The notes beneath the pieces were generated by a model. That model ran no database searches and was not told the DNA's origin. It saw only the letters and a program-made list of their open reading frames with translations. 64,000 nt of DNA. It comes from Antitrichia curtipendula. Its lineage: Eukaryota; Streptophyta; Bryopsida; Hypnales; Leucodontaceae. This document shows, in pieces, positions 1-64,000 of this stretch. Numbering within the stretch: position 1 is the stretch's first letter; every line of letters starts with the position of its first letter. The translations under genes and the position numbers were made by a program. The stretch covers positions 558,001 to 622,000 of the forward strand of contig OX579638.1 of NCBI GenBank assembly GCA_951230915.1. Reading direction: 5' to 3'.

Positions 1-89
1 CTTGCTTTGAGCTAGTTTCAACGCATCTTTAGTGTTTGGTACATTTTAAAAATTAAAAGAAAAACAAGATGGTAATTTTAAGAAAAGAA

Positions 90-148
<59 letters not shown>

Positions 149-720
149 CAATAATAATGATGATAATGATGATGATGATGACAAAAGCAAAGTCTATAGG
201 TACTTGTTCAAAATCCAGTTTGTTCTTTGTTGAGACAAGGTTGCAAAGCCACAATTACATTTTTTAAATTTCAAATTGTTTAAATTTAATTGAGAAATTA
301 AATTGGTAAGTTGGTTTTCAAATAATTTGCTATAGAATTCCCAAAACAAGGTTGTGCATTAGTGGCACATAACTAATCCAAAAGAAATGAATCCAAGCTT
401 TTCATACAAACATAAATGTTATATATAAGAAAATGAAATTAAAAAAATCTAATTCAAATTTTTGAATTATTTTTGTTAGCCTGGTCTACTCTCTTTTGAG
501 CTAGTTTTGGCGCATCTTCAGTTTTTGATACATTTGTAAAATTAAAAAAAATCAAAGGACAATATTTAAATTTTTTTAACAATAATAAAAATAATAAAAA
601 TAATGATCATATTAATAATAGTATTAATAATAATAATGACAACAGAAGTACAGTCCATAAATATTTGCCCAAAATCCAATTTGTTTCCTAAAGAGAGAAT
701 GTTATAAGTGAGGTTTCATT
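1..720. repeat. Diverged direct duplication with trinucleotide microsatellites
   Basis: Two related blocks of about 240 bp lie roughly 490 bp apart, starting near 8 and 498. Both open with a GAGCTAGTTT-like stretch followed by GCATCTT, then an AT-rich tract, an AAT/GAT microsatellite (about 90-181 and 580-640), and a CAAAATCCARTTTGT-like end. No coding sequence is visible. The reading is an old tandem or dispersed duplication that carried its microsatellite along. Confidence 0.6.
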
Positions 721-2070
721 CCCTTATTTGAAGGGCATGTAGATGAATACACCAACCGTATTTTATATTTTTTCATTTATTTTCTTCTACGTATGGTAAT
801 TGACAACAACAAAAAAATCATTTTTTACAAAAGGGCAATAGCAAGGAAGATCAACTAGTTTCTATATCCTTATTTGCAGTACTCATTTTTTCTTTTGGGC
901 ATACAATATGTTTGGACAAATAGTTTTAAGAAAATGTTAAGAATGTCAGTAATGTAAACAACCAAGCATGAGGAAAAGATAGCCTGCAAAGGAATAACAA
1001 AGGAAAAATCTCGAAGTAGGAGAACTAGAAATATATCATAAACTAGCAAAACATTAGGAAACAAGTTAATTCCATGGTTTTTTGCTAAAAAATAAAAGAA
1101 GGAATTAAAAAATTAAAAAAAAGTTGGCAGTGATGAAAAACTTCATGATGAAGACATTCTAGCAAATCAATGATGAGCAAGCTATCTTCAATGTTCAAAA
1201 ACGCACGCTTGAAAGAGGCCCTGGTAGCATGCATGTAGAGGACGTATATGAAGTAAACTTATTCTTAATTGCATTCAGTAGGAAAATGACTTCCAACTAT
1301 CAAAATAAACCACAGAAAATTGAATTGGACATCATTAATTTTGAATACTTCCTATTATAAAAAAAAGAAACCCTGCAAAGTGTGACAAAACAACTCAATT
1401 AAAAGTGAATTACAAAATGAGATTTAAATATTTTAGAGGAAAAAGGGATCTGAATACTATGAACTTAGTCATTTCCTATAAAATTGTTGAGTTAATTAGC
1501 TTCATGCTTCTAAAGTTTTAGTAGATGACAAGAGGGTCACTATTATTGTGATGCAAATTAAATAGTACTAGTCTTTCTTGCAATCACAAAAAGTTGCTTT
1601 GTTCTTTTATTTTATGAATAAATAGAAGTGAAGGCTTATTCCTAAATTTTTAATTTTTTTGAAAAGAAATTTATAATGAATTTTAACTTATTAAAATTTG
1701 GAGAATTTAAAATTGAATTACTATTGAAGAGAAGTGTGAAACCTATGAGGATAGTATAAATATTTTTGATGGACAATTTAATTAAAACAGAGATGTTTTT
1801 TTAAAGGGCATGAAAACAGTTCAGAATGGCCGTTCTAAATCTATACCTGTCCTAGATGGTTTAGAGGGCCCGTTCTGAAATCTATATCTATTCTAAATGG
1901 TGAAAATGGCTCACTATCAGAGTGGCACTTGGAATACCGCCACTTTAATGAAATTGCCCATTTTGATTTAGAAAAGGTGTAACCTCCTATTTGTACTGTC
2001 CTGTATTAATTTCTTGATAAATGGAAGGATTTTACCACCATTAACATTGATAAGAAATTTTTCAGGGTTG
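721..2070. other. AT-rich gene-free stretch
   Basis: No ORF with recognisable protein features is seen on either strand. A block near 1130-1260 (CTTCATGATGAAGA... then a cluster of internally similar words) resembles 25440-25570, so part of the stretch is a dispersed repeat. Around 1815-1915 a short motif (CCGTTCTRAATCTATA) occurs twice. Confidence 0.5.
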
Positions 2071-2075
2071 TCAAG

Positions 2076-2096
2076 TTTAGGGTTTAGGGTTTAGGG
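2076..2096 (+). repeat. Interstitial plant-type telomere repeat, 3 x TTTAGGG
   Basis: Three perfect consecutive TTTAGGG units are present. This heptamer is the Arabidopsis-type telomere repeat and is used by most plants. Here it is internal, within AT-rich sequence. Related single units (CCCTAAACCCTAA) recur in both arms of the foldback element near 5617 and 7170. Confidence 0.85.
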
Positions 2097-2830
2097 TCAA
2101 AATCAACAGAAAAGTTTAGTGTGACCAATTAAGACATGACTTCTCTAAAAATATTTGAGGAATGATTCTAGCACAGCAAGTTTTTCGACAACTAAAAAAA
2201 ATGTGAACGTGCAAATAGTTATATTATTGTACTATTAATTTTATTGAAGATAAAAAAAAATATTTACGACTAAAAAAATGGAAAAAATTGATTAAATAAT
2301 ATACTTGCCAAGAAATGAACTATTAAATGGAAGTTCAAAATATATGGAAATGATAATTTCTAGTGTAGATAACTTTAGCAACAATGATTCAAACAATTGA
2401 AGTACTTTAATTATTTAGTGAAAATAGAAAACGAAATCTTTCTATAGGTATGGCTAGTAACTAATGTAGTTTTGAAGTTAATTTATTCCTTTTAGAAGAT
2501 AAATTTTTTCCTAGTTCAAAGATAATTTAACAAAGTACATTTAATTTTTTGAAGGTCAATAATGTCACCAAATGTAATTGTCGGTGAACGTGTAGGTAAA
2601 GATTGCTTAGATGTATCTAGATGTTCTTTGATGAGAATAAGTTTAATTTTTATGATTTTGTGATGAGCGCCACAGAAAAACATCCTTTTTGTACATGCTA
2701 TTAATATCAAATTAATAAATTTTTGTATAGAGAATTTTTTATAGTCAATGAAATTTGTAGAGTAATGATATTGAACTTAGTGTTATTAGTTTTTTATTAG
2801 AAGAAGTTTGTGTTCTCTATGACACAGTTA

Positions 2831-3002
2831 CACTATTAGAAAATTCAATTTTTTCTGTTGTTTTGGTCGCGTTGATCTGGTCACTTTTCTGTTGATTTTG
2901 ATAGAAATTTGTTGATTTTCAACAAACTTCTATCAAAATCAACAAAAAAGTGACCAGATCAACACGACCAAAACAATAGAAAAAATGAATTTTCTAGTAG
3001 TG
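2831..3002. mobile_element. 172-bp CACTA-type hairpin MITE
   Basis: The element begins CACTATTAGAAAATTC and ends with the inverted counterpart GAATTTTCTAGTAGTG. It is flanked by TTA on both sides (2828-2830 and 3003-3005), fitting the 3-bp target duplication of CACTA elements. Almost the whole length is one near-perfect palindrome centred near 2915, so a transcript would fold into a long hairpin. No coding capacity. CACTA ends of this form are established; a TTA duplication would also fit PIF/Harbinger, but the terminal CACTA favours EnSpm/CACTA. Confidence 0.85.
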
Positions 3003-3005
3003 TTA

Positions 3006-4263
3006 TGATCAGTATTAAATGAGCTCTGAGAGAGCAATTTAATGAAATACGAAGGTATCATGAATTTCTTACCAATTTAGCAAACGAGTCCCTCGAGGAG
3101 AACTTTATGTAAAAAAGTCATGTTATTTATAGGAATGGTCCAATCGGAGTCCACTTTGGTACAAGAGAAGGAAAGATGTGAGTGCTTTTTGGTAGTTCTT
3201 TGGAGTGTGATATTGAAATATTTTACCGCAAGCAATTTCAAAGAACGAAGATTGAAAAAAATGTGACAACGCTCTGCAATCATGTCTTTGACGCATTGAG
3301 GTAGTAGATTGTCTTTCGGTTGATTATTTGGCAAAGGTCATCAGAAAAATAGATTGATTGTCTTCAAACGAACTTGGAGAATTGCCTTGGTAATTGAAAC
3401 AAAGTTGCTGCTTTTTCTCTCTGTAACTTGTAGAAGTTACAAATGTTACAAATGTAACACACAATTGAGTTTCATAAATTTAGCGGACCTGTAAAGTGGA
3501 GCGTCAATTGTGTGGAAATGTGAAACAATTACCTTTTCTACATCTCCGTCCTCGGTGGCCACATGCACGACTGAGAGAGGGAGTCCAACTCTGTCTACAG
3601 AGGATGGATAGGGTGTCTTTTAGAGAAGACAAAATAGGTGTTTGGCAGATGCTGGCTACTAAGGCAACGTAATGAGGAGTAAATATTTGGGAGCCCTCTG
3701 CAGAAGTGGACAACCATGCATGAAATTAATGCATGGTGTAAAATTAGACTGTGTGCAGTATTGATGACGGTCGCAATGGTAAAGAAAGCCTCATGATGTA
3801 AGCAAAATTTGTTGGTTTTGACAGCTTCAAAGGAAATAGGTTGCGGTGCTTCGAAGGTTTTGAAGCATATGGATGAGGAAGTACTAGTGCCTTCATTAGT
3901 CTTCTTGAAAATTTTGTAATTGGCGAAGGTGTGTTTCCTCTGTAATGTACTTCAAAGTGGATCGTGACGTCAAACATTTTGTACATGAAGGTATTGCAGC
4001 ATGGGTGGAAGACAAAAGGACCCTTGTTTGCTTGAATGAAGCAATTGTCGATTTATGAAAGTGGAGACGAGAATAGAGGGCTTCTTCATCGTTTGAAAGC
4101 ATTGTGTATACATTATTCTCAGAAAATATAGTTATACAAGAAAAAAAGAGGTAGAATGTCCTTTTCCAAAAGAAGAACAGAAAATTGTTTTGAATAAGGT
4201 AAGACCTTTAGTGCACGTGCATGTTGTTAATTTTCTATGAAATGTAAATATCTGGTGGAATTA
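3006..4263. other. No recognised gene; short open frames only
   Basis: The minus strand has open stretches of 60-85 codons (3077-3334, 3504-3713, 3744-4102) that match nothing I recognise. They may be remnants of one minus-strand coding sequence, because they are slightly less AT-rich than their surroundings and include plausible polypeptide. There is no clear start, splice pattern or domain. I do not call a gene. Confidence 0.35.
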
Positions 4264-4271
4264 GTTGAGGT

Positions 4272-5958
4272 CAGGGTTGATAGGGTGTCCGGATGTCCGG
4301 AGTCCGTGGACACTACCCCATGGGATGTCCCGTGACATTTGGTTTTTATTCATTTACCTACAAGTAAATAAGCCGTTTGCTGTAGTCGTCCGCTAGCGGA
4401 CAATGGAGTGTCTTCCTTGACCGCGGCCATCAGTCCTAGTCCATTCGCCCAACCGCACTTGACCGCCTGTTTGCCTGCTTGTCCATTCAAACTCGCACGA
4501 CCGCCCATCCACCCGTCTATCTAAACTTGCTCGATCGCCCATCCGGCCGTCCGCACCCGACCGCTAGATCCAACCAACATGGCAGACAACCGAGACATGG
4601 CGGACGCGCGGATGGCACAGTTGGGCAAACAATGTGGACGGTGGACGGCAGACATGCGGATGGTGCGGACAGCGCAAACGGCGGAGGGGCGAACTCCTTA
4701 TTTAAAAGAGCAAAAAAATTCTTTTGCCATTTCCGACTTCAACTTTTGGAGTTTGGAGGCATGTAATATACCATTGGAAAGGTCTTTGAAATACCTTTTT
4801 AATTAAATATATTTCACGCCTCTACAACTCCAAAAAATGAAGACAAAAATAACAAAAATAGCTAGCAACAAGTGCATACTACGCATTAGCCAAACTGTCC
4901 GCCCGTTTGCATGTCTGCCAAGCGGTCGGCGATGCGGTCGAGTGGACGGCAAACAGTAGATTATTGGGCGGACGGATTCATGAAGCAACAAAAAACTTCG
5001 TTCACCATTTCTAGCTTCAATTTAGAACTTCGAGACATGTAATATACCATTGTTTAGGATTTGGAAAGACCTTTCCAACGGTATATTACACGCCTCCAAA
5101 CTCTAAAAATTAAAGCCTGTGATGGCAAAAGAAGTATTTACTAACTATATTCTACGCGTCCACTCAGCCGTTTGCCCGTCTGTCTGCACCGCCATCCGCT
5201 TGGCGGACTGGTGGACGATTGGGCGGACAATTAGGCAGACGCCCTCAAAGGGAGGAGAAAACTTCTTTTGCGATTTTCAACCTCAATATTTGGAATTTTG
5301 GGGCATGTAATATACCATTAGAAAGGCCTTGGAAATACCTTTCTAACAATATATTATATGCTCCCAAACTCAAAAAATTGAAATTACAATTGACAACTGA
5401 ATTTCGTTGTAAGTGCATAGTGGATGTCCGCCCTACTGTGTGCTTGGTTGTCTGTTATTTATTAACACATTGGATTCTAAAAAGTACGGGTCTACTTTCT
5501 AGACTTTTATTCAATGCTACACATATTCAATGTAGTGTTTTTATATAAATATGTAATTTATGTAAATTTCTACGCATTAAAAATTGAAAACCCTATACCC
5601 TAAATCCTTATTCTAACCCTAAACCCTAATGGTAAGTTCTACATTGCTTATTAAATTTTTTTTAAACATTAATCCAATGTGTGGAATATGTTTGACCTTC
5701 AATTTTTTTTTAAATGTGATTATCAAAAAAGACTACATGTGTTGATCTCAATGATTTATTTCTTTATGCTTTGTATGTGATTTTGGTTTTCTTCATCAAT
5801 TATTTTGTGGCAATTGTACAAACATAGAACATGCAATTATAATCTGAAGTGTTTATTTAAATTTGTTGAAAAATGTATTGAGAGTTTGAAATACCTAGGT
5901 ATGGATAGTACAAACAATTGTATTATTTTTTTATTCTATTAAAAGATGCTCCTAAAAA
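4272..5958 (+). repeat. Left arm of foldback element
   Basis: The arm contains three copies of a ~105-bp palindromic module (about 4733-4831, 5010-5115, 5277-5385). Its core is GTAATATACCATTGGAAAGG and its reverse complement, flanked by TTGGAGTTTGGAGG-like words. The copies are separated by GC-rich spacers rich in GTCCGCC and CGCTTGGCGGAC. The inner end (5400-5958) has a CCCTAAACCCTAA stretch. Open frames across it (for example 5119-5548) are translations of the repeat. Confidence 0.75.
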
Positions 5959-6844
5959 CACTGAAATCATTTCATTGTAATTTGATGTAGCACAAGTTTC
6001 AATATGTATTACTATCATCACACTTAATTATGACATTTACAATAGTATTATTTCCCAAAATCTTACATAATGTCAGCATGTAGTATAATACATTGAAACT
6101 AATGATTGTGGTCTGTACATGTGCTTTGATATTGATTATAAGTAGGTTTCATCTTAAAGAATTTTATAAAGAAATTTAAATACTATCCTCAATATCAATT
6201 AAAATGAACAATTATTTTTGCAAAGTTAGAATTATAAATGTATGCCACAAACTTCTAACCAAAGGAATGTGGTAAGAACGCATGGACGCAACTTTTGTAT
6301 TATATGTAGGCTAGGGGTCATGGGCATTAAAAATTCTTAAAGGATGACTTTTGTAAAACTTATATGAAATTAAAAATTTAGGTGGGATCAAATTAAAAAT
6401 AAATTAAGTGTAGAAAATTTTGAGTTCCATACATATTAAAAACAAACTAACAATATATATGAAGAATTGAAACACCTAAACATAGTTTATAAATTTTATA
6501 CAAAACATTTCCTCAAATAGTCAAAAAAAATTTAAATTTTAAGAAATACCTTCAAAACTTTGATAGCTGAGTACCTCCCTTTAAGCTATATGTAATAAAA
6601 GAAGTCATGTAATTAGATTTTTCATGCTACTACTATCAAAAATATTCATTTTTTCATATAAAAATACATTTTTGAATTCTTTGAGATTTTAAACAAATTA
6701 CATCCGTTGTGATTGGACTAAAATGCATTACAAGTGATTACAACCAAGGCAATGTAATATAGAAGTTGTATACTGAGGGGTAACAATAAAACTAAAGCAC
6801 ATACAAATAATTTTATCAAATGTTATGATAGAAAGTTTGATTTT
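5959..6844. other. Spacer between the foldback arms
   Basis: About 890 bp of AT-rich sequence with no obvious inverted partner and no ORF. It is the loop of the large palindrome. Confidence 0.6.
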
Positions 6845-9310
6845 TCTTAGTAGCATCTTCTAATAGATTAAAAAAATAATACAATTGTTTGTACTATGCA
6901 TACCTAGGTATTTCAAACTCTCAATACATTTTTCAACAAACTTAAATAATCACTTTAGATTATAATTGCATATTCTACATTTGTATAATTGCTTTAAAAT
7001 AATTGATGAAGAAAACCAAAATTACATGCAAAACATAAAGAAAAATTCATTGAGATTAACACATGTAGTCCTTTTTGATAATCACATTTAAGAAAAATCG
7101 AAGGTCAAACATATTCCACACATTGAATCAATGCTTAAAAAAATTTAATAAGCAATATAGAATTTATCACTAGGGTTTAGGGTTGGAATAAGGATTTAGG
7201 GTATAGGATTTTCAATTTTTAATGCGTAGAAATTTACATAAATTATATATTCATATATAAACGCTATATTGAATATGTGTAGCATTGAATAAAAGTCTAG
7301 AAAGCGGACCCGTACTTTTTAGAATCCAATGTGTTTATAAATGACGGATAGCCAAACACACAGCAAGGCAAACGCCTACTATGCACTTACAATGAAATTC
7401 AGTTGTCAATTATGATTTCAGTTTTTTGAGCTTGGGAGTCTATAATATATTGTTGGAAAGGTATTTCCAAGACTTTTCCAATGGTATATTACACGCCCCA
7501 AAATTCCAAAAATTGAAGCCAAAAATGGCGACAAAAGTTTTCTGATGCTTCATGAAGGCGTTTGCCCAACTGCCCGCCCAGCCGTCCACCCGTCCGCCAA
7601 GTGAACGGCGGTGCGGACGGACGGGTGGACGGCTAAGCGGACGCGTAGAATATACTTAGTGAATGCTTATTTTGCCATCAAAGGCTTCAATTTTTAGAGT
7701 TTGGAGGCGTATAATATACCTTTAAAAAGGTATTTCTAAGACCTTACCAATGGTATATTACACGCCCCAAAATTCCAAAAATTAAACCCAAAAATGGCAA
7801 AAGAATTTTTTTGATGTTTTATAAAAGCGTTTGCCCAATTGTCCACCTAGCTGTCTGCCAAGCGGACGGACGGGTGGATGGTTGAACAAATGCACAAAAT
7901 ATAAGGTAAATTAGCCCATGACGATCGCCTAGGAAATGACCCATTATGTTTTTTCCTCAATTTGTAAGATTTGGGCCACCATCAATGTCTTATATGACAA
8001 TGATGGAGTGATTAGTAACCTCTTTAAGAATTTTCAACTTTTTAGTATAAACTCTTTGTAAGATTTGATTTTTAAGTCTTCTATGTCAGAAAATATTTCA
8101 ACTACTTCAGATGAATAAGATGAGCATTATGGATTTAGATTTTCTTGGTTATGAGGTTGTCTACAGACTCTTTTGAGCCATGATGCACTGAACACTTCAA
8201 AAACTGTTAGCAAATTCATACTTTGTCAAAAAAATGTAATTTCAATTGTTCTTGTTGTTTCTTACGCTTGTCTTTTTGTGAGAAAAAAATTGAAAAATTT
8301 CAGCAACACCATGAGACCAAACTCCTAATTATGACCGTCATGGGTTGCTTTATCTTACTTAGTGAATACTTTTTTTTCCATAAGAGGCTTCAATTTTTAG
8401 AATTTGGACACATATAATATACCATTGAAAAGATATTTCTAAGACCTTTCTAATGGTATATTACACGCCCCAAAATTCCAAAAATTGAAGATGAAAATGG
8501 AAAAAGAAGTTTTATGTTGCTTCATGAGGCTGTCCACCCAGTACTCTATTATCTTCCGTCCGCCTGTCCGCATTGCCGAGTACTTGGAGGACGGGCAGAC
8601 GAAGGGACGATTTGGTTGATGCGTAGTATGCACTTGTTGCAAGCTATTCTTATCATTTTTGGCTTTAAATTTTAGAATTTGGAGGTGTATAATGTACTAT
8701 TGAAAAAGGTATCTCCAAGACCTTTCTAATGGTATATTACACGCTTTCAAACTCCAAAAATTGAAGCCGAAAATGGCGAATGAAGTTTTTTGCTGCTTCA
8801 TGAGGCCGTCCACCCAACAATCTGCCGTTCGTCTGTTTACATCGCCGTCCGCTTGGCGGATGGGCAGATGTTTTGGCTAATGTGGAGTATGCACTTGCTG
8901 CGAGATATTTTTGGTCATTTGAAGCTTTATTTTTTGGATTTTGGAGGCTTGTAATATACCATTGGAAAGTTCTTAGAAATACCTTTCCAATGGAATATAA
9001 CACACCTCTTAACTCTGCATATTGAGGTGGAAAATGCCAAAAAAAGTTTCTTCTTGTTTTAAAATGGGTGTTTGCTTGGACACCATCCATCCATCCGCCA
9101 AGCTGTCCGCCATCTACCGTCCGCCGTCCACTTGTTTGCCGTCCGCTGTCCACCCATCCGTTGTCTGTCCATCCGTCTGCGCTTTGATTTTACTAAAGGT
9201 AACTTTTGTAGACGGCCGTTTTACTTTGCTGCGTCCATTGGGTCCGCTGCGTCCAGATGTTTGATTTTTGGACATAATTTTTCCTGGGATGTTCATTTTT
9301 GCCAACCCTA
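6845..9310 (-). repeat. Right arm of foldback element
   Basis: Inverted counterpart of the left arm but about 780 bp longer. It has five copies of the palindromic ~105-bp module (about 7418-7518, 7687-7787, 8389-8490, 8668-8770, 8927-9035) with GTCCGCC-rich spacers. A non-module insert-like stretch at about 7905-8380 separates the second and third copies. The differing copy number (3 versus 5) indicates expansion or contraction of modules after the arms formed. Confidence 0.7.
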
Positions 9311-9792
9311 ATTGAGGTGTACGTTTGGACTATCACTGATCTCTTCATGTTTAATGCATGCATTCATAGAAAGCTATAGGGGTCAACAAAACACATGGAG
9401 AACAAAACAAACTTCAATACAAATAGTAGTTCCAATGCCTCGTCTCACCCTATTTTTGAACTGCGTGCTGGCTATTGTCAAGATCACAATGTCAACATCG
9501 TTGTTGAATTGTAGGAAAGATAGTTGAGTCAAGTTTATTGTCTGTCCCCGGAAATATCTGGTCTAAGAAAAGGCCGTCATAGCATGTCGTCTCTTTTGTC
9601 TGCATAGTTTCAAGAGGTGGTCATGAAGGCATTGGTTTAGTCCACTACCTCTTTGATTTGTTCTTCTTTAGGTGTGCTTCATTATGCGAGAGAAGCTTCA
9701 ATTGGAAAGCTGCTGGTCAATATTCAGATCCATGTCAAGGCAATACTAGGAGTGAAGTGGCATATTACATCGCTTAAACAAGGCAAAACAAG

Positions 9793-10429
9793 AAGCTGGA
9801 CATGATGAGGACGTCTGCAAGGAAGGATTTTGATTTGCAGGAAGATTTCCTTATTTCGAAGAACGCCACTCCGAAACAAAGAGCATTGTGCACATGAAGG
9901 CTTAATAGATGGCAAGCTAAAAAGGCAAGAGACCTTACAAGTAACTGCAAGGCCATGAAAAAATTGCCTTATGTGATCCACGTTGATGGAACTAGCAAAC
10001 CAAGAGGCATCCACAAGCATAAGTGGAAAGCTGCTGTGAGAAGGTAGTGTAGTTGCTTGGACCCTACAAGGGATTATATAAATCACCATCCCAGGAATAT
10101 TGTTGATAGTATTTGGCATGCACTTGAAAAAGAATGGGAGTTTGTGGGATTTGCTCACAAGGCCAGGGAAATGTTCAAGAAGTTGGCAACCAAGTGCATG
10201 TGGAACAAAAAAATGCAGCTAAAATACAAATGTTCGAAGAATGTGAATGGACCAAAACCAAACAATGTTAGTAGGACGCATTGGACAAAGATTGTGAATT
10301 TGACAAAGAAGTCAATGAAAGAACAAGTGGCGGGTACTTCAAATGACTGGACAGAGAAAGGAAAAAATATTGCCTCCAAAGAGGCCATGGCGACAAACAA
10401 ACTGTTGCTTGAGTTTCAAGTAAGTATCA
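9793..10429 (+). pseudogene. Decayed coding exon, unknown family
   Basis: One frame stays readable for about 210 codons with only two stops (TGA at 9895, TAG at 10045), and it ends at a good splice donor (GAGTTTCAA|GTAAGT, donor at 10430). The translation is basic and tryptophan-containing: ALCT*RLNRWQAKKARDL before the TAG, and HTKIVNLTKK-like helical sequence after it. It reads like part of a transposase or transposase-derived protein, but I cannot assign a family. The two stops and the lack of a start make it a remnant. No complete exon set was found downstream. Confidence 0.5.
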
Positions 10430-10434
10430 CTTGA

Positions 10435-11229
10435 GAATGAATTGACAAAAGAGAGCAAAAGGCCACATGAATATGGGTGTTGTAATTCATTGTAGAAGTA
10501 GTACATATTTTTTACTTTGTTTTTTTTTATTTAATTTTGGCAGTTTGATGTGTCTGTACATGATTATCACCATTCACTTCATTTTTAAAGTGAAAGTAAT
10601 ACTCTTAAAACTGTTTTAGTTAGGAACTAGGTCACTGGGTGATACCTCTACATATTCAATTTATGTACCATTTGGTGATGGCTGGATGAAACTATTTTTG
10701 TGGACATGCATTAGATCAATGAAGATCACGTGAATCTAAGGATTTAAGAAGTCTACGGACGCCCATCTAAAATGTCGTAGAACTTGGTCTATTAAATATT
10801 CCATTATGACATGATAAGAATGCGTAGTTAAGTCCAAAATTCTGTCATTGAAAACTAAAATACCGACACAATGTAACAGTCGAGGCTACTACAATTTTGA
10901 TCACTCTAATATAAGGCAAAGGCACCTCTCAATGCCGAGGGTTAAGTCACCCACTCCTTGTAGTGATTAAAATTCCATCTATAGTAGCCGTTTATGTTCT
11001 AGGAAAATAAAAATTTGAAATGCAAATGGTCCAACAAGAAAGATTTTATGAAAGAAATAACATAGACAAAAATACCATTTGTATGAACCTGCCCCATTAG
11101 CAATATCAAAAGTGCCAAAATGCAAGCCACAACTCCAATTCACGCAAAGACTCTTTTGAGGCTGCTTTAGATGATAGCCACCAAGAACAAATCATCAAGT
11201 AATGTGTCTCAGCTTCCTCCATAGTCTTG
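10435..11229. other. Gene-free AT-rich stretch
   Basis: No supported ORF, RNA gene or clear repeat structure was seen. Confidence 0.4.
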
Positions 11230-11249
11230 GAATCTTTATACTGCTTGCA

Positions 11250-12886
11250 AAGACAAGTATATTGGTGTTGCATGTCCGGTTTGATGAGCTTCTATGTATG
11301 GCGATGCAACAAAGTACTCCAGTGTAAGAGACAAGTTTGCTCATGGTTCACCATCTCTATTTTGGAATCCCCCAACCCGTACACAAAGCGAACGGCATTC
11401 CAATTCACACTTGTCAGCCATAAAGCCCTTGAAGTTTGGATTTTGCACGCCGTTGCATCTCATGACATCATTTAATGACCTCCACATGATGCTTTGAACC
11501 TCCATGTCTTCAAATTGCATATCATAGACAGCAATTGTTATGACCTTTCTGCAACCTATGTCATAGATATGGCATGCAATAGTTGTCCAATCCTTCACGC
11601 GTTTCACATGGTTGAACATGAACCATGCATTCTCCAAATCTTTACCTGGTTGCATGCGTTTATCAAATCCACTTAACTACCAGGCCCTTCTACCAACATT
11701 TTGAACAAGTATACCTTCTATTTTCTTTGATCTAAAAAGACACTATTATGAATGTATTCAAATTTTAAATTCCGTTTCATATTCATGATGCAATCTATGA
11801 CCCCACCTTTGCTAGTGCTACGGAAAGAAGTAACAATATTATGGATGTTAGGAGAACTAAATATTTGGAATCTATCCATGACAACTACTAACAACTTCCC
11901 CTGCAACATCTCCTTAGGGCCTTCACCATTTTGTATAAGGTGGTTGTTTAGAAATTACTTACTAGCTACTAGGGCAATGGTTGAGTTAGTGGTAGCAGGG
12001 GTTCTTGCAACCTCGCCTATAATGAGACCAAAAATAGTATCTAAAGACTCTTTATATGTTCTAGAAGCCACAAGATGCATGTGATAACCTAGATGCATGC
12101 TCTGATCATCGTTGCAGTATTGCTGAAAACAAAATATATTCTAGCACCACAAATATTAATATAATGTCGCAATTTTTTGCATATCTTGCAAAGAAAAGTA
12201 GAATCCTTCAAAGGGTTAGCGCCAATATAGATTGGAGTAATAGGATAACCATACCACTCTTTCTCGTTGCGCTTGGCGAGTCGCTTTAAGTACTCACACT
12301 CCTCGTTATTACATACTAGATGTCCTGCACAAGAAGACTTCCTAAACTTAAGGCCATCTTAGTTGTGGATATTGGATGTCATGGTCTAACACCAAGCATG
12401 ACAATTGTATTGTTTATCCATGCCCTGTGAATTTCCACTAGCGCATGGCAAAAATGAAACACAAAGTGAAGGCAGCTCAAATACTAGATCTCTATTGAAG
12501 TCTAGGGGAAGGTACTGCAGTTTTTGGTGGATCACTGAATCATTATCTAATGAAGCAACTTTGTTCCTAGATCCGTGAATCGAAGCCAGATTCTTTAGAT
12601 AGCCAACAATACTGACTGTTCTTACAATATTTGGATACATTGGTGGACAAGAGTGAGTGGACAAAGCAGGACTACTTAATGGCCTGTGGTCTATATTGGG
12701 AGAAGTCCTGAGGACATCTTTGAGGAATGTAATACAAACCGCTGCTTGAATACTTGGCTGGCTAGGGAACTCTCCCTTTGACTCATTAGATAAATCTATG
12801 ATAGGGTCATGGCCTTCTTGTTTCACACAAAGAAGTGGAATTGGAATACTAGCAATTGTAATGTTCCGGAGAATTTCTAGTATCAT
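11250..12886 (-). pseudogene. Decayed transposase-like gene
   Basis: On the minus strand, readable blocks follow one another in protein order but in shifting frames: 12886-12386, about 12345-12110 (contains HLVCNNEECEYL and a CKIC zinc-ligand pair), 11909-11718, and 11655-11341 (KDWTTIACHIYD, MQFEDMEVQSIMW, NPNFKGFMADK). A frame change near 11430 leads into VNWNAVRFVYGLGDS and TCLLHW. From memory this motif order occurs in a multicopy transposase-like family of mosses, lycophytes and ferns. I cannot name the superfamily. At least three frameshifts and several stops make it a pseudogene. Confidence 0.6.
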
Positions 12887-12889
12887 GCC

Positions 12890-14605
12890 AAGTAGGAAGC
12901 ATATCCATGGTAGAATAATCTAACTGGCGCGGTAAAGAATCTGTGGAAGCATCCATCATGAGTAATGACGACCCATAAGCTCTGTAGCAACCTTCACAAA
13001 GGTGCCAAACGTGACCATCCTACAGTTCTAACTTCAACATATGAACGTACTCCTTCAAGCGACCTGAATCAGACATGATCTCTTCTTCAATATAGATACT
13101 AGATTGGACAAAACCAAATCGGACCTGAAGAAGGTGTAAAGACACAACAATATATCCTGGTTCTCCAAGAGGAATCTCGTAGAAATCTTGTGGCCATTGC
13201 TAGAATGGAGGCCATTGAGGAAATATTTAGGTACTGCAACAATGAAAGTACTATGACAAAAACTAATAAGAGATTAGAGAATTAGTGACTAAATTGGATT
13301 CTATTGTATAAACATTTGCATGCATTGAACGGATATGAATCAATTGGAATGCAGTGTTACCAATTGATGACAGTGAATGCAATGTTGTCAGTGGCCTCCA
13401 ATTTTTTGTATCTAAAACCTCCATTAATGTATTTCAGAATTCCACTAACCGTTCCTAGACATCCATTAAGGTGTCTTTGAAAAGTGCCATTAAACAATGT
13501 CATATGAGGGTTTAAGGAAGGATAGAGAAGGTTCCTCCGTCGTTGCTGAATTACTAATTTTGATGGTTATGGATGTTACCAGTCCATACAATTTCTAGAG
13601 AACTTCACCAATTTTCCAATTTAAATAGTGTCGTCATGACATTCACAGTATCTAATAATTGGCAAAGTTTTGAATTTTGAATTTGAAACTATTTGTCGGT
13701 ATTCATAAGGATGCCGTCATGGAATACTCGACAGTGAAGAGCTATCAAATATATGATGACATAATTTCTAAGATTAGTGAAGTTGATTTTTGAACTTAAA
13801 TTCCATTATCACCCTCATCAAGTCATCCTATAACATGAAGCTTGAAGCCATTGTCTTGCAAATCTTTTTAACACAGTAGGAGTTGAATTCAAAAATTTGT
13901 GTGAAGTATTAACATTAGTATGAAGTGCACATTTGAATATTCACTTCTACCATAGCTCAGACCAAGATCAACTACCTTCAGTGCCATTTAGCCATATGTT
14001 TCATTAGTCTCATGCATGTTGCAGAAGTTATATGTGAGAGTGGCTCCTAGCATAGTTTCAAGAAGAAGAATAAGAGAGGGAAATTATTGTACTCCTCAAT
14101 GAAGGAGTTGCAGTGGTCTAGAAGAAGAAGCAAGATAGTTGTAGGGACAAAGACGTCACCATCAAGGGAAAGTTGCACCCTTGGTATTGCAAAAGATATA
14201 ACTATTGTTAAGAAGAATGCTTGATATTTCCAGGAGCTATTTGTTGTGGATATATATCCGTTGGAATTTTGTGCCTTAGGAGCAACGTCAAGTTCATACA
14301 TAAGCAGCTCATCTTTTTCTTGACCTCCAAATTGAAACTCCTTAAGATATTCATAATTTTTAAATTATAGTCCTGAGCAACATCAATTAGAAGGTTGAAG
14401 TCCTATTGTGCATATAAAATCACTATGATTGTAGGAGATCTTGAATTAGAGCCTATTTAAACATAACATGAACATAAAGACATTTAGGTAATATTTGTTA
14501 TTAGTTGTTCAATTTGGGAGTGAAAGTTGCATTTCATGTTTTTTATATTGTATTCTAAAACATGTAAATTTGCGTTACCCTAGACCAAAACAAATTTGGA
14601 GTCCG
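12890..14605. other. No recognised gene
   Basis: The stretch 12890-13260 may be further 5' decay of the minus-strand pseudogene. The rest shows only short open frames (for example 14047-14301, minus) without recognisable features. Confidence 0.35.
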
Positions 14606-14608
14606 TTA

Positions 14609-14736
14609 AGGTATGTTCGCACTTGGTGTTAAAGAGTGATATTACTAACTAAGGGTCTTAGGAACAAATTTAGACCTACTTCTATACTGGATTTACATTG
14701 CAAATATGAACCCTAACACCAAGTGCGAACATACCT
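14609..14736. mobile_element. 128-bp Tourist-like (PIF/Harbinger) MITE
   Basis: Perfect terminal inverted repeats of about 23 bp begin AGGTATGTTCGCACTTGG. TTA flanks both ends (14606-14608 and 14737-14739), the 3-bp duplication expected of PIF/Harbinger and Tourist MITEs. The interior is only about 80 bp and non-coding. Intact termini suggest a relatively young copy. Confidence 0.85.
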
Positions 14737-14739
14737 TTA

Positions 14740-14862
14740 GTAAGTTAGCTAAGTTTTGCTACCTAGTTATCTAAGTTATCTAAGTTCTGCTACCTAGTAA
14801 GTTAAGTTAGATAAATTTTGCTACCTAGTTAATTAAGTTAGCTAAGTTCTTCTACCTTGGTA
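14740..14862. repeat. Minisatellite of ~40-bp units
   Basis: Three imperfect units built on AAGTTAGCTAAGTTYTGCTA and CCTAGTTA directly abut the MITE. Confidence 0.7.
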
Positions 14863-14869
14863 TTTGGGC

Positions 14870-15840
14870 CTACGGTAGGAAAGTTATTGAATTTCAAAGT
14901 TTTTTAAAAGTACAAGTACTTTTCTTTACAAGTACAGTGACTGGAAACAAACAAAATCCTTGCATTTGCACATTGCAAGTTTACTTTGGCAGGAAGATTG
15001 CTTCCATTTTATACACCTTGGAGTCCTTCCCAAGCTCCTTACAAAAGTTTTTCAGCCCCTTGGAATCCGTGCGATGGAAGCATAAGTCTCTCTATTCTGG
15101 GTGGATTATTTGACCACGAAGCTGGACAGAAGACATGTTCACTGACAACTGAAACGAGGAGGAAGAACCTAATTACCTTTCTGACCCTCTCAGACAATTT
15201 GGCATTATTGATGACCACCGAATTGGAAAGCACTTCCGTCAATGAACTTCCAATTTAAACAAAAAATATATTTTAAAAGCGAAATGGGAGCATGAAGAAA
15301 AGGAAAATTTTGCCCTGTAGCTCTTAGTCAATCAAGGCACAATGGCACATGGCTTTTACGATGAGCATATAATTGGCTTATGTTAGCAAAATACCTGCAG
15401 ATAGGAAAGGAAATTGAATCAGATTGTTGACCTCCAACACACTCGATAGATTGTGTGTAAAAATCAATCAAAAATAGACAATTTGATGGCTTTCAATTTG
15501 ATCTCTTGAGGATACTAGTACATATTAAAAGTTTCAAAAGTGTATTGTATAATGAGCTGGGAAAAATTGTTGATTGGTTCCGACGACTGAGCAAGTAAAG
15601 GTTTCAGCATGAAGCCAGAAACTGAGTTGTCACGGGTGCCTAGGGCTGGGCAGTTTCCTTAGAGTTGGAGCCGGCTTTTCCCTAGTGGCGGTGGGAGTGG
15701 GCAGGACTCCTCTTACCTTGCACCATCTCTAAACTTTTCTCTTGTCACCGATCACCTTGCACCATCTCTTTTGATTGGTGTGAAGTCTTCATTTTGTAGA
15801 GCCGCTATGTAATGTCTATGCATTTTCGTTTTGTAAAGGT
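14870..15840. other. Intergenic; low-support ORF
   Basis: A plus-strand open frame at 14986-15258 (90 codons) has a mixed composition and no recognised domain. Around 15640-15840 the GC content rises and the sequence looks promoter- or LTR-like, with a TGTAATGT polyadenylation-like stretch, but no paired copy was found. Confidence 0.35.
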
Positions 15841-15843
15841 ACA

Positions 15844-16083
15844 ATGGCGACGCGAAGCACGGCCGTAGGAGGCAAACAAAATGATGGTGATACTACTGAA
15901 AGCATCAACGGCACAATTACAAACGTGGAACAGGAAACCAAGGCTGCGAAGGTTACCACCGCCTTGAGATTTCTGCTCCATTATTTTTTATTACTATGTC
16001 GCTATGAGTTCCTAATTCCAAAGATGAATTTTTGGAATTCAAACTTTTGGGAACTTCAATCTGCTATCTGGCGCCAACAGTAA
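15844..16083 (+). CDS. Short hypothetical ORF (79 aa)
   Basis: ATG follows a GC-richer leader. The first ~45 residues (MATRSTAVGGKQNDGDTTES...) are hydrophilic and look like a genuine protein N-terminus; the rest is hydrophobic and may be intron or 3' sequence. The frame closes just before the GGCGCC palindrome at 16085. A diverged second copy of its 3' half (CTATGAGTTCCT... to ...CTGTTAT) occurs at about 16238-16312. No family is recognised. It could be the first exon of a gene or a retroelement leader. Confidence 0.3.
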   Translation: MATRSTAVGGKQNDGDTTESINGTITNVEQETKAAKVTTALRFLLHYFLLLCRYEFLIPKMNFWNSNFWELQSAIWRQQ

Positions 16084-16084
16084 G

Positions 16085-16100
16085 CCCTCGGCGCCGAGGG
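16085..16100. repeat. Perfect 16-bp palindrome CCCTCGGCGCCGAGGG
   Basis: Self-complementary over all 16 bases and GC-rich in AT-rich surroundings. Degenerate copies recur at 18012, 18366, 18988, 19103, 19261, 19400 and 19562. Confidence 0.85.
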
Positions 16101-16450
16101 CAAGCAATAGGTCATTTTGTTTCGTCACTCGAAGAGCATTTGTTTGTTAAGAACGTGGGTACTATTTTTGTTCAGTGAAACTAGCGGTCAAATGTGTTTT
16201 GGCTGTTGTCTTTCATGCAATAAACCCAAAGCTGTTATTTTTAGTTGCTATGAGTTCCTCAATCCCGAAAAGAGCAATTGCTTTTCAAACTTTAATACCA
16301 TCGATCTGTTATTTAATGGAACAACTTGGAAGGCTTGTATGTATACTCATATCTCCTTTCCATAAAGTTCAAGTACGGTTTAGCATGTAGTGGTCTGTGT
16401 GAAAGAAACAACTGTTGGAAATACTGTCGACTAATTATATTTGAGGGTGA

Positions 16451-17151
16451 ATGCAAGAAACACCTGTCGATTTTGTTGAGTTTTTTTTTCAAGAGTACTA
16501 TAAAATTAAAAAATTAATTTTTAAAAAACAAAAAAATATGGCTAATGTATGCACCTTTAAGATGAAGGTAACCATCAAAGGAAATGCATAGAAAAATTCT
16601 CTTAGCAGAAGAACTAAAAAAATGTCAAATCTCAAGAAAATGGATACTTTGATGTTTAAATTAGTTAAAAATAGGAAAAAAAACTAAATACATAAAATAA
16701 AAACTGGCCATTTGTAACAACTCTATGAAGATGGTCATTCACCCAAAAAAACTCCAAAACAATATTTTACATGTTACAAAATGCAAGCAGAAAGAAGAGA
16801 ACTTTGTAGACTTCCACACCACATACAATTAATTATTTTAGAGTTCCTTTGGAAAGTAGCTATAAGTCTATTAGAAGACCATCCCCTCCAAATTTCAGCT
16901 CAAAATTCGTTTTTGGGGGTACTAAATAGTACTAAGAACCTCCAAATTGGCAAATGTGACATAAAATTGAGGACTACTTTTGGACAGTAAACTATTTTTG
17001 AAAATTACAAAAAAATTAGACAAAGTGTATAATAGTCACAAATACCTTACATATAAAACTTGAATCATCTGGAGTCTGAACACAAAAGTTATGGACAAAA
17101 AACAAAAAAAATGCAAGGTGTGACACAAAATAGTATAGGTGTTTCTTGCAT
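16451..17151. mobile_element. ~700-bp non-autonomous DNA element, copy 1
   Basis: The ends are inverted: ATGCAAGAAACACCT at the left, AGGTGTTTCTTGCAT at the right. GTGA flanks both sides, a possible 4-bp target duplication. The body is non-coding and AT-rich. A second diverged copy lies at 60935-61693, which supports the unit as a transposable element. The superfamily is not determined. Confidence 0.65.
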
Positions 17152-18950
17152 GTGATTCTATTAATATGATAGACATCAAATATAGATTGAAGTACTGTAC
17201 AGGAGTGATTTTGGTACAATTGCAATTTTCAAGACAGTGCTTTGAATTTATTAATGAATTAGATATGATCATTGCAAGAAAATAAATTAATGTGGCTCTC
17301 AAGTCTCGATCTCTGAAAGTAATTCATCAAATTTGCAAAGTGCAAGTCGTAAACTTCATCGAATGGCTCCTTTCAACAGTAAATTAATAACTAATGAGAA
17401 GACTTGCATCGAGATCCACTCTTATTTGAAAGTAGAAAAGGGATGCTTTGCCTCTGTATTTTACCTTCTTAAGTGTTTTGATTTTGTAGTCTGCTGATTA
17501 ATCCATTTGTTTGAATGATTCTTCGAGGTTTTGGTTTATGTTTACTTGGTGTGTAACTTGTTGTATGTGCGGGGATGAGGACTTCAATTAGATGTGCGAG
17601 GTGGGTCTTCCATCGCTGATTTTCACAAATTCAAGCATAATCCATTCTTAACTGACCCGATCCTTTGAGCTTTTAGAATTTTTAAGTTGCGAGGTTATGT
17701 CAAAGAAAAATCATTGTAAAGAAATGAAGTAGGCTTCTCATTCTTCTCGGTCAATTAAAAAAACAAGCTTTTTTCATCACTAACAGTCTTTGAGTCACTC
17801 AAGAGTAACAGTCTTTGAGTCGCTCGGAAGTTTTGAATGTGGAGGGGGGGAGGATTTGGTGGATTTGGTGAATTTGGTGTTCAATATGTGAACTAGTGAA
17901 TTCCAATGTTTATCAAATTACTTGAGAGAAGAATTCATTCTCTGGTAACCGTCTATCAATTTGTCTTCTAATCTTGTGTTTTTAATTTGTCTTCTAATCT
18001 CGTACCGATTGCCCTCGATGCCGAAGGCATCCCAAAGGTCATGCTGGACAATCACTTGATCACTTTTACGATCATTATCATGGTCAATTGTTTGGTAGCT
18101 TCCGAATTTGGATTGGCTACTTCTTCTCCGGATAGTCAATGCTAGAGGCACAATTGCTATAGATGCTCGATAATGTGGATTTGGTGCTCTCAGATCAAGA
18201 TCATAAAAGTTTAGAATCCCGGAGTAAGAAACGGTCGTGGCAGAAGAAAAGGTCGTGGGAGGGGAAATGGTTGTGGGAGTAGAGAGATTCCACCAGCAGA
18301 CTTCTTGCCAACTTTGCCATGAGATACTATTTTGACGCTCTTTAGACTTGCAGCCTAGACCAGATACCCTTAGCGTCGAGGTGATAGATCTCGCTAGTAT
18401 CATCACCAATAATCCTCATGTTAGTAATTGACTTGAGCTTAATATACTGATGATGAGATTTTGGATCTTTTCGCCGTGGAAAAACCAAAACGCTTTCCCT
18501 CCAAAGAAACCTCAACCCCAAAAGCATACCCTAAGTACTGATTTTGAGAAATCAATCATTTAAAAAAATCTTAATAGGGTAGGAATATCTGCTAATCATA
18601 GATTTCTGACAGATTAGGGGAGTTGAAAAGCCATCAAGCTAGGAGTCCTAGAAGTTTTAAAACAAACATTTAGGACTTTTACTTGTCACCAAAGAAAGAG
18701 ATGAGCTAGTTTGGGCGAATTGCGTTTTCATTTTAGTTCCCAGTCTTGGCCCGATTGTTTGATGCTGCGGTAAGGATGTGAAAATTGCACTTGAAAATAA
18801 GCCTCGATGCTGATGTGAAATTGGGATCATTAGTATTTTGATCAAAAATTAATTTCTGTGATATTCAATTTCAATATAGTTTCAGTATAGTTTCAATACA
18901 GATTCAATATTGTTTTCAGTATAGTTATTTTACAAATGCAGTTTGAAGAA
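17152..18950. other. No confident gene; possible minus-strand coding remnant
   Basis: A 163-codon minus-strand frame (18409-17918) has low-complexity Thr/Ser (TPTTISPPTTFSSATT) followed by YQTIDHDNDRKSDQVIVQHDLWDAF. An adjacent frame continues upstream to 18527. No domain is recognised and there is no supporting splice structure. GC is slightly raised. It may be a decayed exon. Confidence 0.3.
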
Positions 18951-18959
18951 TCTTGTTAG

Positions 18960-19600
18960 TGATCAAGATGGAAATTGAAGGTGTATTCCCTCGGTGCCGA
19001 GGAATAGATTCCGGCCTACGTTGGACTGAAACATGTGTTTTCCATTGCGGTAATTCACATTGGTAATTCTTATTTTAATTAAAAGATTCAGCAATCAGGG
19101 ATACCCTAGGCACTGAAGAGATGGTACTGGCATGAGCAATGAATTCAATTTCAAGAATTCCATTCATCTTAAACCAATATAGTTTTGAATATAACAAAAC
19201 TCATGTTGATCTATTTTTGGTAATATAGTTGAAAAATTCAAACCTGGATCTTGGAGGTGTCCCTCAGCGCCGAGGGAGCTTACAGGGTGTGACTATGTTT
19301 TATTTGAGATCAATTAAGATTTGGCTTCGACGGAACTCAAACTTACCTATTTCTGATAGTTTCTATGAGGTATAATATAAAGCAGGAACTTGGAGTATTC
19401 CCCTTGGCATCGAGGGGAGGGTATTGGACCCTTCAAAGAGGTCACATTTTGTGAATTTGTTGAAGCTTAAACCAATTGATTTTTGGCTTTGACTAATCAT
19501 TGTTCACTTATTTCAGTTAATCTTTGAATATTATATTGTAGATCTAGAACTTGAAGCCCTTCCCTTGGCGCCAAGGGGACAAAGATGATCCATTTGAATT
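18960..19600 (+). repeat. Degenerate array carrying GGCGCC-centred palindromes
   Basis: Five units spaced 115-162 bp apart each contain a conserved block, roughly CTTGGAGGTGT then CCCTCGGCGCCGAGGG, at 18988, 19103, 19261, 19400 and 19562. Sequence between the blocks is only weakly conserved. Most copies preserve base pairing by compensatory change (for example CCCTTGGCGCCAAGGG). Confidence 0.65.
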
Positions 19601-21580
19601 CTAAAGTTCAATTTTTTTTCTTTAACATTCTTTTTGTGAATGCTTGAATGCGGATTGTTTTACTTTTGCATTCTGGATAATATCGTTATGTTTGATCTGC
19701 TCATGTGAATACATCGCTTTATATTGTTTAACCTCTTTTTATTTTTACTGTTGGAAGAGGTGGCTGCTGTCTTGCATTTTCCTAAATTTGAGACTCAACA
19801 GAATGAGCAAGTCAAAAATGATAAAGAAACAGAGCATGTCACTATTGAAGGAGAAGATTGATATGGACTTTGCCTCCAGAGATGCTTTTCGGAGAGCATA
19901 GAAAATTAACTCCGTTGCCTCAATTGCCGCATTAAGATTGAAACCTCACAACATATCTTGTTTGAGGATTCCCTTGTGCCCTCTTGCCGTGATGTCCATG
20001 GTCCACCCAACGCTTCAATGTGATATTACAAGACTTAGGAGGACTTCGTCATTGGTTATAGAGATGGGTCTGCCGTATTTTACGTGTCAATGAGCAAGGA
20101 GAGATGGAACAGGTGGTTCAAAGCTGAAAAAACCGCATGGGGGCCTTGTGGAATACTGAAAATGACAATTTCAACGCCATATCCATTACAACACCTGGTT
20201 TAGAGCATTTGCAAAGCACCAAGTTTTTTGTGTGTGATGGTAACCACATATTGCTTGCATGGTCATCATACAAATCCAAACATCATAACCTCAATCCAGA
20301 TTGCCACACGTCGGTGGATTCTATAATTTTGGAGACAAAAGAAAAGATTGGTTAGATCATGCATGCTATGCACGATGTAAACAAGTAAGTGCATCATTTC
20401 AATCTTTATTTATTTTTAATCTTTCTTTATTAGATTGTGTTTAATTTAACCTCTTGTGTTTGTTTTTTAGGCATACAGAGAATTCGTTTATCAAAACCAA
20501 TCTTGTACATACACTTTTTTGTGTCCAAAAGTATGGGGTGCTTCCCTTGGAAAAGTTTATGAAGCACTTGAGTACCTCTGAGATGACACAGTGCCAACTG
20601 AACACTCGAAAGAGTTGGTACTTTATGTTTATTGAAGTGTTTATTTTGTTTATTGTCCTGGTAAGACTACTCTATAAGTCATAGAATGTATATTATTTAA
20701 TCCTTTCTAATCTTGTCACAATGTTGCTAATGTCTTAGTCCTTGTGCAGTATAAGATAGCGGCAAAAACTGATATTGCAATTAAGCAATACAAAGAAGAA
20801 ACACTGGAGGATGAACAATCACTAGATGGCATCTTGGATGCCATGAGATTTGGCACTAAAGATCAGACATCCAAATTAATTCAAAAAATGAACAAATTAA
20901 CCACGGCTGCTAATCCCAATTTTAGAAGAGAATGGCTTAAAAAGGTGTGATCACATTCCCTATGCATTTTCATTGTATGATCTTCCTTTTGTATTTTACT
21001 TGTTCTTACTTTGAGTTTATTGTGTTACACATTGAATGCCACTGAAGCGCGAATATCAATTCGAAAACGACTCTAGACAAATTCCAGATGATTGCAACTT
21101 GCAACGCTAGTAGTGAACAGAAGGTCAAGTGGTTGAGGTGGTGGAATTCTTTGTTTCAAACAAGAGAGGCCAGAAGATTTTCTTTAAAGCCAGTTGGAGA
21201 GAATGAATTAAATTCTTTCTTGGTAAAGGCTTCCTGGTATGCAGAGGTATGTCTTTCTCATCTTATACAAGTTTTTCTCATTCCCTTCTTTTATATATAT
21301 TAAGTATGGACTTCAATGGCATAAACAAATGGTTTTTAATTAATCTGAAAATTCCATTATTTGGATTTACAGATTGAAAAGTTAGGGTCTGAAATGTTGA
21401 ATGACATTGTGAAGAAGGACCAATTGGCATTGACTATAAATTCTTCCCAGGAGCTAGAGAATTTTCTAGATTATATTGAAGGATCGAGAATCCATGTTTG
21501 GGACAAAGCATTTATGGATAATTTCAAGGGTCTAGAACTCTTCAAGAAGTCAGTGACTTTAGAAAGTGCAAGGGCATCAA

Positions 21581-22680
21581 CACTAGTAGAAAACTCAGCG
21601 TCCAAATCAACAAAAAAGAGTTGATTTTTTTTGTTGATTTGGTTGCGTTGATCATCACCAAAAATTTGTTGACTATTTTTGTTGATTTGGTCAATTCCAA
21701 GGAGAAAAAAAAAAGTAAAAAAAAAGTAAAAAAAGAGAAGGCTAATTATTTTTTGCTGCCCAAAATTTTCAGGCAACAAAAAAGAAATTTTTTGCGCTAC
21801 CCCAAAATTTTGGGCAGCCCTAATGGTCGCCATTCGCCCATGGGATTTGAAACCGAGACCTTGGGCTTGGTAATCAAAGGCTCTAACCAACACACCACAC
21901 TTCTAATTACATGTTAAGTATAAATATTTTGTTCTTACTTATTCATTTAGAATTTCCTGTTTTCTAACTCAGCAGACTTTGGTGGCCATTTAGGCTTAGG
22001 AAAACAACTTTTTTCAAAAAACTTTGAGCTAAGAAAAGTTGGTAATACAAGTTAAGTTCCAACTACATAATTATTAGTTATTGCATGACATATAATTTTA
22101 ATTGCTTGGTAGGACACTTGGGAAACTAAAAATAAATAAAAATTCTTAAGAATAAAAAATTTCAACTTGGTTTCTTAGATTTAAATTTACTTGAAAAGCT
22201 TAAAATCTTTGCATTTGTACTAAGAAGAAAGGTGTGAGGAGTTTTATTTTCTAAGCAATTAAGGTATCTCTACTCCAAAATGAACTTTGAAGTCCTTTAT
22301 TTAATTCAATTTGCAATATTTGCAAAATAAAAATCCGTTGAATGTAGATTATTTATCATAACATTCCGAACATTGGCACTAGAATTTTTCAATTCCGTAA
22401 CTAAATTGTTAACAATTAAGTATTTTAAATCATACTCTACCTCTTTTTTTATAATTTTTTTCAAGCATGAATATGGAATATTTTTTGTTGAAATATTTCT
22501 TATTTAATTTTAGCTTATTTCTTCAATATATTATGGAAAGTAACAAGTTGTAAGATCTACACATTTTTGTCCAAAAAGTTTATTATGAAAGACAAAATCT
22601 AACTAATCATTTGAAAAGGATTGAAAATATTTTTTTTTGAAATCCAAACGACATAATCTTGCAATTGGTAAGGTTTTCAA
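21581..22680. mobile_element. CACTA-like element with tRNA-like core, inserted in an exon
   Basis: The left end is CACTAGTAGAAAACTC, placed directly in the coding exon ending at 21580. Next come a hairpin (CAAATCAACAAAAAA and partner), an A-rich tract of AAAAAGTAAAA units, a minus-strand tRNA-like segment (21842-21901), and a CAGCAGACTTTGGTG block at about 21969. The same components occur at 56907-57928 in the opposite orientation. The right end is not recognisable. The limit at 22680 marks where coding similarity to the interrupted gene resumes. Confidence 0.55.
21842..21901 (-). other. tRNA-like segment (box A/B-like)
   Basis: Read on the minus strand it gives GTGTGGTGTGTTGGTTAGAG (box A-like), an anticodon-arm-like stretch, then GGTCTCGGTTTCAAATCCC (T-arm/box B-like). 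Stem pairing is imperfect and there is no proper acceptor stem, so it is tRNA-derived rather than a functional tRNA gene. Confidence 0.5.
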
Positions 22681-24310
22681 TGTGTTAACCCTGCCCTACT
22701 ACAATGAAACAAAAAGATTCTAAAAATTAAAGGGGGACAATTCAAGGGGGACAAGCAATGCTTCCTCAAAGGAATCAAGAGTGATAAACCACATATAGAC
22801 CTTATTATTGTAGACATGCCAAAGGATTTTCTTGTCCCTAGTTTGTCGATGCCTACAACTAGTGTTTCCAAATGGAACATGGGAGATCCGGACTGGCTAC
22901 AGTCGTTTTTTGAGTTCAATAATGGTCATCTGCATGACGATGGAGCTCTTATCATTATCTATCCTTTGAGAGCCGTTACAAAAGCTACCATTCTCTAGTA
23001 CGATATTACTTATTCTTTTGAGAACATGAAGGACAAGTGGGGAATGAACGCATTACATCTAGCCTCACTTATTATTCCTGGGAAAACGGTATATTCATTT
23101 GTCATTTCAGTTTTTGGTGTTGTTAATTGTTCATGGATGTTTTACCTGTCAAATCAAGTGCTTACATAGTTCAATATTCCATTTCTAATTTTGATGCCAT
23201 GTCTTTTTATATTTGTTTTGAATTTTATACTTTGAGATCTCTTAGACTGATTTGATTTTCACTTAAGCTTCTACATCTTCATCCTTGCAGGCATAGCGGT
23301 TTGAAATTATGTTGTTCATCAAGAAGTTGCCTGGTGTTAATCCTTCTAAATTCCAATTCCAGCTGTGCCCTCCAAGCTTAAAGAAATTAAACCTAAATGT
23401 TGCGGCTAATGATGTAGTTCAAAATTTCACAAATCTAGAGACTATAACCATGGACAACAACTCCAAGCCTTAGAGAGGGGCACAAGAGAAGGATCCTTGA
23501 TTACTGCAAATGTTGATACAACGGTGTTCACTTCCAAATGACATTGTTATGGACTGCACTACTACAACAGGTAATATCAGATGACTTTAGTAATTATTAT
23601 TTGTAATCTTCATTTTTCTATCTCTTTCACCCTTGCCGACGTCTTCTTTGTAATTCAATTTGTGGTGTTCTTGGTACTAGGGGCTTCCATCCATGCTAGT
23701 AGGAACTTGAGCAAGCACATAGTTGCACTTGAGGAAGACAAAACCTTCTTTGATGCAGTTTGGCCCCAATGATTTGCAAATTGCCACATGTTCCTAAACC
23801 AACCGCAAAAGTCCTCTTGCATGATGACGACAAAGACGCATTGGAAGTTGAAGTTCCCCACATTGTCAAGGAATCTTGTTTCAGTAAGTAAGTCTACCCA
23901 CAGCTATCATTATTTGCTAAATTATATGTATAATTCTAATTCTGTTGTTATATTCCATAAACATTTACGTTTCACATGTGTTTCATCATGAATGTGATTT
24001 TGAAATCATTTCTAATATTTTTTTGGTTTTTGCAGCATGATTTCTAATAAGGTAGCTGAGCATTGGCCTTTTTTCACTTTACCTTGTTTTTCTCCAAGCC
24101 CGGAAAAGTACTACATATTGATGTCGTATGCAGAGGCTTTAGTTTCTATATTTTCATCTCAACAAAATTTTCCTACATGGAAGAAGTCTAGTTCTTTAGA
24201 TCCAAAAGTTTTGAAGTTTATAGATGTGAAAGCCTTAGAATCAGATAGGAAGACATCGTCACCTGATAGTAGTACCCACTCTCAGTCTATGTCTACATCT
24301 TCTATGTAAC

Positions 24311-26937
24311 TCTTTTATTAGTTGCATTGCACTTGTTGGATTTTATTTTATCGTTTATTATACGTTGTTTTTTGTACTTCAAACATCAATATTCTATGTA
24401 CCTCTAATTATTATATTGTAGGCTTCTTTTTTATTTCACAAATTTACAAGTTATATATGATATTGTAATCATAATATTCTAGTGGTGCTGAAATGTGAAG
24501 CCGTCTTGTCGTTTTAGGAATCCAAATTCTCAGAAAACGTTACAAGTCCAACTATATATTATTTTTTGTATTAAAGTTCCTATCTCATTTTATAAGCTAC
24601 AATTCATTAGTTGGACAAACATTCAGAAGACATCATTTCAATGGGTAAAATTAACATCATTAGTAAATAGCTCGAAATGGACAAAATGCACTACAATGGT
24701 GATTCATGGAATAAGTATCTTTTCTTTAAATCTTGAACCCTAACTATATCAAGGGAATTTTGCAATAAAGTTCACTACAAATGAGCTGAATACCCTCTAA
24801 AGAAAAAAAAATTTATTACTATTTCTTTTTTCCATCCTACATTGTGAGGTGAAGTCATTATTTTAAAGTCCATAGTCATAGAATTATCCATTTGGTTCAA
24901 AAATAAATTAAAATAAATTAAAATAAATAAAATAAATATATATATATATAAAGACCACATTCATAGGTACCTCATCAATTTTCAGACTATAAAAATAGAC
25001 ACTTACACGCTCACAGGCTCACACATTCACGCTCACAAGCTCAAAGGCTCACAAAATAGCAACCTTGGTTAAAAATACTAGGAATTTGGATGAAAAACTT
25101 ACGTGATAGAACTACCATTAGGTAGAATAAGGGGAGTGCTCTTGGAAAAAATATATAAAGGCATCCTTAGGTTGTTGCAAGAAAGAGTAATCATTTTTGT
25201 TCTACTTTGGCTGTTTTCGGCTAGTACTCCCAGTACTATGAGCTTTTTGCGTATGAATTTTTTAAAATAAAATAAAATAAGAATAATCAGTATAATACTT
25301 AAGTAGATTATCACCAAAATTTCAAATTTAAAAAAAATCTAGGTCAAAATTTATTCACAAAAAAGAGTGAGTTGAAATTTTGAATTAAATACATATTTTG
25401 ACATTTTCATTTGTAAAAAATAGGAAAAAATAATTTCAAAAGAACTAAAAATATTCCATTTGGGAAGAGTTCATGATGAAGAGATTTCAACAAAAGAAAT
25501 GATCTTGAAATTATCTTCACTATTCAAAACTATGCGTGCAAGGAAGGTTTCTTTGCATGGACGTAGTCAACATAAAATAAAATATTTTTAAATGCCCCCT
25601 GGTTAAAACATGAGTTCTTACTTTGAGAATAGACCATAGAAATTTCAGTTCTAAATCATTAAATTTGAGGACTCCATAGTACTCAATACCCTCAAAATTC
25701 AAAACGTGACATATTAAGTTAATTGATTTTTAAATATAAAATGATTTTTTTTAATTCTGAAAAATCTAAGAGATGATGACACTTAAGACATAGAGCACCA
25801 ATAAGAATTTCAGATTCATACAAATCGTGCTTCAAAAGTTATTACAAACGAAAGCTAAAACACTCTGATTATGACAAATATCCAGTACCATTCTTTCTTG
25901 CAATGACCCCCTTTTCCCTCTCAAAACACCCCTTATTTGTACTATGTCCCTATTAGGTCTGTTTTAGTGAATTTTTGGCTATTTAGCCAAAACTTGCCAA
26001 ACAATTGATTTTGAAGCAATTTTGCTCTATTGTTCTTGTTTTTGAAGCAAGTTTTGAATAACATTGGAGTCCCTTCAAACCTTGCATTTTCTTGCACTTG
26101 TTGGTGTTTGTTCTGTACCAACATTTGTCTTTGAATTTTGCTACACTAACTTGTACTAATACTATAAATTAGCTTCTACATACCTTAGCGATGCTGCTTG
26201 TGAGGGCCTTATAGTGCATGTTTCTTGAGTATTGCATACACTTTGGTAGAAAATCCTAAATTGAAAATTTTCCTAGAATTGTGTATTTGTTTATACTAAC
26301 AAAATTTATGTGCAATTGATATTTATGTGTTGTACTAATACGTGTTGTTTTTTAAGAGTTGGAAAGATTGTGTTAACATTCACTAGCTTTCCTTTGCAAA
26401 AACTTGTCTAATATTTTCTTGTTTCTCAAAGTCACAGCAAAGCTTTGACTTCCTATACTCCCTAGTATTCTAGTTATATTGATTAGAAGCTTTTAGACGG
26501 CAAAGCTTTGACTTCCTAATTCCATAATATTGTGTCCAATTGTTGAAATTTCAAATTCCTACCTTAGTGTTCAAATACCAAGTAGTTGTCAAAGTTTAGT
26601 CCAAGAACTTAAGTGTCAAAACTTAATTTGCAAGTTTAGTTCTAAATAACCACAAAAGAGCCCTAGTATAGCCAAACACTCCAATGTAGCCAAATACCCT
26701 AGTTAGCTTGAGTCCATTATAGTCAAATGTTCTAGTATAGCCAAATATTCTAACACAATTGAGCCCTCATGTAGCCAAATAATCTAGTCAATATAAACTC
26801 CTAATACAGCCGACACTCGGAAAAGGCGGGTCCAACCAATAGACAAGTCTTGGCAAGAGGCGGGTCTGACCCTAGGCAGCCAATTTGACTCACAAGCCGG
26901 CAACCAGATCTTGCACCCTATCAGCCCCTTAGTTGTC
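24311..26937. other. Gene-free AT-rich stretch with short repeats
   Basis: It contains a pentanucleotide AATAA-type run and (AT)n near 24900-24950, a GCTCACA-based microsatellite at about 25005-25060, a block at 25440-25570 related to 1130-1260, and a TAGCCAAAT-based array at about 26650-26800. The portion 25960-26560 shares words (GGCAAAGCTTTGACTTCC-like, TTGTTGGTGTT) with 55610-56160, so it is probably one dispersed repeat. Confidence 0.45.
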
Positions 26938-26942
26938 ACCTA
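26938..26942. repeat. Target-site duplication ACCTA (left)
   Basis: It matches ACCTA at 31108-31112 on the other side of the LTR element, so both ends of the insertion are intact. Confidence 0.9.
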
Positions 26943-27198
26943 TGTTATGGATCGGCTTGACCAAGAAGTCGATGCTCTACTTAGATTGCATTCAAAACAA
27001 ACCAACACTAAATCACCACCAAGTTACAATAATGACAATGAGAATCACACTTACACATTGTATCCAAAATCATATTATCTTCGTTACACAAAATGTCAAG
27101 TGAGGAACAAGCCTCCTCACTTGACTATTAAAGGGAAGGGAGAGGCCAACTAACCTAACTGTTACAACCGTTCCCTTGTTACGAACGGGTTCGTAACA
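26943..27198 (-). repeat. 3' LTR of the chromovirus
   Basis: 256 bp, TG...CA, differing from the other LTR at two bases (G/A near 27083, T/C near 27160). The end adjoining pol is a near-perfect palindrome: TGTTACGAAC, two bases, GTTCGTAACA (27177-27198). Confidence 0.93.
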
Positions 27199-27212
27199 TT
27201 ACCCCCCCTTCT
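27199..27212 (-). promoter_or_regulatory. Polypurine tract
   Basis: On the minus strand an AAGGGGGGG run sits directly upstream of the 3' LTR, the position of the plus-strand primer of LTR retrotransposons. Confidence 0.75.
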
Positions 27213-29495
27213 AGGTTGGGGCCCCGGTGCCGTTGGATGGAGCTTATGAAAATCAGCAATCGCCTCCGGTGCGTTTTCAAGATTGTCCGCCGGCTCCCAC
27301 GAATTCTCCTCCGGGCCATAGCCCTCCCATGACACCAAGTAGTGGAGTTTTTTCCAACGACCGAATAAACATGAATCAATAACCTTGTGCACCTCCCACT
27401 CCACATCTCCAATTGGGGTAATAATCGGCGGAGGTGGTATGCGGCGACGTCCGGGAATGGTATCCTCACGGTATTTTCAAGTAGAGAAACATGGAAAACA
27501 TTGTGAATACGCAATGTCTTAGGTAGTTTTAACCGGTAAACAAGATCGGAGAGTTTAGCTATTATTGAAAACGGTCCAAGAAACTTAGAAGCTAATTTAT
27601 GAGAGGGCTCTGTAGCTGCAATATTTTCATGGCGCAAGAGGACTTTGTCACCTGGTTGAAAGGTCGGTTGTAGTTGTACCCCTCGGTCGTAATTTCGCTT
27701 AGCTTGTTCCCTCGCAATCAAAATCATAGTTTTGAGTTCCTCATGAACTTGTTGTAGATGTCGAACCTGGTCCTCGGCCGCTGGAACAGTGGATGTTGTA
27801 GGTATAGAAAACGATAATGCCGGGTGGTAACCGTACGTGGCATAGAACGGAGAGAACCCTGTTGCCGAATGGCAGGCGTTGTTATAGGCAAACTCGGCTA
27901 ATGGCAATAGATCCGCCCAATTATCTTGACGCTTTGTCGTGAACATTCGAAGAAATTGTTCAATTACTTGATTCACCCTCTCCGTTTGGCCATCCCCTTG
28001 GGGATGAAAAGCCGTCGTTGGTGATGGCTGGATCTTAAGGAGTTCACATAGTCTACGCATAAATTTTGACACAAAAACGGAGCCCTTGTCTGATATGACC
28101 TCCTCCGGCATGCCATGATATTTCTATACATTATTTAAATATAACGATACAGTGTCATTGGAGTCAATGGTCTCCTTTGTAGGTACAAAATGAGCTAGTT
28201 TAGTGTTCTTATCAACAACCACTAGGATAGAGTCATACCCTTTGCTTTGGGGTAGTTTAACGATGAAGTCCGTAGAAACCCGCTTCCATGGAGCATGAGC
28301 GGCTGGAATCGGTTGTAGTAGGCCATATCAAGGATGACGTGTTGATTTTGACCTCTGGCACAAATCGCACCCATCAACATATTGATTGACATAACGACGA
28401 ACAGTAGGCCAATAAAAAATTCTAGTTACCAATTCTAATGTTTTAGCCCGGCCTTGATGTCCCGCGGCGGGAGCGTCATGCCTCGATCGCAATATTTGTC
28501 ACCGAAGTTCGTCATCGTTTGGCACATATATCATGTCTTTGAACCAAAGAATTCCGTCTGTGAGGTTATATTCTTGAAACCGTCGACGGATGTCATGCGG
28601 GCTCTTTTTTAATCCCTCTTTTAGAATTGCCAATAGTGGTTGCAATGCGGGGTCTTCGTCAATGTATAGTTTTATTTGTTCTAGAATTTGAGCATCGCTC
28701 CAAACGGGGTCACAGTCCTCCAATGATGCCAAACGTAGAAGGGGGCGATTCTCTTCATGTCGGCCTTCCATGAGATCAACCCTTCTTGAGAGGGCATCTG
28801 CACGCCCATTTAATGAACCCGGCCGATGTTGGATATCAAAGTCAAACGCGGATAAGAATTCTGACCATCGAGCTCGTCTTCTATTTAATTGCTTCGTAGT
28901 CATAAAGTACTCCAAATTTTTATAATCCGAAATTACACGGACTTGATGAGGTGACCCCTCTAAATACACCCGCCAATCCTGGAAAGCTAAAATAATACTT
29001 AGGAGTTCTTTGTCATAAATGTCGTAGTTCTGTTCAACGGGAGACATTTTAGAACTCTTGTATGCACACGGATGTAAGTGACCGTCATCCCCGTGCTGTG
29101 AAAGAATTGCACCTGTTGCCATGTTTGACGCATCCGTTTCAACTACAAAAGGCCGTGCAAAGTCAGGATGGAGTAGTACCGGTGCTTGAAGAAATCTTGA
29201 TCGTAGGTCGATGAATGCTTGACTTGCTTGTAGGTCCCATTCAAATTGTTTGTTCTTTTGAGTTAGAATAGTGAGAGGAACGGTAATCTTGGAATAATCA
29301 CATATAAACCGGCGGTAAAAATTTGCAAATTCAAGGAAGGCTTGAATTTCCTTAACCGAGGTTGGAACGGGCCAATCTTTAATAGTTTGCACCTTGTCTG
29401 GACACATTTCAAGTCCTTTAGCCGAGACAATCATTCCCAAAAATTCAACGGAATGCTGATGGAATTGACATTGGATTCTTTAGCATATAGTCCAT
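27205..29495 (-). pseudogene. Broken pol: RT end, RNase H, integrase, chromodomain
   Basis: From the gap edge: an RT thumb region (MIVSAKGLEMCPDK, EFANFYRRFI); RNase H with ETDASNMATGAIL, YDKELLSII, VISDYKNLEYF and GRADALSRR; an integrase zinc motif (H-x6-H ... CDLC); a core with VVVDKNTKLAHF, ISDKGSVF and DGQTERVNQ; a GPY/F-type module (FLGPFSII); and a chromodomain (EWEVHKVID, YLVSWEGYGPEENSWEP). Stops interrupt the integrase frame at 28499-28501 (TGA), 28328-28330 (TGA) and 28124-28126 (TAG). A frameshift near 27465 separates integrase from chromodomain. A one-base loss within about 25 bp of the gap shifts the RT frame. The chromodomain frame runs into the LTR and stops at 27162. Confidence 0.9.
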
Positions 29496-29695
29496 NNNNN
29501 NNNNNNNNNNNNNNNNNNNNNNNNNNNNNNNNNNNNNNNNNNNNNNNNNNNNNNNNNNNNNNNNNNNNNNNNNNNNNNNNNNNNNNNNNNNNNNNNNNNN
29601 NNNNNNNNNNNNNNNNNNNNNNNNNNNNNNNNNNNNNNNNNNNNNNNNNNNNNNNNNNNNNNNNNNNNNNNNNNNNNNNNNNNNNNNNNNNNNNN
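29496..29695. other. Assembly gap of exactly 200 N
   Basis: A 200-base run of N removes the end of gag, the expected protease and most of RT. The round length suggests an arbitrary scaffold gap. About 1 kb of coding sequence is missing relative to a normal chromovirus, so the true gap is larger or the element is internally deleted. Confidence 0.95.
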
Positions 29696-30718
29696 GGGCT
29701 TTGAGGGATTCGTGGGGCAACGTGATCGAATATGACCTACTCCACCGCAACCCCAACAACGTCCTTGGCGTTGATATTCTTGCCGTTCCACCGCCGTTTT
29801 TGCCAAGGCTGTAGAAGGAGTACGCACCGCTCCAAGCTCCATCGGCACCGGCCCGGAGGTATTCGAGTTAGATTGAACCTTCCCCAGTGCATTTCGTGGC
29901 AAAGTTGTTGGGGAGCGGAAACTTGAAGTCTCAAAAGGTGAACGGCGGTTTTGACGCCGACCCCATAATCTCTCATCGATTCGGGATGACATTGCCATCC
30001 AATCTTGTAGCCGGCGTGGTTGAGTCTCCGCCGTCGCCACCGAATCCAAAATCTCATCCTTGAGTCCTCCACGAAAACGAGCTACCAAACTGGATTCGTT
30101 CCAATCGAGTAGCGCCGCGCATTCATTAAACATAGAAATATAATTCGCGACTGACCCAGTTAGTCGAAGCTTCCCAATGCGATCCTCCGCATTGCTCTGA
30201 CGGTCAATATCCCCATATACGGAAATCACGGACTCCCGAAAAGCTTGGTAATCGCCCAATAACTTGTGATCACGCTCCTCGTCCAAAGCTTGGAGAAGAG
30301 GCATAGCCCAATTTTGTGCCGCTCCAGTCATATACGAAAGCGCATAAGCTACCTTATCTGCATCAGAGCTATAAGTGCGCGGTTTACCTCGAAATACAAG
30401 ACGGAGTTGTGCAAACCACCGGTAAACTTCATTTCCCTTCTTTCCGGAAAATTTTTCCGGTTCCGCTACCTTCGATTCTTTGAGTTCCACATTGGATTCC
30501 GCACACCTCCCTCCTAACACCCCTCCGCTATTGGAGACGGGAGAGACCACCGATCGTGGTCCTTGCGCTGCTCGACTCGAAATCTCTTGTATCAATTGAG
30601 GAAGTGTGGCTTGGAACACACTTTGGATTTGTTGTTGGATGAAGGCCGCCCACTCCGACCCCATCCCATCCGGCATCAATTCTTCCCCCGGTTGGACCAC
30701 CGGTGGTACTTGATCCAT
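29696..30718 (-). CDS. Gag of the chromovirus (3' truncated by the gap)
   Basis: The ATG at 30718 is followed by about 340 uninterrupted codons to the gap. The N-terminus is MDQVPPVVQPGEELM. The capsid-like region has KFSGKKGNEVYRWFAQLRLVF, GAAQNWAMPLL and FRGGLKDEILD, typical of the retrotransposon Gag domain. Near the end PMELGAV precedes a CCHC zinc knuckle (CWGCGGVGHIRSRC), which binds genomic RNA during particle assembly. No stop or frameshift occurs in the visible part, unlike pol. Confidence 0.9.
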
Positions 30719-30851
30719 CGAAGGAGATTAGGGTTCCGAATTAAATAATCCTACAAAATCTCTCATGGTAACGGCCGTTGTCCAAAGCCATCAATGCACC
30801 TTCAACGTGGGAATCCGAATTAGAGCATGGACTTTGCATGACTTGACATTA

Positions 30852-31107
30852 TGTTATGGATCGGCTTGACCAAGAAGTCGATGCTCTACTTAGATTGCAT
30901 TCAAAACAAACCAACACTAAATCACCACCAAGTTACAATAATGACAATGAGAATCACACTTACACATTGTATCCAAAATCATATTATCTTCATTACACAA
31001 AATGTCAAGTGAGGAACAAGCCTCCTCACTTGACTATTAAAGGGAAGGGAGAGGCCAACTAACCTAACCGTTACAACCGTTCCCTTGTTACGAACGGGTT
31101 CGTAACA
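30852..31107 (-). repeat. 5' LTR of the chromovirus
   Basis: 256 bp, about 99% identical to the 3' LTR. It carries the same terminal palindrome at 31086-31107 and is followed outside by the ACCTA duplication. Confidence 0.93.
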
Positions 31108-31112
31108 ACCTA

Positions 31113-32270
31113 GGCCTCTGGATTTTCTTTCTTTCTCTTTTGTTCGCTTTTTAGTTCAATTATAGTCCAAAATAACTAAAAAAAATGTTAGCATTGTGTT
31201 GGTAGAAGTTCCTACAAATATGGGGTATTATTCCCTAAAAGTCCGGAAGTGCCTTAAGCACTTTCATTTCCTACTTCCAGAGTCTAATTGGGTATTTAGA
31301 AAGTAATTGGATATAGATTAGGAATTTGAAATAGAATTAAGCCTTGTTGGCAAAGTAGTAAAGTCACATGTAATTTAGACTATTTTTGGATTTATCTTTG
31401 AGTGCATGTGACACATTAGAAGTTAAATGAGTTGATGGGACAAATTAGCAATCATCCTTTTAGGTTATAGGAGTTTTCTGGTTAATTCATATAAAGGTCA
31501 CCATCCAATTTGTAAGAGTTGAGAAAAGTTACTACGTGCTTTGTAAGTTAAAATTTGGCATTTGGAGAAATGGAATGACTGAAGATTGGAGAAAGATATT
31601 TATAGTATAAAAACTCGCCAGAAGCTCAATGATGAAATTGGTTTGCCCAAATTCCCTTGTATGGGAATGATTCTTCTCTGGAGGAATTAAAACTAGAGGT
31701 TGTAATTACGATTATCCTAAGATTAGTGCAATGTTAATTTAAGAACTTGCACTTAGCATTTGAAGACTTCCTAGAAGCTACCCAAAAAGTTTTAGATTGC
31801 AGAAGATGACTCCATAGGAGGTCAAACACATATTCCAGCATTGAAAAATTCATATTAATTACCCAGGTAGTAGTAAAATTACACTAAAAATTAGATTAGT
31901 TTTTTTAACACAAATAAGTGTCCAGCCAAATTTGGAGGCATTCCAACACCAACAAGTACTAGAACCAATGGCGGCAACAATTTTTAACAAAATTCCAAAA
32001 TATTTGACGGGTTGATTGGTGTCCCCGGGACCTACAGTGTTCAAATCAAGTCAAATTGGACTTTTTTCTCACTTACTTGAACCTTCTAAACAGCCTTGGC
32101 TAGTCAAAATATTTGGAAAAAGTAAAATCCATCATTTGGATTTTTCACCTTTTTCATTGGATTTTTTAATGATGACTTTTGCAAGCCAAATGACCTAAAA
32201 GTAGGGGGTGTAGGGTCTTGTGGGAGTACGAAAATCACTAAAACAACGCATTGACTTAGAAACAGGCAGA
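31113..32270. other. Gene-free AT-rich stretch
   Basis: No supported ORF or clear repeat was seen. The minus-strand frame 31859-32044 has no recognisable features. Confidence 0.4.
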
Positions 32271-32274
32271 ATAG

Positions 32275-32676
32275 ATTAGAATTTCTCAAAATTTTCGGAT
32301 AAGATAGGACATTTTAGATCGGAAAGTAGAAATTCCGGAATAACCAATTTAGAGAAATCTAAATCGATTACGGATGGTAAGGATCCGGGGTAGAACCGGA
32401 ACCGGAATCCGGAAAGCCTAGAGGCTAGGATCCGGCCTAGCCGAGTAGTGTACCGTGTGCACGGAATCCTAATCGCGTTCCCAGCACAGGAACGGGAAGG
32501 CGACGGGTTCGGGTATTTAAGGACCACTGTTACCCTAATCCTCATCATTTGTCTTGCTGACTTTCAGGAACGCATAGTTGAGAGAAAAAGTGGTGAGATA
32601 GAGATCGGATAGGGAGTGAACAGTGAGGTCGGTGCCGATTGCACCGGATTAGGTTGTGTTCTGTTGTCCACAGACA
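32275..32676 (+). promoter_or_regulatory. GC-rich island with TATA box upstream of a short ORF
   Basis: The composition changes abruptly, with repeated ATCCGG/CCGGAA words (about 32330-32440). A TATA-like TATTTAA lies at 32514-32520, about 160 bp before the ATG at 32677. The leader is purine-rich. The same ATCCGG-rich style is seen only at 52.2-55.2 kb. It may be the 5' end of an element related to that island. Confidence 0.5.
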
Positions 32677-32931
32677 ATGGCGGAAAGTTCAGATCCGAAA
32701 GCGGCGAAGTCGTCGGCGATTTTCCGGATGGTGTACCCTGTCATTCCAACCGATGTAATCCACCGCAAGGAGTTAGAAGAGGATCTGACGCGGGGGTGGA
32801 AGTACGCTAGACCCCATACACTTTTGGCAAAAGTACTATGTATTATATTCGCAAAAAGTACTAAAAGTGTACTAAATGTATCCTTCAGAGGAGAGATACG
32901 CGACATACGTCATCGGATTCTGATTGCGTGA
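32677..32931 (+). CDS. Short hypothetical ORF (84 aa), probably a truncated protein
   Basis: MAESSDPKAAKSSAIFRMVY and ELEEDLTRGWKY look like a true N-terminus with normal codon use up to about 32815. After that the sequence becomes AT-rich and the translation loses character, so coding probably breaks or meets an intron there. The family is not recognised. The break point is marked by a short stretch that matches 52171-52198 in inverted orientation. Confidence 0.4.
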   Translation: MAESSDPKAAKSSAIFRMVYPVIPTDVIHRKELEEDLTRGWKYARPHTLLAKVLCIIFAKSTKSVLNVSFRGEIRDIRHRILIA

Positions 32932-35900
32932 TTACAGCTGGTGGATGTAGATCGACCAATGGCTGCAAAGTCAGCTCATTAAAATCCAGATCGAGTGCAC
33001 AGATTTGGAGGGCGCCAGCTTGGTTGTCCCACGATTCCCAGCTTTGCTACTTGACACGTGGTGACTGTGGATGAATTCAGGCGAATGTTTTGAATTAAAG
33101 GTCAGTAATCGCGGGCCACATTCCCGCCCTCAAGTTTTTCATTGAATAATGAAGTTAATTCATCCAATATTAACATTGCAAACTAGTTTAGGAAGCAAAA
33201 CGTATGGAATTTTGACATTTGTATCCATTGTTTGAATGAACCTTGGATGAAGAACCATTTTTGATATATAATGATTACCTGGATTTTGATTTTTTTTAAC
33301 CAATTCATCTTTCTCATAGGAAAATGAATAAAGTACTTTAAAGATTAATTTTATTCTTCTATAAATCCTTGAAGGACTTATCAAATGGTCCTTAAATGGT
33401 CAAAGAACTTATCAAAGCTATACATTGCCTTCTAAATTGTATTCAAATAACAACTTTGTTATTTATTAGTTGAAACTATGAATGATACATCATTGCGGAA
33501 AAAATTTCAAATTGTTTCATTAATTGCAATTTATTTCTTTTAATTTTTGACATTTCTAAAAATTTCAAGATAGAATACAAATAAAACTTGTCAAATTTCA
33601 TTTTCTTTGTTTCAGAGACCTACCGAAAATGGATATTTTGAAAGTTACTATTGGAGTTGACTAAGCTACATTCACTTTTTTCATGCATGGACCTTGAAAG
33701 GTTTGGTGACTATACGCGTTCAAGTGACATAATGGCCACATTTTACTCATATTTATATAAATTATTTCATACTTAAGTGTCCAAACCCTATGAGTATGTG
33801 GGTGTCTATTTTGAATCCATATTTTGTTTCCTTGTTCATTAAAATGAAATTGAAAACCAACCACTAATTTTTTTTTTTTACTTTTTTCAACCAAAATAAT
33901 GATCTTTCTTCAGGAAAATGAATCAAGTGCTTCTTAGATTAGTTTGTTATTTTGTTAAAAACTAACCACATTGAATTGACATGGTACTGACCACATTTTC
34001 ATTGTGTATATGTAATTCAATTTATGAAAATCCAAATCCTTTGAATATATAGGGGTCCATTTTCATCCATATTTCTATTAAATGTAGATAACAATGGAAT
34101 TTAAAAGGGCTCAAGCAAATGTGTTCTCCATTTCTTTTTACCAGTTGATATTTTTTTAGAGAAATGAATCAGGTCTTCCTAGGTTCATTTTGTTCTTCTA
34201 TTCAAGATTAACTACGTTGAAATGACGTAGTAGCCACATTATATTTAAGAATATATATAGACATACTTCAGTTAAAAATTTCCTTTAATCGTATGAATAT
34301 GTGGGGATCCATTGTCAATTATAGTAATTAAAATATTATTTTAAAATGTTATTTTAAAATGCCAATTATGTGTGTGTGTGTGTATATAGATATATACATG
34401 TAGTTTAGTTCATAAAAGCCTAAATCCTATAATTATATAAGTGGTCTAATTTCAATCCCATTTTTTTTTCATCAAATGTTGGTTACAATGAAATTGAAAA
34501 GCAACCAAATGTGTTCTCTATTTTCTTGAATAGACTAAAGCTAATCTTAGTGCAATGCATTTAGTCTAACATTTATTCGGGTCAACCAAATTTTTTTATA
34601 TTTCTAAAGAATAGGGAAAAAAAAAAAGAGTTTCGTGGAAATTTATATTTTATGTTGTATATTGTATATCCAAATGTGTTAAAGATCAAGGTAATTATCC
34701 TCATATTGAAACCTTCACTTTGCATCTAAATATTGAAATAAAATTTGCCAAAATTGTACTTGGCTACAATATTGTTAGAACGTTTTCAATTTTGCTTTCC
34801 AAAAATGAATCCAAATACAATCTTCTTTTGTTTGTAAAGTGACTTGGACTTTGCTCCTTGTCATCATGTATAATAAAATATACAATCATCTACATACAAA
34901 ATTTCCAATCATCAAATGATGTATTGTTGAAAATATTTAAACAATGTAAAAGTCACTTCTATACAAACTGTGACTTCTACACTTCTCCAAACTTTAAAGC
35001 TTTCTTCAATGAAATTCTTTTAATTATAGTATAATTTTAGTTTTCTGTACGTAATTCTCTGTAGTTGACTCCAAAATTCTTCTAATTTTCATGGAAAAGA
35101 TATAGAATTAAGGTTGATTTCCAAAATTTCTATCAATGTATCTAGTCACATTTATCAATTTGGTAATACTTAACTCTATATAAAATTCAAAATTAAATGA
35201 ATTTCCTATCAAATATTTTTACCTAAAAAATACTCCATTTCCTCAATAAACTTAAACAAAATTGAATTGTATTAAAAAAATGCATTGAAAACTTTGATTA
35301 AATTATAAATAATCCAAGAAGGAGCTTAAAACTGTAAAAATTCAATTAATGTATCCAATTTGAAAACCAAAATGGAAAGAATAGACATTGAATACCCTAG
35401 AGGGTATTAAAAAAATTGCAATTTAAATAAGTAGGTGAAGATGTCCATCGAAGGGTTACTAAATCAAATGTGTTGTAAGAAGGATGTTTATTAAACTTAA
35501 AACATTATGTCAATGATTTACAACCTAAATCCTTGATTAAATAAAATCCTAAGTAAACATACTCTTAGTCTTTTAAGGCTTTGGCTATGATTACACTAAA
35601 CATATTACTTTTGTTTTAGGCAACTATGACATCGTAACATGTGCAGTGCTATAATCCAAGTATTGGGGTGTTATTTTGAAAATTACATGATTTGATGATT
35701 GTATTAAAAATATGGTCTAAGTTAAAACATCGAAACTTTGCACTTAACACAATTGATATCACTTCTAGGCCTGGTTTCAATTTAAAAGGCTCAAATTGAT
35801 TTTTCTATTAAAGTAGCCACTTGTAAGTTAACAAATTGATTGTTGTACATAATAAATTTTCAAAATAAACACAATTATCTCATTTATAGATTTTTAATTC

Positions 35901-36970
35901 AAAAATTGAACTTTTAATTTATAAAAATTGATATCACTTCTAGGCCTGGTTTCAATTTAAAAGGCTCAAATTGATTTTTCTATTAAAGTAGCCATACATA
36001 ATAAATTTTCAAAATAAACACAATTATCTCATTTATGGATTTTTAATTCAAAAATTGAACTTTTAATTTACAAATAAATGTAGGGAGCGGGGGAAGACAA
36101 TACAAATAAATGTGTACAGTTCGTTCAAATTCCCAATGAACTAGACAAAATTAAATTCCAATAAAAGGGGGGGGGGGCTTGAGGACCAAGTGGATGTCCC
36201 TCACACAACCACGTGTCCGAGTTCTTTCCGTTTGGTCCCCGGAGTTATGTGCTGTTGAAAGAAGAACCCTCTTATAGGAAGCGTTGAAGTGAGTAGCAAA
36301 CAATATGGGATAAATAGAAGGTCGCGTTTGTCTAACTACAACGTGGACTCAAAAACAGGTAACAATAGGAAAGAAATTCCTACTGGATTTTTGAAATAAT
36401 CGAATTGCACCATTTTGGATCTCTACCTACTTTGAAGTGATTTAAATTCTCTACATAATGGAAGGGTCTTTTCAGTTCCAAGTTTGAAATTATTCAATTG
36501 AAATGTAGAAGCTTGTTTTGTCATTAAAAAGGTAACAAAAATTGGTTTATTATGGAGAATGCCGATTGCAGTGACCATGTGAAATCTAAAAATTTGATAA
36601 TCAAAATTTTATGAGGCTATTTTAGGCTCTATTTTATAAAATTAATTTATGCAACTAGAATTTAATTTACTAACCTAGGTATATTTAATCATCAATCAAT
36701 AGTTGTTGAGAAATTAAACATTCATGTGAACCAAATAGTAAAACTTAAACATTTAAAAAAAAAATGTATTTTAGATAAACGACAAATGGTCTCTACGGTG
36801 TTCAATTTCTATTTTTACCATTTTAAAATGCACAAATTATTATGTTTGAAACCTATTGACATTGTTTATTAAGATATTTACATTCCCTAAATTCACTATA
36901 AGAAAATCTCATAACAATTAAGGAAAAAAAATTCTAAATACATAAGATGTACAACATTTTGACACTTTGT
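32932..36970. repeat. AT-rich gene-free region with diverged ~250-bp tandem repeats
   Basis: Between about 33290 and 34570 related blocks recur near 33792, 34043, 34299 and 34432 (GAATATRTGGGGRTCCATTTTCA-like, then ATGAAATTGAAAA). They are spaced about 250 bp, the last one shorter. A (TG)n run lies at about 34371-34384 and a G run at 36169-36177. No ORF is supported. Confidence 0.5.
35751..36075 (+). repeat. Tandem duplication, ~175-bp unit
   Basis: The block starting AATTGATATCACTTCTAGG at 35751 is repeated at 35926. The second copy is nearly identical but lacks about 30 bases (CTTGTAAGTTAAC... to TGTACAT). Confidence 0.85.
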
Positions 36971-36976
36971 CTACCT

Positions 36977-37780
36977 TAAGTGTTAGATTATCTCAATCTA
37001 ACACACAAACCATTTACCAATTCCAATTTTTTTTTGTGTGTTAGATTATCTCAATCTAACACATGAACATTTACCAATTCCAGTTTCTTTTACGTGTTAG
37101 ATTATATTAATCTAATACACAAACCACTTACAAATTCTATTTTTTTAATGTGTTACATCATTTCAATGTAACACATGAACTATTTACCAATTCCAATTTC
37201 TTTTACGTGTTAGACTATATTAATCTAACACACAAACCACTTACAAATTCCATTTTTTTTTGTGTGTTAGATTATCTCAATCTAACACACGAACCATTTA
37301 CCAATTCCAATTTTTTTTTACGTGTTAGATTATATCAATCTAATACATGAACCATTCACAAATTCCATTTTAAAAAAATGTTACAACATATCGATCTAAC
37401 ACACGAATCATTTACCAATTCCAATTTTTTTTTAAGTGTTAGATTATATCAATCTAACACACAGACCACTTACCAATTCCAATTTTTTTATGAGTTACAT
37501 CATATCAATGTAACACATGAACTATTTACCAATTCCAATTTTTTTTACGTCTTAGATTATATTAATCTAACACACAAACCACTTACAAATTCCATTTTTT
37601 TTTGTGTGTTACATCATATCAATCTAACAGACGAACCATTTACCAATTCCAATTTTTTTTACGTGTTAGATTATATCAATCTAACACATGAACCATTCAC
37701 AAATTCCATTTTTTAAAAATGTTACAACATATCAATCTAACACATGTGAACCATAATTTACCAATTCCAATTTTGTTAAT
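36977..37780 (+). repeat. 57-bp hairpin satellite, ~14 monomers
   Basis: Each monomer has TGTTAGATT, a 5-base loop and AATCTAACA (perfect 9-bp stem), then ACACRAACCATTTACCAATT and a T run. Variants are arranged in order: the monomer with GTTACATCAT...ATGTAAC at about 37150 recurs at about 37490, and the five between are matched by those that follow. That gives a ~340-bp higher-order unit of six monomers. Open frames here (37150-37350, 37378-37716) are translated repeat, not genes. Confidence 0.85.
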
Positions 37781-38260
37781 AATCAATGTACCAAAAGAGT
37801 GGATATTTCTTCAAATTTCTAATACTTAATCTTTAAATTCTAATAATTTCTTCAAATTTATTGTACTTAATGAAATTCTGATAAATTCTTCAAATTTCTA
37901 ATACTTCATCAAATTCTAGCACATGGAGTTTTTTTAAAAATAGTTTTGTAGAAATTTATATTATTCTAGTTGTACTCCTTATGTTCACTTGTGGTATAAA
38001 ATAAGTGATTCACATTCACATTTCAACCTTGGACATACAAACTCAAAATTTCCAACTTTTGCTATTGAACTACAATAGCAATATCATATTATGAAAGTAT
38101 TAAGTATGCACAACTACTAAAATCACATCAATATCAGGGTATATATTATGAGAACTACTTCTTGTGAAGTATAGTGTTACTTATCAATTAATGAACTACC
38201 CGTTTATGAAATGCATTGAATTTCCATCAAGTCCAACATCATTACCAATCAACTCCAGTG
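37781..38260. other. AT-rich gene-free stretch before the RING/SET locus
   Basis: No ORF is supported. The sequence changes sharply to higher GC at about 38262. Confidence 0.4.
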
Positions 38261-38688
38261 ATGGGTGATCACCGGTTGCCTTTTTGGGCGGAACGGTTCT
38301 GTGACCGGTGACAGCTGGTCGACCACCTCGGGCCACTTCCGATTGCCGGTAGTCGTCTCGCACCTTTACAAGCTAGCTTCACACTTACTCCAGTTTCCAG
38401 TTCACGCCTCGCTTGCGCTTGAGATTCAGCTGCGATTTGCATTTTGGTTCTGGCCGCATTGGCCGTGTAAGGGAAAGTTCAGTGAGACAATCTCTTCAGC
38501 GCAATGGGGTACGTCAGTGTCACGGGATTGAGTTTAGTGTCCCGGGATTTCCCTAAGAGCCAGGAGATTGCGATGAGTGTTGAGGGGATTCTGTTCAGCG
38601 TCTAGGGGATTTCGTTGAGTACATAGTTGATTTTCACGCACGATTGGATTCTGATTTTGGATTTAGGGTCTGGGTTCGAATGCGGCGC

Positions 38689-38695
38689 TATAAAC
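38689..38695 (+). promoter_or_regulatory. TATA-like box of the RING-like gene
   Basis: TATAAAC lies 130 bp before the ATG at 38825, within a GC-richer promoter region (38262-38820). The spacing fits a plant core promoter with a ~100-base leader. Confidence 0.4.
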
Positions 38696-38824
38696 TTCGA
38701 GCTTTAGCAATGTAGGTAGTTCATTAGGAGTGGTGCCTGGGCTTTGAAGGGAAAGTTCTCAGCTGTGTGGGAGTTCCACTTCCGCTTCACTGTTGCTAAG
38801 AGTAGTTGTTTCAGTTTGAGAGTG

Positions 38825-41800
38825 ATGGAGACTTCTAGTGGAATGCATTCGGGTAAGGGGAAGCTTGCGAAGGGGAAGGATTCTGTGGGTAGGGGGAAGC
38901 TCAGTGCCTCGAAGTCCCGGGAGAGTGGGCGGAAGAGCAGGCCACTTGCTACTCAAAGCAGTGGCGGACACAAGACTAGTGCTGCCCTCCCAAGCGCCGA
39001 GGAGGATGAGCACAGCAACGAAGAAGGAGATGGTGGCGACAAAGAACGAGATGGTGGCGACGAAGAAAAGCAGAGCACACACCTGAGCGACATGGACGGC
39101 AAGCGGAAGAGACCCGCGATGAAATTGAAGAAGGGGAAGGTTTGCAAGACAGCTGAGGACGTGGAAACCGAGATCTCCAACTTGAAGCCACCACCACGAA
39201 AGCTGACTCGGGAAGATTTTGCCAAGGAGTACAACCTTTGCAATGAATCTGCTCAGAATCCTCATCGCTACAGGAAGGGTTCACTGCCAACGAAGCTGGT
39301 GAGGAAATACTTTGGGGATCCGGTGGGTGAAGGTGGGCGAAATGGGTTTTCTTGGCAACAATGTGAACAAACCGATTTGAAAGCAAGGATTCAAGAGCTG
39401 CACCCAATTTTGTATCAACATGGCGCTGGTGAGGTACCTGGCTTGCTCAAGGTGCATTTCGCTGAGGGAGTGGCAATGGAGTACGAGAAGGGAGCTAAGG
39501 AGGTGAATTGGTGTTTGTTTGGGGAGGAAACAAACAAGAGACAACGAAATCGATACGAGAAAGACTTGAAGAAGCTCCAAGCATTCAAGAATACCTTACA
39601 GGATTCTTCGAAGTCTGTTCAAATGCGAGGGCTGCGAGGGCGGCAGTGGCGATCGATAAAAATCGAGCCAGGCCAGAAAGGCGTCAGGTTGGAGCCAGAC
39701 AGGAAAGGGGTTAAGTTGGAAGGAGGTCGGGAGAGTGGGAAAACTGACCTTGTGGAAAAAGTGCCAGTTTCATCACAATCAAAGCTTGGGGAGACGGGTG
39801 GGGAGTCTGGGATGTCTGCAGATTGCGAGGGTGGTGACTTTCAACGAGGAGGAGGAACGCTGTCCAAGGCAGGTTCGGCAGAGCGACTGGTGGAGGTTGA
39901 GTCACTGATGAGTGTCGTTCACATGGAAGGGGAAGTGTTAAAGATTGAACTCAAAGAAACTGAATCTAATCTTGAGAAGTGCCAGTGGAAGAGGAGGGAG
40001 AAAGAGTGCCTTGTAGGCACTTTCTAAGGTCAGATGGAGGTGAAGTCCAAGTTAATTGAGGAGATGAAGGGCACTGGTGCAGATGTAGCCCGTGAATTGA
40101 TCAAATTAGAGATGGTCCAAGAGCAATTGGCATTTGAAGAGCAAAACGTAGCTGAAGCCAACATCCAGCTTCAGCAAGCAGAGAGTGCCCTGGCCATCGT
40201 GCAACATAAGATTGTCTGCCACCGATTGGAGTTTGATGCCTTACTAGCTCAGTCATGGTCATTGAAGAGAGGCCGGGTTGGAATTTCCTTTTTACCAAGG
40301 CCAATGGTGTATGCTTCTACTGAAGAAAACACCTCTGAATTGACCAGCTTCGGCAGTGAGAGTACGTTTATTGGGGTCACAATTTGCTGCCTATGCTCCT
40401 TCCCATTCCCTCATAGTGACATTGTGATTTCTTCATGTCGACACATGTACCACCCTTTTTGTGCGTCTGTTCTCTTCAGCAATAGCCAGACATGCGTGGC
40501 TATGGGGTGTAAATCGTTGGCACATCCTGAATGGCATCGTAGCTTCGGCTGGGGGGAGCCGAGTCCGGACCTTGTACAACGGGCTCTGATGCTTGGACTT
40601 GCTGAGGAGAGGAAGAAAATTCTTCAGGACCGATTAGATGCAGCCAAAGCTAAATGTCCACATGCTGGTAAGTTCATTTGTCTTTTTTGCAATTATCAAT
40701 CTCCATGCAATGCATACCTTTCCTCCTTTGTAATTCAAATTTCACTAAATCTTGAAAGCATAATTCAGGTCTGTGGTAGGGTTCAGGGTTTAAGGTAATA
40801 CTCTTTCGAGTGACTGCACTTGTATTACTATACCCTTTAGTAATGATTGAATGCAATGTTTGAATAGTAGGGTTATAATGTTCAAGTAATAGGAACCCGG
40901 AGAACTCTGTAGTACATTTAAAGCAGTAATGCTTATGAAAGGTTTAGGCTTCATTTCAGGTTGAAAGTGGTTTCCAATGGAATGCATTATTCTGCTATAG
41001 CAATTAAAATAATCAGTTTGTATCATTTGTACTCGTTGCTTGGAATACTTTTTTTTATATTTTATTTTCAAGACTTCTACATCGAACTCTGCTTTTGAAA
41101 TGATGTCTTCTTCGGAATTGATTTGGTGTAGTATTTCTTAATTTTTTCTAGCTAAACCGGACTTGATGGCCTAATAGCATTAAAATGTCCTTCTCGTGCT
41201 GTTAATTCAGTGGGACTATTCGACTGAAATGTACTTATGGGTCTACTCTTTGGTAGAATTGGTTGGTATCAAACATATCTGGATATTGAAAGTTCAAATT
41301 TCTCGTGTTTCCGAGTCTTTCATTGTATTACATGTATTATATGTAACGAGGATGAAAGTGGTCTACAGTGAAATTGGTTTTGATGTACTATTTCAGTTTC
41401 CTTTTTTCTACTAGAAACATACCTAGTGGCCTATTTCGTATTAGAATGTACTTAGAGCATTATGAGTTTCGTATTCACAGAGTACTAGGATTTCGATACT
41501 TTATGAATGTGTAGTACTGTATTGAGTTTGTGGCCTGCTTCGTATTAGAATGTACTTAGAGCATTATGAGTTTTGTATTCTCAGAGTACTAGGATTTCGA
41601 TACTTTAAGAATGTGTAATACTGTATTGAGTTTGTGGCCTGGTTCATACTAGTATGTACTTCGAGTATTATTAGTTTTGTATTCACAGAGTACTAGGATT
41701 TTGATACTTTCTGATTGTGTAGTACTGCATTGAGTTTGTGACCTGGTTCGTATTAGAAAGTACTTCGAGTATTATTAGTTTTGTATTCACAGAGTACTAG

Positions 41801-43987
41801 GATTTTGATACTTTCTGAACGTGTAGTACTGCATTCAGTTTGTGTTAAACATACTTATTAGATTAACTATTTCAAATAATTAATTTGTATCAAACATACA
41901 TGAGTATTAAAAGTCAAAATTATCTTCTTATTCTTTAGTCTTTCAAAGTACCTTTTCTGATGTTGATACTTCTCACACAAATTTTCATTTGTCTGTTTGT
42001 ACAAATTATGTTAGTTAAGAAAAATAGGTTTTGAAAGTGGTAGTTGCAGTATATAATTAGAATCACAATGTACCGCATGTACTGTACAGTGGCTTCAGTA
42101 TTATTGACTGAAATGTATTTGGGATAATATTTTAATTTTCTAATTTTTTTATAAACAAGCTGAGTGGCCTGGTTTGTATTAGAATCTACATGAAGTATCA
42201 TAACTTACCCATGATGGAGATGTACTACACCAGTCTATTTTGAATGGATGGAGTTCTTTTGAATTTGTGTTTAAAGTAATGCATTATTGTTTACATGTAC
42301 AGTCATGTTCTTTTCTTTTGAGGTAGAGGTTAGGGCTCTGTGGTTCTACTTCTTCAATAAATCAAAAGATTTGTAGTTCAGCTGAAGGCAATTTGTTGTT
42401 CATTGTGTAGCTTCAGGTCAGGGGTTTGCCCGTCCCGCGAACTCTCCAGCGAATTTCACAGAGGGAGCAACTAGCCAAGCTATTTGCTCACCAAAGGCTA
42501 CTGATTGGGGACGTCCTACAATGTCTACAATAGAAGAAGACATTCATGCACAACAAGCCATTGATCCGATTGAGAAGAAGAGAAGCCGAGGTGAGGTGGA
42601 CAGTCTGGCTGTGAAAGCAAAATTGAGAAAGAAGAAAAAAATCACGAAGGTCTTCAACGAGAATGACATGGATGAAGAGCCTGAATTCTGTTCAGAAACG
42701 GAGTCAAGTGAAGATGGGCTCGCAAGAAAGGTGCTGAACCTGCCCTCCAGCTCTGGTACCACTATTTCCACTGATGGTGACGATTTGAGAATTGAAGGCA
42801 ATGCGGGTGAAATGGATATAGATGATGGGAATGACTTCTTGAAATCACCTCTCCGTAGTTCTTTGGACACAATCCTTGTCACTCCCCCTAAAACTCAGTT
42901 GTCGAGGCTAGTACATGGACCACGGGATGACGAGACATCCCAAGGAGAGGCTCAGGAGGCAAATCCACTTGGTGAAATTAGGGGTGCAAGCCAGAAGGAG
43001 AACGAGGCAGTACCTGGAGATGCTTGGGAGGGGATGGATGCAGACCATGCAGATGTTGATGACGGGGAGCCTGCAGAGTCACAGGCCGAGATCAAGGGAG
43101 CGGTGCCTGCGGTGCCTGAGGCAACCATGGCATCGAATCACAGAGGCTCAAATTCTGAGCCCAATGATTCTGTGACTGCAGGTGTAGGGAAGGAGATGGG
43201 AGTTCCTGAAGTAGTTCTTGGGGAGGGGAAGTGCAACGCTGAGGGAGATGTTAGAGATACGACTGGTTTTGATGAGGGCAATGTTAAAAATGGGAGGAAT
43301 TCTGATGAGGGAGATGTTGGGGTGGAGATGGCTGTTGATGAGGGAGATGATGGGAAGGGTAATGGTTTTGATGAAGGAAATGTTGGGGAGGAGATGGCTG
43401 AGGATGAGGGAGATGTTGGGGAGGGTAATGGTTCTAATGAGGGAAAAGTAGGGGAGCGGATGGCTTCCAACGAGGGAGACTCCAGTGAAGGAAAGGGTGA
43501 AGGTGGCAAGGATGGTGAAATGGGGAAGAGTAGTGACGAGGGACTTGGGGAGGTTATTGTTCAAGAGGAGGAGCTTGCAGGATCAAAGGGAAAAAAGGAG
43601 AAGCTCATGGAAGTGCAGCCACAGGCTGGATGTGATGAATCCAAGCAGAAGGTTGAGGAAATGGCCTTGAAGACAGTTGCAGTGAAGAAATCAAAAAAGA
43701 AGAAAAGGGACCAGAAAGAGGGGAAGAAGAATCGCAAGGAGGTGGACCATGCGGAAGCCCAAACATCCCCAGAGAACTTGAATAGTTCAGAGCACAGTTT
43801 TTTTACTGAGTTGAACAAGATAGCAGATGGGGGGGGAGATGGCGGTGGTGAGGAAGTAGCTCCCATCACAGATCCCACCCCAATCCTTTCACCTCCAGGC
43901 AGGAGGAATACCAGGTCTCAGCAGGGGAACTTGACATTGTCTACACAGGTAGACAAAGCTTCGTCAAAGAAGCGTCAACGCTCCTAG
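38825..43987 (+). CDS. Nuclear coiled-coil / RING-like / acidic-repeat protein (N-terminal part of possible SET fusion)
   Basis: Exon 1 is 38825-40667 and exon 2 starts at 42411; the intron is GTAAGT...GTGTAG, phase 1. The ATG at 38825 opens METSSGMHSGKGKLAKG; upstream in-frame codons lack ATG. The protein has a basic Ser/Gly-rich start, a conserved-looking block (LPTKLVRKYFGDP, FGEETNKRQRNRYEKDLKKL), a coiled coil, then a RING-like C-x2-C...C-x-H-x2-H-x2-C...C-x4-C finger (ICCLCSFPFPHSD, SCRHMYHPFCASV) followed by HPEWHRSFGWGEPS. Exon 2 is acidic with tandem DEGDVGEEMA-type repeats (43250-43500) and a basic nuclear-type stretch (KKSKKKKRDQKEGKKNRK). A TAA at 40025-40027 (codon 401) interrupts the coiled coil in frame. 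Exon 2 can end at a stop at 43985 or splice at 43948 into the SET exons. It is probably nuclear; the function is not known. Confidence 0.7.
40668..42410 (+). other. Intron 1 of the RING-like gene (1,743 bp)
   Basis: The donor is GCTG|GTAAGT and the acceptor TGTGTAG|CTTCAGG. Joining restores one open frame (codon GCT, then SGQGFARPANSP). The intron is AT-rich with frequent GTAC and AGTACT words and contains the 104-bp tandem array. Confidence 0.75.
41426..41841 (+). repeat. Four exact-period 104-bp tandem repeats in the intron
   Basis: Copies start at 41426, 41530, 41634 and 41738, and each begins GTGGCCT or GTGACCT. All contain ACAGAGTACTAGGATTT-like and TGTAGTACTG-like words. The period is 104 with no indels; substitutions are scattered, and copies 3 and 4 are closest to each other. 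Degenerate relatives flank the array near 41167 and 42170. Confidence 0.9.
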
Positions 43988-44183
43988 TTTTTATTTTATT
44001 TTTTTGGATATGCAGTTGTGGCCAGAATTTGAATAAGCTGATTTCAGGTATACAAGCAAAGCATTGTAAATTGCCTTCACAGTGGAGGTTATTGAAACAG
44101 AGACTATTTATTTATTGACAAAACTTCTTGTTTCAGTAGTTTTTATGTACTAATGTGGGTTGTTCTTAATGTGTTTCATATAG
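43949..44183 (+). other. Candidate intron joining the RING-like ORF to the SET exons
   Basis: The donor is ACACAG|GTAGAC and the acceptor CATATAG|GCAAGC, phase 0 on both sides, 235 bp, T-rich in its 3' half. If not spliced, the upstream frame stops at 43985. No other exon candidate for the SET protein is visible in the 195 bp between that stop and the acceptor. Confidence 0.5.
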
Positions 44184-45148
44184 GCAAGCTTCTTATACAA
44201 TACTGAAGACTTGTTTCACGGCTTGGAGGCGCGTCCAATCCCCGTAGCTCCACATGATTCACCAATGCGTTCTTTCAAGTATATGACTACTAGTGTGGTC
44301 CACAAGAATGCCCAAGTGAATACTTCTATTGTTGGATTAGGAATTGGTGAATTCTGTGCTTGTCGCAGAGATGATTGCTTGACTGCCGTGGTTCCTTGTC
44401 AATGTACAAAGGGAACTGGTGGTGAGTTTGCATACAACCCTGGTGGGTTGTTGAAGGACCATTTTCTGCAAAATGGTGGTCATATGTGTCGGACTTTCAT
44501 TAGGGAGTGTAATTTTAAATGTGGATGTCATAGTAAATGTGGCAATAGTGTGGTTCAGCGGGGGATGAAGTACTCGGTAGAAGTTTACCATACAGCGCAC
44601 ATGGGATGGGGGATTCGAGCTGCTGAATCTATCCCCAAAGGTGCATATGTATTTGAGATGATTGGGGAGATATTGACTAATGCAGAGATGTTGATTAGGA
44701 ACCTGGTAGTTGATGGTGGTCCATCATACGCTTTGCAACTTGATGCTGATTGGTCCACAGAGAGAAAATCGAATGACAACACAGCGTTGTGTTTGGATGC
44801 TACTCACTTTGGAAATGTCGCCAGATTTCTCAATCACAGGTTTGACATCTACTATGACTTGTTTTAAAGTTCAATGTTTTTGTTTCAGCACTTGGGTTTT
44901 TTAATTGGTAGTGCACAATCTTGTGCAGATGTGGAGATGCGAACCTGATTGACATCCCTGTGAAGATTGAGGGTTCTGGTAAGAGCTTCTACCATGTTGC
45001 GTTTTTCACAAAACGTCAGATTAAAGCCCAAGAGGGGTTAACATGGGATTATGGTATTGATTTCAGCAATTGTGACCCAGAATTGCCTTCTTTTGCTTGT
45101 AAATGTGGAAGTATCATGTGTAGAGATAAAATTTCAAAAGGTATTTGA
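44184..45148 (+). CDS. SUVR1/2/4-type histone H3K9 methyltransferase SET module
   Basis: Two exons, 44184-44839 and 44929-45148, are joined by an 89-bp phase-2 intron that restores NHRCGDAN. The pre-SET region is cysteine-rich (GEFCACRRDDCL, VVPCQCTKGTGGEFAY, ECNFKCGCHSKCGNSVVQRG). SET motifs are present: GWGIRAAESIPKGAYVFE, GEILTNAEM, NHRCGDAN (AdoMet-binding NHxCxxN) and LTWDYGIDF. The post-SET is CKCGSIMC. Arabidopsis SUVR proteins show the same order and similar wording (CGNxVVQRG, EALCLDAT, ELTWDY). The family methylates H3K9 and acts in transposon silencing. All recognisable catalytic motifs are intact. There is no start codon in front, so the N-terminus must come from upstream exons, most likely the RING-like ORF. 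The stop is TGA at 45146. Confidence 0.88.
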
Positions 45149-46501
45149 CAACATCAGAAGCGAAGTGGAAGCCAGCTCATGACGGGCAAGATTATATTAG
45201 TGATTTGTATTTCAAAATCGGAATGTGAACCACTAATATAGTTTTGTGTGAAATGCGCTCGCTCTTAGTTGGCTTCTAATGTTTTCACTCACCTTTTATA
45301 GACTTTATAACTTCACTATTTTATAAGCAAAAGTGTTGAGGTTGTTGGACTCAGTAGTTAGGTGTATGGAGGTGGAACATTCTGTATTTTTAGTACTTAT
45401 AGAATACATTTCCTTTTAGGAATTGGTAAACTTTATATACTAAATACTTTCAATTAACTATTCAAACTTGAAAACATTTTCACTCTAATGCACTTTTGAC
45501 AAAGTGGTGCTCAGGTTCTTTGGTGTTCCTGTCAATGCCTACAGATGAAAGGAATATTGGTTTTCGGCAAGGTGTGGCACATAAGGAACTGTATTTTTTT
45601 ATTACTTTTTACTATGTCTACTTTGGCATGCATTATTATGTTTGTAATTTTTCTACATGCTAATATGTGTATTTGCTATTCTAACTTCGTAGTCCAGCTT
45701 TCTTCATAAAAGTAATTGTTTGTATTCAATCTCTGATTTCCATTTGGAATTATATGTACTTGTTATGCAAGAATGCTTAGTATTGTGCTTGTAATTTGCC
45801 TTTGCTGGAGTTTGTAAGGTTTTTATATGCACATAATGAATCCTAAGTTTTGAGTCTTCAATAATGGTTCTAGATGTACATTATTTATGGATTTGTATGA
45901 AATGTATAGTACTTGCTTGATACGATTTTTGTATGTTAACCTATTTTAAATAATATTAGTCTACATACCTTCAATTCCAATGTAAACCACCTGCAAGTAA
46001 ATCCACATGCACCATGCTGTGGAATACCTTGTTCATTTGTAAGTAATGAGAGAAAGTGAAAGGACTCCAAAGAATTTCAAAAGAGTATTCACCAAAGTAT
46101 GCTAAGTCATCTATGCTTGTTTAACATAATTTCTATATTATCCCCAATATCCTACTCAGTTTAGGAAAAAATACATAAGTAGCACATTCTTAAAAATATC
46201 ATAATGGAAACTACAGAGAGTGGTATATATAAGCAAATGGTAAGTCTCATATACTTTTTTTATTATGCCAAACATAACTAACGCTTTGCAAGCAGCAATC
46301 CTGCATTACGTGTACTTGTAGTATTAAAAAATACTGAAATCCTGTACTGAATAAAGTACTACTAGTATCCAAACAACTGAAATCATTGTGCTTATAGAAC
46401 TTATAGTACCTAAAATACTAAAGTCATAGTACAATTAAGGGAGTTTTAGTATCCAAAAATACTATAAAGAACACAGAAATCTAAAAGAGAAAACTATAGT
46501 C
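45149..46501. other. Intergenic region between convergent genes
   Basis: 3' flanks of the SET gene (plus) and the transposase-like gene (minus). AT-rich and unusually dense in GTAC, AGTACT and TACTTAG words. No ORF is supported. Confidence 0.5.
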
Positions 46502-48396
46502 CTACTCAGCATTGAATGCCCACCATTCTCGTAATGCATCTTCACACATTCTTTGGGATTCAGCAGACATCTTGTACACAAGGGTGTCCTTCACCCTATG
46601 TGAGGCAAGAATCATAGGGAACTTACAAGCCCGAACAAGATGTGCATCCACTGCCTTGTCACAAAACACATATGTCTTGTCTCCGCGTCCAAACTTTTTG
46701 TAGTACTTGCCCCTGATAATAGCATCCCCGGCATTAAAGGCCCCACCCAAGGACAAGTAAGTGATTCTTGCAAAACAAACTTTGTCCTCTGACATTGTAG
46801 AACGTAAAACTGCACACCATCTTCATTGTCTTCCTCTGCTGGGATCATGAAGTTGTCTCCAACTTCAACCATGTCACCAATCTGTATAGATACTCCATTG
46901 TGTAGCCAATTCTCTACTTCGTCCACCTCCTCAACTTGTTCTGCAGTTGTAGTAATGCTTACAGGTACTAGTCTTTGCACCTGCCATGGTTGCACATGTG
47001 AGGACCTGTCACAATTATCCCAGTCACCATCAACACATGGAATGCAAAAATAAGATAATGCACGAGTTTTGAGAAGAGTAGGTTCCATCATGGAAAATCC
47101 CATAATAGAGTATAGACTCTTTGAACCAGGAATAGTGTTGCACTTCAAGCTGTTGTTGTTGTGATTAACTTCCTTCTCTCCAATGTACCAAAACACTCTA
47201 GAAAGAGAAGATGTCTTGGATTGAGCATAGGAACTAACAACACGCTCTGTGTACTTTTCCTCCAAGAATTGCACCACTTGAGTAGCATTTTGCAGTGGAC
47301 GTAAGGGATTTTGAATTTGTTCAGCCACCAACGCCCTCTTCACAACTGCCCCTGCACCATCCCACTCCCCTTTGCCATGAGCTGATTCAAAAAAATTCCA
47401 ACGCATCATACACCCCCCAGTGAGCATGGGGTACCGGGCTACAAAGTACATTGCCGTAGCACACTTGAACTGTGCACTGCAACCGTCGCTGAAGATCCAA
47501 TGCTCCTCAGGAGAGAACCCTGAATCCACCAACCAATCCCAATGCAAAAGCAAACAATGTTGGACAAATGCTGAATCATGGTCCTTATCATCAGAAATAT
47601 AAAAGTGAGTTTGCTTCAAGATCTCATCTCCTTCCCTCCACATGGTGATGTGAACCAATATAGTGATAGAAGTACTAAAGTAGTACAAACTTTGAACTTC
47701 GTTTTGAATTGCAAAAGAATAGTTCTCTGCATAGTCAATGTGTGAAACGACAACTCCCTCTGGAACATTGGCCATCATTAGCTGGCATTGCTCATCCTTC
47801 CACCTTGCTCTGAAATTGTGTGTTATGAAAGTTGTCACAGTCTTCTCCATGTATGACAAAAAAACATGTGCAGTAGTCTCCTTGAACACTTCCTTCAAGC
47901 GTTTCTTTGGCTTGCCTGTGTTGGCATCCACCCCTACCTGGTAGTACTCAAAGCACTTCCACTTCAAGGTAAAGGAAGATGAACTACACAACTCCAATTC
48001 ACAGAAGGTTAGTAGATGAAATCCACAGTGAGGACAATCTCCCATGAGGCATTCTAGCCTATGCCAGAGGTCAAACTCCCCCTTTGGACAAATACATGCT
48101 TCCCACATCAAAGTAATTCGCTTGAAAACATGTTCATGTGCATGGCAGCCTCCCTCTCCATTGCCTAGACAAAGCACACATTCACAAGCACAATTTATGC
48201 TTGCATGCAACCCCCGGAGTACGTCCCTAAGGTTACTCAAGGCAACCTTCATAAAATCCATCTCGACATGGTAAATACAACAACAAGTATTTCTCTCCTT
48301 GAGTTTTCTCACCCACCATGGTTTCAACCTTTCAAAAGCTCTCTGGCGCACAGTACATTCAGGATGTACTTCTTTGAAGCGCAAGAAGAAATAAGT
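46502..48396 (-). CDS. Transposase-like protein, exon 2 (one frameshift)
   Basis: The acceptor is TTTGGCAG|ACTTATTTC at 48397/48396. It encodes FKEVHPECTVRQRAFERLKP, the cysteine-rich NTCCCIYHVEMDFMK, then HIDYAENYSFAIQNE, IFSDGCSAQFKCATAMYFVA and WNFFESAHGKGEWDGAGAVV. The two aspartates and the following acidic cluster are placed like a DDE/D RNase H-fold catalytic triad (inference). A Cys pair (CIPCVDGDWDNC) follows. After LQ at 46795 the frame shifts by one base into MSEDKVCFARITYLSLGG, which continues to a stop at 46502, so a single-base loss (or sequencing error) splits an otherwise intact ORF. From memory, related proteins are multicopy in non-seed plants and some animals. The transposon superfamily is not assigned. 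Confidence 0.75.
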
Positions 48397-49993
48397 CTGC
48401 CAAAAAAAATTGCACCACCAAGAAGTGAACACTGTGAGACACTTTGTAAAACTTTTTGGAACTAATAATACTTATGGAGTACTACAAGTACCTTGTTCAA
48501 CTAGACATTTAGAATTTTTAACTTCACTCTGTATGACCTCAAATTTACAATAGTCCACAGCTTCTTGAAGTAGACGCTTAGATTTTTTAGGTCTATTTAA
48601 AACGACCAAAAACCTACCACAGTAGAAAGAGCAATGAAAACGTTAATTAATTTTAACGCTGTTCTTGAACTCTACAATCGGTACTCAAAAACAGTTAGCC
48701 TCGTTTAATTAGACACCTTGTAGTAGTTTTCATACCAAACATACTTGTTAAAATAAACTAATTCAATCTTATTTTCACCAAACAATATAATGAGTATCAT
48801 CTTCAACAATCCGTTTTGAATTTTTAACTATACTAAGTACGCCCTCAATACTAATGTAGAACAAACTGTATTAAAAAAATTTCATAAAAACTACAATGGT
48901 TCTTAAACTCCGGAAGTGGTACTGGAAAAAGGTATTTCTGTACTATTAGATATCCGACTAGCATTTTAATTGTGTTCAAAATACTTTAATTGTATTGAAC
49001 ACAAGAAAAACATACTTTGCGTACGTCATAGATACTTATTTGTAAAGTACAAGAAGTGGAGACAAGAATACCCGAATACCTTGGAGTACTTTTTGAGCAA
49101 ATAAAACATTTTCAAGGTCAGTGATTGTACCTTATTTTCACTATAGAATACTATGACTACTTTGTTCATTTAGATGTGTACATTTATGAAAACCACTAAG
49201 TATATTCTATGAAGTTTTATAATACAGTACATACTTTAAACATCGAATTAGTACTGAAGTTGTTATTTAACTTGGCAAGTGGTTTTTACTTCAGAGTAGT
49301 TAGAGTACAAGTAGTTGACAAAGTTCTATTGGCATTGTACTAGACATATTTTCATGGTATTGACTCAACTAGAAAGGTTCTTTGCATATAGAATAGAGCA
49401 TGTAGAAGTACAAAACAAATTGTGGGAACAAAGAGGAGTTTGGATGGGGATACTTTTATAAAATCTGTAGTATGTTTTGAGCTTACCATACTTATTTAAG
49501 TATACTGTTTGTTCTAAATTCAACCATAGGTATTATGAATGTTTTATTTCTTCAGATGTACCAGGTTTCAAAGTGTATAAAGTACTACCTTACTATTAAC
49601 ACGGTACAGTAAGTATTATGAACGTTGTTATAGTCCTGTAGTTCATATTGAACTTCTTGATGTTTATTTAAGAAAGTATAAGTCTGCATAAGACTGGTAT
49701 TCGCATTTTACCATGAATGTTCTCATATTTTAGACCGTAGAAAGAAGGTACTATTTAATTTGAAAAGAGTATAAAATATACAATGTAGAAATCGACTTAA
49801 CATGAAGTACACAGTGAAGTTAGAGACAATTGTGTTCGGTACTTTTGAGTTTTTCATTTTGGTTACAAACATAGATGTTACATTTGAAGGTCATTTCTTT
49901 CTTATATGTGTAACCTAGTTTACGCTCAAAAACAAATAAGTACAGAAAGCAGAAGGAGAGATAGAAGAAGGATACTTGAAGGATGAAACTCAC
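48397..49993 (-). other. Intron of the transposase-like gene (1,597 bp)
   Basis: On the minus strand: GACTCAG|GTGAGT donor and TTTGGCAG acceptor, phase 0. Joining gives HYLCETQ then TYFFLRFKEV, a sensible continuation. The interior is AT-rich with dense GTAC and AGTACT words. Confidence 0.7.
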
Positions 49994-50797
49994 CTGAGTC
50001 TCACAAAGGTAATGCGTAGGATGAGGCTCAACCCATTGCACACGTCCCACTCTATGCCTTATAACGTCCTTTTGGTTTGGTGACACCTTTGTTTGACCAG
50101 TCCACCACGCATCGACACATTGTTTGATGTAATCGGATAAACCTGCTCTCTTGAGTCTCTGTAGACGTAGCTTTGGCACTATATCTTGTGGATCAAGTGC
50201 ATAAACCCTTCTTGTCAAAGCAAGGCTTATGCTATCGGTTGTTGTATCCAGAACCCATGACAAACTTCTCACCCCACCAGTCCCCAAACTCACAGCCGCA
50301 TCTAGTAGAGCACTCTTCCTAGCTAAAAACTCGTTAGAGTTGGCCACCTTCACACATTGCAGTTCATGCTTAAAATTTCCAACGAAGGAATGAATCACCT
50401 TTGCTTCTTGTGGCCTGGGATAGTACACAGGTAACAAAGGTGAAACAATGTCATGGCGCAGAACCTTCTCCATGACATCCTTCTTACTAAATGGATCGGG
50501 ACAACTTCTCAATTCCTCAACTATATACTGTGCTAGACGTAGGGATCTCCGATGCAAATCCCTCACAGGTAAGTAATCATCCAATTCGCGATCTGGATCT
50601 GGAGGCACAGTCGCTAAACTTTGGGACGACTCCAATCTCTCTCTGTCACGTGCTCTTTGACGAGCCTTCCTCTCTCTTGCATTCTCTGTAACTGCAGAGA
50701 GAACCTCTTCATGCATACGAGCTTCGGCAACCCTAGTAGCTGGACCGGGACGACTAATGCCATGCTTGGTACGTTTTCTCTTAGCAGCGTTGCCCAT
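49994..50797 (-). CDS. Transposase-like protein, exon 1
   Basis: The ATG at 50797 is followed by 268 uninterrupted codons to the donor. The N-terminus is basic (MGNAAKRKRTKHGISRPGP), with a charged helix (ENARERKARQRARDRERLES) compatible with nuclear targeting and DNA binding. DDYLPVRDLHRRSLRLAQYI and an all-helical region follow. The exon ends QWVEPHPTHYLCETQ, which runs directly into exon 2. No stop or frameshift. Confidence 0.75.
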
Positions 50798-52170
50798 TAG
50801 ACTGAACCTAGCAAGGAAAAGGTTCGGGAAAACAAATGCAGTCGTTAGTCATCTACGCGGAATCAAAGTACATAGTTGAGGAGTTGTGAGGCTCACAAGA
50901 TTCAGGGATAATACATGGGAAAAAAAGCATTTACAAGTTGTTTGAAAAATACGGGAAGAAACTCACCAAATGAGGATAACTCATTTGAAGCACTGTCATA
51001 ACACCATGGATTCACAGCTACCCGTACCAGGTGAAGTCCTCACGTTAGAGAGAGAAGGTGTGTACTCAAAACTAGTAGTTGGATAACTATCACCGAAATC
51101 AGGAGATACTGGACTCGTAAAAAGTCCACGTCGAGGCTACTCTTCTGCGGTGTTGCAGCGGCCTAAGTAAAATTCACTCTTGCCTTGCTTGGACACAGGA
51201 GTTTCTGATACGTATCCTGAATCACTAGTATACTTAGAGAAAACAGAGCCCACCTCAGCTGTTGAAACAGAGAATATATCAAAGGACACCTCACGTGTAG
51301 GGAAGTAAGAGGTGATCAATTTCTGGACAAGAACAGTGCGTTGGCTGGATTTTGACATCATGCAGAAGCGGATTTGTGAATGACAGGTGCAATCTAGCAA
51401 ACCATACTGAACTAGCAAGCAAGGAAGAAGAGCGCGAAAACGAAGCAACGTTCAAAACAATGGCATGCAGAAAGAATCGCAGAGGGAGACGGAAGTTCGT
51501 GGAGACGACGGCGCAGTCAGCGGCAAATCAAGCCTCATCCAATCAGCGCTCCCTAGAAAAGTGGTTCCCGAATTTCATGGCGGCGGCAGTAATGAGGGAA
51601 GATTCTGGTGAAGTACTTTGAGAACACCAAACATACTTTTGTACTAAAACAAGGAAGGGAGGGGCAAAAAATTATTATGCGCAGAAAACACTAATTGGAA
51701 AATTCGACGAGTAGCCATCCTTGAAGACGTCGAATGCATCTCAAAACCCTAAACCGATTTAGAAACCCGTACTTTCAAAAAAGTTACAGCTTTCCAAAAA
51801 ATCAGCTCTTTTTTTGTACTTCATCGCCAAATATGAGATGAAATTAGGAATGTAAAAGAAGAATCGGGTAAAGCCGACTTTGATGTTTCATGCGATGAAA
51901 AAGAAGCAAAAAAAGAGTTCTGTACAGCCTCCAAACAAGTACTTTAACGTGATTTGTAGTACTGTGACATTTTGGTAGTCATATACAAAAGTACTTTTTT
52001 TACAGCATGGATTAAGTTTTTCAATGAATTTAACTATACTCATAGCTACATAACATCAGTAGGCTATAGGAAATGAACACAAATGTCAAAAAAAACAAGT
52101 TACAGTTTGAGTAATGTTAAGTACAAAATCATGTTTACTACCAATTTTGCATTGTGACCTCAAAAGTACA
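50798..52170. other. 5' flank of the transposase-like gene; no confident gene
   Basis: Probable promoter and 5' UTR on the minus strand. A plus-strand frame (51352-51621) with KNRRGRRKFVETTAQSAANQ and SLEKWFPNFMAAAV, and a minus frame (51448-51137), are open but unrecognised. AGTACTTT words are dense near 51610-52000. Confidence 0.4.
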
Positions 52171-52178
52171 AGGGTCTA

Positions 52179-53505
52179 GTGTACTTCCACCCGCGGATAG
52201 GATGCATAGGATTACTGAACAGACCGTGGAATATCAAGAGTGACAAACTGATTGAGGAGTTGGTTGTAGGAGTTCCCAATCAGTACGAGTTGACTGTGAG
52301 AGGTCGACCCGCGGCCTGGAGTGATGAAGTCTGGACGGAAGTATACTCATTCGGGAAAATCGGTTACGGATTAGCCGGCCGGAATAATAAATTCTGTTAC
52401 GGAAAGTTTAGAGGTCTAGTCAATCCGAAAGACGGATTCGCTGTTACGGAGTGCGCGGACGAGAGGCATAAACGACTCTTGGAGTTTTTGATTCCGATCA
52501 TGTATCCGGAAAAGCCTACCCGGGTCACCGTCACGGTGGCCAACACCATTTTCGGAGCATTAGAGGGAAAGAGTGGTGCATTGGGGGAAGGTCATCGGGG
52601 GAGTCGTTTCCAAACTAGCGGAGCATGTGACGAAGAATAAGTACAGTCCGATTAGCCCCTATCTGTTCCATCTTTACCATCAGAAGGAGATCCTGACGGT
52701 GGCGGAAGCGGTCACGTATGATACCGGGTGCGAGATCCTTAAGTACGGTCTCACAGGAGAGATGGAGCCGGATCATCCGGATTCGGAAGAAGACGATCCG
52801 TCGGAGAAGAAGGACGAGACCGCGGAACGGAAGGATAAAAGACGGAAGTCAACCGACCCGGGCTCGCGGGGGAAGGTGGTTTCACCGGATCGAGGAGAAC
52901 TGAGCTTGAATCTGATGAGCGGAAGTAGCGGATCCATGTTCTTCGACGTGGGCAGGGAATGGATGAAGGAGGCTCGGCATATGTACGACAACTTGGCAGA
53001 ATATGTCGCCAAGATTTCCGAGGAGTTGAAGGTGAACTCGGAGGAGATCTTGGAAGAAATTTGCCGACGACCGAATCCGAAAGCATTGCGAGAGAAGGAC
53101 GAGCAGATCCGGACCTTGGAGAAGGCCCGGGATAACTTTCAGTCACGGGCGAATTGGGCAGATGCAGAGTGCTCCAGTGCACGGCAGAGAGAGAAGGAAG
53201 CACTCCAGGTGGTCCGAAATCTCAACGCTCTGATCTCTCAGCCTGCGGATACCATAACCAAGGCTTCTCTGTACGATGCCCAAGTAGTGAGTGGGAGTCA
53301 TCTAACCGGATCAAAGATGCTGATGATCCTCGTAGATTTTACAGCCCGGATTAAGAAGACGTTGAAGGAGATGCGCCAACTGGTGGGACGGATCGATCCA
53401 GAACGCGCCATGGATTTCTCGGAGTTTTTGGAAATTCCCACTAATTTGTACTTGCAGACTCCAATCCGGAAACCATGGGGATTCCAACTCAGATGTAGTC
53501 TGTAG
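52179..53505 (+). pseudogene. Disrupted ORF with coiled coil, GC-rich island
   Basis: There is no ATG; the frame opens in YFHPRIGCIGLLNRPWNIKS, so the 5' end is missing or spliced. A globular-looking domain follows (ELTVRGRPAAWSDEVWTEVY, YGKFRGLVNPKDGFAVTECA) up to about 52565, where one base of shift leads into VVHWGKVIGGVVSKLAEHV. Then come an acidic linker (DHPDSEEDDPSEKKDE), SGSMFFDVGREWMKEARHMY, a coiled coil (REKDEQIRTLEKARDNF) and an end at TPIRKPWGFQLRCSL. The family is not recognised; a Gag-like or element-borne protein is possible. ATCCGG-rich codon use sets it apart from its AT-rich neighbours and links it to 32.3-32.8 kb. Confidence 0.5.
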
Positions 53506-53555
53506 GGCTGGGGACTTTACTTAAGCCACTGGATAGCCCCATCAGTCAAGGACGG

Positions 53556-54116
53556 ATGCAGCCAACGAATTTGAATCTAGTGCTTCAATCCGAGGGACAG
53601 CCGAGCATCCCAGTACAGGAGATCAGTTTTGTTCAGGGAAGCGTTCAGTCGTCCCGACCAAGCGGATCGATGGCGGCTCTCGCATCCGGTTTAGGGACAT
53701 TTCTCGCTTCCGGATCGGTAACAGCTTTGTCACCAAAACTAGGAGAGTTTGCGGTCCCTACTTCAAAGGCTCGGAGCAATCTGATCGAGAGAATTGGAGC
53801 GATGGCAAATCCGGCTCATTCACATCCGAAGAGTTTCACACACATGCAGCAGCCGTCGCCAAAACCGATTAGGGAGTCAGCTGCAATGGATGTGACCACA
53901 CCGGAAACGGAACGGGAGATCGAAGAAATTAGCGAGTCGGAAGAAGAGGAGTTCCAAACCGGATCCGGATCGGATGAGGATGAGGATTCTCCTCCGAGAA
54001 CTCGGCGTCCTCAAACGCGGGCTTTAGGGAAGACAACTCCCGCCAAGAAATCTGGTGGCAAGACACCTGCAAGTCAGAGTGGGAGCAACGCGAAGAAACC
54101 AAGAAAGAAGAAGTAG
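53556..54116 (+). CDS. Small protein with acidic cluster and Lys-rich tail (186 aa)
   Basis: The ATG lies 51 bp after the stop of the preceding ORF, in a different frame. Ser/Pro-rich N-terminal half (VQSSRPSGSMAALASGLG), an acidic run (EISESEEEEFQTGSGSDEDE), then TPAKKSGGKTPASQSG and KKPRKKK at the end. It may be the 3' portion of the same protein as the upstream ORF, since such acid-then-basic tails are common in Gag-like and chromatin-binding proteins. Otherwise it is a separate ORF. No domain is recognised. Confidence 0.45.
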   Translation: MQPTNLNLVLQSEGQPSIPVQEISFVQGSVQSSRPSGSMAALASGLGTFLASGSVTALSPKLGEFAVPTSKARSNLIERIGAMANPAHSHPKSFTHMQQPSPKPIRESAAMDVTTPETEREIEEISESEEEEFQTGSGSDEDEDSPPRTRRPQTRALGKTTPAKKSGGKTPASQSGSNAKKPRKKK

Positions 54117-55230
54117 TTAGCGGTAGTTTAGGATTTTTGAAATCCAATCCGGGTTTTCCGAGTGTGGGACCCTAGATCCAGATTCTTAGGGATAAGGGGG
54201 CGTTGACTTTGAGATGCCTCGATGTATAGTTGTGTGGACCCCCAGGTTTTGGGCGGCTCTCTTTTTGCTTTTTGTTTGTGGTTTTAAGAGTGGGTAGGAC
54301 TGTTGTCCTCTCATTCCTTCCAATCCCATTTTGAGTATTCTGTATTATGTACTTGAACTTCCTTTAATTCCAAGCCCTTAGTGGATTTGTTTCGCTTCCG
54401 TCTTGAAGTACGGATATGTCGTTCTTGTTTTTGTAAGGGTAATGCGGAAGGAGGTCGGATGAGGAGGAATCCAGATTGTAAGTAAGCGGAATCTTGGTGA
54501 AGGCGACGTGTGAAGAACGGGTTCTGGATTCGCAAGAGAGATAGAGCACTGTGTCTTTAAAACCACTGAGAGAGTAATCCGGTTAGGAAGAGAGGACGCG
54601 AGTCCGGAACTCAGGAAGAGTTCTGTACGGAGATAAGCAACCGTTAGCGGAATGTTTCCCCACCTTGCGGAAGGCATGCCATCTAAAGAGTGAGATCAGC
54701 TACCAGTAACCAAGGCCTCCATCCGGTTCTGACTTTTTCTTTGATCTGTCGTTGTAGTGGAAGTGATAGAGTGCGGTTCTGAGTGACCTACCTTCCGGAT
54801 TGACGAACCCGGAAAGTTGTGAGGATTGTATCTCTTCCGTCACTATTACAAAAAGTGATACTGCTAGTATTTTTATTATCTTGGTTAAAGTCTAAGAATG
54901 TGTGAAGAATAGGAGTGGTGAGTCCCTACCCCTCTAAAGAGCAATAGCGGACCCCCTGAAGGTAAAACAGGGGTATCAAAAACCAGTCATTGCGAGAGTG
55001 GAAAGAAGTGTAATAGGATCCGAAAAACATTAAGGACGGAATCCGGATTAGACGAATCCGGAAAGTGATCCGGAAAATAGTAGTTTCTGGAAACAAGCAA
55101 TAGGTTGTATAAATTGCTTGGGTTGGTTTGGGAGGAAGAGAGAATCCGGATACTCTTGAACTTGCAACAACATACTAGAATCTCCTGGGACAATAACTCG
55201 TGTCATCTTACCACGTTTTTCGTGTTAAAG
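54117..55230 (+). other. 3' part of the ATCCGG-rich island
   Basis: Non-coding with recurring AATCCGG and TCCGGA words (for example 54145, 54580, 55040-55075). A CTCTTT and T-rich stretch at about 54255-54290 could be an untranslated region. The island fades into AT-rich sequence at about 55230. No matching LTR at the other side was found. Confidence 0.4.
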
Positions 55231-56900
55231 ATACTTACGCCTAGACTACGCGTACGACAGGTCTCCTAATCTAATATGGGACTTCTAAAGCCAATGGCAC
55301 AATCCGTTTGGATTTGGAGCTTTTCTCCAAAAGTTATAGGACAGTTCAACAATAGGTTAGAAATTTGAGTAGTTAGTAATTTTATTTAGATTTTCTAGAT
55401 AGTTTTTAGGTAATTTGAGAAGGGAGAAGGCCTTGGAAGAGTACAAAAGGCCTCCCCTCCTCTCACTTTGCACCTCTTTTTTATTTTCTTGCTTGGCCGT
55501 TTCGAGACCATTTCGTTCTTGTTTTTGAGACCGGCCAAATCGTGGCCAAATTGTTGGATTTTTGGTCTTGTAGACCAAATACTTGCTTTAGAAGTTGTTT
55601 TGGAGTAACTAGCTCCCTTTTGTTTATGTTTTTGGAGTTCTTTCAAATGATGTTGGGGTCCCTTTGAGACGCTTGGCGATTGTTGATGTTCTTTCAAGTT
55701 GAAGTACTAATTCTTCTGTGGTTTTTGAAATCTTAATTCCTACCAAGCTTTTTTGGAGAGGATCTCACACATTTGTTGTTGAAAATCCCCCCTGATGCCT
55801 TGACGTGTGGAATTTGTGGTCCATCTTGAGTCATTGAGTTATTTGGAAGGTGATGTTTGTTACAATCCTCCAAAGTCTCGCAAATTGTCATTGATTAATT
55901 GTGTTGTTTGTTCTAACCGGGAACTTCAAGTCCCACCTAACCTTTTGTATTTTTGTTTTGGGAAGTGGTGCTAACCTACCATATGGTGAAGCTATTGCCC
56001 CCAAGACAATTTTCAAAGTTTTATGTTATTTGTTATTTCCATCAATGTTTAAGTTTTGGGCCCAAAAACTCTATATGGCCAAGCTTTTGACTTAGGACTA
56101 ACTTTTAGTCCTAAAATATTGGGGTCCGGATGGCAAAGCTTTGCTTCTAGTTATACTTTTTTCTGTATTTTTTTAATTGTGTGGGTTCCCCAAAGGAAAT
56201 CCAAGCTATGTTTTGGTTTAATCTCCAAAGTTTGAAAATCAAAAGCCAAAATTTAACAAGTAACGGCCAAAGAATTTGAGACAGACTATTGCCAAAGATA
56301 AAAAACAAAAAAGACCAACTAGCCAGCTAGTTGGAAAGACCAGCCAGCTAGTAGTTAGAAGGTTGGAAGGACCGACCAGCCAGGTCGAAAGACCAGTAGG
56401 TTGCTTGATTGATCCAGTTAACGTCTCGGTTTACATACATCTGATTTCTAAACAAATCAAAATTGGGAGGATACCCGCTGGGTCCCAAAAACTTTGGGTT
56501 TTTATTTAAAAATTGGATTTTTTCTACGCTCAATCTAGGTGCAAGTCTAGGTGCAAGTAGGAACCAGATTTCAAACTTAAAATCCAGATTTGACAGACTA
56601 GAGAGGGTAGAAAACAAAAAACATAGTCTTTTCTTGAAATTGCAAAAGTAGAGAGAGTTAGTTATAGTTTGACTAGGGCTTATTATCACCATTTGAAATG
56701 AGTGAGAGAATTAGCCAAGCATTAACTAGGGCTGAATTGCAATTGGAAGCGTGGGAGAAAGCCAGTTAGTACAGATTGAGTCACTTTGAAGCCAGAGAGA
56801 GATAGTTAGTCCAATTGTGAACTGAGTCACTTAATACACAACTCAACCTTACAACTGGTTTGATAAATTGTGTGTACAAGCCATCTGAAGCTCACAACTA
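55231..56900. repeat. Dispersed repeat related to 25.96-26.56 kb
   Basis: The stretch 55610-56160 shares phrasing with 25960-26560 (TTTGTTTTTGAAGC-like, GGCAAAGCTTTG). A CCAACTAG...CTAGTTGG palindrome lies at about 56320. No ORF is supported. Confidence 0.4.
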
Positions 56901-56906
56901 AATTGC

Positions 56907-57928
56907 CACTACTTGAAAATGATGTCCAAATCAACAAAAAAATTATCAAATTTTTGTTGATTTGGGTATTTTTATCAACCTTTTTTACAATTTTTTGTTG
57001 ATTTGGCACAAGTTAACAAAATGGTTACAATTTTCTTTCATTTTTTTCATTTTGACTTGGAGGAATTTCCAATAATTTTTTGGCATTCAAGCAATGTTAA
57101 AATCAACACGGTTGGAATTCTATGTAAAATGAATTTTTTTTTCCTAACTAAATCATTCACAATTCGGTATTTTTTAAAGTCAGCAGACTTTGGTGATTGT
57201 TTTGGCATAGTAGAGTAACTTTTTTGAAAAACATTCAACTAACAAAAGTTGGAAAATTAAGCTAACTTTCATTTCCAAAAATCCGTTTGTGATTTTAAGT
57301 CTCCAATCAAAAGTTATGGGCAAAGTTCAGAGAGGGATTGGAATGGACATTATTTTTTACATTTTTAAACATCCTTTCTTAATTTTGTCCATAACTTTTA
57401 TTGGAGGTTGAAAATTGAAAAAAAATTTGGAGATGAAATTTGGATTGATTTTCCATTTCTTATGGGTTGAAAGTTTTTTGAAAAAAGTTATTCTACTATG
57501 CCGAAACAGCCACCAAAGTTTGCTAAGTTAACAAAGAAAATGAAAAACAAATTGCAAAAACTATACAAATAAAACTTTAATCTCTCTATAGTCATGGCAA
57601 TGTGTGCATGGTGCAATGACAAAAGTAATGGACCTACATTTAGGAGGTTGGAGATTCAAACCCCCATGCCGTCGGCCACCCATGCGGCGGGGCTATCTAG
57701 GTGACCTGTCCATGTGGCATTTTAATGCCCCTAGGTGGCAATGCCACTTGGCACCTTCTAATTGATTGGTGCCGATAAATTTTCTTTTTTTACTTTTTTT
57801 ACTTGACCAAATCAATAAAAAAAGTTAACAAGTTTTTGTTGGATAGTGTCCAAGTCAACACGTTCAAATCAACATGAAACTGACATATCAAATCAATACT
57901 TTTTTGTCTATTTTTTATCACAATAGTT
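56907..57928. mobile_element. CACTA-like element with mirrored arms and tRNA-like core
   Basis: The left end is CACTACTTGAAAATG followed by a CAAATCAACAAAAAA hairpin. Two inverted arms (about 57177-57260 and 57455-57535, with GGCATAGTAGARTAACTTTTT) enclose a further palindrome around CCATAACTTTT. Then come a plus-strand tRNA-like segment and an ACTTTTTTT tract. The right end is degenerate (ATAGTT instead of TAGTG) and no TSD is clear. It shares all parts with the element at 21581. Confidence 0.55.
57604..57667 (+). other. tRNA-like segment (box A/B-like)
   Basis: TGCATGGTGCAATGAC (box A-like), then GTAATGGACCTACATT where an anticodon arm would be, then GGAGATTCAAACCCCC (T-arm/box B-like). 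It occupies the same place in its element as the tRNA-like segment at 21842, but the anticodon region differs. Confidence 0.5.
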
Positions 57929-57959
57929 ATCGGCCCATGTGAAACTTTGAAGTAATTAT

Positions 57960-60050
57960 GCATTGTACCACCAGGCTAAATCTGGTCAAGATCTATCGTT
58001 CCTCTAAAATAATGTGGAATAGAAGTCACATGACAGTCATGTTTGGCATTAAGGTGCAAGCGGACAGAAAGACCAACATACATTTAAAGCTCTAGTTTTG
58101 GAATATGCAAAAAAAATGTACAAGTTGGAAATGTTGTGAACATTTACAATTCATGGACAAATGAAATGTGGGCCTTATTTTTATAATTTACTACAAGAAT
58201 CCAAAATAAATACCTTTGCAGTACTTTAGAGAACTAAAACCTCTAAAGTCATGAAATTTGTATGAGGAGGAATGAAAAAAAATATGTACAAGTTGTAAAC
58301 GTTGTAAACATTCAAAATGCATGGGCAAATGAAATGTGGGCCTCATTTTTTACAATTTACTACAAGAGTCCAAAATAAATACCTTTGCAGTATTTTAGAG
58401 AACTAAAACCTCTAAAGTCATGAAATTTGTACAAGGAAGATTGAAAAAAAAAATGTACAAGTTGGAATTGTTGTAAACATTTAAAATTCACAAGCAAGTT
58501 CAGTGTAAGCCTCATTTTCTAAAATGTACAACAAGAATCCAAAATAAATATCCCAAATTCTTTATTGTACCTTAAATTATATCCATAAACCTTTGTTGTA
58601 CTTGAAAGAATTTCAATTCCAAGAACCAAGAAACTTGTACAAGGATGAAGAGGAAAAAATTGTCAAAATTGTAAATCTTTACATTATTTACAACTCCTCC
58701 ATTTTGTTTTCCTTCTTTTTTCATACCAAGCTCTTGACTTTTGGGCTTTGAAATTTAGAAAGTAGAGCATGTGGCTTATTAAGAATTATTTTTCATTTCT
58801 ATAGTAACGTGCATAAAAAAAAAGCACAAATTAAATAAACTCTTGAATTCTACATTTTTAGCTTATTTACAATTTTTTCATTTTCTATTTCCTGCCTTTC
58901 TCATACAATCAAAAGTTTATGACTTCTCGGCTTTCAATTGAAAATTATGAAGTGCATGACATGGCTTATTAAAAAAAACCCACCATGAATGTAATGGGCT
59001 CATGAAAATGAACTCTTTGGATTATTTCCAACTTCTACATTTTTTTCTCCAATCCTTAGCATGCAAAGTCTATAACTTTGGAAATTTTTGTTCCTTAAAT
59101 TACAATGATTTTAAGGCGTTATTATTTTTTTGGTTTCCTTTGTAAATAAAAAATAAAGAACCATGAATTTTGTGGGCTCATAAATCCGTACTCTTGGGAT
59201 TATTTCCAACTTCTACATTTTTTTCTCCACACCTTAGCATGCAAATTCCATGGCTTTGGGGATCTTTTAAAAAAAATACATAGTAGTTTTGGATCATTAT
59301 TTTTTGTTGTTTCCCCTCTAAAATAAAAATAAAAAAACATGAATGTAGTGGGCTATTTTTTTTTCCTAGCTTCCACATACAAATTTCATGACATTTGAGA
59401 CTTGTCTTCTTTTGAGTTTAATGTATTTCTGGCCATCCATTTTCAAAACATTTTGCTTCTACTTGTAATTATCAAAAATGAGCATGAATCAAATATGCTC
59501 ATGAATTCTAAATCTTTAGATTATTTACAACTTCTACATTTTTAACCTTGCTTTTATTTACAAATTTTATGACATTTGGGACATGTGCTCTTTAAAGTAC
59601 AAGGCATGGCATTCCATATTAAATACAATTGGATTCTTGTTGAAAATTAGCAAAAATGAGCACAGGATATTTTGAACTTGTAAATTTTTTTCCCTTGCTT
59701 TCACATACAAATTTCATGACATGTGGGACTTTCACTCTTTAAAGTACAAGGCCTGGCAGTGTAATAACATTTTGATTCTATTAGTAAATTACTAAAAAGG
59801 AGCACAAATCAAAATTGCTCATGAATTCTAAATATTTAAAATATTCATAGCTTCTACAATTTTTTACCTTCTTTCTATGTAACACTATCTTGACTTTCAT
59901 AGGGCTTAATTTCACTTCTTCAAAGAATATGACAAGACATATTAAATTGATTTTTTAATTGATTTTCTTAGTAATTGGAAAAAAAATTACCGAAAATTGA
60001 AAGTGCTTGTGAATTTTAAGTTTCAATTTAGAATGCTTTGAACTTGTTGA
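57960..60050 (+). repeat. ~168-bp tandem array, decaying downstream
   Basis: Three clear copies start at 58118, 58285 and 58454 (TGTACAAGTTGKAA...CCAAAATAAATACC...). Further diverged units with CAACTTCTACATTTTTTTCTC and AGCATGCAAA recur near 59020, 59205, 59525 and beyond. No coding sequence. Confidence 0.7.
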
Positions 60051-60934
60051 ATGTCCTTTAAATTTTTTTATTATTAACTACAAGCCAGCATTTGATTTGT
60101 CACTTAGTAGTCTAAAGTAGATTATTTCAAACAAACAAATACATAAATAATGCATTTCTATGGAATGCATCATGATTTGTTTGGACAATAACGACTCAAT
60201 AATGTGCACTTCATGCAAAATGGTCATCACTACATTTTTATTGAAGGACTAATTTTCATCATGGTTATTCTCTAAAACCCAGAACTTGTAATTACCTACA
60301 TCTACGGAAGACTAAATAGAATGCTACTTACAACAATTGTCACCTTGCAATTGACCTCTATAGTAATGTTCTTATTGCGCACAGTATAGTACATTTTTAT
60401 TTATTTCTAATTCACGTTGTATCTTTTAGAAGATCATAAAGTTGAAAAGTTCAATGCTCTCATCAATCCAAAATACTTCAAACATTTACATTCACATTTT
60501 TCAAACATTCACATTGCACGTTCAATTTCATTTGGCAATTTAGATACCATTCTAATTACGACTTCTATGAATTTGGTTATGTTAACCACAATAACATTAA
60601 TGTCTATTTATTTATTTATTTATATATTTTAGGTTCTATCTTTTAGAAATAATAGAATTAAAGAATTACATTTAAATATTTTAAATATATAAATGGACAA
60701 GTTGCAAATACTTTGAAGTAACTAAAATCATGAAAGTTAAGCTTAATCCCACATCTTGAACCTTAGATTTTCATTGTAAACTTTTATTCTTCACAAAGAA
60801 GAAGGTGAAGCCTATGTGGACAGTCTTCATTTATTCTATGACTTCGATACGTGCCAAGAAAGTTATGGACCTTCTTCTTTGTGTTCTATGTTAGGAAATT
60901 GTTCTAAAAATTCTTCTTTTCTTACTTAAGAAGT
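60051..60934. other. AT-rich gene-free stretch
   Basis: Nothing supported; the plus frame 60417-60632 is low complexity at its end. Confidence 0.4.
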
Positions 60935-61039
60935 CTAAGTTATGAAACACCTGCCGATTTTCTTGTGTTTTCACAGTATACATGATTTTTTTTTTGATAT
61001 ACTTTAAAATTAGAAAAATAATTTAAAAAATAAATAAAA

Positions 61040-61078
<39 letters not shown>

Positions 61079-61693
61079 ATTAATGTATACACCTTCAAGA
61101 TAAAGGTAACCACCAAAGGAATTCCATAGAAAATTTTCTAAGCATGAGAACTAGAAAAGTGCCAAATCTAAAAAAAATGGATACTTTGATGATTTAATTA
61201 ATTAAAAATAGGAAAATAAATAAATACATAAAATGAAAATTGGCCATTTGTAACAACTTTATGGAAATGGTCATTCACCCAAAAAACCTTCAAAATAATA
61301 TTTTATATGTTACAAAATGCAAGTAGAAAGAAGCGCAATTTGTATACTTTCACGCCATATACAATTAATTAATTTTAGAATTCCTTTGCACAATAGCTAT
61401 AAGTCTACTAGAAGACCATTTCTTCCAAATTTCAGCTCAAAACTTGTTTTTTTGGGTACTAAATAGTACTAAAAAACTCCAAATGTGCAAGTGTGACATA
61501 AAAATGGGGGCTATTTTTGGATAGTAAACTATTTTTGAAAATTACAAAAAAATTAGGCAAAGTGTATAATAGTCATGAGTACTTTACCTTTAAATCTTGA
61601 ATCATTGGAAGCCAAAACGCAAAAGTTATGACCAAAAAACAAATGAGCACGCAAGGTGTGACACAAAATAGTACAGGTGTATCTTACATTCAC
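60935..61693. mobile_element. ~750-bp non-autonomous DNA element, copy 2
   Basis: Diverged full-length relative of 16451-17151, in the same orientation. It shares GAAACACCTG at the left, the body (GGCCATTTGTAACAACT, AAACTATTTTTGAAAATTAC) and ACAGGTGT near the right end. An (AT)n microsatellite at about 61044-61075 has expanded inside it. Confidence 0.65.
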
Positions 61694-62192
61694 CTTTCTC
61701 CTAACTTCTTGTTACATTTTTATAATGAAATCCCTAGGATTTAGAAGCATAATACAATCTAATTTTAGTTTCCTAAACTTAACAAGATATATTATTTTTG
61801 ATATATTATTTCTAAATTATGCCAAATAATTATTAGGAGGAAAAATTAGATGGTTACATTTTGAAACAAAAACTATTTTATTTCAATTACGAGGGACATA
61901 ACTCCATCTATACGGGTATTTTCAAATGGAAAACACCCTTGGATTTGCTTAGGCACTTAGTAAAGTAATTAGAATTACAATGTCAGAAAGATATATTTCC
62001 ATACTTAAGATATTGTTCCATACACAAATAATTTTGAAGTACTAGAGATATACTTCATGAAATCATGGGCTAGGTGCCCAAAGTCTCAAAATCAATATTA
62101 ATGCGCTCTCAAGTAATACTCAAAATTTGAATGTGATATTCAAAGTGCACAATGATTATGGACAAATACACATTGGCCAGAGAGTAACTTAA
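61694..62192. other. AT-rich gene-free stretch
   Basis: No ORF or clear repeat is seen. Confidence 0.4.
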
Positions 62193-62666
62193 GAAGCTCT
62201 TACATTCCCTAATTCTCAAAGTTAAAGTTGATTTATTTAGTGCTGGTTTGTGCAGGAGATGGTTGTACATCTAGATTCCTAGTAGACTCAGCGTGCAGGG
62301 ATTGTTTCACTAGTTGCTGAAGTAGTAGTTTGTAGTTCTTGGATTGAAGAAGAAAGGAGAAATGTTAGCAACTGAAAGTTGTGCCTCTAATGCCACTGAA
62401 TTACGGAGCTCTTATGTCCCTAATTCTCAAAGGTAAACTTCATTTATTTTGTTGTGATTTATGTAGAAGATGATTCCAAAGTCAGATTTGTTGTAGACTC
62501 AACTTATAGAGATTGCTTTACTGTTCAAATAGTAATTTGTATTTCCCCGATTGAAGAAGAAAAGAGAAATGTGTGATTGTCATAATTGAATGGAGTAAAC
62601 TAAAGAACTGAGTAATTGAATTCAGTATGCTTCTGTGAGAGTTGTGTCTCTAATGTCACCAAATTG
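62193..62666 (+). repeat. Tandem duplication of a ~215-260-bp unit
   Basis: AGCTCTTACATTCCCTAATT at 62194 recurs at about 62408. The ends TGCCTCTAATGCCACTGAAT (about 62379) and TGTCTCTAATGTCACCAAAT (about 62644) also correspond. The second copy supplies the ATG of the following ORF. Confidence 0.7.
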
Positions 62667-63015
62667 GTGCCTAGACCGGAATACACGGGGGTGGAGGAGG
62701 AAAAGGAAGTTTCATGTTGCTTTTATCCCTTTGCGGCCATGCAAGTTCAGTTTCTATGACTTCTATGATGTTGACAACAAACAAGAAGACAAAAAGGAGG
62801 CGGACGCAGCCAAAGAGGAGGAGGATGGAGACAAGTATAAGAAGGCGGATGCGGAAGACGAAGAGGATGGAGATAAGGAAGTGGATGCCAAAGACAAGGA
62901 GGACTCAAACAAAGCAAATGATGAAAATGTGGAAGACTACTACAACTGGAATTTTGAGTCAGACTTTGATTGCAACCTGGACATGTTCAAGTTCTCTTGG
63001 CTAGATGATTTTTAG
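62653..63015 (+). CDS. Small acidic hypothetical protein (120 aa)
   Basis: ATG at 62653, TAG at 63013. A basic start (WRRKRKFHVAF), then CKFSFYDFYDV, a Lys/Glu/Asp-rich repetitive middle (KEEEDGDKYKKADAEDEEDG) and an aromatic-acidic tail (YYNWNFESDFDCNLD, FKFSWLDDF). The segment 62690-63015 looks like a terminal exon; the start may lie upstream and be spliced in. No family is recognised. Confidence 0.4.
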   Translation: MSPNWCLDRNTRGWRRKRKFHVAFIPLRPCKFSFYDFYDVDNKQEDKKEADAAKEEEDGDKYKKADAEDEEDGDKEVDAKDKEDSNKANDENVEDYYNWNFESDFDCNLDMFKFSWLDDF

Positions 63016-64000
63016 GCAAATGGTACATGCTGGAAACGCGTGCATACAAGTTTCTTAGACTTGTAGTAGTTTACTAGAATTTTTTTCTTGAAAGACTTGC
63101 ACAATTTCCATTGATAGAGTAAACAATGAATAGCAACCACAGGACCGACTTGGCAGCGCATAAATTTACAAAAAATTTCAGTACCTCAAAATTTCCATTG
63201 ACTATATTGTATTAAAGAATCCATTATCCATGGCAACTTTAGTTTTCATTGTCTTTTCAGTATTGAGATTATAGCGGCTATCATTCCATTGAAACTATTT
63301 CAAGGCGACTAGAAATAGATGACAACAAAGACTGCCACCTCACCTTTGAGAATATTGGAACAGCTTGAGCGCTTTCTTCCATTATGCACTCTTTGTCTGT
63401 GTTGCCTCTTTCCTTCACAATTGTTTGCCATCACTTTGGTCTTGTCATTTCATTTTTTTTGCAACTCCGTTGGAGGTCACGAATGCAGTGTTTGGTTTTG
63501 GATAAGAATTGAATAGGTGAATATTAGAGTGCACATACTAGTTTAGAACTTGTAGAGCAATATGTTGTAGTTCTTGGTTAGATTGGGGAGCTTTTGTCAA
63601 GTACTCGACAATGGTTGTGATCTAATCAATTTAGTGTCTAAGATCTTCTATGCGTCCGATATCGTGTACTGTGTCACTTTGCAGGTAATGTAAAAGTATT
63701 CCTTGACCTCCTACTGATATGTTTTCTAGCCTTTTTAAGTTGATGTTGCTTCTTACAAACTTCCATTTAGTACTGAATGTTATTGTTGCGGTTTGGTGTG
63801 CTATGTGCATAGTACTATGGAGGTGTAGTTATTGTCAATTGCAATGTTTTGAAGGAGTTGTTTGCGTATGACTGTACTTGCATTGAAAAAAATGAGGTGC
63901 GATATTTCCACCAGTTTTCTTGAAAACTAATGTAGGTCGAGCAAGAACAATTTATTCTAGACTTGAAGATGATTTAGTTTTCAGGAAATGTGTGCACACC
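63016..64000. other. No recognised gene to the window end
   Basis: Short unsupported frames only (for example 63319-63516). A gene could begin beyond the window. Confidence 0.4.

What the first reader, a model, noticed from the sequence alone, without database searches (positions are those of the whole stretch)
38825..45148. Possible single gene fusing a RING-like/acidic-repeat protein to an H3K9 methyltransferase SET domain
The SET exons have no start codon, and the only upstream sequence is the RING-like ORF. A CAG|GTAGAC donor at 43949 and an ATAG|GCA acceptor at 44183 match in phase. The four exons sum to 4,257 nt, exactly divisible by three. Known plant SUVR proteins carry a WIYLD or no N-terminal domain, not a RING-like finger with HPEWHRSFGWG, so this would be a new architecture linking a putative ubiquitin-type finger to chromatin silencing.
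Basis: partly seen in the sequence, partly recalled or inferred. Interest (0 to 1): 0.75.

Follow-up and report, generated by a model that had tools for sequence, protein, structure and literature searches.

The report
Transposon carrying a histone methyltransferase gene
The supposed new plant gene is part of a 19-kilobase jumping DNA element, one of many related copies in this genome, which carries its own histone methyltransferase and a RING-like zinc finger beside its transposase; the copy in this window is broken.

Summary
The pieces are real: a RING-H2-like exon, an acidic exon and a two-exon SUVR-like Pre-SET/SET domain, with the stated splice words and a sum of 4,257 nt. As a normal host gene the reading fails twice. 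An in-frame TAA at 40025-40027 interrupts the frame; 10 of 10 other copies checked have a sense codon there. And the whole lies inside a DNA transposon, window 32794-52192, with inverted-repeat ends, a GCGG target duplication and an ORF restored when the flanks are joined. Four other copies of 16.5-16.9 kb have 4-bp duplications too. A convergent gene encodes a DDE/D transposase. In the two closest transposase classes 44 of 45 loci have a convergent SET gene; in a third, 0 of 39. SET and RING parts look to be under purifying selection. Whether RING, acidic part and SET make one protein is open: the donor is weak, the acidic ORF's tail and stop are conserved beyond it, and no fused protein was seen. 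Transposon-borne SET genes are reported from an oomycete; this is a plant, SUVR-type variant.

The parts
32794..52192 (.). Complete TIR DNA transposon, 19,399 bp, holding the reported region
   Evidence: Terminal word found exactly twice, inverted (0.05 expected); GCGG on both sides and an ORF of 194 codons across the joined flanks; sister copy starts at the same base
32794..32826 (+). Left terminal inverted repeat, GGGTGGAAGTACGCTAGACC...
52161..52192 (-). Right terminal inverted repeat, GGGTGGAAGTACACTAGACC... on the minus strand
32790..32793 (.). Target site duplication GCGG, left copy
52193..52196 (.). Target site duplication GCGG, right copy
36976..37774 (.). Tandem array inside the element, 57-bp unit, about 14 copies
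38825..40667 (+). Exon 1: conserved N-terminal domain (about 39155-39580), coiled coil and RING-like finger; broken by TAA at 40025-40027
   Evidence: stop is a sense codon in 10 of 10 other copies checked
40025..40027 (+). In-frame stop, private to this copy among those checked
40385..40510 (+). RING-H2-like finger, C-x2-C-x13-C-x-H-x2-H-x2-C-x10-C-x4-C
   Evidence: Eight ligands invariant in 7 aligned copies; Pfam RING models below cut-off
42411..43987 (+). Exon 2, acidic with 33/66-nt repeats and a basic tail; ends at its own stop, or at 43948 if spliced to SET
43949..43987 (+). 12 codons and stop past the proposed donor, conserved between window and E copies
   Evidence: 8 of 12 residues alike, Ka/Ks 0.21
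44184..44839 (+). SET exon 1: Pre-SET and most of SET
   Evidence: Pfam PF05033 and PF00856 above cut-off
44929..45148 (+). SET exon 2: end of SET and post-SET cysteines
   Evidence: Joined exons align to EHMT1 end to end
46511..48408 (-). Transposase main exon with DDE/D domain, frameshifted near 46726-46747 in this copy
49820..50848 (-). Transposase first exon (ORF), shared with E copies at 49974-50798
   Evidence: joining to the main exon is inferred

Best explanation
The region is the accessory gene block of a large terminal-inverted-repeat DNA transposon with two convergent genes. One encodes a DDE/D transposase. The other transcription unit encodes a RING-H2-like, coiled-coil, acidic protein and, directly downstream, a SUVR-like H3K9-type SET methyltransferase. 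Shown here by sequence: the element's ends and target duplication, dispersal in many copies, recurrent RING-SET-transposase linkage, low Ka/Ks, complete Pre-SET/SET/post-SET motifs, and decay of this copy. Inferred: the SET exons are expressed from the same transcription unit, most likely by alternative splicing, giving a short RING-acidic form and a longer form with SET; the RING-like part deals with ubiquitin while SET writes H3K9 methylation, so that the element sets the chromatin state of its own copies or of its insertion sites.
Against: No transcript or activity data. The donor is weak and in copy E5 has lost its preceding G. The acidic ORF's tail and stop are conserved beyond the donor. 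No fused protein seen. The RING-like finger stays below every Pfam cut-off and its model is useless (pLDDT 38). Ks is near saturation in several comparisons, so the ratios are rough. 39 of 84 scored transposase loci, a more distant class, have no convergent SET, so SET is not needed by every relative.
Confidence: 0.6

Rival explanations
1. The RING-acidic protein and the SET methyltransferase are two separate proteins of the transposon. The acidic ORF ends at 43987 and SET is made from its own transcript or from another upstream exon; they may still work together.
For: Tail and stop past the donor conserved between window and E copies while the following sequence diverges with indels; basic tails before the stop in F2 and F3 copies too (F3 read by eye); weak donor; no fused protein seen.
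Against: Only about 200 nt lie between the acidic stop and the SET exon in the window, and none of the E copies read has a start codon before the SET core, so a separate SET gene would need a promoter and a coding first exon in very little room or inside the acidic exon.
Confidence: 0.35
2. The SET-RING block is an anti-silencing or decoy device: the product competes with host SUVR/SUVH enzymes or removes silencing factors by ubiquitylation, and does not write H3K9 methylation on the element.
For: Transposons with anti-silencing proteins are known (Vandal; TET/JBP in fungi; PMC12730594, passages). A RING-like finger would fit a ligase.
Against: The SET keeps its catalytic layout and Ka/Ks 0.19-0.25 between families, as expected of an active enzyme.
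Confidence: 0.2
3. SET is passive cargo, a host gene piece caught by the transposon without function for it.
For: SET is absent next to 39 of 39 transposase loci of the more distant class.
Against: Linkage in 44 of 45 loci of the two closer classes and low Ka/Ks between families 46-30% different in protein sequence.
Confidence: 0.05
4. An ordinary host gene with a new RING-SET architecture.
For: Exon order and phases.
Against: It lies between inverted repeats with a target duplication, occurs in many dispersed copies linked to a transposase, and is interrupted by a stop.
Confidence: 0.02

Closest known systems
SET-bearing HarbingerS and MuDR transposons of Phytophthora (Kojima and Jurka, Repbase Reports 2014; seen only as cited in PMC12730594, passages)
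   Same: DNA transposons that carry a SET histone methyltransferase gene.
   Different: Here the host is probably a land plant, the SET is SUVR-like, a RING-like gene part stands upstream of it, and the transposase matches no Pfam family above cut-off. I did not see the Repbase sequences, so a common origin is untested.
Plant SUVR4-type histone methyltransferases
   Same: Closest named relatives of the SET exons; same Pre-SET, SET and post-SET layout.
   Different: No WIYLD domain found in the window ORFs; RING-like finger and acidic part upstream; carried by a transposon.
Clr4 with the Cul4 ubiquitin ligase complex CLRC (fission yeast)
   Same: Works like it by hypothesis: an H3K9 methyltransferase coupled to a ubiquitin ligase; Clr4 is stimulated over 250-fold by ubiquitylated H3K14 (PMC8443253, abstract).
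   Different: CLRC is a host cullin complex; no homology between its subunits and the RING-like protein was tested.
Transposons with anti-silencing genes: Vandal (MuDR) of plants, TET/JBP-bearing elements of fungi (PMC12730594, passages)
   Same: DNA transposons with an accessory epigenetic factor.
   Different: Those are described as countering DNA methylation or silencing; this one carries a predicted histone methyltransferase.

Membership tests
TIR (class II) DNA transposon | Terminal inverted repeats flanked by a target site duplication | tested here: met
   Window copy and E3-E6, 5 of 5 copies read at both ends: GCGG, AAGT, TTAG, AACA, AACC
TIR (class II) DNA transposon | DDE/D transposase with RNase H fold | tested here: met
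TIR (class II) DNA transposon | Dispersed near-identical copies | tested here: met
   E3-E6 96.9-98.7% identical in aligned pieces on three contigs
Sola superfamily | 4-bp target duplication, GRG-type termini, Sola transposase (criteria recalled) | tested here: inconclusive
   Duplication length and GGG start fit; no Sola protein was available for comparison
HarbingerS or MuDR transposons with SET | Harbinger or MuDR transposase | tested here: inconclusive
   No Pfam transposase family matched at E 0.1 in the window ORF or 7 relatives; a missing profile match is not proof
Plant SUVR proteins | SUVR-like Pre-SET/SET/post-SET | tested here: met
Plant SUVR proteins | N-terminal WIYLD domain | tested here: not met
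   PF10440 absent from the three upstream ORFs at E 0.1
H3K9-type SUV39/SUVR SET enzymes | H3K9 methyltransferase activity | not testable with these tools
   Layout intact: NHRC, WDYG and post-SET cysteines in the joined exons
RING-H2 finger | Eight ordered Cys/His ligands | tested here: met
   Invariant in 7 of 7 aligned copies; last pair C-x4-C, not C-x2-C
RING-H2 finger | Pfam RING model above cut-off | tested here: not met
   Best 18.4 bits against 27.3; hence called RING-like

The most novel reading that the evidence does not exclude
A land-plant DNA transposon lineage with a transposase outside Pfam acquired a SUVR-type methyltransferase and joined it, by alternative splicing, to its own RING-like protein, making a mobile ubiquitin-coupled H3K9 writer that the element uses to set chromatin at its copies or insertion sites.
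Probability: 0.3. Interest if true: 0.85.

Novelty: new variant of a known kind. Interest (0 to 1): 0.66.

Why it matters
Silencing marks are normally what hosts put on transposons. An element that keeps, apparently under selection, its own H3K9-type methyltransferase next to a RING-like finger raises a testable question: does it silence itself, silence rivals, or guide insertion into safe chromatin? It also warns that SET gene counts in such genomes can be inflated by transposon copies: the search listed 163 SET matches in this genome.

Tried and rejected
Host-gene reading: rejected by element ends and linkage. Transcript evidence through the protein collection: the joined query gave plant SUVR-type proteins in the 120 rows shown of 824; P0019 and P0021 contain the SET intron read through, so they look like genomic ORFs. 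RING structure: a single-sequence model, pLDDT 38, not searched. Profile searches of the PDB with the transposase and RING alignments: 0 and 3 matches, the three at chance level. L039 and L040, fetched as possible host SUVR genes, look like SUVH genes (my reading). Tree of SET exons: window, E and F2 copies group with unnamed environmental proteins apart from plant SUVRs (96/93), but the F3 copies join the plant side on a long branch that the program itself calls unsafe, so a single origin is not shown. RING near the SET-less transposase class: 1 of 39, but only 65 of the 150 RING rows were entered, so it is not used. One such locus showed no RING motif in 24 kb. Paper searches; none of the listings names a plant transposon with SET plus RING. 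The transposase superfamily is left open. A gene-density control for contig C5 (PF00400) and a moss check with P0251 did not complete.

Full report
What was reported. Coordinates, splice words and the sum of 4,257 nt are right. The joined frame however contains a TAA at 40025-40027 in exon 1. At the matching place the sister copy and nine further copies have a sense codon, 10 of 10 checked, so the stop is a private lesion of this copy. The transposase of this copy is also shifted in frame near 46726-46747 against copy E6.

It is a transposon. The window is part of contig C6 of a 400-Mb genome in which the SET exon has 163 matches and the RING-like exon 150 scored matches out of 874 candidates. 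Four dispersed copies, E3 to E6, are 96.9-98.7% identical in aligned pieces over about 16.5 kb. Their ends carry inverted repeats and 4-bp duplications AAGT, TTAG, AACA and AACC; lengths are 16,450, 16,615, 16,621 and 16,927 bp. The terminal word occurs in the window exactly twice, inverted, at 32794 and 52192 (0.05 expected). The flanks repeat GCGG, and the joined flanks give one open frame of 194 codons across the junction. A sister copy about 97-98% identical in its gene parts begins at the same left end, has a 3.4-kb insertion near window 40243-40250, and stops matching at 45055, inside the last SET exon. The reported region is therefore one gene block of a 19,399-bp element.

The block is inherited together. 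Of 94 SET loci entered, 76 have a RING-like match within 12 kb upstream on the same strand; random placement gave 0.3 on average and at most 2 in 200 trials, with three contig lengths guessed. Of 84 transposase loci scored (467 candidates), those at 72% identity or more have a convergent SET gene within 15 kb in 28 of 28 cases, those at 46-49% in 16 of 17, and those at 41-44% in 0 of 39. SET thus belongs to some branches of a larger transposase family. Between the window and E6 copies Ka/Ks is 0.23 for SET, 0.10 for the RING ORF, 0.105 for the N-terminal domain, 0.07 and 0.17 for the two transposase exons, and 0.25-0.38 for the alignable acidic parts; Ks is near saturation in several comparisons, so the values are rough, and window and F2 copies of some parts gave no usable Ks.

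Is it one protein? For: window and E copies keep an in-phase donor and acceptor, with a CTAAT and pyrimidines before the acceptor; an in-frame stop stands at the SET acceptor in window, E and F3 copies and 12 nt before it in F2; the E copies read have no ATG before the SET core. So SET needs an upstream exon. The donor is one of only 2 phase-0 GTs of its strength in exon 2. Against: it is weak beside the exon-1 donor (1.6 against 6.9, matrix recalled), E5 has lost the G before it, and beyond it the acidic ORF runs on for 12 codons, 8 alike, to a stop at the same place, after which the copies diverge with indels. Basic tails also end the acidic ORF in F2 and F3 (F3 read by eye). A search with the joined protein gave plant SUVR-type proteins at 39-46% identity in the 120 rows listed of 824, and no visible RING-SET fusion. 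Most likely there is a RING-acidic form and, perhaps by alternative splicing, a longer form with SET. DNA alone cannot settle it.

Chemistry. The joined SET exons align with EHMT1 from Pre-SET to post-SET (E 5.2e-36), with NHRC, WDYG and the post-SET cysteines present. The best named relatives are plant SUVRs, but WIYLD was not found in the upstream ORFs. The finger keeps all eight ligands in 7 of 7 copies yet stays under Pfam cut-offs, hence RING-like. SUVR4 is reported to bind ubiquitin through WIYLD and so to go further in H3K9 methylation in vitro (PMC7218100, passages; another passage of that review gives the ubiquitin effect the other way round). Clr4 is stimulated over 250-fold by ubiquitylated H3K14 (PMC8443253, abstract). 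A RING-like protein next to a SET enzyme fits that chemistry; this last step is inference.

Where copies lie. Of the 94 SET copies entered, 28 are on contig C5, which is 9.3% of the genome (p about 2e-8); of SET-bearing transposase loci 9 of 45 are there, of the SET-less class 1 of 39 (Fisher p 0.017). This might mean targeting to, or survival in, silent chromatin, but the copies are not independent and the gene-density control did not run.

Novelty. [quoted passage not shown] The kind is thus known. A plant element with a SUVR-type SET, a RING-like partner and a transposase outside Pfam did not turn up in my searches of the held library. The host is probably a land plant: the named transposase relatives are from the moss Ceratodon purpureus (38%) and the fern Adiantum nelumboides; its identity was not established.

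Noticed in passing
about 32653-32793 and 52197-52640: The element interrupts another ORF (194 codons when the flanks are joined) that matches no Pfam family in its right-hand part; a stretch 73% alike (window 52421-52561) lies in the 3.4-kb insertion of the sister copy, so it may belong to another repeat.
   Followed up: partly
46726-46747: Frameshift in the window copy's transposase against copy E6.
   Followed up: yes
36976-37774: Array of about 14 copies of a 57-bp unit inside the element; matches the sister only in overlapping, shifted pieces, so its length probably differs.
   Followed up: partly
G000 contig C5: 28 of 94 SET copies lie on C5 (9.3% of the genome); SET-bearing transposases 9 of 45, SET-less class 1 of 39. 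C5 might be a repeat-rich or sex chromosome; not tested.
   Followed up: partly
L034, L035 and the SET loci of 44-53% identity: 31 of 59 SET loci of this class have two or more RING-like matches within 30 kb upstream, so this family may carry two RING genes.
   Followed up: partly
L004, L005, L006, between acidic stop and SET exon: E4, E5 and E6 share an insert of about 275 nt with inverted ends (GATCGGGGTGGATTGACCCCC...) that is absent from E3; it looks like a small non-autonomous element.
   Followed up: no
L036-L038 (C3:47306001-47330000): SET-less relative with an intact-looking transposase ORF (690 codons) and a convergent ORF rich in charged residues, between 1.1-kb inverted repeats 98.5% alike elsewhere in the locus.
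   Followed up: partly
27179-30727: Minus-strand ORFs that read like gag and pol of a Gypsy-type LTR element (my reading), with a 200-base run of N at 29496-29695.
   Followed up: no
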